From the NCBI RefSeq assembly GCF_000688295.1, contig NZ_JHZF01000013.1, forward strand, positions 372,001 through 436,000: 64,000 bases of DNA. The letters run 5' to 3'. Source of the stretch: Pseudooceanicola nanhaiensis DSM 18065. GTDB taxonomy: Bacteria; Pseudomonadota; Alphaproteobacteria; Rhodobacterales; Rhodobacteraceae. The translations under genes and the position numbers were made by a program. Shown piece after piece: positions 1 to 64,000 of this stretch (position 1 is its first letter; the number at the start of each line of letters is the position of its first letter). Under the pieces are notes generated by a model, which did not search any database, had not been told where the DNA came from, and saw nothing but the letters and a program-made list of their open reading frames with translations.

Positions 1-10
1 GAGACCCGAA

Positions 11-82
11 ATGCTGCGTTCCATCATCTTTCTCGTCGGACTGGTCGTCGTCGTTCTCGCCATCGTGAACTTCGTTCTCTGA
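11..82 (+). CDS. Possible small single-helix membrane peptide
   Basis: A 23-residue frame, almost entirely hydrophobic (IFLVGLVVVVLAIV core) and closed by TGA, reads as one transmembrane helix. A GAGA sits six bases before the ATG, at the very edge of the window. The frame is open to the left border, so this may instead be the C-terminal tail of a protein starting outside the window. I do not recognise a family. It could be a genuine small membrane peptide or a gene fragment. Confidence 0.35.
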   Translation: MLRSIIFLVGLVVVVLAIVNFVL

Positions 83-131
83 ACACCGCCAAGACTGGCG
101 ACAAGATTGGGCACGCGCCTGCGGGCGCGGC

Positions 132-905
132 TCACCCCCTCTCCCTCAGATGCCGTTCGATCGCGTCCAGCCGCGCCACGACCTCGTGCCGGTAATCCTC
201 GGTCGCGGCATTCGATTCCTCCGCATGGGCGTCCTGCATCGAATTGACGATGAGACCGACGACAAGGTTCATCACCGCGAAGGTGGTGATCAGGATGAAC
301 GGCACGAAGAACAGCCAGGCCTCGGGGTAGACCTCCATCACAGGCCGCACGATCCCCATGGACCAGCTTTCCAGCGTCATGATCTGGAACAGGGAATAGG
401 CCGAGGCGCCGAGCGTGCCGAACCAGTCCGGGAAACTCTCTCCGAACAGTTTCGTCGCCATGACCGAGGCCACGTAGAAGATCAGCGCCATCAGCGCGAA
501 GACTGATCCCATGCCCGGCAGTGCGGTCAGCAGCCCCTCGACCACGCGGCGCAGCGTCGGCGTGACCGACACCACCCGCAGCAGCCGCAGGATCCGCAAC
601 GCCCGCAGAACGCCGAAGCTCTGTCCGGCGGGCACGAGCGCGATGGCGACGACGGCGAAGTCGAAGATGTTCCAGCCGCTGCGGAAGAAGCGGAGCCGAT
701 GCGCATAGAGCTTGGCCGAGATCTCCAGCGTGAAGAACGCCAGGCAGAGCCGGTCCAGCGCGGCGATCAGCCCGCCGGCGAGACGCATCACGGGGTCGAT
801 GGTCTCGAGCCCCAGCAGGACCGCGTTGAACAGGATCACGGCGGTGATGACATTCCGGGTCCGGGGTCTGTCGAGAAACGCGGCAAGTTGCTGGCGGGAA
901 GTCAT
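132..905 (-). CDS. NavBac-type voltage-gated sodium channel (ion transporter)
   Basis: A 257-residue six-helix channel subunit of the bacterial NaChBac/NavBac type, expected to form a homotetramer in the inner membrane. Seen: an arginine-rich S4 (RALRILRLLR, residues 101-110), a pore loop with filter TLESWSM at 177-183 (the TLESW core is that of NaChBac), an S6 helix, and a short charged, helical C-terminal tail. ATG 905 is chosen because GGAG lies just upstream. The frame stays open to 1082, but that extension is low-complexity and crosses the divergent fadE control region. A second copy of this family lies inside the T6SS gene train at 44923-45828, with the same filter and the same IVRPVMEVYP stretch after it. 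Sodium selectivity is inferred from the filter; the physiological role is unknown. Confidence 0.88.
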   Translation of the reverse strand: MTSRQQLAAFLDRPRTRNVITAVILFNAVLLGLETIDPVMRLAGGLIAALDRLCLAFFTLEISAKLYAHRLRFFRSGWNIFDFAVVAIALVPAGQSFGVLRALRILRLLRVVSVTPTLRRVVEGLLTALPGMGSVFALMALIFYVASVMATKLFGESFPDWFGTLGASAYSLFQIMTLESWSMGIVRPVMEVYPEAWLFFVPFILITTFAVMNLVVGLIVNSMQDAHAEESNAATEDYRHEVVARLDAIERHLRERG

Positions 906-1068
906 GCGGGCTCCGTCGGCTTTCGTGTTCGGTCGGGTTCCCGGCAGATATCCATCGCGCGCCCCGCTTACCAGTGCCCGCGGCGGCGGCGCGCGCGGTG
1001 CCGCAGGAACCCCTGTCGCAGGAACCAGCCCGACGCGGGCCGAGTTGACTGTGCAGGAGGGCCTGCTC
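906..1068. promoter_or_regulatory. Divergent control region of the sodium channel gene and the fad operon
   Basis: This 163-base gap separates two divergent starts. It holds a direct repeat CGCAGGAACC at 1002-1011 and 1017-1026 (15-base period). The second copy begins a GGAAC (1021-1025) followed after 18 bases by GTT (1044-1046). That resembles the alphaproteobacterial sigma-EcfG pattern GGAAC-N17-CGTT, with A in place of C. If used, its transcript would begin only about 15 bases before the fadE ATG, which is tight. A very good ribosome site AGGAGG (1055-1060) serves fadE. Promoter assignment is tentative. Confidence 0.35.
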
Positions 1069-3318
1069 ATGTCGTTTCGCAAGGATTATCTCACCCGGCC
1101 GATCTACAAGTGGGCGAAAGGTGCCCTGCCCGCCCTGTCGAAGACGGAGGCCGAGGCGATCTCGGCCGGCGACGTCCATTTCGAGGCGGAGCTTTTCTCG
1201 GGCAAGCCCGACTGGAGCATGCTGCGCGACATGAAAGCGCCCCGTCTGACGGCCGACGAACAGGCCTTCCTGGACGGGCCCTGCCGCGAATTCTGCGACA
1301 TGCTGAACAGCTGGGAAATCGACCACGCGACCGCCGACCTCCCGCCCGAGGCCTGGGACTTCCTGCGCGACAAGGGCTTCTTCGGGATGATCATTCCCAA
1401 GGAGCACGGCGGGCTCGGCTTCTCGGCCTTCGCGCATTCCGAGGTGGTCCGCTACATCTCCAGCCACTCGATCCCCGGGGCAGTGACCGTCATGGTCCCC
1501 AATTCTCTCGGTCCGGGCGAGCTGATCCTGCAGTTCGGCACGGACGATCAGAAATCGCACTGGCTGCCGCGTCTCGCCAGGGGCGAGGAGCTTCCCGCCT
1601 TCGGCCTCACAAGCGAGGACGCCGGATCCGACGCTTCGGCCATGCGCGATGACGGCGTGGTCTGCCGCGGGACCTGGAACGGCGAGGAGGTGCTCGGCAT
1701 CCGCCTGAACTGGGCCAAGCGCTACATCACCCTCTCGCCGGTCTGTACCGTGCTGGGCCTGGCCTTCAAGCTGCGCGACCCGGACGGGCTGCTTGGCGAG
1801 GAAGAGGACATCGGAATCACCTGCGCCCTCGTGCCGACCGACCTGCCGGGGGTCGAGACCGGGCGCCGCCACCTGCCCTCGGGCACGATGTTCCAGAACG
1901 GCCCGACCACCGGCGAGGACGTGTTCGTGCCCATCGACCACATCATCGGCGGGCCCGAATACGCCGGTCGCGGCTGGATGATGCTGATGAGCGCACTGGC
2001 CGCCGGGCGCGGCATCTCGCTGCCCTCGCAATCCGCCGCCGCCTGCGCCATGGCCGCCCACACGACCGGGGCCTATGCCCGCGTCCGCCAGCAGTTCGGC
2101 CTGCCCATCGGCCTGTTCGAGGGTGTGCAGGAGCCGCTGGCCCGGATCGCCGCCAATGCCTATGCGGTGGACGCCGGGCGCCGCCTGACATGCGCCGCAC
2201 TCGACGACGGCTACAAGCTCGCCGTGATCTCGGCGATCATGAAGTATCACGCGACGACGCGGATGCGGGAAAGCATCACCGACGCGATGGACGTGCATTC
2301 CGGCAAGGCGGTGATCGACGGTCCGCTGAACTACCTCCAGCCGATCTACCGCTCGCTGCCGATCGGGATCACGGTCGAGGGCGCGAACATCGTCACCCGC
2401 AACCTGATCATCTTCGGCCAGGGCGCGATCCGCGCGCATCCCCACCTTCTGGACGAGATGCAGGCGCTTGGCGAACCCGACCCCGACGAGTCTCTCGAGG
2501 CGTTCGACAAGCACTTCTGGCGCCACGTCGGCCATTCCACCCGCACCTTCTTCCGTGCCTGGTGGTCCGCCTGGACCGGACGCGGCGCGGTGCCGAAGAA
2601 GGCGGGCGACGTCGCCTGGGTCTATCGCCGCCTGTCGCGCTGGTCCGCCGCCTTTGCCGTCACCGCCGACTTCGCCTTCCTGACCCTCGGCGGCGCGCTG
2701 AAACGGCGCGAGATGCTCTCGGCCCGGCTGGGCGACGCGCTGTCCGAGATGTTCCTGCTCGCCGCCGTGCTGAAACGCTGGGAGGACGAAGGCCGTCGCG
2801 AGGAAGACCTGCCCCTGGTCGAATATTGCGCCGAGCAGGCCTTCGAACGGATCGGCCGCGCGCTGGACGAGACCATCGCCAACATGCCCGACCGCTGGGT
2901 GTCCTGGCTGCTGCGCCCGACCCTGCTGCCGGGATCGCGGTCGCGCGGGCCGAAGGACCGGACCGCGACGAAGGTCGCCATGGCGCTCTACGAACCCGGC
3001 GCGGCACGGGACCGGCTGACCGCCGGCCTGCACCGGCCCGATCCGCAATCGGGTCTGGGTCTGCTCGAAACCGCCTTCCGGCTGGTGACCGAGGCCGAAC
3101 CGCTGCGCAAACGTCTGCGCGAGGTGCGCAAGACCCCGCGCGAGGCGCGCGATGCCGGCATCCTGACCGAGACGGAATTCGCCCAGCTCGCCCGGGTGGA
3201 CGAGGCGGTCAGCGCCGTCGTCGCGGTCGACGATTTCACCCCGGAAGAGCTGCGCGGCATGTACCGCGACTACAGCCCCAACCCCGCCAACCCGATCCCG
3301 AGAGAGGCCGCCGAATGA
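1069..3318 (+). CDS. fadE: Acyl-CoA dehydrogenase, FadE type
   Basis: A 749-residue acyl-CoA dehydrogenase of the long FadE class, catalysing the first (FAD-dependent) step of fatty-acid beta-oxidation. The core dehydrogenase half carries the substrate/FAD loop FGLTSEDAGSDASAM and a GGPEYAGRGW segment. The extra C-terminal region of about 300 residues corresponds to the DUF1974 part that sets FadE (814 residues in E. coli) apart from the usual 380-residue enzymes. ATG 1069 is fixed by AGGAGG eight bases upstream; the frame is open further left but without another ribosome site. It is first in an operon with thiolase, FadJ and an acetyl-CoA hydrolase/transferase, and its stop overlaps the thiolase start (ATGA). 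Confidence 0.93.
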   Translation: MSFRKDYLTRPIYKWAKGALPALSKTEAEAISAGDVHFEAELFSGKPDWSMLRDMKAPRLTADEQAFLDGPCREFCDMLNSWEIDHATADLPPEAWDFLRDKGFFGMIIPKEHGGLGFSAFAHSEVVRYISSHSIPGAVTVMVPNSLGPGELILQFGTDDQKSHWLPRLARGEELPAFGLTSEDAGSDASAMRDDGVVCRGTWNGEEVLGIRLNWAKRYITLSPVCTVLGLAFKLRDPDGLLGEEEDIGITCALVPTDLPGVETGRRHLPSGTMFQNGPTTGEDVFVPIDHIIGGPEYAGRGWMMLMSALAAGRGISLPSQSAAACAMAAHTTGAYARVRQQFGLPIGLFEGVQEPLARIAANAYAVDAGRRLTCAALDDGYKLAVISAIMKYHATTRMRESITDAMDVHSGKAVIDGPLNYLQPIYRSLPIGITVEGANIVTRNLIIFGQGAIRAHPHLLDEMQALGEPDPDESLEAFDKHFWRHVGHSTRTFFRAWWSAWTGRGAVPKKAGDVAWVYRRLSRWSAAFAVTADFAFLTLGGALKRREMLSARLGDALSEMFLLAAVLKRWEDEGRREEDLPLVEYCAEQAFERIGRALDETIANMPDRWVSWLLRPTLLPGSRSRGPKDRTATKVAMALYEPGAARDRLTAGLHRPDPQSGLGLLETAFRLVTEAEPLRKRLREVRKTPREARDAGILTETEFAQLARVDEAVSAVVAVDDFTPEELRGMYRDYSPNPANPIPREAAE

Positions 3319-4598
3319 GCAGACCCGTCTACCTCGTCGATGGTGCGCGGACACCGTTCCTGAAGGCCCGGGGCAAGCCCGGGCCGTTCACGCCGGTGGA
3401 CCTCGCCGTGCAATGCGGTCGCCCGCTGCTGATGCGCCAGCCGTTCGAGCGTACGGCCTTCGACCTTGTCATCCTCGGCTGCGTCAATGTCATCCAGGAC
3501 GAGATGAACCCCGCCCGCGTCGCGGCGCTGCGGCTCGGCATGGGCGACAAGCAGGTCGCCTTCACCGTGCAGATCAACTGCGGCTCGGGCATGCAGTCGA
3601 TCGACACCGCCTTCCGCTACATCCGCGACGGCAGCCACGAGATGATCCTGGCCGGCGGGGCCGAGGCGCTGTCGCAGGCGCCGCTTGTCTACCGGCAGGA
3701 GGCCGTCGAATGGTTCGGCGGCATGGCCCGCGCCAGGAGCCCGCTCGACAAGGCGCAGAAGATGGCAGAGGTGCGTCCCGACTTCTTCTCGCCCGTCATC
3801 GGGCTGGAGCGCGGGCTGACCGATCCGATCACCGCCCTCAACATGGGCCAGACCGCCGAGGTGCTGGCGCATCGGTTCAACATCGACCGCCAGACCGCCG
3901 ACGCCTACGCGGTCTCGTCGCACAAGCGCCTCGCCGCCGCGCAGGACGAGGGGCGGCTGGACGGAGAGGTCCTGCCGGCCTTCGACCGGGACGGCAATGC
4001 CCATGCGAAGGATGACGGCGTCCGGCCCGACAGCTCGATCGAGAAGCTCGCCAAGCTGGAGCCCGCCTTCGAGCGGCCCTATGGCAAGGTGACGCCCGGC
4101 AATTCCAGCCAGATCACCGACGGCGCGTCCTGGGTGATCGTCGCCTCCGAGAAGGCCGTCGAACTGCACGGCCTGACCCCGATCGCGCGGATCGTGGACA
4201 GCGAATGGGCGGCGCTCGACCCGTCGATCATGGGGCTCGGCCCGGTGCTGGCCTCGACCCCGCTGGCGCAGCGCCACCAGCTCGAGGTCGGCGACATCGA
4301 CCTGTGGGAGATCAACGAGGCCTTCGCCGCGCAGGTGCTGTCCTGCCTCGCCGCGTGGCAGGACGAGGATTTCTGCCGTGACGTGCTGGGCTACGACCAG
4401 GCCTTCGGGCGGATCGACCGCGACCGCCTGAACGTGGACGGCGGCGCGATCAGCCTCGGCCATCCGGTCGGGACCAGCGGCAACCGTATCGTACTTCACC
4501 TCGCCAACGCGCTGAAGGCCCGCGGTGCCCGGCGCGGCATCGCCACCGAGTGCATCGGCGGCGGCCTTGGCGGAGCCATGTTGCTGGAGGCCGCATGA
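3315..4598 (+). CDS. fadI: Acetyl-CoA C-acyltransferase (thiolase), FadI/FadA type
   Basis: A 427-residue thiolase that cleaves 3-ketoacyl-CoA to acetyl-CoA plus a shortened acyl-CoA. Seen: the nucleophile cysteine in QINCGSGMQS (C89), the INEAFAAQ helix, the histidine motif GGAISLGHPVGTSG, and the second cysteine in ECIGGGLGGAM near the C-terminus. Its length and N-terminal style fit FadI rather than the shorter FadA. The start overlaps the fadE stop as ATGA and its own stop overlaps the fadJ start, so the three are translationally coupled. The family is certain; the choice between FadI, FadA and a general acetyl-CoA acetyltransferase is less so. Confidence 0.9.
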   Translation: MSRPVYLVDGARTPFLKARGKPGPFTPVDLAVQCGRPLLMRQPFERTAFDLVILGCVNVIQDEMNPARVAALRLGMGDKQVAFTVQINCGSGMQSIDTAFRYIRDGSHEMILAGGAEALSQAPLVYRQEAVEWFGGMARARSPLDKAQKMAEVRPDFFSPVIGLERGLTDPITALNMGQTAEVLAHRFNIDRQTADAYAVSSHKRLAAAQDEGRLDGEVLPAFDRDGNAHAKDDGVRPDSSIEKLAKLEPAFERPYGKVTPGNSSQITDGASWVIVASEKAVELHGLTPIARIVDSEWAALDPSIMGLGPVLASTPLAQRHQLEVGDIDLWEINEAFAAQVLSCLAAWQDEDFCRDVLGYDQAFGRIDRDRLNVDGGAISLGHPVGTSGNRIVLHLANALKARGARRGIATECIGGGLGGAMLLEAA

Positions 4599-6664
4599 CC
4601 GACGTTCTGGACGAACTCACCCCCGACGAACCGACCGACGCGCCCCGCGCCCCCGCGTCGCTGAACTGGCGGCAGGAGGCGGAAGACGGCATCGTCCGGC
4701 TCTGGCTCGATTGCGAGAACTCGGAGGTCAACGTCATCTCCGAGACGGTGCTGACCGAGCTCGACACCCTGCTCGACCACGTCAAGGAAACCCAGCCGAA
4801 GGCGCTGGTGATCCGCTCCGCCAAGCCGGCGGGCTTTGCGGCCGGGGCGGACATCGACAGTTTCGCGGAGCTGCGGGGCGAGGGCGCGGTCGCCAAGCTG
4901 GAACAGGGCCACGCGGTGCTCGACAAGCTCGAGGCGCTGCCCTTCCCGACGATCGCGGTGATCCACGGCGCGGCGCTCGGCGGCGGGTTCGAGCTGGCGC
5001 TGGCCTGCGAATACCGGATCGGCATCGAGGGGGCGAAGTTCGGCTTCCCCGAGATCCAGCTGGGCCTGCACCCCGGCCTTGGCGGCACGTGGCGGCTGAG
5101 CCAGCTGGTCGACCCGGTCGAGGCGATGCAGATGATGCTGACCGGCAGGACGGCCCATGACCGGAAGGCGAAGAAGCTCGGGATCATCGACGCGCTGGTG
5201 CCCGAACGCCATGTGGAGGCCGCGATCCATGCGGCGGCGAAGGGCGAGATGAAGCACCACGCGCAGGGGTTCCGGGCCTCGGCCCTGCGGACCCGGGCGG
5301 CGCGGTCCCTGGCGGCCACCCGGATGCGCTCGGAAAGCCAGAAGCAGGCGCCGCGGACCCATTTCCCGGCCCCCTTCGCGCTCATCGACCTGTGGGAGGA
5401 CCACGGCGGCAGCAAGGCAGAGATGGAGAAGGCCGAGATCGCCTCCTTCGCCGAACTGCTCGACAGCGTGACGGCACAGAACCTGATCCGGGTCTTCTTC
5501 CTGCGGCGCAAGCTGAAGGCGGCGGGCAAGGGCCGCTCGGGCATCGCGCATGTGCATGTCATCGGCGCCGGGACCATGGGGGCCGAGATCGCCGCGTGGT
5601 CGGCGATCCAGGGCCACAGCGTCACCATCGAGGACGTCAATCCCGAACCGCTCGGACGTGCGGTGAAGCGGGCCTCGGACATCTGCGAGAGAAAGCACCT
5701 CTCGGGGATCGACACGCGCGATGCGCTCGACCGGATGATGCCCGACCCCTCGGGTCTGGGCCGCGCCCGCGCCGACCTGGTGATCGAGGCGGTGCCCGAG
5801 AAAATGGAGCTGAAGGAGAAGATCTATGCCTCGCTCCGTGGCAAGATGAAGCCGGGCGCGATCCTCGCCTCGAACACCTCCAGCCTGCGGCTCGCCGACC
5901 TGGTCGATGCCGCGCCGGAACGGACGCGGTTCGCGGGGCTGCACTTCTTCAATCCCGTCTCCTCGATGCAGCTGGTCGAGGTCGTCTCGCACGACAGGGC
6001 CGAACGCGAGACGCTGGACCGGCTCGCCGCCTTCGTCACCGGCATCGACCGTCTGCCGGCCCGCGTCACCGATTATCCCGGCTTCCTCGTCAACCGCATC
6101 CTCGCCCCCTACCTGATGGAGGCGATGGTGCTGCTGGACGAGGGCCGCAGCAAGGAAGAGATCGACCGCGCCGCGCTGGCCTTCGGGATGCCCATGGGCC
6201 CGGTGACGCTGGCCGATCAGGTCGGGCTCGACATCTGCCTCGAGGTCGCGAATTCGATGCGGAGCTCGCTGGATCGCCCGGTGGCCGAGACGCCCGCCTG
6301 GCTGCGCGAGAAGGTCGAGGCCGGCGAGACCGGGCGCAAGGCCGGCAAGGGGCTCTACGATTACAAGGGCGGGGCCGAGCCGCCGAAATCGCCCGAGCCC
6401 GACCCCTCGACCGAGATCATCGACCGCCTCATCCTGCCGATGTGCGACGCCGCGGTCGAATGCCTCCGCAACGACGTGATCCACGACGAGGAGCAGCTGG
6501 ACGGCGCCGTGATCTTCGGCACCGGCTGGGCGCCCTTCCGCGGCGGCCCGATGCGCTATGCCAGGACGCGGGGCCTGGGGGAATGCCGCGACCGCCTGCG
6601 CGCGCTGGCCGAGCGGCATGGCGACAGGTTCCGGCCCGACCCGGGGTGGGACAGCCTTGCCTGA
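4595..6664 (+). CDS. fadJ: Bifunctional enoyl-CoA hydratase / 3-hydroxyacyl-CoA dehydrogenase
   Basis: The 689-residue multifunctional beta-oxidation alpha subunit. The N-terminal crotonase domain (about 20-290) shows AGADIDSFAEL and the oxyanion-hole segment IHGAALGGGFELALAC. From about residue 325 follows an NAD-binding Rossmann domain with VIGAGTMGAEIAAW, then hydroxyacyl-CoA dehydrogenase signatures (GLHFFNPV, DYPGFLVNRIL) and a second C-terminal helical domain containing the partial repeat GWAPFRGGPMRYA. It works with the upstream thiolase as the trifunctional complex. The start overlaps the thiolase stop (ATGA). FadB and FadJ cannot be separated by eye; FadJ follows from pairing with a FadI-like thiolase. 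Confidence 0.92.
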   Translation: MTDVLDELTPDEPTDAPRAPASLNWRQEAEDGIVRLWLDCENSEVNVISETVLTELDTLLDHVKETQPKALVIRSAKPAGFAAGADIDSFAELRGEGAVAKLEQGHAVLDKLEALPFPTIAVIHGAALGGGFELALACEYRIGIEGAKFGFPEIQLGLHPGLGGTWRLSQLVDPVEAMQMMLTGRTAHDRKAKKLGIIDALVPERHVEAAIHAAAKGEMKHHAQGFRASALRTRAARSLAATRMRSESQKQAPRTHFPAPFALIDLWEDHGGSKAEMEKAEIASFAELLDSVTAQNLIRVFFLRRKLKAAGKGRSGIAHVHVIGAGTMGAEIAAWSAIQGHSVTIEDVNPEPLGRAVKRASDICERKHLSGIDTRDALDRMMPDPSGLGRARADLVIEAVPEKMELKEKIYASLRGKMKPGAILASNTSSLRLADLVDAAPERTRFAGLHFFNPVSSMQLVEVVSHDRAERETLDRLAAFVTGIDRLPARVTDYPGFLVNRILAPYLMEAMVLLDEGRSKEEIDRAALAFGMPMGPVTLADQVGLDICLEVANSMRSSLDRPVAETPAWLREKVEAGETGRKAGKGLYDYKGGAEPPKSPEPDPSTEIIDRLILPMCDAAVECLRNDVIHDEEQLDGAVIFGTGWAPFRGGPMRYARTRGLGECRDRLRALAERHGDRFRPDPGWDSLA

Positions 6665-8501
6665 GCCGACCGCGCGCGCCGAGGCCATCGCGCGGTCCAT
6701 ACTCGCGCGGACCGACGGTGACATCCGGCTTGCCCTGCCACTGGGACTGGGCAAGCCCGTCACCCTGGTGAATGCGCTGACGAAGCTCGTGGCGCAGACG
6801 CCCTCCGCCCGCCTGTCGATCCTCACCGCCCTGACGCTCGAACGCCCCTCCATGCCGGCGGGGCTCGCCCGGCGGTTCATGGAGCCCGCGGCGGACCGGC
6901 TCTTCGGCGCCTATCCCCAAATCGCCTATGCCGGGATGATGCGCGACGGGACCCTGCCGCCCAATATCGAGGTCTCGGAATTCTTCATGATGGCCGGCCG
7001 CTGGCTTGGCGTGGGCGAGGCCCAGCGGAACTACATCGCGGCCAATTACACCCATGCCTACGACCGGCTGCGGGAATGGAACCCGAATGTCGTCATGCAG
7101 CTGCTGGCCGAGGCCGAGGACGGCACCCTCTCGCTCTCGTGCAACACCGACATCACCGCCGACCTGCTGCGCGACCGCGAGGCGGGGCGCCTGAGCTTCC
7201 TTCTGGCGGGCGAGGTGAACCGCCAGCTTCCGGCCATGGGCGGCGACGCGGCCACCCTGCCGGGACAGGCGGTCGACCTGCTGATGCGGGATGGCATGGA
7301 GTTCGAGCTCTTCTCGGCGGTCAAGCGGCCCGTGGGCGTCACCGAACACGCCATCGGCCTTCATGTTGCCCGGCTGATCCGGGACGGCGGCACGCTCCAG
7401 ATCGGCATCGGGGCCATCGGCGACGCGGTGGCCCATGCCCTGCTGCTGCGGCACGCCGGGCAGAGCGCGCCGGTCCACCGGGCCTGCCCGCTGCCGCCCG
7501 ACGGCATCGACGACGCCGGCGCGTTCGACGAAGGGCTCTATTGCGTGACCGAGATGCTGGTCGACGGGCTGCTGCAGCTGTTCGAGGCCGGGATCATCCG
7601 GCGCGAGGTCGACGGCGCGGCGATCCATGCCGGGTTCTTCGTCGATTGCCGCGACTTCTACGCCCGGCTGCGCGAGATGCCCGAGGCCCGGCGGGACCGC
7701 ATCCGGATGGTGCCCGTGTCCTACACCAACCAGCTCTACGGCGACGAAGCGGCCAAGCGTGCGGCCCGGCGCGACGCCCGCTTCGTCAACGCGGCGATGA
7801 AGGCCACGCTGCTTGGCGGCATCGTCAGCGACGCGACCGCGCAGGGGCGCGAGGTGAGCGGGATCGGCGGGCAGTTCAACTTCATCGAACAGGCCTTCGC
7901 GCTGGAAGACGGCCGCGCGATCATCACCCTGCCCGCGACCCGGACCCGCAATGGGCGGACGGAATCGAACATCGTCTGGGATCATCCGCACGAAAGCGTG
8001 CCACGGGCCTATCGGGACATCGTGGTGACGGAATACGGCATCGCCGACCTGCGCGGCCAGCGCGATGCCGAGGTGGTGAAGCGGATGCTGCGCATCACCG
8101 ACGCCCGCTTTCAGGATGCGCTGCTGGACAAGGCCCGCGCCGCCGGGAAGATCGGGCGCGACTTCTCCATCCCCGACGCATGGCGGGTGAACACACCCGG
8201 GACCATTGCCGGATGGCTCGCCCCGTTCGACCTGCCGCAGTTCCCCTTCGGCAGCGATTTCGACGAGACGGAGCGCCGTCTTCTGCCCGCCCTCGATCTG
8301 CTGTCCGAAACCCAGGGCAGCCGGCGCGGCCTCGCTCGGCTGGTGGTCGCGGGCCTCCGCAGCTCCGCGGCGGATGAGGAGCGCGCCTGCATGGCCCGCA
8401 TGGGCCTGGACCAACCGCGCGGGATGGAGCGGCTCGAGTCGCTTGCGCTCAAGGGTGCGCTGGCCGAAACCCGGCGCGCGCCTCAGGTGATCAGGAAATA
8501 G
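6657..8501 (+). CDS. Acetyl-CoA hydrolase/transferase family protein
   Basis: A protein of about 614 residues of the acetyl-CoA hydrolase/CoA-transferase superfamily. The C-terminal domain is clear: GREVSGIGGQFNFI, then TLPATRTRNGRTESNIVW and VTEYGIADLRGQ, the usual order in this family. A plausible TTG start at 6657 overlaps the fadJ end by eight bases; the ribosome site is weak and upstream starts remain possible. As last gene of the beta-oxidation operon it may release or exchange CoA from acetyl-CoA or short acyl-CoA. Substrate is not deducible. It is about 100 residues longer than typical members, with a C-terminal tail after the conserved part. It ends convergently with, and overlaps by 19 bases, the exoD-like gene. 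Confidence 0.85.
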   Translation: MPEPTARAEAIARSILARTDGDIRLALPLGLGKPVTLVNALTKLVAQTPSARLSILTALTLERPSMPAGLARRFMEPAADRLFGAYPQIAYAGMMRDGTLPPNIEVSEFFMMAGRWLGVGEAQRNYIAANYTHAYDRLREWNPNVVMQLLAEAEDGTLSLSCNTDITADLLRDREAGRLSFLLAGEVNRQLPAMGGDAATLPGQAVDLLMRDGMEFELFSAVKRPVGVTEHAIGLHVARLIRDGGTLQIGIGAIGDAVAHALLLRHAGQSAPVHRACPLPPDGIDDAGAFDEGLYCVTEMLVDGLLQLFEAGIIRREVDGAAIHAGFFVDCRDFYARLREMPEARRDRIRMVPVSYTNQLYGDEAAKRAARRDARFVNAAMKATLLGGIVSDATAQGREVSGIGGQFNFIEQAFALEDGRAIITLPATRTRNGRTESNIVWDHPHESVPRAYRDIVVTEYGIADLRGQRDAEVVKRMLRITDARFQDALLDKARAAGKIGRDFSIPDAWRVNTPGTIAGWLAPFDLPQFPFGSDFDETERRLLPALDLLSETQGSRRGLARLVVAGLRSSAADEERACMARMGLDQPRGMERLESLALKGALAETRRAPQVIRK

Positions 8502-9094
8502 GCCCCGCCGCCGATCAGGGCGAGGAAGGCGATGGCGAAGACGGTATAGAGCCCGTCGCGCACCAGCAGCGCCAGCGAGAAAAGCACCACCGCCGCGCCC
8601 AGGGTCGAGGACGAGAAGGGCACCAGTTCGAGGAAGGGCATCGCCAGACCGCAGAGCAGGCAGGCCGCCTCGGTGATCCAGTCGAAGGGCCGCTTGACCA
8701 GGAAGCGCAGCCGCTCGCGCGAATGGCGATCCAGCCAGCGGGCCGGTTTCTTCAGCCATTTCGCGGCGTTGCGCAGCCTGTCGCTCGGCACCTGCCGATG
8801 CATGATGAAGCCCGGCAGCCAGATGTGTTTGCGGTTCAGCAGCATCTGGAGCGACACCAGCGCGATCAGGATCCCGCAGGTGCTGGAAAACAGCGGCACA
8901 CCCGAGAGCGGCGAGACGACGGCCAGTGCGGGCGCCATCAGCACCGGCACGAAGGACGCCTCGCCCATGGCCGCGGTGATCTCTTCCAGACGGGTCTTGT
9001 CGCCGTTCGCCGCTCCCTCGATGCGTTCCACGACGTCGATGACCGAGCCGAGTTCGTCCTTGTCCCGGGCGGGCTGGGTGTCCTGGGTCGTCAT
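8483..9094 (-). CDS. exoD: Exopolysaccharide synthesis protein, ExoD family
   Basis: A 203-residue membrane protein of the ExoD family. Seen: a polar N-terminus, a hydrophobic block around VPVLMAPALAVVSPLSGVP, the conserved basic stretch LLNRKHIWLPGF, and paired C-terminal helices ending in GGGAYFLIT. ExoD was named in rhizobia, where loss affects exopolysaccharide and alkali tolerance; the biochemical role is unknown. ATG 9094 has GGAG eight bases upstream, and the longer frame to 9130 lacks such a site. It is convergent with the acetyl-CoA hydrolase gene. Confidence 0.85.
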   Translation of the reverse strand: MTTQDTQPARDKDELGSVIDVVERIEGAANGDKTRLEEITAAMGEASFVPVLMAPALAVVSPLSGVPLFSSTCGILIALVSLQMLLNRKHIWLPGFIMHRQVPSDRLRNAAKWLKKPARWLDRHSRERLRFLVKRPFDWITEAACLLCGLAMPFLELVPFSSSTLGAAVVLFSLALLVRDGLYTVFAIAFLALIGGGAYFLIT

Positions 9095-9195
9095 GGGTGT
9101 CTCCGGGGAGAAGGATGGGCGTTTGGGCACGATATGGCGCTAGTTTTCCCCGCCGTCCATGTCCCGCGTGTGACTGAGCTCCATTCCGCCAGCCG

Positions 9196-11628
9196 TCATT
9201 CCCGCGACCACGCGTCGAGCGCGTCCACGGTCGCGCCGCTGATGCCCCTGGCCTTCACCGATTGCAGCGGGCAGTCGCGGCCCAATCGCGCCTTCATGTC
9301 GGCCGGATGGAATCCGTTGGCCGCCTCGAGCTTTGCCAGCTCGTCCCACGTCACCGGCACGGCCACCGGGGCCCCGGGGCGGGCGCGCAGGGAATAGGGC
9401 GCGATGGCCGTGGCGCCGCGCTCGTTGCGGAGCCAGTCGATGAACACCCGGCCCTTGCGCTTGGCCTTGGACATCGTGGCGGTGTAGCGGTCGGGATGCC
9501 GTTCGGCGAGGATCGTCGCGAAGGTCTTGGAAAAGCCCTTCACCGTGTCCCATTCCGCGACCCGGCGCAGCGGCACGATGACATGCACGCCCTTGCCGCC
9601 CGTCACCATGGGCACCGACTCGAGCCCGCAGGCCTCCAGCCCCTCGCGCACCTCCTGCGCGGCCTTCTTCAGGTCGGCGAAGGACAATCCCTCGTCGGGG
9701 TCGAGGTCGAAGACCATGCGGTCCGGCCGCTCGATCCGGTCGCGGGCGGCGCCCCAGATGTGGAACTCGATGGTGCCCATCTGCGCGGCGCCCAGCAGAC
9801 CCTCGGGCGCGGCGATGTAGATGTAATCCTCGGTCCCGCCATCCTTCTCCTCGACGGGCATGGATTTCACGGCGTCCGGAAAGCCCTTTCCGGCGTGCTT
9901 CTGGAAGAAGCTCTCGCCCTCGATCCCCTCGGGACAGCGCAACAGGGACACCGGCCTGTCGGCAGCGTATTCGAGCATCCTTTCGGCCACCGTTTCGTAG
10001 TGCCGGGCCACATCGCCCTTTGTCAGACCCGCATCCGGATAGACCACGCGCCCCGCGGACGAGATCCTGACGCCCCCGATCTTCTCGTCGCCGCCATCGG
10101 TCGCGGCCTCGGCCCTTGCACTCACCTCACCGGCCTCCTTGTCCTCGCGCAGCCCCTTGTAGACGCCGTGGCGGATCCGGCCCTCGGCGGTGAACTCGGT
10201 GTATTCCACCTCGACCACCAGCCGGGGCGTGACCCATTTCGCGCCCCGCGTCTCGGCGGGCAGATCCTCGTCGAACGGCGGGGTCTTGCGGTCCGAACCC
10301 GAGAAGGCCGCCATCAGCTCGTCGAAGGCGTCGCCGTCGAACCCGGCGCCGACGCGGCCGCGGTAGACCAGCGCGCCGCCCTCGTAGCTGCCCAGCAACA
10401 GGGACGAAAACGGCCGCCCCCGCTTGTCCGAGGGGGACCATCCGGCGACGACGAACTCGGCCCGACGGGAGCATTTCGACTTGATCCAGGCCCGGCCCCG
10501 TCCGCCGCGATAGGGCGCGTCCATCCGTTTCGAGACGATCCCCTCGCCCCCCGCCCGGCACATCGCGTCGAGCGCGGCGTCGCCGTCGCCCTCGATCACC
10601 GGCGAGAGACGCATGACGCCGCGCGGCGGCAAACCGTCGAACAGCCCCTCGAGCGCCGCGCGGCGTTCGGTCAGGGGCTTGCCGGTCAGGTCCTTTCCAT
10701 CGAGATGCAGGCAGTCGAAGGCGTAGTAGGTCAGCTCGCCCCCCTCCTTCAGCGCCTTCTGCAGGGTCGAGAAATCGCCGCCACCGCCCCCCGCGATGAC
10801 CTCTCCGTCAATCAGCGCGGCGTCGCATTCCAGCGCCGCGGCCGGATCGCAGAGCGCGCCGAACCGGTCCGACCAATCCTTCCCGTTCCGGGTATAGAGC
10901 CGCACGCCCCCCTTCCCGACCGCGATCAGGCAGCGATAGCCGTCGAACTTCGCCTCGTGCTGCCAGCCGTCGCCCGCGGGCGGCGCATCCTTCAGCGTGG
11001 CAAGCTGCACCTCGCGGAACCGCGGCAGCGCCATGCCGTGCGTCGCGGGCCTTGCCGCGGGCTTGTCGGCGGCGATCGCCCGCATCGCCCGCCCGGTCGT
11101 GACGCTGGTCTTGTGCTTGTTGGTCAGGGCATCGGCGCTGCGGCCCGCGAAATCGTCGCGTTCCTTGATGAGCAGCCAGTTCTCGCGCTTTTCCTTGCCG
11201 CGCATCCGGACCAGGGCCCAGCCCCCCTTCATGCGTGCGCCGTGCAGGCGGAAGTGCAGCTTGCCCTGCTTCAGACCCTCTTCCGGATCGTGCAGCGGTT
11301 CCCACCATCCGTTGTCCCAGAGCATCACGGTGCCGCCGCCGTACTGGCCCTCGGGGATCGTCCCCTCGAAGGCGCCGTAGGCCACCGGGTGATCCTCGGT
11401 CCGGACGGCCAGACGTTTCTCGGACGGATCGGCCGACGGCCCCTTTGTCACCGCCCAGGACAGCAGCACGCCCTTCCATTCCAAGCGGAAATCGTAGTGC
11501 AGCCGGGTCGCGTCATGTTTCTGCACGACGAAGGACAGCCGGTCGCCCCCCGCCTCCACGAGTTCGGCCCGGGGCTCCGGCGTGACGTCGAAGTCGCGCT
11601 TCCTGCGGTATGTGTCGAGCGAACTCAC
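9196..11628 (-). CDS. ligD: ATP-dependent DNA ligase D (NHEJ)
   Basis: An 810-residue multidomain LigD that repairs double-strand breaks with Ku. Domain order is 3'-phosphoesterase (about 1-160, with QKHDATRLHYDFRLEW), ligase (about 200-500, nucleotidyl lysine K227 in EAKFDGYR; VSKRMDAPYRGGR near 366) and primase-polymerase (about 520-810, metal-binding DLDPDEG at 641-647). It starts at a GTG that overlaps the ku stop (GTGA), so translation is coupled to ku. All three catalytic modules look intact. Confidence 0.95.
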   Translation of the reverse strand: MSSLDTYRRKRDFDVTPEPRAELVEAGGDRLSFVVQKHDATRLHYDFRLEWKGVLLSWAVTKGPSADPSEKRLAVRTEDHPVAYGAFEGTIPEGQYGGGTVMLWDNGWWEPLHDPEEGLKQGKLHFRLHGARMKGGWALVRMRGKEKRENWLLIKERDDFAGRSADALTNKHKTSVTTGRAMRAIAADKPAARPATHGMALPRFREVQLATLKDAPPAGDGWQHEAKFDGYRCLIAVGKGGVRLYTRNGKDWSDRFGALCDPAAALECDAALIDGEVIAGGGGGDFSTLQKALKEGGELTYYAFDCLHLDGKDLTGKPLTERRAALEGLFDGLPPRGVMRLSPVIEGDGDAALDAMCRAGGEGIVSKRMDAPYRGGRGRAWIKSKCSRRAEFVVAGWSPSDKRGRPFSSLLLGSYEGGALVYRGRVGAGFDGDAFDELMAAFSGSDRKTPPFDEDLPAETRGAKWVTPRLVVEVEYTEFTAEGRIRHGVYKGLREDKEAGEVSARAEAATDGGDEKIGGVRISSAGRVVYPDAGLTKGDVARHYETVAERMLEYAADRPVSLLRCPEGIEGESFFQKHAGKGFPDAVKSMPVEEKDGGTEDYIYIAAPEGLLGAAQMGTIEFHIWGAARDRIERPDRMVFDLDPDEGLSFADLKKAAQEVREGLEACGLESVPMVTGGKGVHVIVPLRRVAEWDTVKGFSKTFATILAERHPDRYTATMSKAKRKGRVFIDWLRNERGATAIAPYSLRARPGAPVAVPVTWDELAKLEAANGFHPADMKARLGRDCPLQSVKARGISGATVDALDAWSRE

Positions 11629-12488
11629 GAGGCTTTCTTCCGCCGCGTGCCTCCGGACCCGGCACCCGATCTGGCGGTCGCGCCGGAGCGGGAGGATTTG
11701 CCCTCCTTGAGGCTCTTCTTCAGGGCATCCATCAGGTCGACCACGTTCTCGGCCTCGGGCCGACCGTCATCGTCCTTGGTCCTGGCCCGCGGGGTCTTCT
11801 TCGACTTCATCTTGCGATTGATGAGGTCCTTCAGCGCGGCGGCGTAATGGTCCTCGAAGGCCGAGGCGTCGAAGGGCGCGGTCTTCTTGTCGATGAGCTG
11901 CGTCGCGACCTCCAGGAGCTCCTTGTCCGTCTCCTCGTCCTCGATCGACGAGAACAGCGGATCGGCGTCGCGAATGTCTTCCTTGTAATGCAGCGTCTCC
12001 AGCAGCAGCCCGTCGCCACAGGGCCGCAGCGCGCAAAGGTATTCCTTGCCGCGCATCGTCAGCTGCCCGAGCCCCGCCTTGCCGCTCTGGCGGAGCGCAT
12101 CGCGCACGACGCGATAGGCGTCCTCGGCCAGCTCGTCGGTCGGCACCACGTAATAGGGCCGGTCGAACCAGATCGGGGCGATCTCCTTGGCGTCGACGAA
12201 CTGCACGAGCTCGAGCGTCTTCTTGGTCTCGAGCTTGATCGCGTCGATCTCGTCGGGATCGAGCAGGATATATTCGCCGTCGTCGGTCTCGTAGCCCTTG
12301 AGGATGTCGTCACCTTCGACCGGACCCACGCCCTGCACGACCTTCTGGTAATGCACGGGCTTGCCCGAGGGCTGGTGGATCTGGCGGAACGAGACACGGC
12401 CGCCGGAATTGCGGGCCGAGTGGATCTCGACCGGGATCGAGACCAGCGACAGCCGGATCTGGCCCTTCCAAATTGCGCGTGACGCCAT
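11625..12488 (-). CDS. ku: Non-homologous end joining protein Ku
   Basis: A 287-residue prokaryotic Ku homologue that binds double-strand ends and recruits LigD. Seen: the typical N-terminus (RAIWKGQIRLSLVSIPVE), the Ku core (HYQKVVQG, LDPDEIDAIK, YYVVPTDE) and a Lys/Arg/Ser-rich C-terminal tail (GGTRRKKAS) usual for bacterial Ku. ATG 12488 has GGAGAAG upstream. A divergent promoter region follows at 12489-12671. Its expression may be stress-linked (see the 12552-12576 site). Confidence 0.95.
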   Translation of the reverse strand: MASRAIWKGQIRLSLVSIPVEIHSARNSGGRVSFRQIHQPSGKPVHYQKVVQGVGPVEGDDILKGYETDDGEYILLDPDEIDAIKLETKKTLELVQFVDAKEIAPIWFDRPYYVVPTDELAEDAYRVVRDALRQSGKAGLGQLTMRGKEYLCALRPCGDGLLLETLHYKEDIRDADPLFSSIEDEETDKELLEVATQLIDKKTAPFDASAFEDHYAAALKDLINRKMKSKKTPRARTKDDDGRPEAENVVDLMDALKKSLKEGKSSRSGATARSGAGSGGTRRKKAS

Positions 12489-12551
12489 AGAACTTCTCCC
12501 GATCTCACCCGGATGATGGCGCCCGGCGGGCACCTCGGAGGTCATTGCGTC

Positions 12552-12576
12552 AACGTCCGGACCGCGACAAAGTTTC
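12552..12576 (-). promoter_or_regulatory. Candidate sigma-EcfG-like promoter for ku-ligD
   Basis: On the minus strand GAAAC (12572-12576) is followed after 16 bases by CGTT (12552-12555), about 63 bases before the ku ATG. The alphaproteobacterial general-stress sigma factor EcfG/RpoE2 prefers GGAAC-N16/17-CGTT, so this is one base off in the upstream box. Its position mirrors a perfect match facing the other way. Confidence 0.4.
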
Positions 12577-12584
12577 GCGGAGCG

Positions 12585-12610
12585 GGAACATGCCGCCGGG
12601 CGCGCCCGTT
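12585..12610 (+). promoter_or_regulatory. Candidate sigma-EcfG promoter for the PQQ dehydrogenase genes
   Basis: GGAAC (12585-12589), 17 intervening bases, then CGTT (12607-12610): an exact match to the EcfG general-stress promoter pattern, 61 bases before the ATG at 12672. No EcfG, PhyR or NepR gene is in the window, so use of this promoter is an inference. Confidence 0.5.
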
Positions 12611-12671
12611 GCGAACCTGAGGATATCGGTCCCCGGACCATTGTCCTCCCACAATTCAGAGGGGTTTTCCG

Positions 12672-13028
12672 ATGGTCACCGGAACCGAAAATCATTCTCC
12701 ACATCGCCGCAACTATGCCGTCATGACGCTGGGGTGGATCTGCGTTCTTCTCGGACTCGCGATCCTGGCCGGCGGCGTCTGGCTCATCCTGCTCGGAGGC
12801 AGCTGGTATTACGCGCCCGCCGGCCTCGGCCTGATGCTCACCGGGCTGATGCTCAACTGGCACCGGATGGACGCCGTCTGGATCTACGGGCTGACCTGGC
12901 TCGGCACCGCGATCTGGGCCTATTGGGAGGTCGGGACCGACTGGTGGGCACAGCTGCCGCGCATGCTCGCTCCGACGCTCATCCTCATCCTCGTGCTGAT
13001 CTGCATCCCCGCCCTGCGGCGCCGGTAA
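12672..13028 (+). CDS. Membrane-anchor subunit of a PQQ-dependent dehydrogenase (SldB/mGDH N-domain like)
   Basis: A 118-residue protein with four or five hydrophobic helices (WICVLLGLAILAGGVWLILL; YYAPAGLGLMLTGLML; WIYGLTWLGTAIWAYWEV; LAPTLILILVLICIP) and the WYYAPAGLGL segment typical of the N-terminal membrane domain of quinoprotein glucose dehydrogenase. Here that domain is a free-standing gene, as in the sldB-sldA polyol dehydrogenase of acetic acid bacteria. It likely anchors the next gene's product and passes electrons to ubiquinone. GAGGGG precedes the ATG; 18 bases separate it from the catalytic subunit. Confidence 0.8.
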   Translation: MVTGTENHSPHRRNYAVMTLGWICVLLGLAILAGGVWLILLGGSWYYAPAGLGLMLTGLMLNWHRMDAVWIYGLTWLGTAIWAYWEVGTDWWAQLPRMLAPTLILILVLICIPALRRR

Positions 13029-13046
13029 GCCGGAAAGGACCATCCC

Positions 13047-15563
13047 ATGACACGTACACTGCTCATCCCGCTCTGCCTGATCGCCCTCGCCGTCTCGGAC
13101 GCGTCACTGGCACAGGAGACCCAGACCCCGCCCCCGACCGACCAGACGCAGACCACGCCGCCGGCCGGGACCGACACGACGGACAGCGACCAGCCGGCCG
13201 CCACCATCGAGGAGGACGCGGCCACCCCTGACAGCCCCGCCGCGACGGAAGGCGACGCCGACCAGCCCGCCGCCGTGGCGGAGGAGGCCACGCCGGACAC
13301 GGCTGCACCCGAGGCGACGGACGACACGGCGACCGCGGCCGAAGACGACCAGCCCGCCGCGGTGACGGAGGAGACGACGACCGAGACCACGCAGACCGAG
13401 GCGACGGACAGCCCGGCGACGGAGGATGACCAGCCTGCCGAAGCCGCCGGTGAGACCACGACCGACAGCGCAGCGACCACCGACAGCGCGGCCACGACCG
13501 ACCAGCCCGCGGATGCCGCGGAGGAAGCCGCAGAGCCCTCTGCGGCCGCGACGGAGGACGGCGCGGCCGACGCGGCCACGGCCTCCGACGACACGGCCGG
13601 CACCGAAACGGAAGCCGAGGGCGACACGCCCTCCGATGCCGTCGCCGCCGCGCCGCAACCCGAGGTGGGCGCGGACTGGCCCTTCTACGGCGGCGATGCG
13701 GGGGCGACGCGGTATTCGCCGCTCGACCAGATCAACCGCGAGAACGTCGCTCAGCTGGAACGGGTCTTCACCTATCACACCGGCGACCTGCCCGAGGGTG
13801 AGGCGGTCGGGATGTATTCGCCCGAGACCACGCCTCTCAAGGTGGGCGACGACCTTCTCATGTGCTCGGCCATGAACGTGCTGATCTCGGTCGATGCCGC
13901 CACCGGCGAGGAGAACTGGCGCTACGATCCGGGCGTTCCGAACGAGGCGATCCCCTACGGCGCGACCTGCCGGGGCGTGACGCTCTACACCGATCCCGAG
14001 GCCGCCGAAGGCGACGCCTGCGCCACGCGGGTGATCGAGGGCACGCTCGATGCGAAGCTCGTGGCGGTCGACGCCGCGACCGGCGCGCCCTGCGAGGATT
14101 TCGGCGAGAACGGGACGGTGGACCTCTGGCAGGACCTCGGCGAGAGGGTGCCGGGCTGGTATGCCGTCACCGCCCCGCCGGTCGTCGTGCGCGGCGTCGT
14201 CGTCACCGGTGCGCAGGTGCTGGACGGGCAGGCCGAGGATTCGCCCTCGGGCGTGATCCGCGCCTATGACGTCCGCACCGGGGAGCTGGCCTGGGCCTGG
14301 GACCTCGGCGCGCCCGAGGCGAACCGCGACGGCCCGCCCGAGGGCGAGGTATATACCCGCGGCACGCCCAACATGTGGACGACCGCCGTGGCGGACGAGG
14401 AGCTCGGCTACATCTACCTTCCGATGGGCAATTCGGCGGTGGATTACTACGGCTCCAACCGGTCCGAGCAGGAAAACGAATACGCCACCTCGCTCGTCGC
14501 GCTCGACGCGACCACGGGCGAGGAGGTGTGGCATTTCCAGACCGTCCGGCACGACGTCTGGGATTACGACCTCGGCTCGCAGCCCAGCCTGATCGACTTC
14601 GAGGGGACGCCCGCCGTGGTGCTCGCCTCGAAACAGGGGGACATCTACGTGCTCGACCGGGCCACGGGCGAACCGCTGACCCCGGTGGACGAGATCACCG
14701 ACCTGCCGCAGGGCGACGTGGAGCCCGATTACATCGCGGACAGCCAGCCGATTTCGACCTGGCACACGCTCCGCAAGCCGCCGCTGGAAGAGAAGGACAC
14801 CTGGGGCTTCACGCCGATCGACCAGCTCTGGTGCCGGATCAAGTTCCGCCAGGCGAATTACGAGGGCTACATGACCCCGCCCTCCGCCGACAAGCCGTGG
14901 ATCCAGTATCCGGGCTACAACGGCGGGTCCGACTGGGGCTCGGTCGCCATCGACACCGAACGCGGGATCATGATCGCCAATTACAACGACATCCCGAACT
15001 ACAACCAGCTCATTCCGCGCGAGCGGGCCGACGAGATGGGGCTGAAGCCCATCGACGAGGTGGAATCGCGCGCCGGGGCGCCCGAGGGGGCCGGCGATCC
15101 GCAGACCGGCTCGCCCTATGCGATCAACGTCAACGCGGGCTGGCGTTCCGAACTGACCGGGATGCCCTGCTCCTCCCCGCCCTATGGCGGCATCCGGGCG
15201 ATCGACATGGCCACGGGCGAAACGCTCTGGGACCGGCCGATCGGCACCGCGCGGCGGAACGGGCCCTTCGGGATCCCCTCGTTCCTGCCCTTCGACATCG
15301 GCACGCCGAACAACGGCGGGTCGGTGGTGACGGCGGGCGGGCTCGTCTTCATCGCGGCGGCGACGGACAACCTGTTCCGCGCCATCGACATCGAGACCGG
15401 CGAGACGCTCTGGTCCACGGTGCTTCCGGCCGGCGGCCAGGCGAACCCGATCACCTACGAGGTCGATGGCCGGCAATACGTCATGGTGACCGCCATGGGG
15501 CACCATTTCATGGAGACGCCCGTCGGGGATGAGGTGATCGCCTGGGCCCTGCCCGAGGAGTGA
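13047..15563 (+). CDS. Membrane-bound PQQ-dependent dehydrogenase, glucose/quinate/polyol family
   Basis: The 838-residue periplasmic catalytic subunit. It has a signal peptide (cleavage after SLA, about residue 22), an acidic Thr/Ala/Pro/Glu-rich linker (about 24-205) with five DQPA-centred repeats, and then an eight-bladed quinoprotein propeller beginning WPFYGGDAGATRYSPL. Propeller hallmarks include VWHFQTVRHDVWDYD, PNNGGSVVTAGGLVF and the end segment VMVTAMGHHF. It oxidises a sugar, polyol or cyclic acid at PQQ; the substrate is not deducible. The partner anchor is the gene just upstream. The linker is not a normal part of this family. Confidence 0.9.
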   Translation: MTRTLLIPLCLIALAVSDASLAQETQTPPPTDQTQTTPPAGTDTTDSDQPAATIEEDAATPDSPAATEGDADQPAAVAEEATPDTAAPEATDDTATAAEDDQPAAVTEETTTETTQTEATDSPATEDDQPAEAAGETTTDSAATTDSAATTDQPADAAEEAAEPSAAATEDGAADAATASDDTAGTETEAEGDTPSDAVAAAPQPEVGADWPFYGGDAGATRYSPLDQINRENVAQLERVFTYHTGDLPEGEAVGMYSPETTPLKVGDDLLMCSAMNVLISVDAATGEENWRYDPGVPNEAIPYGATCRGVTLYTDPEAAEGDACATRVIEGTLDAKLVAVDAATGAPCEDFGENGTVDLWQDLGERVPGWYAVTAPPVVVRGVVVTGAQVLDGQAEDSPSGVIRAYDVRTGELAWAWDLGAPEANRDGPPEGEVYTRGTPNMWTTAVADEELGYIYLPMGNSAVDYYGSNRSEQENEYATSLVALDATTGEEVWHFQTVRHDVWDYDLGSQPSLIDFEGTPAVVLASKQGDIYVLDRATGEPLTPVDEITDLPQGDVEPDYIADSQPISTWHTLRKPPLEEKDTWGFTPIDQLWCRIKFRQANYEGYMTPPSADKPWIQYPGYNGGSDWGSVAIDTERGIMIANYNDIPNYNQLIPRERADEMGLKPIDEVESRAGAPEGAGDPQTGSPYAINVNAGWRSELTGMPCSSPPYGGIRAIDMATGETLWDRPIGTARRNGPFGIPSFLPFDIGTPNNGGSVVTAGGLVFIAAATDNLFRAIDIETGETLWSTVLPAGGQANPITYEVDGRQYVMVTAMGHHFMETPVGDEVIAWALPEE
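13116..13661 (+). repeat. Degenerate acidic repeat linker inside the PQQ dehydrogenase gene
   Basis: This part encodes about 180 residues of Thr/Ala/Pro/Asp/Glu sequence with DQPA at residues 48, 72, 101, 128 and 152 (spacing 24-29). It is disordered by composition and probably spaces the propeller from the membrane subunit. Confidence 0.75.
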
Positions 15564-15608
15564 GCCCCGCGCGCTCCTGCCGGCTGCTTGCAGGACGGGG
15601 GGGCGGAT

Positions 15609-15632
15609 TTCGCGCCGCCGAGGCGGCGCGAA
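15609..15632. terminator. Perfect GC-rich palindrome between convergent genes, possible bidirectional terminator
   Basis: TTCGCGCCGCC and GGCGGCGCGAA form an 11-base inverted repeat around GA, between the stops of the convergent PQQ dehydrogenase and CoA-transferase genes. No T-run follows on either strand. It is followed by CCTCCGGCGGGGATATTTT (15634-15652) and a purine-rich tail. From memory, sequences of this type recur between genes in Rhodobacteraceae genomes, so this may be a member of a dispersed intergenic repeat. Confidence 0.45.
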
Positions 15633-15677
15633 GCCTCCGGCGGGGATATTTTCGGCAAGAGGAAGGGGGAGCGGCGC

Positions 15678-17096
15678 CTAGGGCGCCGTTTTCCATTCCG
15701 CGCTGTCCTGGCCGAGGATCGGGGATTGCGTCTCCCAGCGGGGCGGGGTCCGTTCCATCCGCAGGACCGGGCCGACGTGGCGCAGCGGGCCGCGCGGGCC
15801 GTCGCTCTCCACCATGACCTCGTCGACAACCTCGGGCGCGGGGAAGGTGCCGCGCGCGGGCCAGCGGCCCTGGTCCTGCAGGAACATCGCCGAACGGCAG
15901 AGCGAGACCTGCACGTGCCAGCTGCCGCCCTCGGCCGCGCGGCGCTCGAGCGCGATCAGGATGCCGAGCGCGCCGAGATAGCCGGTCAGGTAATCGCAGG
16001 CCGGCAGCGGCACCAGCTCGGGCGCGCCGGGCAGGCCCTGTTCGTGGCACATGCCGGTCACCGCCTGGGCCACCTGCTCCCACCCGGCGCGGTCCGACAG
16101 GGGGCCGCCGTGGCCATAGCAGGAGGCCGAGAGGCAGACGATCCCGGGCCGCGCCGCGGCGAGGTCGGCGGGCGCGAAGCCGCGGGCGCCCAGCGTGCCG
16201 GGGCGGTAGCCCTGCGAGAAGACATCGGCGCTGCGCACCAGCTCGTGCAGACGCGCCGCGTCCCCCGCGCGGTCGAGATCGAGGAAGCAGGAGCGCTTGC
16301 CGTGGCTCGTGTCGCGGACGAATTCGGCCACCTGCGGCGTCTTCCCGGCGGCGACCATGAGCACTTCGGCCCCGTGTTCGGCCAGCGTCCGGGCGGCGAC
16401 CGGACCGGCGAGGATGCGGGTCAGGTCGAGCACCTTCAGACCCGAAAGCGGGCGATCTCCGCCCGGCACGGGTTCGGGCGGGGCGTCACCGATCCGCTCG
16501 ATCGTGATGACCGGGCGCGCCGCCAGCATCGCGCCCTGCGGATGCGCGCGCCACTCGGCCTCGGTCCGGACCTTGCCGCCGCAGACCCGCCGCGCCGCGA
16601 TCGCCTCTTCCAGCGCGTCGGCCTCCCAGGTGGCGACGGCGGCGGCGACCGCCTCGGGCGAGAGCGTGCAGCCCAGCAGGTCCAGCATGCGCGCCTGCAG
16701 GTTCGGCAGGCTCAGATGCGGCAGCACGTGGCCGCCATCCCGGGTCGGCCAGGGCCGGATGGCAGATCTGGCGATCTCGCGCTCGGGCGGGACAGCGGGC
16801 GCGACCCATTGCCCGTCGGGCCCCTTCTCGCGCGTGAGGGTCGACATGGCGAGCGCGGCCACCGCGTGGCGCGGATCGACGGAAACCTCCTGCGCCGGGC
16901 CACCGCGATCCTGGACCAGATCCCCCACCACCGCGCCGATGGTGCCCAGCACCGCCGCGACGGTGTCGCCCACGCGGAAGGTGGTCGGGGCGGCGGGGCC
17001 CATCTCGGGGATGCGGATCGGGGTGCGGGAGGGTCGGTGTCGCAGCGCCGCCAGCTCGGCCAGCGTGTCGGCGGCGATCGGGGCTTCGATGGTCAT
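15678..17096 (-). CDS. CaiB/BaiF family CoA transferase
   Basis: A 472-residue family III CoA transferase. The best signature is LSGLKVLDLTRILAGPVAAR (about residue 215 on), then AEVLMV, KRSCFLDLD and ACDYLTGYLGALG. The catalytic aspartate of the family is expected in the SFLDLD-type segment. An unusual N-terminal part of about 200 residues precedes the typical CaiB start, so the protein may be a rearranged or two-part member. ATG 17096 is supported by GGAGGAGGAGA. The frame to 17318 is open but lacks such a site. Acyl substrate unknown. Confidence 0.82.
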   Translation of the reverse strand: MTIEAPIAADTLAELAALRHRPSRTPIRIPEMGPAAPTTFRVGDTVAAVLGTIGAVVGDLVQDRGGPAQEVSVDPRHAVAALAMSTLTREKGPDGQWVAPAVPPEREIARSAIRPWPTRDGGHVLPHLSLPNLQARMLDLLGCTLSPEAVAAAVATWEADALEEAIAARRVCGGKVRTEAEWRAHPQGAMLAARPVITIERIGDAPPEPVPGGDRPLSGLKVLDLTRILAGPVAARTLAEHGAEVLMVAAGKTPQVAEFVRDTSHGKRSCFLDLDRAGDAARLHELVRSADVFSQGYRPGTLGARGFAPADLAAARPGIVCLSASCYGHGGPLSDRAGWEQVAQAVTGMCHEQGLPGAPELVPLPACDYLTGYLGALGILIALERRAAEGGSWHVQVSLCRSAMFLQDQGRWPARGTFPAPEVVDEVMVESDGPRGPLRHVGPVLRMERTPPRWETQSPILGQDSAEWKTAP

Positions 17097-17202
17097 GGCG
17101 GTCTCCTCCTCCGCGCCGGGTCGCACCGGCGCGGCCAGCATAGACCCGGTTCGGCGCGAGACGCGCGGAGCGGACCGGTTTTTCACGCTCCTGCGACCGG
17201 GA

Positions 17203-17904
17203 TCACTCGGCGACGGCGCGGCCCTCGCCCATGTAGAGCTTCTGCATGTCGACGAAGGGCCCGTTCTCGAGCGCCGCGCGGATCGGGGCCCAGCCCTCGG
17301 CATTGCCGCGGATCTCATCCAGCAGGGCGGTCGCGGCGGTGAATTCCTGCAGCACCGTTTCCGAGACCGTCTCGACCCAGATCAGCACCAGCCCGTCCCC
17401 GGTCCGGTCCACGATGCGCAGCTCGATCCCCGGGGCCAGTGGCGCCTCGGGCAGGCGGCGCATGAGGTCGAGCTTCAGCATCTCGGCCTCGGCATCCGCG
17501 ATGCCTTCGGCGCGCAGCAGGATCTTCTCGCGCACCGCGGGCCAGCCGAAGGTCAGGCGCTTCTGAAGCACCTCTCCGACCGCCTGGGCCGACTGCATCG
17601 CCCCGGCGCCGTAGGACTTGCGGTAGACCTCGTTCACGCTGTCCTCGATCTCGAGGAGATCGGGCATCAGCCGGCCCGGGTAGGCCGCGATCCAGAGCCC
17701 GGCCGACACGTCGAGATAGTTGAACTGCGGTTCCAGCCGGACCGGCTCATCGCAGCTTTCGCAGGGCGAGACCTGGAAGGTGCCGGCGAGGATCGCGTCC
17801 CGCAGATCGGGGCGGCGGTCGGCATTCACGCTTTCGACGGCCTCGATCCGGTTCACCGCACCGCAGTTCGGGCAGGTGATCGACATGTCCATGAAGAGCG
17901 ACAT
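17203..17904 (-). CDS. CpXC domain protein (split zinc ribbon)
   Basis: A 233-residue protein with CPNC at 11-14 and CESC at 48-51, the paired Cys motifs of the CpXC domain, probably holding one zinc. The rest is mixed alpha/beta with a GLWIAAYPGRL segment. It lies 18 bases after the stop of the 1686-residue metalloprotease candidate, so the two are probably co-transcribed. The family has no established biochemical role. From its position it could be an adaptor, chaperone or immunity protein for the giant neighbour, but nothing in the sequence proves that. Confidence 0.7.
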   Translation of the reverse strand: MSLFMDMSITCPNCGAVNRIEAVESVNADRRPDLRDAILAGTFQVSPCESCDEPVRLEPQFNYLDVSAGLWIAAYPGRLMPDLLEIEDSVNEVYRKSYGAGAMQSAQAVGEVLQKRLTFGWPAVREKILLRAEGIADAEAEMLKLDLMRRLPEAPLAPGIELRIVDRTGDGLVLIWVETVSETVLQEFTAATALLDEIRGNAEGWAPIRAALENGPFVDMQKLYMGEGRAVAE

Positions 17905-17922
17905 CCGGGGTCCTTTCGGGGA

Positions 17923-20900
17923 TCATTGCGCGTTGGCGATGATGTTGTAATGCGTGTGCGACGGTTTGAGCTTGCGGGTGTGCACGGCGGCGTAGAGCTC
18001 CGAGAACCACTCGCCCGGCGCGCGGAACTGGTAGCCCGAGACGCCCTTGGCCCGCGCCGCGTAATCGTAGCTGCACCAGCTGTTCGCGTAGCTCTCGTGG
18101 AAGACCTTGCCCGCGGCGGTCTTGGCGTTCTTCGCGGTGCTGTCCATCGCCCAGGGCTGCTTGTCGACCCGGACCCGGTCGATCCAGGCACAGGCCTCGC
18201 GGCGGCGGCGCTCCCATTCCTCGGGGCTGCATCCGGCCGGGTCGGGCACCGGAGGGGCCGACCCCTTGCCCTGGCTGATGTACTCGGCCAGGTAGCCGCT
18301 GTCGAAGCCCAGCTCGGCCGCGATGGCTTCGGCCACGGGGCGGACGTTGGTGCCGTAGACCTTCCACCCCGCAAGGCTTTCGCCGTTCCTGTCCATGAAG
18401 CCGAGCTTGTCGTCCACCGCGTGACCGACCTCGTGCAGGGTGTTCCAGCTGAAGAAGTCGATCGACTCGCCCTCCTGCAGCTCGAGCGTCGCGGGATCCA
18501 CGCCCAGCTCGTGCTCGAGCCCGACGCCGTAGGTCCCGCTCTTGGCCGCCTCGCCCTCGCGCATGGCGACCTCCTTGGCGCTCGGCGCGTAATAGGAGCC
18601 GGTCGCCTCTGTCCCGACGTGCGAGAAGGTGAGCATGGAGTCGTTGTCCCGCGTCGCCGAGGCCGGGAGGTCCGACATCAGCTTGAAGAAACGCTGGAGG
18701 TTGGGGGCCTTCTTGCCGAGGTCGGTGTCCGCCCTCCCCTTCTCGAAGTCCTTGGGCGAGGCGAAGACGTCCAGCTTGCAGCCGAACCGCGCCTCGAAGG
18801 CGACGGTCATCACCTTGCGCTGCGTCTCCTCGTCCAGCCCGTTGATGACGTCATCCAGCATCGCGTCGCCGCCGGGCGCCGCCAGGAGCGCCTCCAGCTC
18901 CTTGCGGTCCGGCGCCTGGTTGTTGCACGCCTTGAGCCGCAGCCGCGCCTTGGCCATCAGGTCGCGCGCGCCGGCGATGTCCTTCATCGCGCCGGCATGG
19001 TCACGACCGGTGGCCTTGGCGGTGGAGTCGTCCAGCTTCTGGCGGCAGGCCCGGACGTCGGCGCCGATCTGGCGCCGGTCCGGATCGGCCTCGAGCAGCT
19101 GCAGATCGGTTTCGGCCGTCCGCATCTCCACATGCCAGGCCTGGTGCGCGTCCAGCAGGTGCCGCAGGTCGCGCAACGTGGCGATCGCCTTCTCGATATC
19201 GTCGCGCGCGGCACTGCGGCGTGCGGGATCCGCGCGAACGGCGGTCATCCGGGAATCCACGCGCGAGGCGAGGGCCTGGATCTCGTCGCGGGCGAAATCG
19301 GCCTGGGGATGGGTGTCGAGCAGGTCGGTCGCCAGCCTGCCCGCCAGCGCGACACTGTCGGTGAACTGGTCGAAGCGGCCCATCTCTCCGGCGAGCCTGC
19401 CGCAATCGTCGACCGCCCCCGTGACCAGCGCCAGCGCCCCGTCGAAATCGCTATCCGCATCGGCGCGGGCCTTGTCGAGCGCATCGTCCACCGCCTCGAG
19501 CTCGGGCACGAGGAAGAGCGCCGCGGGCCGCGCCCGGAGCTGCTTCAGCGTGTCGGTGGCCGAGGCGATGGCGGCGGTGAGCCCCGTCGTATCGCCGTCG
19601 TCCACAGCCTTGATCTCGGCCGTCACCCGGTCGAACTCCGCCTGCCGTGCCAGCGTCTGCTCGGCCGTGCGGCAATCCTCGAGCAATTCGGTCAGCAGGT
19701 CGCGGGCGGTGGCGAAATCCTGTTTCCCCGCCAGCCGGAGGGCGTTGTCGCGCTTCTTCTCGATCCGGTCGACCATCGGCTGGATCGGGTCCGCGCCCTT
19801 GTCGGTCAGCGCCGTGATGGCCTTCTGCGCCTCCTCCCGCGCCGCGGTATAGAGGTCGAAGGCATCGAGCAGCGGCTTCACCGCGTCGCACCGCTCGGGG
19901 AAGCCGGTCAGCAGCCGGGCGGCGCCGCCGTAGTTCTTCATGTTCTCCTTGTCCAAGGCCGCGTCGAATTCGGCCCTGAGCGCGAGGATCCGCTCGTGGG
20001 CCATCGCGTTTGCCGTGTCGTCGCGGTCTTCGAGATCGCGCAGCGCCGTGATCGCGGCGGACTTGATCGGGGTCAGCGCATCGAACGCCTTGATCGCCTC
20101 CTCGGCGCTGTCGATCGGCCATTGCGCCCGCCGCGCCATGCGCACCGCCATGGTGTAGAGACGGTCGGACATCGCGCGATCGACCTCGGCGATCTCCGCA
20201 TTCGCCTTGTCCATGTGGTCCTTGGCGGCCGGATGCTGAAGCGCCGGGACGATCCGGGCCTTCACGGCATCACGCGCCTTCACGGCGTAGACGTAATTGC
20301 TGCCCAGCGTCACATAGGCCCTGCCAAGCTCCGCCGCCTGCCGCGCGAGGTTCATCATCTCGCCCATCCTGCGGTCCCGGAATGCCGTTTCGACATCCGA
20401 GACGAGCGTGTCGAAGCGCGCGATTTCGGCGGTCAGCCCGGGCGCCATGGAGGCGCCGGAGAACTTGGCGCGGAGCTTCTTCAACGCCTTCAGCTCGTCC
20501 CGGTAATACCCGATGTAGGGCGTCGTGCCGTAGGCCGTCTTCACCTCGGTCTGGGCCTGCGCCATCTCGTCCAGCGCGGTCCTGAAATCGAGCGTCTTGG
20601 CCGCCTGCTTCGCGGCCGAGAGATGGCCCGTGATCGCGTTGATCTCGGGCTTGACCAGATTGTCCTTGTCCTCTTTCCGGATCGCCTTGAGCGCATCCTC
20701 GATGGTCTGCCGCTGGATGTCGTAGGTGTCGGCCTGCACGATGAGGACGAGCACGTCCCGGGTCTCAGCTATCGCGCCCTCCAGCTCGGCCCGGGCGCGG
20801 CCCGGGTCGGCGGGCAGCGCGTTCCGGGCCTGTTTCGCAGCCGTCGCGGCATCCGCGAGCCGCTTCTGGAAGAGGTTCCCGGAATCGAGGTTCGCGACCT

Positions 20901-22983
20901 GACCGTGCAGCCTGTCGAACTCGGCATGGGCGGCGTCGAAATCGGTGCCGATATTCACGAGGACCGCCGAATTCACCATGTTCGACGCGATCTCGTCGTT
21001 CTTCCGGATCTCCTCGGCCGCGGTCACGATGTCGAGCGCCGCCTCCATCATCCGCGCGGCCTGGAACCAGTCGTCCTTCTGGCTGATCGCGATGGCGTCG
21101 GTCACCATCTGCTTGGCCATCGCCAGCGTCTCCGCCGCCGCTGCCGTGCCCGCGCCGCCCGCCTCGAGCGTCGCCACCTTCGCATCGACGTCCGTCTTCG
21201 CGGCGAGGTAGGTCTTGGCCTCCGCCGCGTCGTCGAGCCTGTCGGCGTGATCGCCCTTGAGCTGCTTCGCGAGCGCGGTCGCCGCGTAGAACGAGCCTTC
21301 GGCCTCCCACTTGTCCATGCGGGTCTTCGCCTCGTTCATCTCGACGATGTAGTCGGCGACCGCGATCCGGCCGTCGGGGTCGGTGATCGCGTTGGCCTCG
21401 CCCAGCCGGACGAGGAAACTCGCCTTCTCGGCCAGGTAGGCCTCCGCCTCTTCGTTGCGGCGGGGGGATTCGTTTTCGGCAATCTCCTCCGGGGACCGCT
21501 TCGTCAGCGACAATGCGAACCCGTAGAGCCCCGACAGCCGGGCCGAGGCCGCGTCCACGTTCCCGCCGTCGGCATCCGCGACAGAGGCGTCCAGTTCATC
21601 GGTGAGATGGGTGATCTCCGTATCGAAGAGCGCCTTGAGCTCTGCCGGGCCGTTGTTGAGCCCGTCGCGGATTGCGGTGATCTCTTGCCAGAGGTCGACG
21701 AATTCCTCTTCCGCCCGGACCAGCTTCGCGGCCCTGGCGGCCGCCGGCGCGACGGCGGTCAGCTTCCTCAGCGCCGCGCCCATGTTGCCGTTGTCGCGCT
21801 CGGTCCCGGCCTCGGCCAGCAGGTTGCGGGTGTCGGTGATCGCCTGCTTGACCTGATCGTATCGCCGCGTGTCCGCGGCGGGCAGGTCATCGGCCATCGC
21901 CTTGCGGCGGTCGTGGATGGCGAGGAAGTTCTGGCAATCGTCCGCGAATGTCAGCGCCGTGTCGACCTGCGCGAAGAGCGGCGCGAGAGCGGCGGTCGCC
22001 CGGGCGTAATCATGCGCCAGCGCATGGTCGCCCGCGGCCTTGTAGGCGGTGCGGACCGCATCGAACTTCGGTTTCACATGCGTCGCGTCCGAGGCGAGCG
22101 CGTGGCCATCCATCAGGTCATAGCGCAGCCGGAAGCGCGCGTGATCCGCGTTCCAAGTGCGGCGCGCGGCATAGAGCGCCTCGGCCGCGGTGTCTACGCC
22201 GTCCATCGCGGTCTCGGCCGCGGTCGCGGCGGCGGGCAGCGCGGCGACATCGGCACCGGCCCCGTCGGAAAGCCTGTCGTGCACCGTCCGGAAAAGCGTG
22301 GTCAGCGCGGGCGGCACGTGCTTGGCGTCGAAGACGACGGCCGCCGTCTCCTCGGCCTTCGCCAGCCGTTCGCCGACCGCGCGCAGCCTGGCCTTCGACT
22401 CGCGCCCCTCGCCCGTGATGTCGGGCCGGCCGGCGTTGATCAGCGCGGGCAGCTGGTCGAGCGCGCGCTCCGCATCGCCGATCCTGGCCGGATCGTTGCT
22501 GCGGATGCCGCTTTCGAAGGTCGTGTCGGCGAAGGTCCAGAGGCGGGTGATGTCGTCGATGTTGTCGAGCGGCGTGCCGTCCTCCACCTCGGCCATCCGG
22601 GCCAGCATCAGGGCGTGCTTCTCCTTGACCGCCGCCTGCCGCTTGTGGTCCGCGACGGCGGTGTTCACCGCCGCGAGCTGCGCCATCGCATCATCGAAAT
22701 GCAGGTCCGAGGCATCGGTCCCGATGAGCGTCTCGGCGCGGGCGAGCTCGCCGCGCAGGAGTAGCTTGACCGCCGGATCGCCGAGCTCTTCGACCCGCCG
22801 GGCGACCGCCTCGCGATTGACGTTGAAGCGGCGGAATTCCCTGGTGGCCTCCTCGCGCCGGGCCTTCTTCTTCCGCCCGCCGATCTTGGGGGCCTTCAGG
22901 TATTTCTCGATGAAATCGCTTTGTGTCTTGGTCAGTCCGTCAATCGGCATTCGCGGCCACACTCGAAAAGGAATGTCTGTCAT
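17923..22983 (-). CDS. Giant helical-repeat protein with C-terminal HEVGH metalloprotease-like domain
   Basis: A 1686-residue protein of no family I recognise. The N-terminus is basic and begins with the helical segment LTKTQSDFIEKYLKAP. From about residue 77 to 1340 it is nearly all helix, with a short recurring unit ([D/N]-aromatic-x-x-A followed by a helix) about every 70-77 residues. The C-terminal 300 residues differ: a cysteine-containing globular part, then HEVGH at 1517-1521 (classical HExxH zinc motif) and downstream WFSELYAAVH at 1659-1668, whose glutamate could be the third zinc ligand. There is no signal peptide or membrane helix. It sits beside a T6SS locus and precedes a CpXC gene. 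A zinc peptidase toxin or secreted effector is possible; a scaffold is the alternative. The start is uncertain: ATG 22950 also fits. Confidence 0.72.
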   Translation of the reverse strand: MTDIPFRVWPRMPIDGLTKTQSDFIEKYLKAPKIGGRKKKARREEATREFRRFNVNREAVARRVEELGDPAVKLLLRGELARAETLIGTDASDLHFDDAMAQLAAVNTAVADHKRQAAVKEKHALMLARMAEVEDGTPLDNIDDITRLWTFADTTFESGIRSNDPARIGDAERALDQLPALINAGRPDITGEGRESKARLRAVGERLAKAEETAAVVFDAKHVPPALTTLFRTVHDRLSDGAGADVAALPAAATAAETAMDGVDTAAEALYAARRTWNADHARFRLRYDLMDGHALASDATHVKPKFDAVRTAYKAAGDHALAHDYARATAALAPLFAQVDTALTFADDCQNFLAIHDRRKAMADDLPAADTRRYDQVKQAITDTRNLLAEAGTERDNGNMGAALRKLTAVAPAAARAAKLVRAEEEFVDLWQEITAIRDGLNNGPAELKALFDTEITHLTDELDASVADADGGNVDAASARLSGLYGFALSLTKRSPEEIAENESPRRNEEAEAYLAEKASFLVRLGEANAITDPDGRIAVADYIVEMNEAKTRMDKWEAEGSFYAATALAKQLKGDHADRLDDAAEAKTYLAAKTDVDAKVATLEAGGAGTAAAAETLAMAKQMVTDAIAISQKDDWFQAARMMEAALDIVTAAEEIRKNDEIASNMVNSAVLVNIGTDFDAAHAEFDRLHGQVANLDSGNLFQKRLADAATAAKQARNALPADPGRARAELEGAIAETRDVLVLIVQADTYDIQRQTIEDALKAIRKEDKDNLVKPEINAITGHLSAAKQAAKTLDFRTALDEMAQAQTEVKTAYGTTPYIGYYRDELKALKKLRAKFSGASMAPGLTAEIARFDTLVSDVETAFRDRRMGEMMNLARQAAELGRAYVTLGSNYVYAVKARDAVKARIVPALQHPAAKDHMDKANAEIAEVDRAMSDRLYTMAVRMARRAQWPIDSAEEAIKAFDALTPIKSAAITALRDLEDRDDTANAMAHERILALRAEFDAALDKENMKNYGGAARLLTGFPERCDAVKPLLDAFDLYTAAREEAQKAITALTDKGADPIQPMVDRIEKKRDNALRLAGKQDFATARDLLTELLEDCRTAEQTLARQAEFDRVTAEIKAVDDGDTTGLTAAIASATDTLKQLRARPAALFLVPELEAVDDALDKARADADSDFDGALALVTGAVDDCGRLAGEMGRFDQFTDSVALAGRLATDLLDTHPQADFARDEIQALASRVDSRMTAVRADPARRSAARDDIEKAIATLRDLRHLLDAHQAWHVEMRTAETDLQLLEADPDRRQIGADVRACRQKLDDSTAKATGRDHAGAMKDIAGARDLMAKARLRLKACNNQAPDRKELEALLAAPGGDAMLDDVINGLDEETQRKVMTVAFEARFGCKLDVFASPKDFEKGRADTDLGKKAPNLQRFFKLMSDLPASATRDNDSMLTFSHVGTEATGSYYAPSAKEVAMREGEAAKSGTYGVGLEHELGVDPATLELQEGESIDFFSWNTLHEVGHAVDDKLGFMDRNGESLAGWKVYGTNVRPVAEAIAAELGFDSGYLAEYISQGKGSAPPVPDPAGCSPEEWERRRREACAWIDRVRVDKQPWAMDSTAKNAKTAAGKVFHESYANSWCSYDYAARAKGVSGYQFRAPGEWFSELYAAVHTRKLKPSHTHYNIIANAQ
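18964..22755 (-). repeat. Tandem helical repeats of about 74 residues in the giant protein
   Basis: Recurring turn units of the type D-Y/F-x-x-A are seen near residues 324, 399, 474, 564, 638, 727, 799, 872, 942, 1017, 1089, 1179 and 1328. Examples are DYARATAAL, NMGAALRKL, NYGGAARLL, DFATARDLL, DFDGALALV and DHAGAMKDI. Most spacings are 70-77 residues, a few about 90. This is a protein-level repeat; DNA identity between units is low. Confidence 0.65.
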
Positions 22984-23078
22984 CCGGGCCCGCTGGTGCG
23001 ATCCCGGCGACAGTCAAGCGGTGAGGTCGATTCGATACAACCGAAAATGACCCTGCGTCATCCCTGTTCGCGTCGCGG

Positions 23079-24134
23079 CTATCCGCCGTTGAACTGCGCG
23101 GCCTCGAGGATCGGCGACCAGAAGCCGGTGTCGAAGGGAAAGTCGCGCGGCCGGCGCACGATCTCGAGCCCGGTGTATTCCGCCTTGCGGCGCAGGTCGT
23201 CCGCCTCTCTCTGGCTGACGCCGGCGATGAAGACGGGATCGGCGACCTTGGCGCCGTCCAGATCGGGGCGGGGCCGGAGCGAGGTGTTGTAGGGCGCGAG
23301 GATGATCGTGCCGGGCCGCGCCTGGGTGAAGATGCGCTCCTCGAGCCGGGCGAGCAGCGCGTCCTCGTTCAGCGGCCGGTAGAAATAGATCACGTCGTAA
23401 TCGCCGTAGTGCTCGAAGGTCAGGCCGTCGCCCTGCATCACCCGGCAGGTCTCGGGCGCGACGAGCTGCATCGCGCGGGCCCCGGCAGCGGCATAGGCGG
23501 TATCGTATTCCAGCCCGTCGCAGGCCGCGAAGTAATGGCTGGCAAGCAGCACCTTGGTCCCCCCGCCCGAGCCCACATCGAGGAAGCGCGCCCCTTCGGT
23601 CCGGCCCTGCGCCAGCAGCAGGCGATAGGCCGCGATCATCAGCATGTCGAATTGCGGCAGCGGCATCGGGATGTCGGCGAAACAGCCATGCGCCCGCGCC
23701 TCGGGTGTCTGGGTGTGGGGGTTCGCCAGCAGATAGACCGCGTTGTGCAGCAGGATCGCCAGCCCGTCCTCGGTCGCGAGCGTCCGGGCGGTGCGGATCG
23801 GCACCCGGCGCGGGGCGACGTGGCGCGCCACGAGGTCGCGCATCTGGTCCCACATGTCGATGCGCTGGCGCAGCTGGGTGAGGGCCTTCTTCCGGTCGCG
23901 CACGTCCTTGTGGCCGGCCCGCGCCTCGCCCGCGTCGCTGTCGCGGCCCCGGCGGCGTTCGCGGCGCAGCAGCGCGCTGGCGCGCCGCCGCTGCAGCTCG
24001 ATCCGCTCCCAGCCGCGGCGGATCGCGGCCCCGTCGCGGCGATCCGCCGGCACGGCCATCTCGGCCGCAAGCTCCGTCGCCAGTCCCAGAAGTTCGGCCT
24101 GCACCGTGTCGGCCTGCTGCACGCTCGTGGTCAT
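23079..24134 (-). CDS. SAM-dependent methyltransferase-like protein
   Basis: A 351-residue protein. The first 120 residues are highly charged and helical (ASALLRRERRRGRDSD, KKALTQLRQRIDMW). The second half is a class I methyltransferase fold with motif I FLDVGSGGGTKVLLA (near 186), an acidic GLEYD at the end of strand 2, and a YDVIYFYRPL motif corresponding to the catalytic-site strand. Substrate unknown. It lies 25 bases after the M15-like peptidase gene, so they probably form one transcript. It could modify a T6SS component or be unrelated. Confidence 0.65.
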   Translation of the reverse strand: MTTSVQQADTVQAELLGLATELAAEMAVPADRRDGAAIRRGWERIELQRRRASALLRRERRRGRDSDAGEARAGHKDVRDRKKALTQLRQRIDMWDQMRDLVARHVAPRRVPIRTARTLATEDGLAILLHNAVYLLANPHTQTPEARAHGCFADIPMPLPQFDMLMIAAYRLLLAQGRTEGARFLDVGSGGGTKVLLASHYFAACDGLEYDTAYAAAGARAMQLVAPETCRVMQGDGLTFEHYGDYDVIYFYRPLNEDALLARLEERIFTQARPGTIILAPYNTSLRPRPDLDGAKVADPVFIAGVSQREADDLRRKAEYTGLEIVRRPRDFPFDTGFWSPILEAAQFNGG

Positions 24135-24159
24135 CGCGATCCTCCCGCGGGCCGGTCGG

Positions 24160-25053
24160 TCAGAGTTTGCCTTCCTCGATCCAGCGTTCGACGAGGTCCC
24201 GGCTGGCCTCGAAATGCATGGAATCCTCGCGCCCGAACCCGGCGCCCCAGTACCAGCCCTCGTTGCGGAAGAAATCCGCGAGGATGGTCAGCCCGAGCTG
24301 CGTCCGCCCGTCCCCGAGCGTGTCGAGCTTGCCGTCGATGTTGAGATCCAGCGACAGCCCGAACGCATGGGTCGAGATGCTGCTGCTCGAGCCGCGGATC
24401 AGCCGGACGCAGAGCGATCCGGCGGTGTTGATCCGGGCGTAGAGGTCGGGATCGGTCGCCTCGATCTTCGCGAAGACGTTCCGGAGAGAGTCGATGGCGG
24501 GCCGCAGCATGGTGACCCGGATCGGCCCGACCTCCTCGGTCACCAGCTTGTCCTTCAGGCGCTGGTTCGTCATCGACCGGCAGTCCTGCGTCAGGTCCTC
24601 GCGCGGCTTGCCGAAGATGCTGGCCAGATAGCTTGGCGTGGCGATCCGCACGCCCTGGTTCAGCGTCCGCCGTGCCGCGATCAGCACCACCTGCGGATAG
24701 GAATCGATGATCTTGTTCGGCCCGTCGCGCGGGAAGGCGGCCGATCCTTCCTGCTGCTGGCCTGCGGGCGGCGGGGCCGAGGGCATGGGGCGCGACCGCA
24801 GTTCCGAGATGTCGCGTTCGAGCCCCTCGATCCGTTCGGACATCGCCTCGACCTGCTGGCGCAGTTTCTCCAGCTCGATCCGGGCGCCGCTGTCGATGGC
24901 GGGGCCGTCGAAATCGGAACCGGCCTCGGTGAACGTGTCGGACTCGTAGACCGGCACCCGGGGCCCGCTGAGCGCGATCCAGCCCAGCACGGCGATCCCC
25001 GCGAGGATGACGCCCATGGCCCCGACGATCGCGATGATGATGCGCTTGTCCAT
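24160..25053 (-). CDS. Membrane-anchored M15-type (VanY-like) D,D-peptidase
   Basis: A 297-residue protein with an N-terminal membrane helix (IIIAIVGAMGVILAGIAVLG), a coiled-coil segment (ELEKLRQQVEAMSERIEGLE, 60-79), a proline-rich spacer, and a C-terminal peptidase domain with STHAFGLSLDLN (H229, D236) and MHFE (H280), the zinc ligands of the M15 family. It would cut D-Ala-containing peptides in the periplasm. Next to a T6SS that must cross the cell wall, a role in local peptidoglycan opening is a natural inference. It is divergent from the ompA-ppkA pair. Start ATG 25053 precedes the membrane helix; the longer frame is not favoured. Confidence 0.75.
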   Translation of the reverse strand: MDKRIIIAIVGAMGVILAGIAVLGWIALSGPRVPVYESDTFTEAGSDFDGPAIDSGARIELEKLRQQVEAMSERIEGLERDISELRSRPMPSAPPPAGQQQEGSAAFPRDGPNKIIDSYPQVVLIAARRTLNQGVRIATPSYLASIFGKPREDLTQDCRSMTNQRLKDKLVTEEVGPIRVTMLRPAIDSLRNVFAKIEATDPDLYARINTAGSLCVRLIRGSSSSISTHAFGLSLDLNIDGKLDTLGDGRTQLGLTILADFFRNEGWYWGAGFGREDSMHFEASRDLVERWIEEGKL

Positions 25054-25140
25054 TCCGTCCCGACCGCCCGACCGTCCGTTCGCCCGACAGTGAGACATGG
25101 CGCCCGCGGAAGTCAACAAAACCGGACCGGCACAGCAGCG

Positions 25141-25169
25141 TTGTCGGATGTCCGGGCGTGGTGTAGCAT
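25141..25169 (+). promoter_or_regulatory. Candidate sigma-70 type promoter of ompA-ppkA
   Basis: TTGTCG (25141-25146) and TAGCAT (25164-25169) are separated by exactly 17 bases, each 4/6 to consensus, placing a transcript start near 25176, 24 bases before the ATG at 25200. Confidence 0.4.
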
Positions 25170-25171
25170 TC

Positions 25172-25183
25172 GGAAAATTTTCC
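25172..25183. promoter_or_regulatory. Perfect 12-base palindrome over the putative transcription start
   Basis: GGAAAATTTTCC is an A/T-cored palindrome in otherwise GC-rich DNA. It lies directly over the predicted start of the ompA-ppkA transcript, where a repressor would act. No regulator gene is nearby. Confidence 0.4.
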
Positions 25184-25199
25184 AGAAAGAGGCACCGCG

Positions 25200-25778
25200 A
25201 TGCTGTTGCGTTCGACGATTGTTCCGACTTTCCTGCTGGCCGCATTCCTGTTCCAGCCCGCCTCCGTTTCCGCACAATCCAACGACGCGAGCGAGATGAG
25301 CGCCGAGGAACTGGAACAGGTGTTCAAGAAGCAGAAGACCCGCGGCCTTGTCCTCGTGCCCACGAACCAGGAAGGCGCCGCCCCGGCCGAGACCGAGGGC
25401 GCGGCGCAATCCGCGGCCGCCACCTATGTCGAGCTCAATCCCGATGAGCAGGTGAACATCCAGATCAGCTTCGACTTCGACTCCGCCGCGCTGCGGGACG
25501 ACCAGAAGACCAAGCTCGCCACGCTCTGCGAGGTGATGAAGGACGGAGAGCTCGGCAGCTTCCGGATCATCGGCCATACGGATGCGTCCGGCTCCGCCGG
25601 CTACAACGAGAAGCTGTCGCTCCTGCGCGCGCAGGAGGTGAAGCGCTTCCTGACCGGCGATTGCGGCGTGGCCGAGGACCGGCTCGATGCCGTCGGCGTG
25701 GGCGAGGCCTTTCCGCTCGACAAGCAGGACCCGCGCGGCGACGTGAATCGCCGGGTCGAGTTCCAAGCGCTGAGCTGA
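25200..25778 (+). CDS. OmpA family peptidoglycan-binding protein, T6SS-linked
   Basis: A 192-residue secreted protein. It has a signal peptide ending ASVSAQ (about residue 26), a short acidic stretch (SAEELEQVF), then an OmpA C-terminal domain from about residue 85: FDFDSAALRDDQ, IIGHTDASGSAGYNEKLS, and the closing GDVNRRVEF with the arginine of the diaminopimelate-binding site. Its stop overlaps the ppkA start (TGATG), so it is translated with the kinase. It may anchor or sense the wall for the T6SS kinase. Confidence 0.85.
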   Translation: MLLRSTIVPTFLLAAFLFQPASVSAQSNDASEMSAEELEQVFKKQKTRGLVLVPTNQEGAAPAETEGAAQSAAATYVELNPDEQVNIQISFDFDSAALRDDQKTKLATLCEVMKDGELGSFRIIGHTDASGSAGYNEKLSLLRAQEVKRFLTGDCGVAEDRLDAVGVGEAFPLDKQDPRGDVNRRVEFQALS

Positions 25779-27949
25779 TGAACGACGCCCGATCGGGGCA
25801 GATCTTCAGCCCCGGCGACCTTCTCAACAACACCTACCGGATCGAGGCCATCCTCGGCCGCGGTGGCACATCCGAGGTCTATCGCGCCCGGTCCGAGATC
25901 TCGGGCCGCGTCATGGCGATCAAGGCGCTCCGCGCCGAATACGCCACCAACGAGGATTTCCTGGCCCTGATGACGCGCGAGGAGGACATCCGCGATGTCC
26001 GCCACGACGCCATCGTGCGCTATTTCGACACCCAGCGGATGCCCGACGGGGTGGTCTACCTCGTGATGGATTACGTCGAGGGCCCGGCGCTCGACCGGAA
26101 GATGGCCGAGGGCGGGATGAGCGCGGCCGACCTGCTGATCGTGGGCGAGCGGGTCTGCGAGGGGCTGATCGCGGCGCATGGGCGCAACATCGTCCACCGC
26201 GACCTGTCGCCGGACAACATCATCCTCAGGAACGACAACCCGGCCGAGGCGGTGATCATCGACTTCGGCATCGCCAAGGACACCAACCCCGGCGCCGAGA
26301 CCATCGTCGGCAACGAATTCGCCGGGAAATACGCCTATGCCGCGCCCGAGCAGCTGAGCGGGCGGACCGATCCGCGCTCGGACATCTATTCGCTGGGCGC
26401 GCTGCTGCTGGCGACGTTCCGCGGCAAGAAGCCCGACATGGGGCGCAACCCGATGGAGGTGGTGGCCAGGAAGTCCGAGCCGCTCGACCTCGAGGGGGTG
26501 CCCGATCCGCTGCGGCGGCTGATCGCCCGGATGTCCGACCCGGATCCCGACCGCCGCTTCGCCGATGCCCGCGAGCTGCTGGAGGCCTTCCATGACCCGG
26601 GCGCCCTGCCCGCGCCGGCGCCGGCGGTGCCCGCGGGGCTGGACGACGCGACGGTGATCGTGCCCGCGACGCGACCCGGGACCGTGCCGCCCGCCGGATC
26701 CGTCACGCCGCCGCCCGCGGCGGACCCGGCGCGCGAGCGGCGCGGTCGCGGCGGCATGGTCGCGCTGCTGGCTGTGGTTCTGGTCGCGGCGCTCGGCGCC
26801 GGGGGCTGGGCGCTCGGCCTCTTCGACGGGCTGTTCGGGCCGGCCTACCCGGTGGCCGATCCCTATACCTTCTCGGCGCAGCGCGAATTCGGCGGCACCC
26901 CGCAGGCGGTCGGCTCCGTCCCCTCCGAGGAGGTCGGCGCCGCGATTTCCCGGCGGATGGACAGCATCGACGGCACCGCCGACCTGACCCTTGCCTCGGG
27001 CGATATCGACGAGGATTGGGGCGCGTCGCTGGTGAGCGTGCTGGACGCCGCCCTCCCGCTCGAGGAGTTCCGCCTTTCGGTCCAGAACGACGAGCTGCGG
27101 CTGACCGGGCTCGCCCATGATGCCGACCAGCAGGCGGCCGTCAGCGCCGCCTTCGAGCGCGGCCTGCCGGGTGCCTTCGAAGGCTCCGCCGACATCCAGC
27201 TGGGGCCGCGGTTCCTGATGCCGGACGCGCTCAGGCCGATCCTCGCCCGCCACGCCGATTGCGGCGCGCTGCAGCTGCTCAGCCCGCCGCCGGTCGGCTA
27301 CGGGCTCGAGGACCAGATCATCGTGACGGGGCGCTTCGCCGAACCCGCCAGCCGCGCCGCGCTGCAATCCGAGATCGCCGAGCTGGCGGGCAACCGTCCG
27401 GTGCGGATCGAGGGCGAGGTGCTGAACCCCGGCCTCTGCCAGATCGACAACGCCCTGCCGCGCGCGGGCGCGGGCGGGTTCGAGCTGCGCTTCGGCGAGG
27501 GCGGACAGGAGGGCGAGAACATCTCGGCCACCTACAAGGTCGGCGAGAACCCGGTGATCGACGTCTTCCTGCCCGACGACATCGAGGACGGGTATCTCTG
27601 GGTTTCGGTGGTCGACGTGAAGGGGGTGGTCTTCCACCTGCTGCCGAACCTGATCCGCCCGGACAACAGCATCGCCACGCTGCGGGAGCAGGCCGAGGAC
27701 GGCTTCGTCCGGCTCGCCTATCCGCTGGACGAGGCGCAGGGCACCGGCCGGATCGCCTTCAACGTCGATGGCAGCGTGCTGGGCAAGAGCATGGTGATCG
27801 TGCTTCATTCCGACGAACCGCTCTTCGACGAGATGCGGCCGACGACGGAATCCGTGGAAAGCTATGCCGCCGCGCTGGAAGAGGCGCGCGACACCGGCGG
27901 GCTGACCGTCGCCTCGATCGACAGCGCGATCCTGACCACGGAGGAGTGA
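25778..27949 (+). CDS. ppkA: Membrane serine/threonine kinase of the T6SS (PpkA type)
   Basis: A 723-residue receptor kinase. The cytoplasmic kinase domain (20-275) has glycine loop GRGGTSEVYRA, K49, HRDLSPDN (D142, N147), DFG at 162-164, and APEQLSGRTDPRSD. A Pro/Ala linker leads to one membrane helix (about 327-349, MVALLAVVLVAALGAGGW). The periplasmic part has a BON-like segment (about 415-475), a conserved ADCGAL (495-500) and a DUF4384-like C-terminus (FHLLPNLIRPDNSI near 619). In other T6SSs, PpkA phosphorylates an FHA protein (TagH here) to start assembly and PppA reverses this. The start ATG overlaps the upstream stop. The same periplasmic module recurs in the gene at 60885-62480. Confidence 0.9.
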   Translation: MNDARSGQIFSPGDLLNNTYRIEAILGRGGTSEVYRARSEISGRVMAIKALRAEYATNEDFLALMTREEDIRDVRHDAIVRYFDTQRMPDGVVYLVMDYVEGPALDRKMAEGGMSAADLLIVGERVCEGLIAAHGRNIVHRDLSPDNIILRNDNPAEAVIIDFGIAKDTNPGAETIVGNEFAGKYAYAAPEQLSGRTDPRSDIYSLGALLLATFRGKKPDMGRNPMEVVARKSEPLDLEGVPDPLRRLIARMSDPDPDRRFADARELLEAFHDPGALPAPAPAVPAGLDDATVIVPATRPGTVPPAGSVTPPPAADPARERRGRGGMVALLAVVLVAALGAGGWALGLFDGLFGPAYPVADPYTFSAQREFGGTPQAVGSVPSEEVGAAISRRMDSIDGTADLTLASGDIDEDWGASLVSVLDAALPLEEFRLSVQNDELRLTGLAHDADQQAAVSAAFERGLPGAFEGSADIQLGPRFLMPDALRPILARHADCGALQLLSPPPVGYGLEDQIIVTGRFAEPASRAALQSEIAELAGNRPVRIEGEVLNPGLCQIDNALPRAGAGGFELRFGEGGQEGENISATYKVGENPVIDVFLPDDIEDGYLWVSVVDVKGVVFHLLPNLIRPDNSIATLREQAEDGFVRLAYPLDEAQGTGRIAFNVDGSVLGKSMVIVLHSDEPLFDEMRPTTESVESYAAALEEARDTGGLTVASIDSAILTTEE

Positions 27950-27952
27950 GCG

Positions 27953-28675
27953 CTAGAGCACGTCGATCACGATGATCGAGATGTTGTCCGCGCCGCCGCC
28001 CTCCAGCGCGATCTGCTGGAGCGCGTCGGCCACGGTCTCGATCGGTTCGGTGCCCAGCACCCGTTCGAGCGTCGCGAAGGTGGCGTATTTCGTCAGACCG
28101 TCCGAACACAGCAGGAAGCGGTCGCCGGGGAAGAGCTCTCCGCGCACCTTGTCGAGCTCCAGCGCCTCGCCGACACCGACCGCACGGGTGACGGCGTTGG
28201 ACTGGGGGTGCCGTTCGGCCTCGTCCCAGCTCAGCTGTCCGGCGAGCACGAGGCCCGCGACCACCGAATGGTCCGTGGTGAGCAGTTCGATGGAGCCCGA
28301 TTGCAGCCGGTAGAGCCGGCTGTCCCCGGCCCAGAAGGCCGCGAAATGCCCGTCGGCGATCACGAAGGTGACGATCGTCGCGCCGATGGTGGCCCCGCCG
28401 CGCGCCTCGGCCTCGCGCAGGATGGCGGCGTGCGCCCGGTCGATCGCCTCGCGCAGGGCGCGGATCATCTCTCCGGGCGGCAGGTCCGGCTGGATCATCG
28501 CGATGCTGTCGACGACGGTCTGCGAGGCGAAGTCGCCGCCCGCATGCCCGCCCATGCCGTCCGCGACGGCCCAGATGCGATGGTCCGGCAGGGTGAGGAT
28601 GCTGTCCTCGTTCACCTTGCGCTTCAGCCCGACATGCGTGGTCGCCGAAAACCGGATACGGGAGGGCGGCGTCAT
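27953..28675 (-). CDS. pppA: PP2C-type serine/threonine phosphatase, T6SS (PppA)
   Basis: A 240-residue PPM-family phosphatase: TTHVGLKRKVNEDS at the N-terminus, metal site VADGMGGHAGGD, AFWAGDSRLY, SVVAGLVLAGQLSWDEAE, LLCSDGLTKYA and GGADNISIIVIDV. It should remove the phosphate placed by PpkA on FHA. The start overlaps the tagF stop (ATGA) and the gene converges with ppkA with a three-base gap. It is the last gene of the long T6SS train. Confidence 0.92.
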   Translation of the reverse strand: MTPPSRIRFSATTHVGLKRKVNEDSILTLPDHRIWAVADGMGGHAGGDFASQTVVDSIAMIQPDLPPGEMIRALREAIDRAHAAILREAEARGGATIGATIVTFVIADGHFAAFWAGDSRLYRLQSGSIELLTTDHSVVAGLVLAGQLSWDEAERHPQSNAVTRAVGVGEALELDKVRGELFPGDRFLLCSDGLTKYATFATLERVLGTEPIETVADALQQIALEGGGADNISIIVIDVL

Positions 28676-29340
28676 GCGGGGCTGGCCGCCGGCAGGGCGC
28701 GCCACACCGGCGCGTCGAGGTCGAAGAGCCCCTCGACCCGCAGCGGATCGGGCAGGCCGGGCGACAGGAAGAGCCGGTGGTCGCCCGCGACCGCGGCGGT
28801 CCAGACGCAGGTCTCGCCGTGACGCTCGCGCAGCCAGCGTGCCGCCAGAACGGCTTCGGGCGGGCAGGCGCCGGCGTAGGTCTCGGCGGTCTCGGCCGGG
28901 GCGTCGGGGCTTGCCGGGGCGCAACCCTCGAGCAGCGCGGCCAGCGCGTCGCGCGACAGTTCCTCTTCCAGGGCGGTCAGGGCGGTGTCCTCCAGTGCGG
29001 TGAAGAAGGCGTCGTTGGCGAAATGCCGGAGCGCCGTCGGCCCGGCCCCGCAGGGCGCGGCGAGCGTCAGCGGATATTGCCGCCCGACCCGGTCGACCGA
29101 GGGCATCGTCACGCCGCTGATCGCCTCGGCCCCCGCCACGCCCGGCGGCAGCGAGAAGCGCCAGATCGGGGCCGAGAGGTAGCAGGCGTTCCAGCGCTCT
29201 CCCAGCCGGTCGCGGGCCGAGATCAGCCCGGCCTGCAACCACGCGTCCCACGCGCGGGTGAAGCCCGCCGGCAGGTCCAGCCGCAGGAAATCGCCCATTC
29301 CGGGCATCTTGCCGAAGGCCCCCGCCCCGCGCGCCGCCAT
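28672..29340 (-). CDS. tagF: T6SS-associated protein TagF
   Basis: A 222-residue protein with the TagF signatures GAFGKMPGMGDFLRLDLP, WDAWLQAGL and GVTMPSVDRVGRQYPLTL. In Pseudomonas and Agrobacterium, TagF domains repress T6SS assembly post-translationally; in Agrobacterium a TagF-PppA fusion binds FHA. Here tagF and pppA are separate but coupled genes, consistent with the same control unit. The start overlaps the tssM stop by one base. Confidence 0.88.
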   Translation of the reverse strand: MAARGAGAFGKMPGMGDFLRLDLPAGFTRAWDAWLQAGLISARDRLGERWNACYLSAPIWRFSLPPGVAGAEAISGVTMPSVDRVGRQYPLTLAAPCGAGPTALRHFANDAFFTALEDTALTALEEELSRDALAALLEGCAPASPDAPAETAETYAGACPPEAVLAARWLRERHGETCVWTAAVAGDHRLFLSPGLPDPLRVEGLFDLDAPVWRALPAASPA

Positions 29341-32300
29341 CAGAACGACGTCGGGCAGGCGAATTCCGCCAGCGCGCCAAGGTTGAACGGGTTCAGCACC
29401 GAGCCGGACTGAAGCTGGAAGATCGCGATCCGCCCGCCCACGTTGAAGATCAGCCGGGTCCGGTCCGACACGTTGGTGCGCCGGATCTCGGCCGCGTTCA
29501 GCAGCCGGAACCAGGCCCAGGGCCCGTCCCGTCCCAGCGAATTGCCGGCCCCCTGCAGGATCGGCTGGAAGGTCACGCGCGCCGCGCCGACCGAACCGGG
29601 CCAGGTGATGGCCGAGGGGCGCGGCGCCGCGGAATGGCGGAACTCCACCGTCTGGCCGTCGATCTCGAGGAAGACCTCCTGCGCCTTGGGATCGAGCGCC
29701 TCGGGCGTGATCTGGAAGCTGATCGAGGGCGCGGCGCCGCCCGCGAAGAAGGCGTCCCGGATCTCGGCGGCGTGCTGGAACTGCACCAGCACCGCGGGGC
29801 TGATGCCGAGGTCCGCGTCGTTCACCGGCTTCCAGGCCCAGGGCCGGGCGCGGGTGTCGACGAAATCGCGCAGGTTCTCGTTGAAGAAGCTCTCGATCAT
29901 GCCGCCGGGCGCGAAGAGGCGCTGGAAATCGGCGATCGCCACGTCGGCGCTCGCCCGGCTGTCGAACGGGTAGCGGTTGGTCAGCGCCTGCTGGCAGAAC
30001 GGCAGCACCTGCGATTGCCACTTGGCGTTGATCGAAGAGCGCGTCCCGTCCGCCGTGATCCCCGAGGAGCCCGAGGAGATCTGCGTCGACCAGCGCGGGA
30101 TCGGCCCCTCCATCCGGTTCGCCATCTCCTGGAACCGCAGGATGGCCGAGCCCTCTCCGGTGGTCGCCGGTGCGGCCCCGCCCGCGAAGGAGAGCTTGTT
30201 GAGCTCCTGGTAGACCTCGGTCAGGCGGTCCATCAGCTGGGACAGCTGCGAGGCCTGCCCGTCGGGTTCCGCCACGAGGTCGTGCAGCCACGAGAAACGC
30301 TCCTCGACATAGGCGCCGGGCTTCTTCGGTGCCGGCCCGTTGCCGGGCAGGATGTTGCTCTGCAGGGCGTTCAGGAACAGCTGGCTGCGGCTCGAGAGCG
30401 AGGATTGCAGCTCGAGGTTGCCGATCTCCTTGGCGCTGTCGCCCAGCCCGTCCGTGCCGAGCGCGCTGCGGTCCTCGGTCAGCCTGGTCTCTTCGGAGAC
30501 GGCCTTGAGGATGTTCACCAGCGGCGAGGTCGGGCCGGACAGGACGTTCGTCACCTCGACCGCGTGGCTCAGGCTCTCCATCGGGATGATGTCGATGTCG
30601 CCCAGCATCTTGTCGTAGCGCGAGATGAAATCGTTGTAATAGAGATCCAGCACGTCGCGGCTCATCGCCAGCAGCGCGGTCTCGCTCTGCTCGCTCTCGC
30701 CGCGGGGGCCGAGCACCCAGCTTTCGCTCTGGATCCGCTTGGCCACCCCGAGCGCCTCGTCGAGGAAGACCTGGTTGAAGCCGTCGTAGGTGAAGATCCC
30801 CTCGATCCCCTCGTTGAGCGGCTTGCCCGATGAGCGCACGATCACCCGCGCGATGGCCGGGCCGCCGATGTCGGTCAGCCGCCATTCCGGCAGCTCCTTG
30901 GCGCGCGGCGAGTTGATGATCCCGTTGTAGACCCGCTGCGCCAGCGGCATCTCGGAGAGGATGCCCTGCACCTGTTCGACGAGCGGTCCGTTCAGGGCGA
31001 TGGCGTCCATCGGCTGCGAGAGCATCGCATCCAGATGCCCCCTCAGGTCCTCGCGCAGATCCTCCCGCCCCGGTCCCGCGTAGGAGACCGACCAGTCGAG
31101 CTCCATCCACTCCTTCACGAGGTCCTGGTTCATCGGTCCCTGCTGGCCGAGCATCAGGTAGATCTTCAGCGCCTCGTAGAGGAAATCAGGGTTGTTCATG
31201 TTGGCCTGCATCTGCTCTTCGAGGCGCAGCAGCAGGCGCGGCAGTAGGTGCTGGTTCAGCGCGGCGCGATAGGTCAGCGCGGCCTGGTTGCCCAGCACCT
31301 TGCCCTGATAGAGCCCGTAGGTCAGCGCACGCGGCGGGTTCGGCGTCGCGGGCGAGGGCTGGCCCGGCATGTCCCGCAGGGTGTTGAGCGCGGGCACGAC
31401 GCCGGGCAGGTCGCTGTCCTCGATCGGGCTGGGCGGGATGTCGGCGGCGGCGGTGCGGTATTCGGCCACGCTTTCGCTCGCATCGGCGATCAGCTCGGCA
31501 TTGCCGAGATAGCTGCGGGTCCAGAGCGCGCCGATCCCGATCGCCGCCAGCAGCGCCGCCGCGATCGAGATGCGCTTGGACCAGCGGTAGCGCCGTTCGA
31601 CCTTGTCGTCGGCGCTGACCAGCCCGGCCTCGGTGAAGATCACGCCCGAGAAGAGCCGCGTCAGGAAGAACGACCGGCCCGAGCCGCGGCCGGTGCCGAT
31701 GGCCTGCCGCCCGATCCCGAAGGTCCGCGCCATGCCCATCATCAGCCGGTCGATCGGCGTGCCTTCCTGCGTGCCCGAGGTGAAATAGACCCCGCGCAGA
31801 AGGTGCCGCTTCTCGAACCGGTTGTCCTGGAAGACCTCGTCGAGGAAGCCGCGCGCCGTCGCCCGGACCGAGGCGAACTGCGCCGGGAAGCTCGCGATCA
31901 GGCTCCGCCGCTGGTGGTCGGTCTCCTGCTGCATCTTCTCGAGCGATTGCGCGTTCAGCTGCCGGAGCAGCAGGTCGAACTCGTCGTCGAAGGCGGCGAC
32001 GGGGTTCAGCTCTCCCTTCGTCTTCTTCGGCAGCGGCAGGGTGAAGCCCCAGACCTGTTCGCGGTCCTCCTTGCCGAGGCTGTCGTAGAATTCGGTGAAG
32101 CCCGCGATCATGTCGGACTTGGTGAAGATCACGTAGACCGGGAAGCGCACGCCCAGCTTCTCGCGCAGCTCGTGCAGCCGGCGCCGGATCGCGGCGGCGT
32201 GGCTCTTCTGGGTGATCTCGTCCTGCAGCGCGAGATCCGAGAGCGAGATCGCGACGATGGCGCCGTTGATCGGCTGCCGCTTGCGGTGCTTCTTGAGCAG

Positions 32301-32918
32301 GTTCAGGAAGCCCAGCCAGCCGGCGTTGTCCTCGGCCTCGGTGCTGTCCTGCGTGGTGTAGCGCCCGGCGGTGTCGATCATCACCGCGTCGTTGGTGAAC
32401 CACCAGTCGCAGTTGCGGGTGCCGCCGACGCCGCCGATGGCGTTCTTGCCCATCGAATCCGCCAGCGGGAACTGGAGGCCGGAGTTGACGATGGCCGTGG
32501 TCTTGCCCGCGCCCGGCGGGCCGATCATCACGTACCACGGCAGCTCGTACAGGTGCCGGCGGCCCAGCTTGGACTTGCGCAGGGCGGCCATGGCCTCCTT
32601 CAGCTTGCCCTTCAGCTCGACCAGCTCGGCCTTGACGATCTCGTCCTCCTCGTCGGTCTCGTCCACCGTCTCGACGATCTCCTCGGTCAGCTTCGCGTCG
32701 CGGCGGGCCCGGCGGATCAGGATGATCAGCAGCACCGTGAGCGCCAGAAGCAGCACGACGCCGATGGCGATGAACCGCGCGATGGCGCTGTCGAAGGGAT
32801 GCGCCTCGCCGATCGGCAGCAGCGGGCCGAGATACCAGATCAGCAGCGCGAGGCCGAGCGCGACCAGCAGCGTGATCGAGACGGCCGAGCCCAGGCGGCG
32901 CAGGATGCGGATGATCAT
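29340..32918 (-). CDS. tssM: T6SS membrane complex protein TssM (IcmF)
   Basis: The 1192-residue inner-membrane core of the T6SS trans-envelope complex. Two N-terminal membrane helices (about 12-32 and 50-70) are followed by a cytoplasmic NTPase-like domain with Walker A GPPGAGKT (133-140) and MIDTAGRY, a third membrane helix (IAAALLAAIGIGALW), and a long periplasmic region ending in the IcmF C-terminal beta domain (ITWPGSVGAARVTF). The Walker motif is intact, which is not true of all TssMs. ATG 32918 has GGAGG upstream and overlaps the tssL stop (ATGA). The frame further left is an out-of-gene extension. Confidence 0.95.
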   Translation of the reverse strand: MIIRILRRLGSAVSITLLVALGLALLIWYLGPLLPIGEAHPFDSAIARFIAIGVVLLLALTVLLIILIRRARRDAKLTEEIVETVDETDEEDEIVKAELVELKGKLKEAMAALRKSKLGRRHLYELPWYVMIGPPGAGKTTAIVNSGLQFPLADSMGKNAIGGVGGTRNCDWWFTNDAVMIDTAGRYTTQDSTEAEDNAGWLGFLNLLKKHRKRQPINGAIVAISLSDLALQDEITQKSHAAAIRRRLHELREKLGVRFPVYVIFTKSDMIAGFTEFYDSLGKEDREQVWGFTLPLPKKTKGELNPVAAFDDEFDLLLRQLNAQSLEKMQQETDHQRRSLIASFPAQFASVRATARGFLDEVFQDNRFEKRHLLRGVYFTSGTQEGTPIDRLMMGMARTFGIGRQAIGTGRGSGRSFFLTRLFSGVIFTEAGLVSADDKVERRYRWSKRISIAAALLAAIGIGALWTRSYLGNAELIADASESVAEYRTAAADIPPSPIEDSDLPGVVPALNTLRDMPGQPSPATPNPPRALTYGLYQGKVLGNQAALTYRAALNQHLLPRLLLRLEEQMQANMNNPDFLYEALKIYLMLGQQGPMNQDLVKEWMELDWSVSYAGPGREDLREDLRGHLDAMLSQPMDAIALNGPLVEQVQGILSEMPLAQRVYNGIINSPRAKELPEWRLTDIGGPAIARVIVRSSGKPLNEGIEGIFTYDGFNQVFLDEALGVAKRIQSESWVLGPRGESEQSETALLAMSRDVLDLYYNDFISRYDKMLGDIDIIPMESLSHAVEVTNVLSGPTSPLVNILKAVSEETRLTEDRSALGTDGLGDSAKEIGNLELQSSLSSRSQLFLNALQSNILPGNGPAPKKPGAYVEERFSWLHDLVAEPDGQASQLSQLMDRLTEVYQELNKLSFAGGAAPATTGEGSAILRFQEMANRMEGPIPRWSTQISSGSSGITADGTRSSINAKWQSQVLPFCQQALTNRYPFDSRASADVAIADFQRLFAPGGMIESFFNENLRDFVDTRARPWAWKPVNDADLGISPAVLVQFQHAAEIRDAFFAGGAAPSISFQITPEALDPKAQEVFLEIDGQTVEFRHSAAPRPSAITWPGSVGAARVTFQPILQGAGNSLGRDGPWAWFRLLNAAEIRRTNVSDRTRLIFNVGGRIAIFQLQSGSVLNPFNLGALAEFACPTSF

Positions 32919-34303
32919 GAGGCGTCCTCCCGGACCAGCACAATCTCGATGCGCCGGTTCTTCGCGCGGCCGTCGCGCGTGTCGTTCGATGCGATCGGGC
33001 TCTTGTCGGCCTGCCCCTCGGCCTTGAGCCTTTCGGGTTCGGCCAGAAGGCCCGCGAGCTTCTTCATCACCGTCTCGGCACGGGCCAGCGACAGCGCCAT
33101 GTTCGAGGCGAAGCGCGAGGAGCGGATCGGCACGTTGTCGGAATGGCCGACCACGATGACCGGCCCTTCGGTTTCGACCAGCGCCTTGGCGACGCGTTCC
33201 AGCGGCGCCTCGAACTCGGGCTGGAGCCGGTCCGAGCCCGAGCCGAACATGTTCGATCCGGCGACCCGGATGGTGATCGTCGACTGGTCCTGGAAGACCT
33301 CGACGATGCCCTGGTCGATCTCGGCCTCGAGGAAGCCCTTCACCTTCTCGACCTGCTCGGCCGAGGGCGGCGCGGGCGGCGGCGGCGGCGGGGCGCGGCG
33401 CACCAGCTCGGCCACCCGTCCGGTGTCGAGCACCGAGAGTTGGCCCAGCACCCGTTCGGTCGCATTGTTCAGCACCCAGGAGAGCGACAGGTAGCCGACG
33501 GTCAGCAGGAAGCAGACCGCGGCGAGCGTGATCCAGACGGGCTTCCACACCGACAGCACCTTGTGCGGCAGGATCAGGCCCTTCCAGTGCGGCGAGAGGT
33601 CCCTTTCGACCACGCCGCGCTGGCCCCGGATGATCCGCGCCAGCCCGGCCCGGATCTGCAGATGCTTGTCCGACCCGTTCTGTTCGACCCGGAGCCGCCC
33701 CTCGAAGCCCAGCGACAGGCACATGTAGAGGAATTCGAGCAGGTCGATGTTCTTGCCCGGCTCCTGCTCAAGCCGCGCCAGAAGATCGTAGAAGCGGTCG
33801 CCGCCGACGGTTTCCTTGTGGAAGGTGCCGACCATGCTCTGCTGCGCCCAGACCGACTGGCCGCCCCAGGGCGTGTTCAGCACCACGTCGTCGAGCGTCG
33901 CGCAGATGGCGTAGCGGGCGATCTTGACGTCCTGCGCATCGACGCCCGCCTGCAGGGCGCGGTTCTCGAAGGCGCGCACCTCGGTCACCACCGACCGGCG
34001 CAGCTTGTCCGGGTCCATGTGCTGCGCCCGGTTCCGGATCCGGCTGACCAGCGAGAAGAGCGTCGCGGCCGCGGCGTTGATCCGGTTCATCCCGGTCATG
34101 CCCAGCTCGGCCCCCGGGTCCGCGGCGGCGCTCGCGCCACCGCCCGGGACCCCGTAGCTTTCGGCGCGCGGCTCCGCCGCCGCGGGCTCGGGCCGCGGGT
34201 CGGGTTGCCGGGGCGCGGACAGCGTCCGGCGGCCACCGGGGTTCGGCTTGATCACCGTCCTGTCGGCGTCGTCCGGTTCCGCGAATGGATCCTTGTCAGA
34301 CAT
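32915..34303 (-). CDS. tssL: T6SS TssL (DotU) with C-terminal OmpA/MotB-like domain
   Basis: A 462-residue evolved TssL. It has a disordered Pro/Ala N-terminus, the cytoplasmic DotU domain (about 75-240, with YAICATLDDVVLNTPWGG and FLYMCLSLGFEGRL), one membrane helix (257-279), a proline spacer, then an OmpA-like peptidoglycan-binding domain (340-460; VVGHSDNVPIRSSRFASN, NRRIEIVL). It partners TssM and TssK. The wall-binding domain may substitute for other anchors, which matters because no tssJ is seen. Confidence 0.94.
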   Translation of the reverse strand: MSDKDPFAEPDDADRTVIKPNPGGRRTLSAPRQPDPRPEPAAAEPRAESYGVPGGGASAAADPGAELGMTGMNRINAAAATLFSLVSRIRNRAQHMDPDKLRRSVVTEVRAFENRALQAGVDAQDVKIARYAICATLDDVVLNTPWGGQSVWAQQSMVGTFHKETVGGDRFYDLLARLEQEPGKNIDLLEFLYMCLSLGFEGRLRVEQNGSDKHLQIRAGLARIIRGQRGVVERDLSPHWKGLILPHKVLSVWKPVWITLAAVCFLLTVGYLSLSWVLNNATERVLGQLSVLDTGRVAELVRRAPPPPPPAPPSAEQVEKVKGFLEAEIDQGIVEVFQDQSTITIRVAGSNMFGSGSDRLQPEFEAPLERVAKALVETEGPVIVVGHSDNVPIRSSRFASNMALSLARAETVMKKLAGLLAEPERLKAEGQADKSPIASNDTRDGRAKNRRIEIVLVREDAS

Positions 34304-34321
34304 CTGTCACCCTCTCCCCGG

Positions 34322-35662
34322 TCACCCCTGGCGGATGGCCCAGAGCTCCATCTTCAGGCCCGGAAACTCTCCGGACACATGCACCGCGATGCCCCCCGAC
34401 GTGGACATCTTGCCCCAATGGGGGCTGTCCCTGTCCAGTTCGAAATAGACCACCCCCGCGTGATAGGGGATCTGCCGCGGCGCCACCGGCAATGGCCGGA
34501 GCGGGATCCCCGGAAGGGCCGAGTTCACCAGCTGCCGGATCTCCTCGACCGGGCCGACCTTGGCCTGGTTGGCGAAATGGCGGCGCACGTTCTCGGCCGG
34601 GATGTCGGCCTGCACCGCCAGCACGAAGCCAGCCGTCGAGAGCAGCTTGCGGTCCGCGATCACCCCGACGCTGATGCCGTATTTCCGCGGGTCGAGCGGG
34701 ATCGAGATCGCGGTCTGTTCCAGCACCGAGGACAGGTACTGCCGCAGCGCCTTGATGACGGGGTTGAACGACCGGGTCAGGTTGTCGTGGGCATAGGGCG
34801 GGAATTGCGGTGCCGACTTCTCGACCGCCATGAAGGTGGCAAGCTCTCCGGCCAGGCCGACACAGGCACGGTAGAAGGCCTCGGGGTGCACGTTCTCGAT
34901 CTTGGTCAGGTGCTGCATCACCGGCTGGGCGCGGTTCACGCACATCAGCAGCAGGAAATCCGAGATCTCGGCCACGCCCTTCGCGGTGCCGCCTTCGGAC
35001 ATCCGCCCGGCAAGCGCGGTCATGCGGTGCCGCAGCAGCCCGTCGAGCTCCTGCAGGAACCCGGCCAGCGGCGGGGCGGCGCGGATGTCGACGCAGGAGG
35101 CGACGAAGGCGGTGTCGAGCACGACCTCCTTGTCGGGCTTCACCTCGACGATCCGGGCGATCGGGATCGCCAGCCGGTCCGACAGGTCGTCGACCTCGAG
35201 CGCGAATTGCAGCCGCAGCTTGCCGACGCCCAGCGTCACCGCCTTGCGCCCCGCGCCGGTGACATCCGTCACCTCGACCTCGGCGGGCCGGAGCCGGGCG
35301 GCGGACAGCTCCGCCCCGGACATGTCGACCTCGAGCGCGCCCTGCCGACGGTGGGGCACGGTCAGGTAGATGACGCAGTTCTTGATCGTGTCGGGCACGT
35401 CCAGCGCGGGCGGATGATCCTCGGCCGCGGGCACCCGGAAGACGGTGCCGTCCTGCGTCAGCCCGGAGCAGGACTTGATGGCGAACTGCCCGACCTTCAG
35501 CACCTCCTCGTCGATCTCCAGCGCGTTGACGCCCCAGGCATAGGGGGTCACGCGGCGCGCCAGCCCGGCGACGAGGCTCTCGGTGTACCTGTCCGCCTGC
35601 TGGAAGTGATGCGGCTGCAGGAACAGCCCTTCGCTCCACAATACCTTGCTGTCCCAGGACAT
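34322..35662 (-). CDS. tssK: T6SS baseplate protein TssK
   Basis: A 446-residue TssK, the trimeric adaptor joining baseplate to the TssL/TssM membrane complex. Hallmarks: KVLWSEGLFLQPHHFQQADR at the N-terminus, TPYAWGVNALEID, and FELDRDSPHWGK near the end. ATG 35662 is preferred; a GTG twelve bases earlier is possible. The stretch between this ATG and the FHA stop contains a nine-codon reading frame that touches both (see findings). Confidence 0.95.
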   Translation of the reverse strand: MSWDSKVLWSEGLFLQPHHFQQADRYTESLVAGLARRVTPYAWGVNALEIDEEVLKVGQFAIKSCSGLTQDGTVFRVPAAEDHPPALDVPDTIKNCVIYLTVPHRRQGALEVDMSGAELSAARLRPAEVEVTDVTGAGRKAVTLGVGKLRLQFALEVDDLSDRLAIPIARIVEVKPDKEVVLDTAFVASCVDIRAAPPLAGFLQELDGLLRHRMTALAGRMSEGGTAKGVAEISDFLLLMCVNRAQPVMQHLTKIENVHPEAFYRACVGLAGELATFMAVEKSAPQFPPYAHDNLTRSFNPVIKALRQYLSSVLEQTAISIPLDPRKYGISVGVIADRKLLSTAGFVLAVQADIPAENVRRHFANQAKVGPVEEIRQLVNSALPGIPLRPLPVAPRQIPYHAGVVYFELDRDSPHWGKMSTSGGIAVHVSGEFPGLKMELWAIRQG

Positions 35663-35687
35663 CAGGCGGTCCACTTCTTGTTGTCGG

Positions 35688-37247
35688 TCATTTCAGCTTG
35701 TCCAGTTGTTCCTTGTAGGCCCGGGCGAATTCCCGCGCGAAGAGCTCGTGAAAATCGTTCTCCGCCTGGTCGGCGATTTCAGCATACATCTTCTCGTAGG
35801 TTTCCCAGTACCGGGCCTTCTTGCTCTTGAGCATCCCGGACAGCCCGCTGGCGCCCGAGATCCGGTCTTCCAGCCGCGCCGGATCAAGCCGGGACAGCAC
35901 GCCGCGCAGGGCCGATTCCATGCCGGTGACCATCGCGACCTCGTGCGCCTTGATGTCGTCGAGCGCCTGCGAGGCGGCCTCGGTCGCGTCGAGGTAGCCC
36001 TTGGCCTTGGGCTTCACCATCGCCTCGATCGCCTGCTCGGGGCTGATCGAGAACTTCAGGGGGTTGTTGCCGCCCGCCTGGATCATCGTCTGCTCGATCC
36101 GGAACTCGGACTTGATCGAGGTCCGGGTCATCAGGATCTCGCGCATCCCCTCGACCATGATCCGAAGCACCTGCCCGAGGCGGGAGAGCGTCGGCGTCAG
36201 CTCCTCCGGCTTCACGCTCCCCTCCTCGGCGCCGAGGGCGCGCAGGAAGGCGCGGGCGGCGGCATCGTCACCGGCGGGGGCCGAGGGCGGAACCGGCGCG
36301 GGGGCCGGTGCAGGGGGAGGCTGGTCTTCGGGGGCGGGGTCCGGGGGCGGGGTCCGGGCCGCGGGCGGGGCGGTGTCGGGATCGGGTTCAGGCAGCAGGG
36401 GCTCCGCCGGCGGCTCCTCCGGCGTGTCGTCGAGGGTGAAGTCGTCGGGGATATAGGCCGAGGCCCCGGGGCCGCTGCCCTCGAGCGGGGCGGCGAAGGG
36501 ATCATCCGCATCGCCGGTGCGCCCCGGCGGGGGCGACGGCGCAGGTGCGGGCTGCGGCGAGAGAAGGTCGTCCTCCCAATCGTCGGGGATCTGCTGGGAC
36601 GCCGGCGCGACCCGCGGCGCGTGGAAATGATCCTGGCCGGAGGGGTTGTGCATCCCGGCGCTGCCGCCCTGCCGGGGGCCGTCGTCCTCCGGCGGCAGGA
36701 TGTCGTCTTCTTCCCCGAGCGGCGGCAGCAGCCCGTCCTCGCCCAGCTCCTCGCGCGCGACGCCGCGCGGGCCGACCGGACCGTCCCGCCCGCTGAGCAG
36801 ATCGTCGAGGAAATCGCCCCCGTCGCCGGGCGCATCGAGCAGGTCGGCGGCGCTGAGCGCGCGCTCTGCCGCGCCGTGCGAGACCGGGCCCTCGGCGAGC
36901 GGATCCGCGATCTCGGTCCGCGCGTCGGTGGCGGAGGAGATGCTGACCATGATCTCGTAGGGCCCGAGCGACAGGATGTCCCCGTCGTTCAGCGGCGTCG
37001 GCACCGACCCGAGCGGCAGCTTGCCGTAGTTCAGGAAGGTCCCGTTGGTCGAGAAATCCACCACGATCACGTTGCCGTTGTGATCCTCGATCGCGCAATG
37101 GCGCTTCGAGAGCATCCGGTCCGGATCGGGCAGCACGAGGTCGTTCTCGGGCCCGCGGCCGATGGTCAGGCTGTCACCCACCATCGGGACCGGGTCGCCG
37201 TTGCCCGGGATGCTTCCGGTGGACTGGAATTTCAGAACGACGGCCAT
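35688..37247 (-). CDS. tagH: FHA domain protein of the T6SS (TagH/Fha type)
   Basis: A 519-residue protein. An N-terminal FHA phosphothreonine-binding domain (about 1-110: LTIGRGPENDLVLPDPDRML, SKRHCAIED, STNGTFLNYG) leads into a long acidic Pro-rich middle (110-330), then a conserved helical domain (IMVEGMREILMTRTSIKSEF; FHELFAREFARAYKEQL) typical of T6SS FHA proteins. It is the expected target of PpkA, PppA and TagF. The acidic middle contains FLDDLLSG and WEDDLLSP motifs loosely like those repeated in the sheath fusion at 40685-44926. Confidence 0.92.
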   Translation of the reverse strand: MAVVLKFQSTGSIPGNGDPVPMVGDSLTIGRGPENDLVLPDPDRMLSKRHCAIEDHNGNVIVVDFSTNGTFLNYGKLPLGSVPTPLNDGDILSLGPYEIMVSISSATDARTEIADPLAEGPVSHGAAERALSAADLLDAPGDGGDFLDDLLSGRDGPVGPRGVAREELGEDGLLPPLGEEDDILPPEDDGPRQGGSAGMHNPSGQDHFHAPRVAPASQQIPDDWEDDLLSPQPAPAPSPPPGRTGDADDPFAAPLEGSGPGASAYIPDDFTLDDTPEEPPAEPLLPEPDPDTAPPAARTPPPDPAPEDQPPPAPAPAPVPPSAPAGDDAAARAFLRALGAEEGSVKPEELTPTLSRLGQVLRIMVEGMREILMTRTSIKSEFRIEQTMIQAGGNNPLKFSISPEQAIEAMVKPKAKGYLDATEAASQALDDIKAHEVAMVTGMESALRGVLSRLDPARLEDRISGASGLSGMLKSKKARYWETYEKMYAEIADQAENDFHELFAREFARAYKEQLDKLK

Positions 37248-37254
37248 GCCTGCG

Positions 37255-37572
37255 TCAACCTCCTGTCAGGACGGTGAATTCGCCCTTGATGATGGCGCCG
37301 CCCATGGCGCAGAGATCGCCGATCCGCGCGGCGGGCATCTTCTGGATCAGCACGGTGGCCGAGCCCTTGACGAGCGGGTGCGGCGGCGTCGGGATCGGCA
37401 CGCCCACGGGCGAGAGCATCATGCCCACGCACATGTCGGTCACGCGGGCGGCCGGCAGCTTGCCGACCAGGACGGTCGTGGCCCCCGGCGAGACGATGGG
37501 CATCGGGCCGGTGACGGTGCAGGCGGGGCCCGCGTGCAGGTCGAAGAGCCTGGCTTGCGGCGGTCCGGGCAT
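37255..37572 (-). CDS. PAAR domain spike-tip protein
   Basis: A 105-residue PAAR protein that sharpens the VgrG spike. Repeats typical of the fold are visible: AARVTDMCVGMM and AARIGDLCAMGGAIIKG, with GPMPIVSPGATTVLVG at the start. No toxin extension, so any cargo must bind separately. The start overlaps the upstream DUF6931 stop by one base. Confidence 0.92.
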   Translation of the reverse strand: MPGPPQARLFDLHAGPACTVTGPMPIVSPGATTVLVGKLPAARVTDMCVGMMLSPVGVPIPTPPHPLVKGSATVLIQKMPAARIGDLCAMGGAIIKGEFTVLTGG

Positions 37573-38216
37573 CAGGCGTCCTCCTCTTCGTCGTCGTCCC
37601 CGGTCGCGTCGTCGGGCAGCGGCGGCAGCGAGGTGTCGACCTCGGGCACCGGCACCTTGCCGTTGCCGCCCCGGGCGATGTCGAGCGCCCGGTCGATCAG
37701 CCAGTGCATCTGGAGCACCGGATCCTTGGCCGCGCCCAGCGTCATCAGGTTCTGCCCGAAGGCGCAGGAGGATACCGCCCCCGGCGGCGCGGGATGCTCG
37801 GACATCTCGCCCGGCCCCAGATCGCCCGGCGCGTAGAGCGCGGCGGTGGCGACGAGCGTCGTGTCGTCGTCCATCTCGGCCGCCTCCAGCGCCATCTGCA
37901 CGGCGCGGCGCCTTTCGTCGGTGGGGCCGAAGACCCAGGCCTCGGCCGCCCTGAGACAGGGCGTCACCTCGTCCCCGGTCAGGTCGCGGGCGGCGATGCA
38001 GGCCCACCACACCGCCTCGCGCGGGGGTAGCGCGACCGAGAGCAGGCGGATCATGTCGGGCAGCGCGTCCTTGTCGGAGAGCTCGGCCAGAACGGTTCCG
38101 ACCGGGGCGCTGGCCGGGCTTTCCAGCGGCGTCTGGAGCTTGGCATTGGCCACGGCCAGCAACCGCGCGGCGGGCTGCGCGGGGATCTTCTTCAGGCCCT
38201 CGAAACGGTCGGTCAT
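37572..38216 (-). CDS. DUF6931 family protein, T6SS accessory
   Basis: A 214-residue protein with the segment ALPPREAVWWACIAARDL typical of the DUF6931 family found beside vgrG/PAAR genes, and a strongly acidic C-terminus (DDATGDDDEEEDA). Function is not established. Its place between vgrG and PAAR suggests a role in spike loading or cargo handling. ATG 38216 lies eight bases after the vgrG stop. Confidence 0.7.
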   Translation of the reverse strand: MTDRFEGLKKIPAQPAARLLAVANAKLQTPLESPASAPVGTVLAELSDKDALPDMIRLLSVALPPREAVWWACIAARDLTGDEVTPCLRAAEAWVFGPTDERRRAVQMALEAAEMDDDTTLVATAALYAPGDLGPGEMSEHPAPPGAVSSCAFGQNLMTLGAAKDPVLQMHWLIDRALDIARGGNGKVPVPEVDTSLPPLPDDATGDDDEEEDA

Positions 38217-38224
38217 CCTCGGCC

Positions 38225-40369
38225 TCAGTTGATCATCGTCAAGGCGCCCTTGACGGTCATGATGGCATCCGCGCTCACGGTGGTCAGCAGGCCCTTCACG
38301 TTCATGTTGGTGGTGGCCTTCACGTCCACCATCAGCGACTCGATGGTGATCTGCGTGGGCGTCATGGTGATCTTGCTCATCCCGCATTTCAGCTCGATCT
38401 TCTGCAGCGCCTCGATCGTCGTCGCCCCGACCGAGGTCTTGAGGTCGTAGTTCCCCAGCTTCACCGTGTGCTTCTCGTTGCCCATGTCGACGCTGCGGGT
38501 CACGTTGCCCATCTTGATCGTCTGCCGGTAATTGCCCTGCTTGATCGTCTGCGTGGTGTTGCCGGTGATCGTCTGGGTCGCCTTGCCCTCGATCGTCTCG
38601 GTGTGGTCCTTCTTGATCGACACCTTCTGGTTGCCCGCCTTCACCGTGAAGATGTGGTCCCCGGTGTTCAGCGTCTCGGTCTTGTGCCGGTGGATCGTCT
38701 GGGTCAGGTCGCCCTTGTCCTTCTTCTCGAGACCGATGGTGATCTCGGCATTGTTCTTGATCGTCTGCTTGTAATCCTTCTCGGACTGCATCCGGACGAA
38801 TTCGGCGTCCTTCTTGTCCTCGAAGATCAGCTCGTTGAAGGTCGAGGCCGAGCCCCCCTTGCTCGAGCGGGTGACGATCCCGCTCTGGGTCATGTTGGCG
38901 GGCAGCGGATAGGGCGGCCTGGTGTCGCCGTTGTAGAGCATGCCGGTGCAGATCGGGCGGTCGGGATCGCCCTCCTCGAACTGGATCGCGACCTCCTGCC
39001 CGATGCGGGGAATGTGGATCATGCCCCAGTTCTTCCCGGTCCAGGGCATCACGCAGCGCACCCAGCACGAGGTCTTCTCGTCCATGTTGCCCTGCCGGTC
39101 CCAGTGGAACTGCACCTTGATGCGGCCGTATTCGTCGGTGTGGATCTCCTCGCCCGAGGGGCCGGTAACCATGGCGGTCTGCAGCCCCGGTATCTCGGGC
39201 CAGGGGGTGGTCTGCAGGGCGCGGAACGGCTCCTTCTTGGGCATCACCTCGAAGACGCAGCGATAGGTGTCGCGGTTGTCGGGCCCGAAGGCACCGGCAT
39301 TGGTCTTGGCGCCGCCGCGGAACGGAGAGGTCGTCGTCTCGCGATCCTCGTAGTCGCTCTCGATCTGCAGCAGGTGCACGGCGTTCAGGATCAGGAAGTC
39401 GTTCGGCGCGACCTTGCCCACCCGGTCGTGGCCCTTCAGCCGGAAGGTGCGTCCGACGCGCAGGCCCCGGACGTTGCCGATCCCGTGGGACTTGAGGTGG
39501 CGCACCGCCTCGGCCTGCATCCGCACCCGCGAGCGCGCGTTGCCGTGGGCCGAGGTCGTGTAGCGGCCGGGATGGTCATAGACCTCGAAATCCTTGTAGG
39601 AATGCTGGCCCTTCGGGATCGCCCGCGTCGTCTTGAGCTCGGATCGGGGCGTCTCGAAGAAGTAATCGTCCAGCGTCACCTTGCCCGAGGTGAGATGCGT
39701 CGCCTCGGTCCATTCGAAGATGTGGTCCTTGCGCCGGCGATACTCGGGCTCGGCGAAGTGGAACTCGATCTCGGCGTTCCCGGGAACCGGCGTATGGGCC
39801 GAGACGTCATCGCAGAGGACCAGCTTCTCCTTGTCGCCGACCTGCTGGAAGTAATAGTAGATCCCCTCCTCCTCCATCAGGCGGCTGATGAAGTCGAAAT
39901 CGGTCTCGCGGTATTGCACGCAATAGGTCCGCGTCAGGTAGCTGCCCTGCACCTTGTCGCTCAGATCCGCCGAGAAGCCGTGATCGCTCAGCACGCTCTT
40001 GATGATCTCGTGCGCGGTCTTCTCCTGGTAGATGCGGCTGTTCCGGGTCCGGGTCAGCATCCAGAGCCACGGCCGGACCTCGGCGACGATATGCAGCATC
40101 CCCTGGTAGAGCCCGACATATTCCGCCGAGATGCAGAGGCCCGAGAAGCCCTGCGCCTCGTCCTCGCCGTCCACCTCCAGCGTGATCCGGGTGCCGAGGA
40201 CCTTCTGCAGGTCAAGCTGCATGTCCGAGGACAGGAACTCGATCCGGGTCTCGGTCAGGCGGCTCAGCCCCTCCTCGACGCGGGCGTTCTTGAGCGAGAC
40301 GACGCTCTCCGGCAGGACGGATTTCATCCGGACCGAGCGGTTCTTGAAGGCGAGGTTCTCTTCGGGCAT
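38225..40369 (-). CDS. vgrG: T6SS spike protein VgrG (TssI)
   Basis: A 714-residue VgrG: the gp27-like domain (YCVQYRETDFDFISRLMEEE, GIYYYF), the gp5 OB-fold (DEYGRIKVQFHWDRQG, CWVRCVMPWTGKNWGMIHIP) and a C-terminal triple-stranded beta-helix built from short T-x-T-I/G-N repeats (about 590-680). There is no additional effector domain after the needle. The 28-base gap upstream separates it from the 95-residue unknown. Confidence 0.95.
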   Translation of the reverse strand: MPEENLAFKNRSVRMKSVLPESVVSLKNARVEEGLSRLTETRIEFLSSDMQLDLQKVLGTRITLEVDGEDEAQGFSGLCISAEYVGLYQGMLHIVAEVRPWLWMLTRTRNSRIYQEKTAHEIIKSVLSDHGFSADLSDKVQGSYLTRTYCVQYRETDFDFISRLMEEEGIYYYFQQVGDKEKLVLCDDVSAHTPVPGNAEIEFHFAEPEYRRRKDHIFEWTEATHLTSGKVTLDDYFFETPRSELKTTRAIPKGQHSYKDFEVYDHPGRYTTSAHGNARSRVRMQAEAVRHLKSHGIGNVRGLRVGRTFRLKGHDRVGKVAPNDFLILNAVHLLQIESDYEDRETTTSPFRGGAKTNAGAFGPDNRDTYRCVFEVMPKKEPFRALQTTPWPEIPGLQTAMVTGPSGEEIHTDEYGRIKVQFHWDRQGNMDEKTSCWVRCVMPWTGKNWGMIHIPRIGQEVAIQFEEGDPDRPICTGMLYNGDTRPPYPLPANMTQSGIVTRSSKGGSASTFNELIFEDKKDAEFVRMQSEKDYKQTIKNNAEITIGLEKKDKGDLTQTIHRHKTETLNTGDHIFTVKAGNQKVSIKKDHTETIEGKATQTITGNTTQTIKQGNYRQTIKMGNVTRSVDMGNEKHTVKLGNYDLKTSVGATTIEALQKIELKCGMSKITMTPTQITIESLMVDVKATTNMNVKGLLTTVSADAIMTVKGALTMIN

Positions 40370-40397
40370 GCGATGTTCCTTTACCGTGGCGCGCCGG

Positions 40398-40685
40398 TCA
40401 GGCGCCGGTTTCCACGAGTGTGCCCGTGTCGCGCAGGCGGGCCACGATATCGGGGTGAAGGCTCCAGAACCTCGAGACGTTGACGGACTGGCCGAGGCTC
40501 ATCCGCGCGTCGAACTGGCTGTGGAAATGCAGGCATTGAACGGGTGTCGGGTAGACCCCGTCGGTCAGCATCAGCTGGTTCAGGTATTCCTCGCCCCGGT
40601 AGACGAAGTAGTGCTTGCCGTCCTCCAGCCCGATCAGCGTGATCGCGAAGGTCTCGTCGGGGCCGGCGTCGGTTTCGGTCGTCAT
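40398..40685 (-). CDS. Conserved-looking small protein between vgrG and the sheath fusion
   Basis: A 95-residue soluble protein of no family I know, with an acidic N-terminus, an aromatic-rich middle (GKHYFVYRGEEYLNQLML) and CLHFHSQFDARMS. The start overlaps the stop of the sheath-fusion gene by one base and vgrG follows 28 bases later, so it belongs to the T6SS transcript. By size and place it could be a spike adaptor or a small chaperone. Confidence 0.6.
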   Translation of the reverse strand: MTTETDAGPDETFAITLIGLEDGKHYFVYRGEEYLNQLMLTDGVYPTPVQCLHFHSQFDARMSLGQSVNVSRFWSLHPDIVARLRDTGTLVETGA

Positions 40686-43600
40686 CAGAGGTCCTCCAGC
40701 AATGCGGCCAGCTCCGGGTCCATCTCGTCCTCGGGGCCGGCATCGTCGGTCGTGTCGTCGTCGAACGCCGCCAGGATGTCGTCGAGATCGGCGTCCTGTG
40801 CGGCGGTGTCCTCCGCGGGCGGCGCGGCGACATCGAGCTGCACCTCCGCCTGCGGTTCGGGGGCCGGCCGCGGCGGCGGCGCCTCGCCCGACCAGGGCCC
40901 GGCGATCGTCTCGCCGCCAAGCGCGCGGAACGAGGCCAGACGCACCTCGTTGCGGCCCTTGAGCGACACCACCGGCATGATACCGCGGCCGAGGCTCTGC
41001 TGCACCGGGTCGCTGGTCAGGTTCCGCTCGGTACAGGGCAGCGCGACCTGATCGCCGTGCCGGTCGGTGACGTAGTGGAACGGCATGTCGCCCAGCGACA
41101 TCACGCTGCCGGGCTCCATCGCGCGGCCGTCCTTCTTGTGCGCCGCGGCAAGCAGGATCGCCACCAGCACCACGGGATTCCCCCAGAGCATACCCGAAAG
41201 CCCCTCGCGCGGGGTGAATTCCTCGAAGTCGAAGGCGCTGCAGGGGTCGGATTTCCGGCCATATGGCAGCCGCAGGAGGAATCGCGGCGAGGCGATGCCG
41301 ATGTAATTCGCCTCGGGCATGGCGCGGAGCGCGTCCCAGGCCTGCGCCACCAGCGGGTGCCGGTCCTCCTTCGCGGTCTCGAGGTAGGCGGGCGTCAGCG
41401 CGGTGAAGAAGGGCGCGTCGACATGGGCCGCCACCTGCGCCAGCCGGGCCAGAAGCTCGGCATGGGGCGGGGTCTCCTCGAAGGTGTAGAGCCCGAACAG
41501 GGCCGAGAACCCGCCCGCCCCGGTCTCGGGGTCGATCACGCCCGTCAGCAGCCGGAAGAGCCCGCTGTCCGAGAGATCCTCCTGCGCCGCGAGGTCGGCG
41601 GCGATCTCGGCCGCGGAGACGTCGTAGAGCACGATCTCGAGATCGCTGTCGGTCTCGATCCGCCGCGCCAGCATGTCGAGCGACCGCCAGAGCGCCTCGA
41701 CTGCCTGGAAATCGGGGTGATGCAGGACCAGCCGCATCGCCGAACTCAGCGCCTCGTCCACCGCCCCCTGCATCGCCGGGACCCCGGCATCGGGCGCCTT
41801 GACGACATGCGGCCCGACGATCCGCGCGATCAGCGCATCGGCCGGGCCCTGCGCCTCGTCCCTCGGGGTGGTGTCGCCGATCAGCCGCTGGAAATCGCTC
41901 AGCCGCATCCCCGCCGGGACCGAGGTGCTGGCCGAGCGCTTCGGCAGCCGCACCGGCGTGTCATGCGCCGCACCCCAGGCGGCAAGCCGCTCGGCGGCCT
42001 TCGCGGCCATCGACCCGGTGCCGAGCTGCTGGCGCAGGCCCGAGAGCGCGTCGAAGATCGCAACCTTGTCGTAAAGCTCGTCCGGGTGCAGATCGTCCAG
42101 CTCGGCCAGCCTGACGTCGATCCCCGCGCCATCCTTCCCGATCGGCAGGGTGAGCGTCGTGGAGAACCCCTCGATCACCTCGTCGATCGTGTCCACGTCG
42201 AGCGGGATCGCCCGCCGCGCCGCGAGGTCGTCCCCGATCGCGCAGAGCCCCCGCCCCGCACGCCCGGTGAAATCGCCGAAGACCGCCATCCGGAACCGCC
42301 GCCGGTCGAGGCCCGCCCGGTCCGGCCGCGCGGCCGATATGGTGCCGAAGGGCGATTGCACCGGTGCCGGATTTGCGGGCACCGCTTCGCCGTCGCCTGA
42401 CCCGACCTCCGCCGGCATCGCGCCGAGCCCGTCTTCCGCCGCGGGCGCCGTGCCCTTGTCGTCGTCGAGATCGGCAAGCAATGCGTCCAAGTCGTCGAGC
42501 CCGTCACCCGTCGCCCCGGGCGCTCCCGGCGCAGGCGCGGCGCCCTCGTCCGCGCCACCGCCAAGATCCGACAGAAGCGCGTCGAGATCGTCCTCGCCCG
42601 CCTCCGGCTCGGCCTCCTCCGCGCCGCCCAGCTCGGCGAGCATGGCGTCGAGGTCACCGACCCCGTCCTCGTCAACCGCTGCGGTCTCGGTCCCGGCCTC
42701 CGCCGAGATGTCCTCCGCATCGCCCCCAAGGTCGGACAGGAGTGCGTCGGGACCGCCCGCGTCCGCGTCAGCCGCTCCCGCGTCACCCCCGGAAGCCGCC
42801 CCGGCGTTCGCGCCCTCGAGGTCCGACAGGAGCGCGTCGAGGTCGCCTTCCGCCTCCGGTTCGGCAGCGTCCGCGTCCGAGGCATCTTCATCCGCGTCAC
42901 CCTCCAGATCGGAGAGCAGCGCATCGAGATCGCCCTCATCCCCTTCTGGTCCGGGTGCAGAGCTCTCCGCCTCAACGTCGCCCAGATCGGACAGGAGGGC
43001 ATCCAGATCGTCCAGTCCGCCCGCGTCACCCCCGGAAGGCTCCCCGTCGTCCGCGCCCTCGAGGTCCGACAGAAGCGCGTCGAGGTCGTCTCCCTCCGCC
43101 TCGGGCGCGGCAGCGTTGGTCTCCGCCGCGTCGCCCTCCGGATCCGAGAGCAGGGCATCAAGATCGTCCTCACCCGCCGCGGGCTCGGGCGCAGCGTTCT
43201 CCGCCTGATCCGCGTCGTCGTCCAGACCGGAGAGGAGCGCGTTCAGCGCCTCCGCGTCCGCCTCTCCCGCGCCGCCCCCGGACAGCGCCGCACCCTCCGC
43301 CGAGCCGCCGTCGAGGTCGGACAGGAGTGCGTCGAGATCATCCGCGGCGGCGTCCGTTTCACCAGCCGCGTGTTCCGCATCGTCCTCGCCGTCGCCCGGA
43401 TCGGAGGGGTCTGCGTCGAAACCTTCGGTCTCGCCGCCAGCCTCGGCGCCCGTGCCGCTTTCCAGATCGGAGAGCAGCGCGTCGAGGTCGTCCTCCTCCG
43501 CCTCCGGCGTTGCCTCGATCCTGTCGAGGATCCCGGCCATGTCGGGACCGGCCTCCTCCGTCGCCGCCGGGCGGGCGGCGAGGTCGGACAGGGTGGCGGA

Positions 43601-44926
43601 GCTGTCGTCCTCCTGGGCCACCTCCGCCATCCGCTCGATGCCGGAGAGCACATCCGCCGTGTCGTCTGTCTCCTCGGGCGCTTCGGCGGTCGTCCGGCGC
43701 AAGCCATCCAGCGCGTCACCGGGCGCGTCCTCCCTTGCCTCCGGCGCCGGCGCGATGCTGCCGAGGATCCCGGACACGTCGGGACCGGCGTCCTCCGGCG
43801 GCACCATGCGAGAGGAGAGGTCGGACAAGGTGGCCGCACCGTCCTCCGCCGAGGTATCGTCGCTCACCCGCGCGATGCCCGAGAGCACCTCCGCCGTATC
43901 CACCCCCGGCGGTTCGTCGGACACCCGCTCGATCCCGGAGAGTATGTCTGCCGTGCCATCTTCCACCGGGTCGTCGCTCACCCGCGCGATGCCGGAGAGC
44001 ACGTCGTCGCTTTCGTCCCCCGGCGCCTCCTCCGTCACCCGTTCGAGGCCCGAGAGCACCTCCGCCGTGTCGTCCGCCGCCTCGGGCCTGTCCGGCTGCG
44101 TGGCGCGCAGGGCGTCCAGTGTCCCGGCCGAGCCGTCCTCCGCGTCCGGCTCGCCGGGCGCGGCGGCGCGGAGCGCGGAGAGTGCGGCGCCGGTGTCGTC
44201 GGGCGCCGGGGTCTCCTCGGGGCGGGCGGCGCGCAGGGCGTTCAGGGCGGTCTCGGCGCTGTCGTCGGGGGCGCGCTCTTCGGCGGGGGCGATGCCGGAG
44301 AGGATGTCCTCCACCCCCGGGCCGGGCGTCGCGCCGGCGGGCACCGTGGCGGCAAGGGCGGAGAGGGTGGCGTCGGTCTCGTCCGCGGCGGGCGTGTCTG
44401 GCAGGCGGTCGCGCAGGCCGGCAAGCGCGGCCTCCGTGTCGGGGGAGGCGCCCTCCGGGCCGCCGAGCGCGCGCAGGATCTCGGGCGAGGCGAGCAGCGT
44501 CTCGATCAGGGTTTCCGCGCCCGCCTTGCCGTCCATGTAGGCCAGCAGGTCGGTGAGCTGCCGCCGCGCTTCCAGCAGCGGGGCGAGCGCGCCGATCTTC
44601 CGGGCGATCGCCTCGGGGCTGAAATCCGCCATCTTCTCGAAGGTCAGATCGACCTCGAGCGAGCCCTCCCCGGTCAGGGTGTTGGGCACCGAGAACTGCG
44701 CGCGCGGCGCCATCGCCTTCATCCGGTCGTCGAAAGTGTCGGCGTCGATCGCAAGGAACTGGCGGTCGCCGACCGCGGGCACCTCGGCCTTGCCCGAGAG
44801 GTCGGCCATGACGCCCATGACGAAGGGCAGCTGCACCTTCTTCTCGGCCCCGTAGAGCTCCACGTCGTATTCGATCTGGACCCGGGGGGCGCGGTTGCGC
44901 GAGACGAATTTCTGGCTGTCGCTCAT
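40685..44926 (-). CDS. TssB / acidic repeat array / TssB-like / truncated TssC-like sheath fusion
   Basis: A 1413-residue fusion in the T6SS train. Residues 1-155 are a TssB almost identical in pattern to the separate tssB (shared RNRAPRVQIEYDVELYGAEK and VPNTLTGEG). Residues 160-850 are a continuous acidic array of about 26 short units. Residues about 858-1010 resemble a second small-sheath domain (FRMAVFGDFTGRAGRG), and 1025-1345 a TssC-like part (LHHPDFQAVEALWRSLDML; IASPRFLLRLPYGRKSDP) that stops before the TssC C-terminal third. An acidic tail (LDDILAAFDD, ELAALLEDL) closes it. No frameshift is needed. The start overlaps the channel gene stop (ATGA). It could be a sheath cap, a regulator competing with TssBC, or a length-control scaffold; all are inference. 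Confidence 0.88.
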   Translation of the reverse strand: MSDSQKFVSRNRAPRVQIEYDVELYGAEKKVQLPFVMGVMADLSGKAEVPAVGDRQFLAIDADTFDDRMKAMAPRAQFSVPNTLTGEGSLEVDLTFEKMADFSPEAIARKIGALAPLLEARRQLTDLLAYMDGKAGAETLIETLLASPEILRALGGPEGASPDTEAALAGLRDRLPDTPAADETDATLSALAATVPAGATPGPGVEDILSGIAPAEERAPDDSAETALNALRAARPEETPAPDDTGAALSALRAAAPGEPDAEDGSAGTLDALRATQPDRPEAADDTAEVLSGLERVTEEAPGDESDDVLSGIARVSDDPVEDGTADILSGIERVSDEPPGVDTAEVLSGIARVSDDTSAEDGAATLSDLSSRMVPPEDAGPDVSGILGSIAPAPEAREDAPGDALDGLRRTTAEAPEETDDTADVLSGIERMAEVAQEDDSSATLSDLAARPAATEEAGPDMAGILDRIEATPEAEEDDLDALLSDLESGTGAEAGGETEGFDADPSDPGDGEDDAEHAAGETDAAADDLDALLSDLDGGSAEGAALSGGGAGEADAEALNALLSGLDDDADQAENAAPEPAAGEDDLDALLSDPEGDAAETNAAAPEAEGDDLDALLSDLEGADDGEPSGGDAGGLDDLDALLSDLGDVEAESSAPGPEGDEGDLDALLSDLEGDADEDASDADAAEPEAEGDLDALLSDLEGANAGAASGGDAGAADADAGGPDALLSDLGGDAEDISAEAGTETAAVDEDGVGDLDAMLAELGGAEEAEPEAGEDDLDALLSDLGGGADEGAAPAPGAPGATGDGLDDLDALLADLDDDKGTAPAAEDGLGAMPAEVGSGDGEAVPANPAPVQSPFGTISAARPDRAGLDRRRFRMAVFGDFTGRAGRGLCAIGDDLAARRAIPLDVDTIDEVIEGFSTTLTLPIGKDGAGIDVRLAELDDLHPDELYDKVAIFDALSGLRQQLGTGSMAAKAAERLAAWGAAHDTPVRLPKRSASTSVPAGMRLSDFQRLIGDTTPRDEAQGPADALIARIVGPHVVKAPDAGVPAMQGAVDEALSSAMRLVLHHPDFQAVEALWRSLDMLARRIETDSDLEIVLYDVSAAEIAADLAAQEDLSDSGLFRLLTGVIDPETGAGGFSALFGLYTFEETPPHAELLARLAQVAAHVDAPFFTALTPAYLETAKEDRHPLVAQAWDALRAMPEANYIGIASPRFLLRLPYGRKSDPCSAFDFEEFTPREGLSGMLWGNPVVLVAILLAAAHKKDGRAMEPGSVMSLGDMPFHYVTDRHGDQVALPCTERNLTSDPVQQSLGRGIMPVVSLKGRNEVRLASFRALGGETIAGPWSGEAPPPRPAPEPQAEVQLDVAAPPAEDTAAQDADLDDILAAFDDDTTDDAGPEDEMDPELAALLEDL
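42377..44449 (-). repeat. Acidic tandem array coding for about 26 short hydrophobic-core units
   Basis: Units near residues 205-472 follow the plan [VI]LSGI[EA]RVSDD with period 19-20. Units near 478-815 follow DDLDALLSDLEG with spacings of 18-50 residues, about twelve copies including variants (LNALLSGL, LDAMLAEL, LDALLADL). Between them lie Asp/Glu/Ala/Pro/Gly spacers. This is translated sequence, not a CRISPR or intergenic repeat. Confidence 0.85.
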
Positions 44927-45828
44927 GTCGGCCCCGCCCGGTTGGCGCGCAGCTCCTCGCGGAGGGCGCGGATTTCTTCCCTGAGGTCGAGCACGTGGGA
45001 ATCGACCTGATCGGTCTCGGAGCGCACCAGAAGCTGGAGCTTCTCGAACTCGGCCTCGGTGTCGTCCTCCACCGCGGACTGCATGGTGTTGACGAGAAGG
45101 CCGATGAACAGGTTCAGGACCGAGAAGGCGGTGATCACGATGAAGGGCACGAAGAAGGCCCAGGCCATCGGGTAGACCTCCATCACCGGGCGGACGATGC
45201 CCATCGACCAGCTTTCCAGCGTCATGATCTGGAACAGCGAATACATCGAGCGCCCGAGGGTGCCGAACCATGCGTCGAAGGTGTCGCCGTACATCAGCGT
45301 CGCCATCACGGCGAAGACGTAATAGACGATCGAGAGCATCAGGATCACCGCGCCCATGCCGGGCAGCGCGTCGAGCAGCGCCTGCACCACGGCACGCATC
45401 TGCGGCACCACCGACAGCAGCCGCAGCGCCCGGATCACCCGCAGCCCGCGCAGCGCGGAGAGCGAGCCCGAGGCCGGGAACAGGCTGATGCCGACGATGC
45501 AGAGATCGAAGATGTTCCAGGGGTTGCGGAAGAAGCCGACGAGGCCGAAGGCGAAGAACTTCAGCGCGATCTCGAACACGAAGATCGTCAGCACCACCCT
45601 GTCGACGATGCGGAGGAAGCCGCCGATCTCGGCCTGGATGGTGTCCGAGGTGCTCAGCCCGAGTGTGACGGCGTTGAAGATGATGATGCCGAGGATCGTG
45701 TTCCGAACGACGCTCAGCTCGAGCCAGGCGCGAATCCGGCCGCGCAGGGTGCGGCTGTCGCCCCGCTCGGCCGGCGGGGTCGCCCGCGCGTCGGCCTGTG
45801 CATTCCCGTTACGATCCACGCTCACCAT
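44923..45828 (-). CDS. NavBac-type voltage-gated sodium channel inside the T6SS operon
   Basis: A 301-residue six-helix channel with S4 RGLRVIRALRLL (127-138), filter TLESWSM (203-209) and a strong C-terminal coiled coil (SHVLDLREEIRALREELRAN). Closely related in pattern to the channel at 132-905 but with a longer N-terminus and tail. It lies between an unknown helical protein (three-base gap) and the sheath fusion (ATGA overlap), so it is made as part of the T6SS transcript. Channel identity is firm. Why a sodium channel sits in a secretion operon is unknown: immunity, sensing of membrane potential, or accidental linkage are all open. Confidence 0.9.
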   Translation of the reverse strand: MVSVDRNGNAQADARATPPAERGDSRTLRGRIRAWLELSVVRNTILGIIIFNAVTLGLSTSDTIQAEIGGFLRIVDRVVLTIFVFEIALKFFAFGLVGFFRNPWNIFDLCIVGISLFPASGSLSALRGLRVIRALRLLSVVPQMRAVVQALLDALPGMGAVILMLSIVYYVFAVMATLMYGDTFDAWFGTLGRSMYSLFQIMTLESWSMGIVRPVMEVYPMAWAFFVPFIVITAFSVLNLFIGLLVNTMQSAVEDDTEAEFEKLQLLVRSETDQVDSHVLDLREEIRALREELRANRAGPT

Positions 45829-45831
45829 GTC

Positions 45832-46845
45832 TCAGGCCTTCACCTGCTGAGAGGTCTTGTTGAATGCCTTGCCGATCGCGTCCATGTGCCGGGCGGCCTC
45901 GGCGAGGGTCTTGTCCTTGTCCTTGTGGTCCTTCTCGAACTGCTGGGCGGCGGTCTTCACCTCGGCCTCCGAGGCCTTGCCGTCCGACACCAGGCGGTCC
46001 ACGTCGTCCAGCGACTTGCCGAAATCGTCGACCGCGGCCGAGATCCTGTTCAGCGCGGATTTCATCGGGCCGTTGGCCGACAGCTTCTTGCCGATCTCCT
46101 GCAGGGCGGGGGCGGCGTTCTTGTCCCTCGCCATCTTGTCGCCCTTGAAGAGCAGGTACTTGGCGACGTTCTGAACCTCTTTCGCGCTGCTCGCGAAGGC
46201 TTTCTGGCAGACGGCCATGCTCGATTTGGCGTCCTTGTAGGCCGCGGCCGCCTCTTTCTCGTCGGCGCCCTTCAGATCGCGCGCCAGCGCCTTCAGCGTG
46301 TCCGCAACATCCTCGGTGAGGTTCGAGAACATCCGGTCGTCGACCTGCGCGAACTTCTTCAGCGCCTCCTTGCCGGCGGCCAGCGCCTTCTTGTTGTCGC
46401 CCTTGTCCGCCTCGACCTCGTCCAGCGCGGTCGAGACCTTGGCCTCGATCGCCTTGGTGATCTTCTTGTGCAGCTTGACGACGTCGCCCTCGACCTTCTC
46501 GAACTCCGACTTGAAATCGTCCGAGATCGACTTGGCGTTCTTGTCGAGCTTCGCGCGCTTCTGGTCCTTCGGCAGGGCCTTCACGATCTTCTTCTCGAAC
46601 CCCGCCATCGCGGTCGCGAAGAGCGCAAGCTCGTAACGGGCGACGGCATAGGCCCCGTCCTCCAGCGTCTTGCGGTTCCACTTGCGCGGATCCAGCTCGA
46701 GCGTGCGCTTCACGTCGATCGTCTGGTCGAGCTTCTGCAGCGCGGGGCTGGCCGCGAACCACGCGGGCGGCTCCTTGCCCTTCGCCTCGCCGTAGAGGTT
46801 GATCTTCGTGTCCACGGTGATCTTCTTCTTTCCGACTTCAGCCAT
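45832..46845 (-). CDS. Helical coiled-coil protein of unknown function, T6SS operon
   Basis: A 337-residue Lys/Ala/Asp-rich protein with no signal peptide. The first 60 residues look beta-containing (KKITVDTKINLYGEAKG); the rest is long amphipathic helix (KSEFEKVEGDVVKLHKKITK, KEVQNVAKYLLFKGDKMA). ATG 46845 follows GGGAGGA. It forms a pair with the next upstream gene and is followed by the channel gene after three bases. I recognise no family. Size and all-helical nature allow a cargo, a pore-former subunit or a structural protein. Confidence 0.7.
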   Translation of the reverse strand: MAEVGKKKITVDTKINLYGEAKGKEPPAWFAASPALQKLDQTIDVKRTLELDPRKWNRKTLEDGAYAVARYELALFATAMAGFEKKIVKALPKDQKRAKLDKNAKSISDDFKSEFEKVEGDVVKLHKKITKAIEAKVSTALDEVEADKGDNKKALAAGKEALKKFAQVDDRMFSNLTEDVADTLKALARDLKGADEKEAAAAYKDAKSSMAVCQKAFASSAKEVQNVAKYLLFKGDKMARDKNAAPALQEIGKKLSANGPMKSALNRISAAVDDFGKSLDDVDRLVSDGKASEAEVKTAAQQFEKDHKDKDKTLAEAARHMDAIGKAFNKTSQQVKA

Positions 46846-46901
46846 GGCGTCCTCCCTCTGGCTGCGGACCGGGCCTGGCGGGCCCGGCACTGATGGGTCG
46901 A

Positions 46902-48134
46902 TCAGGCCGCCACCTTGGCGATCTCATCCAGCGTGCCCTTGATCGTCTTGAGCGCCGAGCCGAGATCCTTGGCGTTGGTCAGGATCGTGGTCTTGTCCAG
47001 CGCCTGGATCTTCTGGATCGTGGTGCGGTCGTCGATCTCGAGCCCGTTGGCCTTCATCAGGTCCTGCATCTCGTCCAGGTATTTCTCGCGCGTGTCGAGC
47101 TTGGCGGCCATCTCCGACACCGTGCGCTTGACCGCCATGCACTCGGCGCCGACCCTGACGCCTTCCTTCAGGGTCCTGGCCGATTTCATCGCGGCCTGGA
47201 GCTTGCCCGCCTGCACCGAGATGGCGTCGGTCCTGTGCCGCGTCCTGGTGGTGTGCTCACGATACTTCTTCCGCGCCTCCTCGGCGTCCTTGAGGCCGGA
47301 CTTTATCTTCTTCACCGCGAAATCCAGCACGTCCCGGGCCATGGCCTTCTTGTCCTTGCCCTTGGTGACCTCTTCGCCGGCGGTCTTGATCTTGTTCAGG
47401 ATGCCGGCCAGCGCCTCCTTCGGCTTCTTCACGTCGATGCCGGACAGGTCGGTGATGTTCTGCCGTGCGGCGGCCTGCTGGATGGCGGTGCCGCGCAGGG
47501 TGATGAAGCTCTGGATCGCGGCGTTCAGATCCTTGCGCAGCTTCTCCTCGGTCTTCAGCTGCTGCGCGAGGTCCGAGCCGAGGTCGTAGAGCGTCTTGGC
47601 GATGGCGACGTAGGAGGTGACGTCGGCCCCCGCCGTTGCGACCAGCTTGGCCACGTTGCCGGCGACCGAGATCACGCCGAGCGTCCATTTGACCCCGGTG
47701 CGGACGCGCGCCTCCTTCAGGTTCTTGTCGCCCTGCGCCTCTTTCTTCAGCCGCGCTTCGACGGCCTTCTGGGCCGCCCCCTCGGCCGAGGCGAGCGCGT
47801 TCTTGATCGACTGGTTGACCCCCTGGGTGAGGCTCTCGGCCGCCTTCAGGTTCGCCGGCGTCGGCTGCGCCATCAGGTCGGCGATCTTCCTGTCCAGCCG
47901 CTCGGCTTCGGAGGCGATGATCTTCTCGTAGGCCTCCAGCTCGTCCCGCGCGGCCGTCTCGAGCCGCTTGAACAGCGACTCGGGGATCGGGGGCGCCTTG
48001 AACGTGCCCTTGGTCGTCACCTCGATCGTGACGTCCACCCGGTACTTGGGAATCTCGAGGAACTGCGCCTTGGGCTTCCTGCGGACAAGGTCCACGACGT
48101 AGAACTTGTGCTGTTCGGTATTCGTCTTGGCCAT
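46902..48134 (-). CDS. Helical protein with central hydrophobic segment, T6SS operon, unknown function
   Basis: A 410-residue protein. The N-terminal 50 residues are beta-like (YRVDVTIEVTTKGTFKAPPI). A long helix (RDELEAYEKIIASEAERLDR) precedes a glycine/alanine-rich hydrophobic stretch (about 148-185, TLGVISVAGNVAKLVATAGA and on), then more charged helix. The hydrophobic piece inside long helices resembles the arrangement in alpha-helical pore-forming toxins, but I cannot assign a family. ATG 48134 has GAGGAGG upstream. It starts 28 bases after clpV and precedes the 337-residue partner. Confidence 0.7.
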   Translation of the reverse strand: MAKTNTEQHKFYVVDLVRRKPKAQFLEIPKYRVDVTIEVTTKGTFKAPPIPESLFKRLETAARDELEAYEKIIASEAERLDRKIADLMAQPTPANLKAAESLTQGVNQSIKNALASAEGAAQKAVEARLKKEAQGDKNLKEARVRTGVKWTLGVISVAGNVAKLVATAGADVTSYVAIAKTLYDLGSDLAQQLKTEEKLRKDLNAAIQSFITLRGTAIQQAAARQNITDLSGIDVKKPKEALAGILNKIKTAGEEVTKGKDKKAMARDVLDFAVKKIKSGLKDAEEARKKYREHTTRTRHRTDAISVQAGKLQAAMKSARTLKEGVRVGAECMAVKRTVSEMAAKLDTREKYLDEMQDLMKANGLEIDDRTTIQKIQALDKTTILTNAKDLGSALKTIKGTLDEIAKVAA

Positions 48135-48162
48135 CTTCAAGGTCCTCCTCTCGGCAGGGCGC

Positions 48163-50865
48163 TCATTCGAACGCGTAGGTGAATTCGCCGTCCTCGACGT
48201 CCAGGGCGACTTTTGTCACGGCGCTGCCCTCCATCATCCGGCGCAGGAACTCGGCCGAGATGTCGGGCAGCATGGTGTTGGTGACGATGGCGTCGATCAT
48301 CCGCCCGCCGCTCTCAAGTTCCTGGCAGCGGTCGACGATTTCCTGCACCACCGCGTCGGAATAGGCGAAGGGCACGCCATGCGCCTCTTCCACCCGTTTC
48401 TTGATCCGGTTCAGCTGAAGCTCGGTGATCTTGCCGATCATGTCCGGGCTCAGCGGGTAATAGGGGATCGCCACCAGCCGCCCGAGCAGCGCGGGCGGGA
48501 AGACCTGCAGGAGCGGCTCACGCAGCGCCTTTGCCATGCCCTCGGGGTCCGGCATCAGATCCGGGTCCGAGCAGAGGTCCATGATCAGGTCCGTGCCCGC
48601 GTTCGAGGTCAGCAGGATCAGCGTGTTCTTGAAGTCGATGCTGCGGCCCTCGCCGTCCTCCATGACCCCCTTGTCGAAGACCTGGAAGAAGATCTCGTGC
48701 ACGTCCGGATGCGCCTTCTCGACCTCGTCGAGCAGCACGACGGAATAGGGCTTGCGCCGCACCGCCTCGGTCAGCACCCCGCCCTCGCCATAGCCGACAT
48801 AGCCCGGAGGGGCCCCCTTGAGCGAGCTGACGGTATGCGCCTCCTGGTATTCGCTCATGTTGATGGTGATGAGGTTCTGTTCGCCGCCATAGAGCACCTC
48901 GGCCAGCGCCAGCGCGGTCTCGGTCTTGCCGACGCCCGAGGTGCCGGCCAGCAGGAAGACCCCGATGGGTTTCGAGGGGTTGTCGAGCCCCGCGCGCGAG
49001 GTCTGGATGCGTTTCGCGATGGCCTTCATCGCGTGGTCCTGCCCGATCACCCGCTTCGCCAGCAGGGTCTCGAGGTTCAGGACCGTCTCGATCTCGTCCT
49101 TCACCATCCGGCCCACGGGGATGCCGGTCCAGTCGCCGACGACGCTCGCCACCGCCTGGTGATCGACGATCGGCATGATCAGCGGGCTGTCGCCCTGCGC
49201 CGCGACCAGCTCGGCATTCTTCGCCCTGAGCTGCGCCATCAGCTCGGCGCGGTCGGGCGCGGCGAGCGGATCGGCCGGATCGCCCTCGGCCGGGGCGGCC
49301 TCGACCGGCTGGGCCCCCTCGCGCAGCCTGGCGCGCAGCTCGATGATCTCGGAAACCAGCGCCTTCTCGGTGTCCCAGCGGGCGGTCAGCTCCTCCAGCC
49401 GTGCTTCCTCGGCCGTCTTCGCCTGGGTCACCGTCGCCCGGCGCTCCGCCACGTCGAAACCCGCCGATTCGTCACGGCCGATGATCTCGAGCTCGGTCGC
49501 CAGCGCCTCGATCCGGCGCTGGCTGTCGTCGACCTCGGCCGGCACGGCGTGCTGGCTGACCGCGACCCGCGCGCAGGCGGTGTCGAGCAGCGAGACCGAC
49601 TTGTCCGGCAATTGCCGCGCCGGGATGTAGCGGGCCGACAGCGTGACGGCGGCCTCGATCCCCTCGTCGAGGATCTGCACCTTGTGGTGCTTTTCCAGCA
49701 TCGAGGCGATGCCCCGCATCATCAGGACCGCCTTCGGGATGTCCGGCTCCTCGACATGGACCACCTGGAAGCGGCGGGTCAGCGCCGGGTCCTTCTCGAT
49801 GTACTTCTTGTACTCGGCCCAGGTCGTCGCGCCGATGGTGCGGAGCGTGCCGCGCGCCAGCGCCGGTTTCAGCAGGTTCGCCGCGTCACCGGTCCCGGCC
49901 GCGCCGCCCGCACCGACCAGCGTGTGGGTCTCGTCCACGAACATCACGATCGGCGTGGTGGAGCCCTGCACCTCGTCGATCACCTGCCGCAGCCGGTTCT
50001 CGAACTCGCCCTTCATCGAGGCGCCCGCCTGCAGCAGCCCCACGTCGAGCACCAGCAGCCGCACGTCCTTCAGCGCCGGGGGCACGTCGCCCCGCGCGAT
50101 CCTGAGCGCGAAGCCCTCGACCACGGCGGTCTTGCCCACGCCGGCCTCGCCGGTGAGGATCGGGTTGTTCTGACGCCGCCGCATCAGCACGTCGACGATC
50201 TGGCGGATTTCCTCGTCCCGGCCCACGATAGGGTCGATCTCGCCGTTGCGCGCCTGCTCGGTCAGGTCGGTGCAGAATTGCTGCAGCGCCTCTTCCTTGC
50301 CGGTTCCCTTCGGCGCCCGCGCGCCCGAGGCTTCGCCCGGCTCGACCCCGCCGCCGGTGTTCGACCCGTCCTGCGGCCGCATCGCGTCCTCGGGCGAACC
50401 GTCGGTGATGGCGTGGAACTCGTCGGCCAGGTCGTCCGGCCGGATGGAAGCCAGCGTCGGAGAGATGCCCTGCAGGATGTTCTTCAGGTTCGGCGTCTCC
50501 AGCATCCCGAGCAGCAGGTGCCCGGTCCGGACCTGGTTCGAGGAATAGAGAAGGGAGCCCCAGACCCAGGCCCGCTCCATCGCGTCCTCGATATGCGAGG
50601 ACAGGTCGCTGACCGAGGAGGCGCCGCGCGGCAGGGCGTCCAGGGCCGAGGTGATCTCGGTCGCGATGCGTCCGGCGTCGAGGTCGAAATGGCCGATGAT
50701 CCGGTGCAGGTCGCTGTCCTGGTTGTTCAGGATCTGGTGGATCCAGTGGACGATCTCGACATAGGGGTTGCCCCGCATCTTGCAGAAGACCGTCGCCCCC
50801 TCGATCGCCTTGTAGCCAAGGGGGTTCAGCTTGCCGAACAATGCCACGCGGCTGATTTCAGTCAT
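48163..50865 (-). CDS. clpV: T6SS AAA+ ATPase ClpV (TssH)
   Basis: The 900-residue Clp/Hsp100 ATPase that disassembles the contracted TssBC sheath. An N-terminal Clp domain (NPYVEIVHWIHQIL typical of ClpV) precedes AAA-1 with Walker A GEAGVGKT (239-246) and VDETHTLVGAGG, a middle coiled coil, and AAA-2 with GTSGVGKTETALALAE and LLDEVEKAHPDVHE. The start lies within the end of tssG (eight-base overlap). Confidence 0.96.
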   Translation of the reverse strand: MTEISRVALFGKLNPLGYKAIEGATVFCKMRGNPYVEIVHWIHQILNNQDSDLHRIIGHFDLDAGRIATEITSALDALPRGASSVSDLSSHIEDAMERAWVWGSLLYSSNQVRTGHLLLGMLETPNLKNILQGISPTLASIRPDDLADEFHAITDGSPEDAMRPQDGSNTGGGVEPGEASGARAPKGTGKEEALQQFCTDLTEQARNGEIDPIVGRDEEIRQIVDVLMRRRQNNPILTGEAGVGKTAVVEGFALRIARGDVPPALKDVRLLVLDVGLLQAGASMKGEFENRLRQVIDEVQGSTTPIVMFVDETHTLVGAGGAAGTGDAANLLKPALARGTLRTIGATTWAEYKKYIEKDPALTRRFQVVHVEEPDIPKAVLMMRGIASMLEKHHKVQILDEGIEAAVTLSARYIPARQLPDKSVSLLDTACARVAVSQHAVPAEVDDSQRRIEALATELEIIGRDESAGFDVAERRATVTQAKTAEEARLEELTARWDTEKALVSEIIELRARLREGAQPVEAAPAEGDPADPLAAPDRAELMAQLRAKNAELVAAQGDSPLIMPIVDHQAVASVVGDWTGIPVGRMVKDEIETVLNLETLLAKRVIGQDHAMKAIAKRIQTSRAGLDNPSKPIGVFLLAGTSGVGKTETALALAEVLYGGEQNLITINMSEYQEAHTVSSLKGAPPGYVGYGEGGVLTEAVRRKPYSVVLLDEVEKAHPDVHEIFFQVFDKGVMEDGEGRSIDFKNTLILLTSNAGTDLIMDLCSDPDLMPDPEGMAKALREPLLQVFPPALLGRLVAIPYYPLSPDMIGKITELQLNRIKKRVEEAHGVPFAYSDAVVQEIVDRCQELESGGRMIDAIVTNTMLPDISAEFLRRMMEGSAVTKVALDVEDGEFTYAFE

Positions 50866-51913
50866 GTCGTGTCCCTTTGTTGTCGCCTGCGGCCCCGGCC
50901 TGGAGGCCCGGTTCGAGGTAGAGATCGTCCGCGTCGCGGCCGGAGTGTCGCGTGCCGATCCAGCTGGTCTGACCCAGCCGGACGGCCTGCCCGAGGATCG
51001 GCGCGGGGGTCTCGCCCGCCCGCAGCACGAGGTTCACATCCCAGTCGAGCGCATCGCCCGCGTAGCTGCGCACGATGGCGCGCAGACGTCCGAGCGACGC
51101 CCCCCCGGGCAGGAGCCGTTCATATTCCGGCAGCGAGAGCGGGCCGATGCGCAGCCGGAACTTGGCGCCGCGGCTCCAGACCCTTTCGCCGATCGAGGTG
51201 GTCTGCCCCAGCCCCGCCCGCGCGCCGAGTTGCCAGCGGTCCTCGGGCTCGAGCGTCAGCCAGGATCCCACGAATTCCTGCAGCTGGACCCGGGCGCCGA
51301 AGAACGCCGACAGGATCGCCACCAGCCCCTCGGCATTCTTCGGCCCCTGGGCGAGCAGGCCCGAGAAATGCCGCTTGGCGAGGTCCGGGAAGGCATCCTT
51401 GCCGCGCAGCGCCTCGCCATGCAGACCCGAGATCGCGGCCACCTTGCGCTCGAACGCGTCATTGTCGCCCCGGTCGAAGCTGGCGGCGGGCTGGCCCGAC
51501 CGCCACGCGCGGAAGAGCAGCGTCATCATCCGGTGCGTGAGCATGTTGGCGAAGGCCACGAAGGTCGGATCGCGATGCTGCCGCTGCCGGTTGCGGGCGT
51601 ATTCGGTCAGGTGCAGCGGCAGCGGGCCGTTCGGCCCGAACAGACCGAAGAACCGGTTGGTCAGCCGTCCCGGCCGCTTGCCCTCGGGCGGCAGGAACCC
51701 CTGCACCGTCGAGGGCGGAAAGGACAGCTCCGCCTCCTGGCCGAAGCGGATCCGGTCCTCGCGCGGACGCCGGGCGTTGCCGATCCGCGGCGCGTCGGCA
51801 TAGGCGCTTTCCAGAACGCGGAAAGCGTGGAAGATGTGAAAGGATTCCGGGGTCCGGCTCAGGCGCTCGAGATGCGTCAGATGATCCGCCCCATGCCGCT
51901 TTCCGGGCGCCAT
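50858..51913 (-). CDS. tssG: T6SS baseplate protein TssG
   Basis: A 351-residue TssG (ImpH). Seen: PESFHIFHAFRVLESAY, a FPPSTVQGF-type motif, FFGLFGPNGPLPLHLTEYAR and LTLEPEDRWQLG. Start ATG 51913 lies within the 3' end of tssF (37-base overlap). It forms the TssK-F-G baseplate wedge with TssF and TssE. Confidence 0.94.
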   Translation of the reverse strand: MAPGKRHGADHLTHLERLSRTPESFHIFHAFRVLESAYADAPRIGNARRPREDRIRFGQEAELSFPPSTVQGFLPPEGKRPGRLTNRFFGLFGPNGPLPLHLTEYARNRQRQHRDPTFVAFANMLTHRMMTLLFRAWRSGQPAASFDRGDNDAFERKVAAISGLHGEALRGKDAFPDLAKRHFSGLLAQGPKNAEGLVAILSAFFGARVQLQEFVGSWLTLEPEDRWQLGARAGLGQTTSIGERVWSRGAKFRLRIGPLSLPEYERLLPGGASLGRLRAIVRSYAGDALDWDVNLVLRAGETPAPILGQAVRLGQTSWIGTRHSGRDADDLYLEPGLQAGAAGDNKGTRHD

Positions 51914-53754
51914 CGGGTGATTTCTCCGCGTTGCTGGGTGCTGAACACCGTTTCGGTAAAGGAATTGATCGAGACATACTTGCGCATGAACCGTTCGAGC
52001 ACCGCCGCCATCAGGTAGGCGTTGGTGCCCTCGAAAAAGCTTTCGTCGAAGGTCAGCGAGACCTCGAGCCCGCGCACCGCCGTCGACATCACGCCGTCGG
52101 CCATCCGCCGCACGATGGGGCGGGATGAGACGGCGGTGAGCCCCTCGAGCTGCTTCTCGAGCACCCGGTCGCCTTCGGGCGCGTAGATGCCGATCAGCTC
52201 GCGCAGCGCGGCGGCGCCGTCCTGGCTCTGGCCGTCCGCGATCGACAGGTAATTGAGGCTGAGGTGGCTGATCAGCCGCCACGCGGTGTCGCCCTGCGCC
52301 AGCGATGGCCGGGGCCGGGTCGGGCTGACGGGCGTGGTCACATGGGCCACGGGCCCGCCGTCGGGCAGATAGAAGAGGTCCCGCGCGCCGGTCGGCAGCA
52401 GCAGCGGCAGATCGCGGTTCGTCACCATGGCGGTGACGGCCAGCTGGTCGAGCCCGGCGTCGTAGGGCGCCTGCGAGGCGTCCACCAGCGACAGGTAGAC
52501 CTCGGACCCGAGGTAGGAGGTCCGCACCCCCTTGAGCCGCTCGCGCTCGGCCCGCTGCCGCATCTTGCGCGACTGGGTGTAATAGGCCGGGTGGGTCTCT
52601 CCGGCCGCGGTCAGGTCGTCGGCGGAATAGAACGGGCGGAATGCCGTGTCCTTCTCGCCGCGGGCGCTGATGCCGGTGACGGAGCGCAGCGAGTGGATCT
52701 CGAAATCCAGCGGGGCGGTGCGGTCGGCGACCACGTGCTGTTCCACGTCGCTCGCCGAGACATGCACCCGGTCGCAGCGCTTCTCGAAGAGGTTGATCGC
52801 CGGGGTGGCATGCAGGGTGAAGGCTTCGGGCGTCACGCCCGAGGCGACGCCCGGATCGCCGTCGCGCAGAAGGATGTAGATGTCGACATCGTGGCCCTTG
52901 GACCGGCCGAGCGCCATCGACAGGCCCTGAAGCTCCACGAAGTGGTAGCGCTCCGGCATGGCGAAGTACTCCTGCAACAGCCGGTAGCCGTCGAAACTCT
53001 GCCGGGGCGTGGGCAGAAGCGCCTCGTCAGGGTCGAATCCGCGCGGCACGACGCGCCCGTTTGGCAGCTCCGCGATCCAGTCCGCCCGCCGGTCGGTCGA
53101 GCGTCCGATGACCCCCGTGACCTGCGTGCAGAGCAGTTCGTGCAGCATCCAGTTCTTGCCCTCCTGCCCGTTCAGGAAGAGCGCCAGCCGGTCCAGCGAC
53201 AGCTCCGCGATCGGCAGGCCCTGCGCGCGGCTCAGCCGCAGCCGGACCGCCGCCCGAGTCTCGGTGTCGCGCGACACCCCGGCGGCCACCAGTTCGCCGC
53301 GGCCGTCGATGTATTCCGCCTCGGTGATGGTCACGGGCCAGAGCGTCACGTCGCTGGCGGTGCGGAAGACGCAGGCGGTGTGGTCGTCGTCGCCCAGCGT
53401 GCTGCGCAGCTCGGATCCGCGCGGGATCAGGTGGCCATCGGCGAGCGAGGCGTTCTGCATGTCGGGTTCGAAGGCCGCCACCATCATCGAGGGCGTCGGC
53501 GCGAGGTAATGCGGATAGACGATTTCCAGCAGGTGGCTCGTCAGGTTGGGATATTGCAGCTCGAGCTCGAGCTGCACCCGCGCCGACAGGAAGGCGACCC
53601 CCTCGAGCAGGCGCTCGACATAGGGATCGACGACCTCGACCCCGTCCATCCCGAGCCGCGCCGCGATCTTGGGATAGGCCTGCGCGAATTCCGCCCCCAT
53701 GTCGCGCATGAAGGCCAGTTCGCCCTCGTAATGTTTCAGCAGCCGGGTATCCAT
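51877..53754 (-). CDS. tssF: T6SS baseplate protein TssF
   Basis: A 625-residue TssF (ImpG): LLKHYEGELAFMRDMGAEFA at the start, DPYVERLLEGVAFLSARVQL, and YPHYLAPTPSMMV are all family signatures. Full length for the family. Followed by tssG with overlap, preceded by tssE with a seven-base gap. Confidence 0.95.
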   Translation of the reverse strand: MDTRLLKHYEGELAFMRDMGAEFAQAYPKIAARLGMDGVEVVDPYVERLLEGVAFLSARVQLELELQYPNLTSHLLEIVYPHYLAPTPSMMVAAFEPDMQNASLADGHLIPRGSELRSTLGDDDHTACVFRTASDVTLWPVTITEAEYIDGRGELVAAGVSRDTETRAAVRLRLSRAQGLPIAELSLDRLALFLNGQEGKNWMLHELLCTQVTGVIGRSTDRRADWIAELPNGRVVPRGFDPDEALLPTPRQSFDGYRLLQEYFAMPERYHFVELQGLSMALGRSKGHDVDIYILLRDGDPGVASGVTPEAFTLHATPAINLFEKRCDRVHVSASDVEQHVVADRTAPLDFEIHSLRSVTGISARGEKDTAFRPFYSADDLTAAGETHPAYYTQSRKMRQRAERERLKGVRTSYLGSEVYLSLVDASQAPYDAGLDQLAVTAMVTNRDLPLLLPTGARDLFYLPDGGPVAHVTTPVSPTRPRPSLAQGDTAWRLISHLSLNYLSIADGQSQDGAAALRELIGIYAPEGDRVLEKQLEGLTAVSSRPIVRRMADGVMSTAVRGLEVSLTFDESFFEGTNAYLMAAVLERFMRKYVSINSFTETVFSTQQRGEITRWRPESGMGRII

Positions 53755-53761
53755 GGGGGGC

Positions 53762-54259
53762 TCAGGCGATCCTTTCCAGTTCGATCTCTCCGGTCGTCAC
53801 GTCCACCTGCGACCGCAGATAGAGCTCGAGCGGAATGGGCTGCGCCCACATGTCGGCGCGGATGTCGAAGGTGACGAGCGTCTCGCGGTTGCTGTCGCCC
53901 TTCCGCAGCAGCACGTTCACCGAGCCGGGGTGAATCCGCGGCTCGAACACGCGGATCGCCTCGGCGATGGACTTGCGGATCAGGCCGGCGCGTTCGGCGG
54001 TGGAATATTCGCCCGCGACCTCGTGGATCCCGAAGTTCAGGACCGAGCGGCTGGCATGGGGATAGCGGTCCGCGTCGATCATCGAGCTGTTGTCGGAGGT
54101 GTTCAGCAGCCAGGACAGGTCGCGCTGGATGATCTCGCGCAGGCGGCGCAGGTCGATGACCCGGTCGTCGCGCCGTTCGGCCGGCACGCCCGGATCGCTG
54201 TCCGTGAGCCGGTCGAGCAGCGACGGCTGGAGCCGTTCGGTGATCGTCCGGTCAGACAT
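53762..54259 (-). CDS. tssE: T6SS baseplate protein TssE (gp25-like)
   Basis: A 165-residue gp25/lysozyme-like baseplate protein: LQPSLLDRLTD at the start, DLSWLLNTSDN, SVLNFGIHEVAG, EAIRVFEPRI and a VTFDIRADMW strand. It nucleates sheath assembly. Its start overlaps the tagJ stop by eight bases. Confidence 0.93.
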   Translation of the reverse strand: MSDRTITERLQPSLLDRLTDSDPGVPAERRDDRVIDLRRLREIIQRDLSWLLNTSDNSSMIDADRYPHASRSVLNFGIHEVAGEYSTAERAGLIRKSIAEAIRVFEPRIHPGSVNVLLRKGDSNRETLVTFDIRADMWAQPIPLELYLRSQVDVTTGEIELERIA

Positions 54260-55055
54260 CGCCGCCCCCGGTGTCCATCTTCAGCAGCCGGACGTCCATC
54301 AGCGGCAGGTCGCCCAGATCGGTCGTCCAGAGCCGCTGGCCGATGCCCGCGTAGGTCTCCGCACCGAGGTCGTTCCACCGGGTGACGCGCGCCAGCTTCT
54401 CGGCGTCACTGCCGGTCTCGGCGGTGCCCGGATAGCGGGTCGGGATCAGCGCCACGATGTCGCCGCCGTTGGCCAGCCGGATGCTGGCGGGCGTCCAGAC
54501 GGCGTCGCGCAGGTCGGCGGGGGGCTCGAAGCTCGCCTCGGCTATGGCGCTGAAGGGCATCCAGAAATAGCGCCCGTTCACGATCACCTCGAGCAGCGGC
54601 CCCAGCCGCATGTCGGCGTCGGCGATCCATGCGAAGGCCTGACCGTCGACCTGACCCGAGACCGCCGGGGCGGCATCGAAGGCGCGGTCGCGGATCTCGG
54701 CGGCACGGTCGGGCTGGCCGGCGGCCTGCGCCTTGAGCGCCTCGATCATCAGGGCGGTCCATTCCTGCGGTTCGCCGAAGATCAGCGGGTCCTTCTCGCC
54801 CGCGAAGACCTTCTCGCGGTAGACCTCGCAGACGATCCCCTCGCGATAGGTCTGGGCCATCGGCGTGGCCGCCTTGTCGAGCTCGGCCGACACCTTGAGC
54901 TGGGCGATCGCCCGTTTCCATTCGCCGCGGACGCAGAGCAGCTGGAACAGGAAAATCCGCAGCGCCGCGTTCGAGGCATCCGCTCGCACCGCGTCCTGCA
55001 GGGCGGCGAGGGCGCCGTCCAGGTCTCCGGCCTTCAGCAAGTCTTCGGCAGTCAA
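54252..55055 (-). CDS. tagJ: T6SS accessory protein TagJ (ImpE)
   Basis: A 267-residue ImpE/TagJ protein: an N-terminal TPR-like helical part (AEDLLKAGDLDGALAALQDA, FLFQLLCVRGEWKRA) and a C-terminal globular part with AFAWIADADMRLGPLLEVI and YFWMPFSAI. TagJ binds the N-terminal helix of TssB in some systems and assists ClpV recycling. This system offers it two TssB N-termini, the free one and the fused one. Confidence 0.9.
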   Translation of the reverse strand: MTAEDLLKAGDLDGALAALQDAVRADASNAALRIFLFQLLCVRGEWKRAIAQLKVSAELDKAATPMAQTYREGIVCEVYREKVFAGEKDPLIFGEPQEWTALMIEALKAQAAGQPDRAAEIRDRAFDAAPAVSGQVDGQAFAWIADADMRLGPLLEVIVNGRYFWMPFSAIAEASFEPPADLRDAVWTPASIRLANGGDIVALIPTRYPGTAETGSDAEKLARVTRWNDLGAETYAGIGQRLWTTDLGDLPLMDVRLLKMDTGGGDV

Positions 55056-55083
55056 GGGTCGTCTCCCGTCTATGAGGCAACGA

Positions 55084-55103
55084 CAGGCCCCGAGGGGAGC
55101 CTG
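55084..55103 (-). terminator. Imperfect hairpin between hcp and tagJ
   Basis: On the minus strand CAGG-CT-CCCC-TC-GGGG-CCTG can fold into an eight-pair stem with a two-base bulge, in the 78-base gap after hcp, the longest gap of the train. There is no U-run, so it is more likely an attenuator or mRNA-stabilising stem that lets hcp be produced in excess than a full stop. Confidence 0.3.
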
Positions 55104-55133
55104 CCGTCAGCGCAACCGGTAAGGCGGAGGGGT

Positions 55134-55652
55134 CTACTTGACCGCCAGGTTCGCCTCGTTGAGCACGCGGCTCCATTCGCCCGACTTCGACGAGCCCAGC
55201 CGGCCGTCCGCCATCTGTTCGGTGTAGGTCACCTTCATCGCGCCGTACTGGATCACGACGGTCTCTTCGCAGATGTCGTCACCGTCCGAGCCGGACCAGC
55301 TGATGTCCTGGATCATGACCAGCTTGAATTCCCACTTCAGGAACTCGTCGCCGGATTTCCCGCCGCCGCCGGACCGGCGCAGGACGATGTGCATGTCGTC
55401 GAAATGGGTGCCGTCGCAAAGGCGCGAGAACATCTCGCACGAGGCGGTGTCGGTCTTCTTGGTGATCGTCAGTTCCTTGAACGTCGCCTTGCCGGCGCCG
55501 CCCCCGGCCGAGATCGAGCCGATGTTGATGTTGTTCTCGGCCCCGATTTCGAAGCTCAGGATCTCGAAGGCGCCCTTGTCCTTGTATTTCTTGTCCTGGG
55601 TTTCGCCCTTCACGTCCTTGTCGAGGAAGTAGCAGAATGCGTCGAATGCCAT
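55134..55652 (-). CDS. hcp: T6SS tube protein Hcp (TssD)
   Basis: A 172-residue Hcp forming the hexameric inner tube: MAFDAFCYFLDKDVKGET at the start, IEILSF-type and GKATFKELTITKKTDTAS segments, and the C-terminal YTEQMADGR. Its start follows tssC by 52 bases with GAAAGGGAC upstream. Plain Hcp without toxin extension. Confidence 0.96.
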   Translation of the reverse strand: MAFDAFCYFLDKDVKGETQDKKYKDKGAFEILSFEIGAENNINIGSISAGGGAGKATFKELTITKKTDTASCEMFSRLCDGTHFDDMHIVLRRSGGGGKSGDEFLKWEFKLVMIQDISWSGSDGDDICEETVVIQYGAMKVTYTEQMADGRLGSSKSGEWSRVLNEANLAVK

Positions 55653-55704
55653 TGGTCAGTCCCTTTCGATGTAACAGGTCTTTTTTGAAGCGTGAGCGGG
55701 GCGG

Positions 55705-57201
55705 TCAGGCGCCCTTCTCGGTCGGAAGCTTGGAAACGAGGCGGAGGGACACGGACAGTCCCTCGAGCTGGTAATGCGGCCGGAGATAGAATTTCGACGT
55801 GTAATACCCCGGGTTGCCCTCGACCTCCTCGACGACGACCTGCGCCGCGGCCAGCGGGCGCCGCGCCTTGACGTCCTCGGGCGAGGTGGCGGAGTTCAGA
55901 TCGACGTAATTGCTGATCCACTCCTGCAGCCAGCGTTCCATGTCGTCCCGGCTCTTGTAGGAGCCCACCTTGTCGCGGACGATGCACTTCAGGTAATGCG
56001 CGAAACGGCAGGTCGCGAAGAGATAGGGCAGCCGCGCCGCGAGGTTGGCGTTCGCGGTCGCGTCCTCATCGTCATATTCGGCAGGCTTGTGCAGCGACTG
56101 GGCGCCGATGAAGGCCGCGATGTCGGAGTTCTTCCGGTGGATCAGCGGCATCATCCCGTTCTTGGCCAGCTCCGCCTCGCGACGGTCCGAGATGGCGATC
56201 TCGGTCGGGCATTTCTGGTCCACGCCGCCGTCGTCGGTCGGGAAGGTGTGCGAAGGCAGGTTGGCCACCGCGCCGCCGCTCTCGATCCCGCGGATCCGCG
56301 AGCACCAGCCGTATTCCTTGAACGACCGGTTGATGTTCACCGCCATGCCGTAGGCCGCGTTCACCCAGCTGTACTTCTCGCTGTCGGCGCCGTCGGTGTC
56401 TTCCTCGAAGGCGAAGGCCTCGACCGGGTCGGTCTTGGAGCCATAGGGCAGCCGGCCCAGGAACCGCGGCATGGCGAGGCCCACGTACTTGGAATCCTCG
56501 CTCTCGCGCAGCGACCGCCAGGCGGCGTATTCCGGCGTCTGGAAGATCTTGGTCAGGTCACGCGGGTTGGCGAGCTCGGACCAGCTGTCCATCTGGAACA
56601 GGTTCGGGCTGGCGCCGGTGATCAGCGGCGCATGGGCCGCGGCGGCGATCTTGGACATCTCGCCCAGAAGCTCGACGTCGGGCGGGGAATGGTCGAAGTG
56701 GTAATCCGCCACCAGCGCGCCGTAGGGCTCGCCGCCGAACTGGCCGAATTCCTCTTCGTAGACCTTCTTGAAGATCGGCGACTGGTCCCACGCGGTCCCC
56801 TTGAACTTGCGCAGGGTCTTGTGCATGTCCTTCTTCGAGATGTTCATCACCCGGACCTTGAGCATCTCGTCGGTCTCGGTGTTGTTCACCAGGTAATGCA
56901 GGCCGCGCCACGCGCTTTCGAGCTGCTGGAAGTCGGCGTGGTGCAGGATCAGGTTCACCTGCTCGGTCAGCTTCTTGTCGATCTCGGCCACGATGCTCTC
57001 GATCGAGCGCAGCGCGTCGTCCGAGATCAGGTCGGTATTCGCCAGCGCCTGTTCCGCCAGCGTCTTGACCGCCTGTTCGACCGCCGTCTTGGCCTGGTCG
57101 GACTTCGGGCGGAATTCCTTCTTCAGCAGGTTCTCGAAATCGGAGGACCCGAATGCGGTGGCACCGGCGCCGGCTGCTGCTTCGGTTTCAGTCTCGGCCA
57201 T
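55705..57201 (-). CDS. tssC: T6SS contractile sheath large subunit TssC
   Basis: A full-length 498-residue TssC: LILHHADFQQLESAWRGLHY, FDHSPPDVELLGEMSKIAAA, GLAMPRFLGRLPYG and the C-terminal YTSKFYLRPHYQLEGLSVSL. It polymerises with TssB around the Hcp tube. It is the complete counterpart of the truncated TssC-like part in the 1413-residue fusion. It lies three bases after tssB. Confidence 0.96.
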   Translation of the reverse strand: MAETETEAAAGAGATAFGSSDFENLLKKEFRPKSDQAKTAVEQAVKTLAEQALANTDLISDDALRSIESIVAEIDKKLTEQVNLILHHADFQQLESAWRGLHYLVNNTETDEMLKVRVMNISKKDMHKTLRKFKGTAWDQSPIFKKVYEEEFGQFGGEPYGALVADYHFDHSPPDVELLGEMSKIAAAAHAPLITGASPNLFQMDSWSELANPRDLTKIFQTPEYAAWRSLRESEDSKYVGLAMPRFLGRLPYGSKTDPVEAFAFEEDTDGADSEKYSWVNAAYGMAVNINRSFKEYGWCSRIRGIESGGAVANLPSHTFPTDDGGVDQKCPTEIAISDRREAELAKNGMMPLIHRKNSDIAAFIGAQSLHKPAEYDDEDATANANLAARLPYLFATCRFAHYLKCIVRDKVGSYKSRDDMERWLQEWISNYVDLNSATSPEDVKARRPLAAAQVVVEEVEGNPGYYTSKFYLRPHYQLEGLSVSLRLVSKLPTEKGA

Positions 57202-57204
57202 GTC

Positions 57205-57720
57205 TCACTCCTGCTCTTGGGTGTCGGCTTTGGGGGCAGGCTGCGCCGCGAGGGTCTTCAGCAGCGCGGGGTCCTGGATGATCTTGCCGATCAGGTCCTC
57301 GGCGCCCGATTTGCCATCCATGTAGGTCATCAGGTTGGACAGCTGCGTCCGCGCCTCGAGGAGCTCCTTCAGCGGCTCGACCTTGCGGGCGATCGCGGCG
57401 GGGCTGAAATCGTCCATCGACTCGAAGGTGATATCGACCGCCATGTTGCCCTCGCCGGTCAGCGTGTTGGGCACGGTGAAGGCGGCGCGCGGCTTCATCG
57501 ACTTCATGCGTTCGTCGAAATTGTCGACGTCGATCTCGAGGAACTTGCGGTCCGCGACGGCGGGCTGGGGCGCTTCGGACTTGCCGGCCAGGTCGGCCAT
57601 GACGCCCATCACGAAGGGCAGCTGGACCTTCTTCTCGGCGCCGTAGAGCTCCACATCATATTCGATCTGAACGCGGGGCGCCCGGTTTCTGGCAATGAAC
57701 TTCTGTGAACTTCCAGACAT
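57205..57720 (-). CDS. tssB: T6SS contractile sheath small subunit TssB
   Basis: A 171-residue TssB: RNRAPRVQIEYDVELYGAEK near the start, LPFVMGVMADLAG, VPNTLTGEGNMAVDITFESM and LLEARTQLSNLMTYMDGK. ATG 57720 has AAGGAG nine bases upstream, which excludes the in-frame TTG six bases earlier. The N-terminal 150 residues of the fusion at 40685-44926 are a close second copy. Confidence 0.95.
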   Translation of the reverse strand: MSGSSQKFIARNRAPRVQIEYDVELYGAEKKVQLPFVMGVMADLAGKSEAPQPAVADRKFLEIDVDNFDERMKSMKPRAAFTVPNTLTGEGNMAVDITFESMDDFSPAAIARKVEPLKELLEARTQLSNLMTYMDGKSGAEDLIGKIIQDPALLKTLAAQPAPKADTQEQE

Positions 57721-57782
57721 AAACAATGACTCCTTCGCACCTGTCGCAGTTCGCTTTCAGCCACGCGCGGTGGCGGTTGATC

Positions 57783-58799
57783 TCAATAGTCTTCTTCCTC
57801 GATGCCACCGATCAGGTTGACGTTGTCGACGCCCCCGGGGGCGAGGTCCTTCACGATGGTCAGGAAATCCGCGTTCACGAGCTTCTTCGCGCGGTTGAGG
57901 AGGATGGGGACGGGGCTGGAGGGCTCCGCCCGGGCGTAATAGGCGATGATCCGGTCGATCGCGTTCAGCACGTCGGTCGAGGTGTTGATCGCGCCGCCGC
58001 CGCCCTGGGCCGGGCGGGCGGCCGGGGCATCGCCCGGTTCCTCCTCCGCCGGCACATCCTCGACCGGCCCGCCGAGCGCGGAGGTCATCCGGGTGTTGGC
58101 CTGTTTCAGCAGCTTGATCAGCGGATCGAGGTCGGGCCCCTGCCCCGGCACCTCGGCATCGAACTTGGCGCTGATCGCCTCCACGTCGCCCAGCGCGCCG
58201 GAGACGGCGGTGGCGATCCGGCGCAGGACCTCCTCGTCGGTGTCCTGGAACGCGGCGCCGACGCTCGACGTGTCGGGCACATCGTCCATGTCGGCGCTCG
58301 GGGTGATCTCGCCCTCGGCCACGGCGATGTCGCGCAGGGACATGTTGCCGAAGGTCCGGCTCTGGGTCAGCGGCGCCTTGCGGACGCCGCGCAGGATCCG
58401 GTTCGGATCGGCCAGCGTGAGCACCGCGTTGACCCGCATCGTGGGGTCGTTGTCGTCGTCGGCATCGAGCTGCGGGTGGCAGGTCTCCCAATGGGTCTCG
58501 AGGCACTGGCGGATATAGCGCGTCGCCTCGGCAAAGCCGGGGAAGCCGCTCAGCCGGAGCTGCGCCTCGGCCAGGTAGATCGCGGCGCGCAGGTCATGGC
58601 TCCGTTCCAGCACCGCCAGCGCGAGTTTCGAGACCTCCTTGTAGTCCGGTTCCTCGGCCGCGAGGATCTCTTCCCCGGCCTGGCGCTCCTCGCCGGGCTG
58701 GGCCGCGATCTCGAGCTGCGTGAAGCCCGGGTCATACTCCAGATCCTCACCGCTGGGCGGATCTTCTTCACGATCCTGAAGAAGAAGCTCGACGTCCAT
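57783..58799 (-). CDS. tssA: T6SS TssA (ImpA family)
   Basis: A 338-residue TssA with the ImpA N-terminal domain (PPSGEDLEYDPGFTQLE, EVSKLALAVLERSHDLRAAI, WETCHPQLDADDDNDPTMRV) and a C-terminal end (AIDRIIAYYARAEPSSPVPI, FLTIVKDLAPGG). It acts in priming and/or capping of the growing sheath. First gene of the T6SS train; AGGGAGG precedes the ATG. Confidence 0.93.
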   Translation of the reverse strand: MDVELLLQDREEDPPSGEDLEYDPGFTQLEIAAQPGEERQAGEEILAAEEPDYKEVSKLALAVLERSHDLRAAIYLAEAQLRLSGFPGFAEATRYIRQCLETHWETCHPQLDADDDNDPTMRVNAVLTLADPNRILRGVRKAPLTQSRTFGNMSLRDIAVAEGEITPSADMDDVPDTSSVGAAFQDTDEEVLRRIATAVSGALGDVEAISAKFDAEVPGQGPDLDPLIKLLKQANTRMTSALGGPVEDVPAEEEPGDAPAARPAQGGGGAINTSTDVLNAIDRIIAYYARAEPSSPVPILLNRAKKLVNADFLTIVKDLAPGGVDNVNLIGGIEEEDY

Positions 58800-59011
58800 T
58801 GACCCTCCCTGAATTCGAATTAGTTCATGATTTTGGCGCGTTGCGCCTGAAAAGTTTACGTCACGTTATCACGAAACTTGGCTTTTGCTAGGCACTCCGC
58901 GCCTTTCCGAGCCATTTCGTGAATATTTCGCATCTCCGCCCCGCACCCCCGAAAAACTTGACCGGATTGGGCGTTTCGCCTTTGATCGACGGTGATATCA
59001 GCGGAGGTCAC
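58800..59011. promoter_or_regulatory. Divergent control region of the T6SS train and the Exb operon
   Basis: This 212-base gap is the lowest-GC stretch seen. It contains the palindrome AATTCGAATT (58812-58821), the stem GGCGC-GTT-GCGCC (58835-58847) and the direct repeat TCACG-TTA-TCACG (58861-58873), all in the likely leader or promoter of tssA. I could not assign a convincing -35/-10 or sigma-54 site to tssA. A sigma-70-like promoter faces right (58958-58986). Confidence 0.5.
58958..58986 (+). promoter_or_regulatory. Candidate sigma-70 type promoter for the Exb operon
   Basis: TTGACC (58958-58963), 17 bases, then TTTGAT (58981-58986). Predicted start near 58993, followed by the ribosome site GGAGG (59003-59007) and ATG 59012. 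Confidence 0.45.
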
Positions 59012-59431
59012 ATGCGTTCATTGATGGCAATCCTGCTCTGCGGGTCGGTGTCGCTGGCCACGCAGGCTGCGGCGGACGCAGGCAAACTCACGGTTGAGCT
59101 GAACAAGTTCGAATCGTCCGACGGTGGCGGATGCCGGGCCTTCTTCCTGTTCCGGAACGACAGCGGAAAGGCCTTCGAGGGGTTCGAGATGTCGCTCGCG
59201 ATCCTCGACGGCGGGGGCGTGATCGACCGGCTCCTGAACGTCGACGCCGCGCCGCTCCCCGTCGCCCGCACGACGCTGAAACTGTTCGAGATCCCCGGCA
59301 TCGCCTGCGACGACATCTCGGAGGTGCTGCTGCACGCGATCGAGGTCTGCAAGCCGCAGAACGAGGAGGCCGCCGACTGTTTCCCGCTGGTGGACCTCGT
59401 CAGCCGGACCACGGCCCGGCTGGAGAAATAG
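59012..59431 (+). CDS. Small secreted protein heading the Exb operon
   Basis: A 139-residue protein with a signal peptide (MAILLCGSVSLATQAAADA, cleavage about residue 24) and a mature part with four cysteines (GGGCRAF, GIACDDI, EVCKPQ, ADCFPL) that could form two disulfides in the periplasm. It looks beta-rich (TVELNKFESS; FFLFRNDSGKAFEGFEMSLA). Family not named with confidence. It lies one base before the exbB-like gene. ATG 59012 chosen for GGAGG and the signal peptide; the frame upstream is open but lacks both. Confidence 0.75.
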   Translation: MRSLMAILLCGSVSLATQAAADAGKLTVELNKFESSDGGGCRAFFLFRNDSGKAFEGFEMSLAILDGGGVIDRLLNVDAAPLPVARTTLKLFEIPGIACDDISEVLLHAIEVCKPQNEEAADCFPLVDLVSRTTARLEK

Positions 59432-59432
59432 A

Positions 59433-60065
59433 ATGCCCGGCGCCCTTCTCGAGACCGCGGGAAGCGGCGGGCCGATCATCATCATCCTCGCGATCCTGTC
59501 GCTGCTCTCGATCGCGTTGATCGTCGGCAAGGGCCTGTCGCTGGCCCGCGTCCGGTCGGGCCGGGCCCGGCGGGACGACGCGCTGGTGACATGGGCGAAG
59601 GGCGACCGCGAGGCGGCATCGGCGGCGGTCGCGCAGGGCGGCGCCCCGGCCGACCGCGTTCTCGCCTACGCGATGGAGGCGACCCGCAGGAAGATGCCGC
59701 GCAAGCCGCTCGAGGCCGAGCTGATGCGCCGCGGCAATGCCGAGGTGGAGGCGATGTCCCGCCATCTCCGCCTGCTCGAGCTGATCGCCATGGTCTCCCC
59801 GCTGCTCGGCCTGCTTGGCACGGTGCTGGGGATGATCCAGTCGTTCCAGCAGCTCGAGATGGCGCAGGGCGCGGCCAATGCCTCGGTGCTGGCGGGCGGC
59901 ATCTGGCAGGCGCTGCTGACCACCGCCGCGGGGCTGATCGTCGCGATCCCGGCGGCGATCGGGGCCGGGCTCCTCACCACCCGCGTGGACGGCGCGGCCC
60001 ATGACATCGAAACCGCCGTCGGGCAGTTCTTTCTGCTGGAGGACACCGGAAGCACCACGCCATGA
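59433..60065 (+). CDS. exbB: MotA/TolQ/ExbB proton channel family protein
   Basis: A 210-residue three-helix protein of the ExbB/TolQ family: an N-terminal helix (IIIILAILSLLSIALIVG), then the paired helices with LIAMVSPLLGLLGTVLGMIQ and GIWQALLTTAAGLIVAIPAA, the proton-channel signatures. It works with the two ExbD proteins that follow. The ribosome site overlaps the stop of the preceding gene. Confidence 0.93.
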   Translation: MPGALLETAGSGGPIIIILAILSLLSIALIVGKGLSLARVRSGRARRDDALVTWAKGDREAASAAVAQGGAPADRVLAYAMEATRRKMPRKPLEAELMRRGNAEVEAMSRHLRLLELIAMVSPLLGLLGTVLGMIQSFQQLEMAQGAANASVLAGGIWQALLTTAAGLIVAIPAAIGAGLLTTRVDGAAHDIETAVGQFFLLEDTGSTTP

Positions 60066-60487
60066 AGCTCGCCCGGTATCACTCCGACAAGGCGCTGATC
60101 TCGCTGGTCCCGCTGATCGACGTGATGCTGATCCTGCTGGTCTTCTTCATGGTGACCTCGACCTATCTCAACCTCGACATGATCCCCTTCGTCGAGCGCA
60201 GCGAAGAGGCGCCGGCGGACGCGGGCGCGGGCGCGGCCTCCGAACCGGCGGGCACCCTGCTCCTGCGGATCTCGGCGGACGGGCAGGCGATCCTCGCCGG
60301 GCAGCCGCTGACCGATGAGGCGCTCGGCGCCGAGATCGCCGCGCGGATCGCGGACAACCCGCTGCTCTCGGTCGTCGTCCTGCCGTCCACGCGCGCGACC
60401 ACGCAGGACCTCGTCTCGGTGCTGGACGCGCTGACGCTGGCAGGGGCGACGCGCATCCGGCTGATGCAGCTGGCGGCGCAGCCATGA
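60062..60487 (+). CDS. exbD: ExbD/TolR family protein, first copy
   Basis: A 141-residue protein with one membrane helix carrying the essential aspartate in SLVPLIDVMLILLVFFM (D20) and a periplasmic ExbD domain ending in LDALTLAGATRIRLMQ. Start overlaps the exbB stop (ATGA). Confidence 0.92.
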   Translation: MKLARYHSDKALISLVPLIDVMLILLVFFMVTSTYLNLDMIPFVERSEEAPADAGAGAASEPAGTLLLRISADGQAILAGQPLTDEALGAEIAARIADNPLLSVVVLPSTRATTQDLVSVLDALTLAGATRIRLMQLAAQP

Positions 60488-60888
60488 AGCTGAAACGGCC
60501 GCCCCGGCGCAGCGCGCCCGAAACCATCGTCGCGCTGATCGACGTCGTCTTCTTCCTGCTCGTCTTCTTCATGCTGATCGGCCGGCTCGACGCCACCTCC
60601 CCGTTCGAGCTGCGCCCGGCCCGCGCCGTCACCGGCACCGACATGCCCGCGGGCGGGGTCACGCTGGCCATCGCGGCGGACGGCGCGCTGGCGCTCGACG
60701 GCGCGGAAGCGGACGCCGCCGCCGTGCTGGACCGGATCGCCGCCCGGCTCGAGTCCGCGCCCGACACGCTGGTGCGGGTCAACGCGGACCGGGCCGCGCA
60801 TCTGTCCGAGGTCCTGCCGCTGGTGGCCGGGATAGAGGCACTGGGCGCCCGCGACGTGATGCTCGTCGTCACGCCGGAGCGCGAGTGA
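60484..60888 (+). CDS. exbD: ExbD/TolR family protein, second copy
   Basis: A 134-residue paralogue of the preceding gene with the membrane aspartate in VALIDVVFFLLVFFML (D20) and periplasmic end VAGIEALGARDVMLVV. Overlaps both neighbours by ATGA/GTGATG junctions. Two different ExbDs next to one ExbB suggests a mixed stator. Confidence 0.92.
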   Translation: MKLKRPPRRSAPETIVALIDVVFFLLVFFMLIGRLDATSPFELRPARAVTGTDMPAGGVTLAIAADGALALDGAEADAAAVLDRIAARLESAPDTLVRVNADRAAHLSEVLPLVAGIEALGARDVMLVVTPERE

Positions 60889-62480
60889 TGCCCCGCGCCG
60901 CGACATGGGCCGCGGCGCTCGGCGGCTCGCTCGCCCTGCACGCTGGGGCCGTGGCGCTGATCCTGCCCGCACTGGAACCGGAGCCGGTCCCCGACCAGCC
61001 CAGGCAGCGCAGCAGCATGGCGCTCGAGACCGTCGAGGCGCCCACGACCGAGGCCGCGGCGCAGGCACCGCAGGCCGACCCGGCGGCAGAGGCCGAAGCC
61101 GCGGCAGCCAGCCTCGATGCCGCCGCCGTGCCGCAATCCCGGGCGCAGCCGCTGGCCGCCCCGGTCGAGAACGCCGCGGCCGTTGCTTCCCCGGGCACAC
61201 CGCTGCCCGCCACCGCCGCCACGCCGGAAACCGCCGTCGCCACGGCCGCCTCTGCCGACAGGCTCGCCGCAACCGCGCCGCCGGCCGCCTCCGCCGCCCC
61301 GGCAGCGGTTCCGGCGCAGTCGATCCCCACGGACACGCCCGCCGCCGCACGCCTCTCCGCCGATGCGCCGCAGGCGGTGACGGCCGCGTCCGTCCAGGCC
61401 GCCGCGGCAAGGCTCGCGGCCACCACGCCGGAGGCCGCGGCGCTGCCCGCCCTCCCCGCGCAGGCCGCCCCGGCGCCCCCCGTCGCCGTGGCGTCCGAGC
61501 CCGCCGCACCCGCACCGGTCACCGCCGACCGGCTCGCCCCCGGCGTTCCACCCGCCAGCGCCATGGCCGCGGCCAGCCCCGAGGGCGATAGGCTGCCCGA
61601 GACCCGGGCCTCCGGGCTTGCCACGACCGCCCCCGGCGCACCGCTGCCCGAGACGCGGGCGACCGCGACGCTCGCCTGGCGCTTCGGCGACAGGCTGGTG
61701 ACCGATCCGCAGGCGCTGGCCACGATCCAGGCCTTCATGGCCCCGCAGGTGCTGGAGGGCGCGGCCGAGCTGCGGGACGATCTGGCCTCGGTCCTGACCG
61801 GGATCGACTGTGCCCGCGTCTCGGCCACCTTCCTGCCCGAGAGCGGCGCGCTCGAGCTGCGCGGCCACGTGCCCGACCCCGCGCTGACGCAGCCCCTGCT
61901 CGACGCGCTGCGCGGGCAGGTCGGCGAGGGGATCCCGATCCGCGCGAACCTTCTGCACCTGCCCGCGCCGCAATGCGGGGCGCTGGCCGGGATGGCCGCG
62001 ACCGGGCTGCCGCAATCGACCGACCAGTTCACCAATCCGCTTCTGATCGGCGCCACCGCGCAGGCCCGCGACTTCAGCTATACCGAGGGCCAGCGGCTGC
62101 AGTTCGACATGACGGCGCCCGATTACGATGCCTTCGTCTACGTGGATTACTTCGCCGCCGACGGCTCGGTCATCCACCTCGTGCCGAACGAGGTCATCCC
62201 GCTCACCCGCCACGCGGCGAAATCCGTGGTGCCGGTCGGCGGCGACCTTGCCGGTCGGGCGGGGCTGAGGATCACGATCGGCCCGCCGTTCGGGCAGGAG
62301 ATCGCGGTCGCCTTCGCCGCGTCGGTGCCGCTCTACGAAGGCTTGCGGCCGATCAGCGAACCCGCGGCCCCCTACCTGGACGTCCTGACCGAAAGGATCG
62401 CCGCGGCGCGCGCGGCCGATCCGGCGTTCAAGGGCGAATGGGTCTACTTCTTCATCACCACCGCACCCGCCAGTCAGTGA
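60885..62480 (+). CDS. TonB-position protein with Ala/Pro rod, BON-like and DUF4384-like domains
   Basis: A 531-residue protein with one N-terminal membrane helix (LGGSLALHAGAVALILPAL), an Ala/Pro/Thr-rich rod (about 35-260), a BON-like segment (about 290-345, LELRGHVPDPALTQPLLDAL), a conserved CGAL (near 364), and a DUF4384-like C-terminus (near 394-510, VIHLVPNEVIPLTRH, PLYEGLRPISEPAAPY). It occupies the place of TonB/TolA after exbB-exbD-exbD, but no TonB C-terminal domain is present. The C-terminal module matches the periplasmic part of the T6SS kinase PpkA. It converges with the caspase-like gene, nine bases apart. Role inferred: Exb-energised periplasmic sensor or force transducer. Confidence 0.78.
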   Translation: MMPRAATWAAALGGSLALHAGAVALILPALEPEPVPDQPRQRSSMALETVEAPTTEAAAQAPQADPAAEAEAAAASLDAAAVPQSRAQPLAAPVENAAAVASPGTPLPATAATPETAVATAASADRLAATAPPAASAAPAAVPAQSIPTDTPAAARLSADAPQAVTAASVQAAAARLAATTPEAAALPALPAQAAPAPPVAVASEPAAPAPVTADRLAPGVPPASAMAAASPEGDRLPETRASGLATTAPGAPLPETRATATLAWRFGDRLVTDPQALATIQAFMAPQVLEGAAELRDDLASVLTGIDCARVSATFLPESGALELRGHVPDPALTQPLLDALRGQVGEGIPIRANLLHLPAPQCGALAGMAATGLPQSTDQFTNPLLIGATAQARDFSYTEGQRLQFDMTAPDYDAFVYVDYFAADGSVIHLVPNEVIPLTRHAAKSVVPVGGDLAGRAGLRITIGPPFGQEIAVAFAASVPLYEGLRPISEPAAPYLDVLTERIAAARAADPAFKGEWVYFFITTAPASQ

Positions 62481-62489
62481 GCCCGGGCC

Positions 62490-63938
62490 TCACCGGCAGC
62501 CGCCCGCGGCCCATTGCCTGAGGACGCGCTTGAAGGTCCCGCCCATCGGATGCTCTTTCTGGAGCGCGCGCGAACCGGCGTCCGAGACATAGGTCTGGCC
62601 CTGATCGCAGAGGGCCTCCCGCGTCCACTGGTGGCATCCCGAACAGCTCTGGTCCTTCCAGGCGCTGTCCGGCAGGCCCTCGATCGGCGGGTAGAGCGGT
62701 GTGCCCTGGGTGATCTCGGTGATCGTCCGCCCGATCATCTGCGGGCTCCCCAGGGACAGCGGCCGGTCGAAGAAGATGTCGGGCACGCTCGGTTCGGCAG
62801 GCGCCTCGGGCGCGGCGGCGGCGGGCGGCGTCGCGGCCTGCCCCGTCCGCGTCTCGAGCGCGGCCAGCTCGATCTTCACCAGCTCGGCAAAGACCCCTTC
62901 CGGGTAGGCGTCGAGATAGGCGCGATAGCCTTCCGGCGTGCCGGCGGCGCGGGCGGCCTCCATCAGCTCGGCCTCCGAGGCGGCGGGCGCCACCGGGGCC
63001 GGGGCCGCGGGCTGCGGCGCGGCCGGAGCGGAGAGTTCCTCGGCCATCACCTCCTTCAGGAGGGCGCGCGCCTCCTCGGCCTTGCGCCCGTCGGGGTAGG
63101 AGCGGAGGAAGAGCATGATCTGCACGGAATCCCGCGTCGGCGCGACGGATTTCCACAGCTGCTCCTCGGCGAAGGCTTCGGGGCTGAGCTCTTCGCCGGC
63201 CTTGAAGACGAAATCCTGCGTCAGCGATGACGTGTCCCAGGGCGTCTGCGCGCCGCCGGTCTGCCGGATGACCTCGACCCGGACCGCCTTGAACATCTGC
63301 TCGATCGGCAGGTCCTCGGTCTGCATCGCATCGGCCAGCGCCGCGGTGAAGGGGCTGTTGTCGCCAGTCCCGTCCAGCGCCACCGCCCCCGGCGCCGTGG
63401 CATAGGCCAGGAAGGTGCCGGTCGGCGCCTTCATCTCGGCCAGCCCGTTGTCGTCCATGTCGGGAATGTCCTCGAACGGGTTGTTCCGGCAGGCGTCGAG
63501 GATCACGATGTTGATCCGGTTCCGCGCCGAGGCCATCTGGCGCAGCACGCTCGCCGCCTCGAGCCCCACGAGGTCGAGGTCCGCGGCCACCGTCAGCTCG
63601 GTGTCCACCGGCAGCAGGTAGTTCGCGCCGAAGGACTGCACCCCGTGCCCGGCGTAGTAGAAGAGGCCGACCGTCTCGGGCCCCGCCACCCGCAGCCGGC
63701 GCCCGAATTCGGCGACCGCCCGGATCAGCTCGTCCCGCGTCGCATTCTCGACCAGGGTCACGTCGAAGCCCAGCGGCCGGAGCGTCCCGGCCAGGAGCGC
63801 CGCGTCGCGCGTGGCGTTGTCCAGCGGCGAGACCGCGCCGTAATTGCCGTTCCCGATGACGAGGGCCACCCGCTCGACAGCGCGGGCGGGCAGCGCGCTG
63901 GCGAGCAGCATCATGACGACGAAAGCGAGACGCATCAT
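62490..63938 (-). CDS. Secreted caspase-like (C14) protein with C-terminal CxxCH motif
   Basis: A 482-residue protein: signal peptide (LAFVVMMLLASALPARA), a caspase fold with catalytic H98 in FYYAGHGVQ and C150 in VILDACRNNPF, helical segments with two short repeats (YPDGRKAEEARALL; YPEGVFAELVKIEL) and an Ala/Pro linker. The last 60 residues contain CSGCH (432-436), a c-type haem attachment motif, and M465 in KEHPMGG as a possible distal ligand. Bacterial orthocaspases cut after Arg/Lys, and catalytic residues are intact here. ATG 63938 and 63935 are adjacent; GAGGG precedes both. It converges with the Exb-linked protein. Confidence 0.85.
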   Translation of the reverse strand: MMRLAFVVMMLLASALPARAVERVALVIGNGNYGAVSPLDNATRDAALLAGTLRPLGFDVTLVENATRDELIRAVAEFGRRLRVAGPETVGLFYYAGHGVQSFGANYLLPVDTELTVAADLDLVGLEAASVLRQMASARNRINIVILDACRNNPFEDIPDMDDNGLAEMKAPTGTFLAYATAPGAVALDGTGDNSPFTAALADAMQTEDLPIEQMFKAVRVEVIRQTGGAQTPWDTSSLTQDFVFKAGEELSPEAFAEEQLWKSVAPTRDSVQIMLFLRSYPDGRKAEEARALLKEVMAEELSAPAAPQPAAPAPVAPAASEAELMEAARAAGTPEGYRAYLDAYPEGVFAELVKIELAALETRTGQAATPPAAAAPEAPAEPSVPDIFFDRPLSLGSPQMIGRTITEITQGTPLYPPIEGLPDSAWKDQSCSGCHQWTREALCDQGQTYVSDAGSRALQKEHPMGGTFKRVLRQWAAGGCR

Positions 63939-64000
63939 TTCCCTCGTAACCCCCGGCGATACAACGTCAGCGCGCGCGCCGGACCGGAAGATCATATAAC

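Follow-up and report, generated by a model that had tools for sequence, protein, structure and literature searches.

A long T6SS protein carrying two VipA domains and one VipB domain was published in 2022 as TssCL, in the roseobacter Leisingera sp. ANG-M7 and relatives, and its function is left open in the accessible text of that account (PMC9515649). We have analyzed a gene of this type in the window, by which we mean the whole stretch of 64,000 nucleotides of Pseudooceanicola nanhaiensis DSM 18065 under study. As in the Leisingera strain, the protein has two VipA and one VipB, separate tssB and tssC genes are kept, and the cluster includes impE (tagJ), PAAR and FHA genes (PMC9515649). A preliminary description of this DNA knew of no such architecture, a statement that the 2022 publication overturns; we recognized no further account of the fusion in the open-licence literature, most of which was judged from listings. 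What starts and stops T6SS sheaths, and what sets their size, is an open question in many lineages.

Results

Domain Organization of the Fusion Protein

The gene is one uninterrupted frame of 1413 codons, as the preliminary description had it. The frame and its parts are as follows.

40685..44926, minus strand: TssCL-type fusion gene; ATG start, 1413 codons and a stop, 1413 aa
44465..44902, minus strand: N-terminal TssB (VipA) domain, residues 9–154, from Pfam; carries the handshake/TagJ strand PRVQIEYDVELY
42329..44458, minus strand: acidic arm, residues 157–866, with nine strict L..LL..[LIVMF] motifs
43857..44079, minus strand: strongest DNA-level tandem repeat of the fusion gene, period 57/114
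42023..42295, minus strand: TssB′ part, residues 878–968; weak VipA match, profile positions 28–120 of 155
40931..41764, minus strand: TssC′ part, residues 1055–1332; VipB domain, without VipB_2
40763..40786, minus strand: tail motif M1, LDDILAAF, residues 1381–1388; predicted helix, low to middling confidence
40688..40711, minus strand: C-terminal motif M2, LAALLEDL, residues 1406–1413; predicted helix, middling confidence

Pfam places VipA in two stretches of the protein and VipB once, with VipB_2 absent at E up to 0.1. Together with the alignments, this confirms that a TssB, an acidic arm, a TssB-like part and a truncated TssC-like part follow one another in a single chain. The N-terminal domain is homologous to the separate TssB of the window, although to call it a near-copy, as had been done, was generous for an identity of 69% over 155 residues. 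The second TssB-like domain is also genuine (26.5% identity over 98 residues); it is without the N-terminal strand, the VipA profile match starting at position 28. The TssC-like part, 29.7% identical to residues 66–373 of the 498 of the window TssC, is truncated as stated, but the missing piece is the last quarter rather than the last third. The identities published for TssCL are 86.2, 26.3 and 30.9% to TssB, TssB and TssC, respectively, the N-terminal TssB of the window being more diverged than that of the published protein (PMC9515649). The arm, given earlier as about 690 residues, is present and has a length of 710 by the boundaries used here; it contains 198 D/E against 20 K/R (28% and 3%).

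Scored against TIGR03355, the equivalog for functional TssC, the fusion protein reaches 128.1 bits, below the curated cut-off of 271.5. Against TIGR03358 (functional TssB) the whole protein scores 189 bits in two stretches, the best being 5–154, and this is above the cut-off of 97.25. A search of Rfam gave no match. There were three hits in a viral fold library (E up to 0.001), the top two being named tail connector and tail sheath.

The preliminary description had left the fold of the C-terminal region to structure prediction, allowing that it might prove unrelated to TssB and TssC. The predicted fold is TssC-like, and in this model TssB′ was also aligned in single-chain sheath proteins. The alignments and the model show the C-terminal unit (C-unit) to be a single-chain TssB′-TssC′ with a predicted sheath fold, lacking the handshake part.

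These data also bear on ImpD, to which the preliminary description had pointed as a second TssC-like protein. ImpD/TssC40 is likewise a second VipB protein in alphaproteobacterial T6SSs, and Agrobacterium TssC40 is described as not redundant with TssC41 (PMC3702570). However, ImpD aligns to the window TssC through its C-terminal part, with 34% identity over 441 residues, and we reject orthology on the extent of this alignment. ImpD of Rhizobium johnstonii 3841 scores 84.5 bits against the C-unit profile, in the TssC′ part only, where the stand-alone homologue of Eleftheria terrae (see below) scores 353.6. Domain content disfavors the kinship too: ImpD/TssC40 is TssC-like over its full length and has no TssB part, and the fusion protein has neither feature. 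It is thus extremely improbable that the fusion is a second TssC of the ImpD/TssC40 type.

Occurrence of the Fusion and Its Link to One T6SS Branch

A scan of named genomes covered 80 of 113 loci. Complete fused frames were found in 57 of these 80, giving 58 with the window; of the remainder, ten are complete and have no TssB, one (L072) has a partial TssB, and 12 are cut by contig ends. L072, a long frame with a partial TssB match only, and the 12 cut loci were left out of the counts. A 657-residue frame in L148 was considered as a fusion and rejected; it is read as a long frame. The preliminary description had raised an assembly join of several genes. With 58 complete fused copies and 60 conserved C-units, an assembly artefact or a decayed gene is refuted in practice, and we found no point in favor of either; the probability of such an origin is virtually nil.

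The gene is patchy within the genus, where one of the 21 other genomes searched (G002) has it, as a copy with a C-terminal unit 79% identical to that of the window. In the family, the C-unit is present in 40 of 394 genomes at a cut of 500 bits. A total of 45 genomes matched at 1e-40, and five were dropped: G082, G169, G207 and G270 gave TssC-like matches, and G415 gave an intermediate match of 184 bits over profile positions 83–484, in a 498-residue frame.

In each of the 40 genomes that carry the unit, TssC shares 78% identity or more with the window protein. Arranged by TssC identity, the unit occurs in 34 of the 36 genomes at or above 84% and 6 of 20 at 78–83%, and in none of the three at 70–77% or the 43 below 70%. 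From this distribution we conclude that, in the family, the unit belongs to one T6SS branch. Of the 59 genomes whose TssC reaches 70%, 19 nevertheless lack the unit (up to four candidates scored per genome), so that a T6SS of this kind can do without it.

The Surrounding T6SS Cluster

The following neighbors are referred to below.

57205..57726, minus strand: separate TssB, from Pfam
55705..57201, minus strand: separate TssC, with VipB and VipB_2; N-terminal segment DFENLL at residues 21–26
54252..55055, minus strand: TagJ/ImpE
48163..50865, minus strand: ClpV, with Arg6 and Asp87 (charged-groove class)
44923..45828, minus strand: relative of bacterial voltage-gated sodium channels, upstream of the fusion gene
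38225..40369, minus strand: VgrG, downstream neighbor of the fusion gene

The standard tssB and tssC genes noted in the preliminary description are indeed part of the cluster, which comprises tssA, tssB, tssC, hcp, tagJ, tssE, tssF, tssG, clpV, vgrG, PAAR, FHA, tssK, tssL and tssM. To these are added the fusion gene, an ion-channel gene and two genes without a convincing Pfam family. Judged by marker genes only (impE and FHA present, and ClpV of the Arg6/Asp87 class), the cluster is an H1-like (group three) T6SS.

The stop codon of the channel gene overlaps the start of the fusion gene (ATGA). The best PDB match of the channel protein is 5hvx, with E 4.5e-80, and NavAb entries match too. In all 80 named loci analyzed (of 113), vgrG is the first recognized gene downstream. 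Among the 68 loci with more than 2.5 kb of readable upstream sequence, clpV lies upstream of the unit in 67, the exception being Eleftheria, and a channel homologue does so in 53.

Other features of the region were noted in passing. The two genes without a convincing Pfam family lie between clpV and the channel gene, at 45832–46890 and 46902–48140 (both minus strand), and their homologues were recognized in some loci only. Next to the T6SS, 60062–63995 holds a pair of ExbD-like genes along with genes for a DUF4384 protein and for a caspase-like peptidase; the two ends of a Leisingera stretch (L142) carry a MotA/TolQ/ExbB gene and a caspase family gene, respectively. Beyond the T6SS genes, 17923–22983 (minus strand) holds a 1686-residue frame with no Pfam match.

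The Fused TssB Conserves the Handshake Strand

Fused and separate TssBs were compared in 22 sources that have both (20 fetched clusters, the window and L142). Mean identity is 90% among the separate proteins and 77% among the fused ones; a fused TssB is on average 80% identical to its own separate TssB and 78% identical to those of other sources. Conservation of the strand PRVQIEYDVELY is 0.99 in the 22 fused copies and 1.0 in the separate proteins. Beyond the strand the fused copies fall to 0.93 over the next 19 columns, then 0.82, 0.86, 0.79 and 0.72 toward the C terminus; separate TssBs lie between 0.90 and 0.97 across the same stretches. The strand is the handshake donor segment, and it coincides in part with the stretch by which HsiB1 is reported to contact TagJ; most of the contact residues given for HsiB1 are kept in the fused TssB. 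Either the handshake or the TagJ contact could explain the conservation of the strand.

In a tree of the 22 fused and 22 separate TssBs, whose bootstrap is not settled, the fused copies are broken up, and starred branches force four changes. In three cases a fused copy groups with the separate TssB of its own source, as gene conversion would also make it appear. A single clade of fused TssBs is not rejected by the AU test (p 0.065).

LxxLLxxL Motifs in the Arm and Tail

The relaxed motif L..LL..L (M2) ends all 81 tails, with the strict C-terminal pattern in 78 of them. M1 (LDDLLAGF-like) precedes it in 79 of 81 by pattern, and in the remaining two Met replaces the first Leu. Both are short helices in the predicted model, with low to middling confidence. 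Several copies of M1 can be seen by eye in the tails of the stand-alone proteins of L138, L120 and L082.

The 58 arms together contain 362 copies of the strict motif, compared with a mean of 15.6 in shuffled sequences. The number per arm ranges from 0 to 18, six of the arms having none, and the window arm has nine compared with 0.12 in shuffles. The acidic form LD.LL occurs 551 times in fusion or unit proteins and not once in 15 other recognized T6SS gene groups of the same loci, a reference set that does not include tssA, tssF and tssM. A looser form is found in 16 of the window's 19 other T6SS proteins; what is distinctive is therefore the strict acidic form alone. The strict form L[DESAN].LL..[LIVMF] is in none of these 19. 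The motif was also considered as a general docking tag, a reading that was rejected.

The preliminary description suggested a cap or terminator of the sheath, a tether through the long flexible arm, or a competitor that limits polymer length. In the last case a soluble TssCL, through either its TssB or its C-unit, would poison the growing ends and thereby limit the length or number of sheaths, without binding partners. A unit without handshake strands should not propagate, and a fused TssB only 69% identical to the window TssB is what a poor substitute might look like. Against this, the handshake strand hardly varies and the motifs are both conserved and amplified, which suggests specific binding rather than simple poisoning; we regard a soluble competitor as very unlikely.

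Is ClpV the Partner of the Motifs?

The ClpV-binding helix of TssC has the sequence LLDEII, which in the account of Forster et al. occurs only with uncharged grooves, and TagJ of P. aeruginosa binds ClpV1 (PMC4239648). The motifs of the arm might mimic the N-terminal helix of TssC, gather ClpV and speed sheath disassembly. LDxLL resembles the LLDEIM or LLDEII of other TssCs, DFENLL of the window TssC is at the position of EFASLL in HsiC1, clpV is upstream in 67 of 68 loci as described above, and the TagJ-contact residues are mostly kept in the fused TssB. But at the groove positions singled out by Forster et al. the window ClpV has Arg6 and Asp87, like ClpV1 of P. aeruginosa, and so belongs to the class with a blocked, charged groove. 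Among 83 ClpV N termini of the loci (some genomes counted twice), Arg6 is present in 82 and Asp87 in 79. Furthermore, the 784 kb plasmid of Eleftheria encodes the same tail motifs and gave no match to clpV anywhere along its length (plasmid record only), and LxxLL helices are generic. Recruitment of ClpV by the arm is distinctly unlikely on this evidence. The evidence disfavors the classical groove as the docking site; the motifs may contact ClpV elsewhere, or TagJ.

Stand-Alone Forms and the History of the C-Unit

In ten named loci (L076, L078, L082, L107, L119, L120, L121, L122, L126 and L138) the unit occurs without TssB, and its gene precedes vgrG just as in the fused loci. A homologue in Eleftheria terrae (L140), of the Betaproteobacteria, is a stand-alone C-unit and not a fusion; it is 41% identical, and tssC is present on its plasmid. 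The cluster genes common to Eleftheria and the window are tssA, B, C, E, F, G and K, hcp and vgrG, which leaves fewer candidate partners for the motifs if the partner is conserved. The Eleftheria cluster also has four hcp genes, with RebB R-body genes nearby.

Searches of 398 genomes across the phylum and 385 across the class, both sets including the window's own genome and with three or four candidates scored per genome, gave unit-like matches only in L143, L144 and L154. All three are stand-alone proteins, more distantly related and lacking the tail, and each comes from a genome in which tssC and clpV are present as well. In the 24–26 kb surrounding L143 (G758) and L154 (G921) there is no match to 15 window T6SS proteins. 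Separately, two alphaproteobacterial genomes of 1.9 and 0.6 Mb each gave one natural complete TssB-TssC fusion with VipA, VipB and VipB_2 in one chain: L028:1467-3392 (+), of 641 aa, and L029:7024-9015 (-), of 663 aa.

In a quick tree of the C-unit, which itself warns of long outgroup branches and an uncertain root, the stand-alone forms are basal. Four changes are needed to account for the fused state, and well-supported branches force three of these. The stand-alone forms are apparently older than the fused ones, and the fused TssB was probably gained once and then lost in some lineages. Absent from these apparently older forms and probably lost again elsewhere, the proposed tether is not essential to the unit.

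Discussion

TssCL is most likely an accessory sheath paralogue of an H1-like T6SS. Going further, we infer that it acts as a non-polymerizing protomer, which its TssB would tether to the sheath and which is equipped with multivalent docking motifs, a proposal to which we give somewhat less than an even chance. It fits the anatomy best because the unit has neither donor strands nor an acceptor domain for the handshake. The fused TssB would pair with ordinary TssC and enter the sheath at low copy. The TssB′-TssC′ unit, neither giving nor taking handshake strands, would sit at the end or flank of the sheath, and polymerization could not continue from it. The candidate motifs, several acting together, might bind a partner and keep it close to the sheath, so that TssCL would regulate the assembly, length or turnover of the sheath rather than build it.

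In extracellular injection systems the special sheath paralogues Afp4 and PVC4 form the first baseplate ring. The C-unit lacks a gp25-like inner part, and it could surround the gp25-like TssE to make a corresponding first ring of the baseplate. We think such a baseplate-side role unlikely.

The tethered, non-polymerizing protomer can also be placed in a broader history, possible though doubtful. TssB′-TssC′ would be an old, separate component of some T6SSs in Pseudomonadota, a stripped single-chain protomer that ends or seeds polymers, to which the Rhodobacterales later fused a TssB and up to 18 strict motifs, the arm coming to control sheath length or firing cycles. TssCL, a conserved sheath paralogue that lacks the interlocking domain, bears amplified motifs and is joined to a TssB whose strand is intact, is a defined object with which to study the start, the end and the size of sheaths, and its domain boundaries allow clean deletions.

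Comparison with Known Systems

The model of the C-unit shares the TssC fold with the canonical TssB-TssC (VipA-VipB) protomer, from which the unit differs in being one chain, in having no handshake part and in its tail motifs. TvpC (EMBO J 2026, PMC13373197) is a VgrG-like protein without the Gp27 domain that serves T6SS assembly, and is comparable by analogy only; the accessible text of that report shows no kinship between the Tvp accessory proteins and TssCL. In the accessible text of the published TssCL account there is no mention of the arm motifs, the missing handshake domain or the stand-alone forms, and no TssCL is reported outside the Alphaproteobacteria (PMC9515649); the Eleftheria terrae homologue found here is a stand-alone form. 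What the present analysis adds to that account is the missing handshake domain, a stand-alone family that extends beyond the Alphaproteobacteria, a motif that is both conserved and amplified, and a fused TssB in which the strand is selectively conserved.
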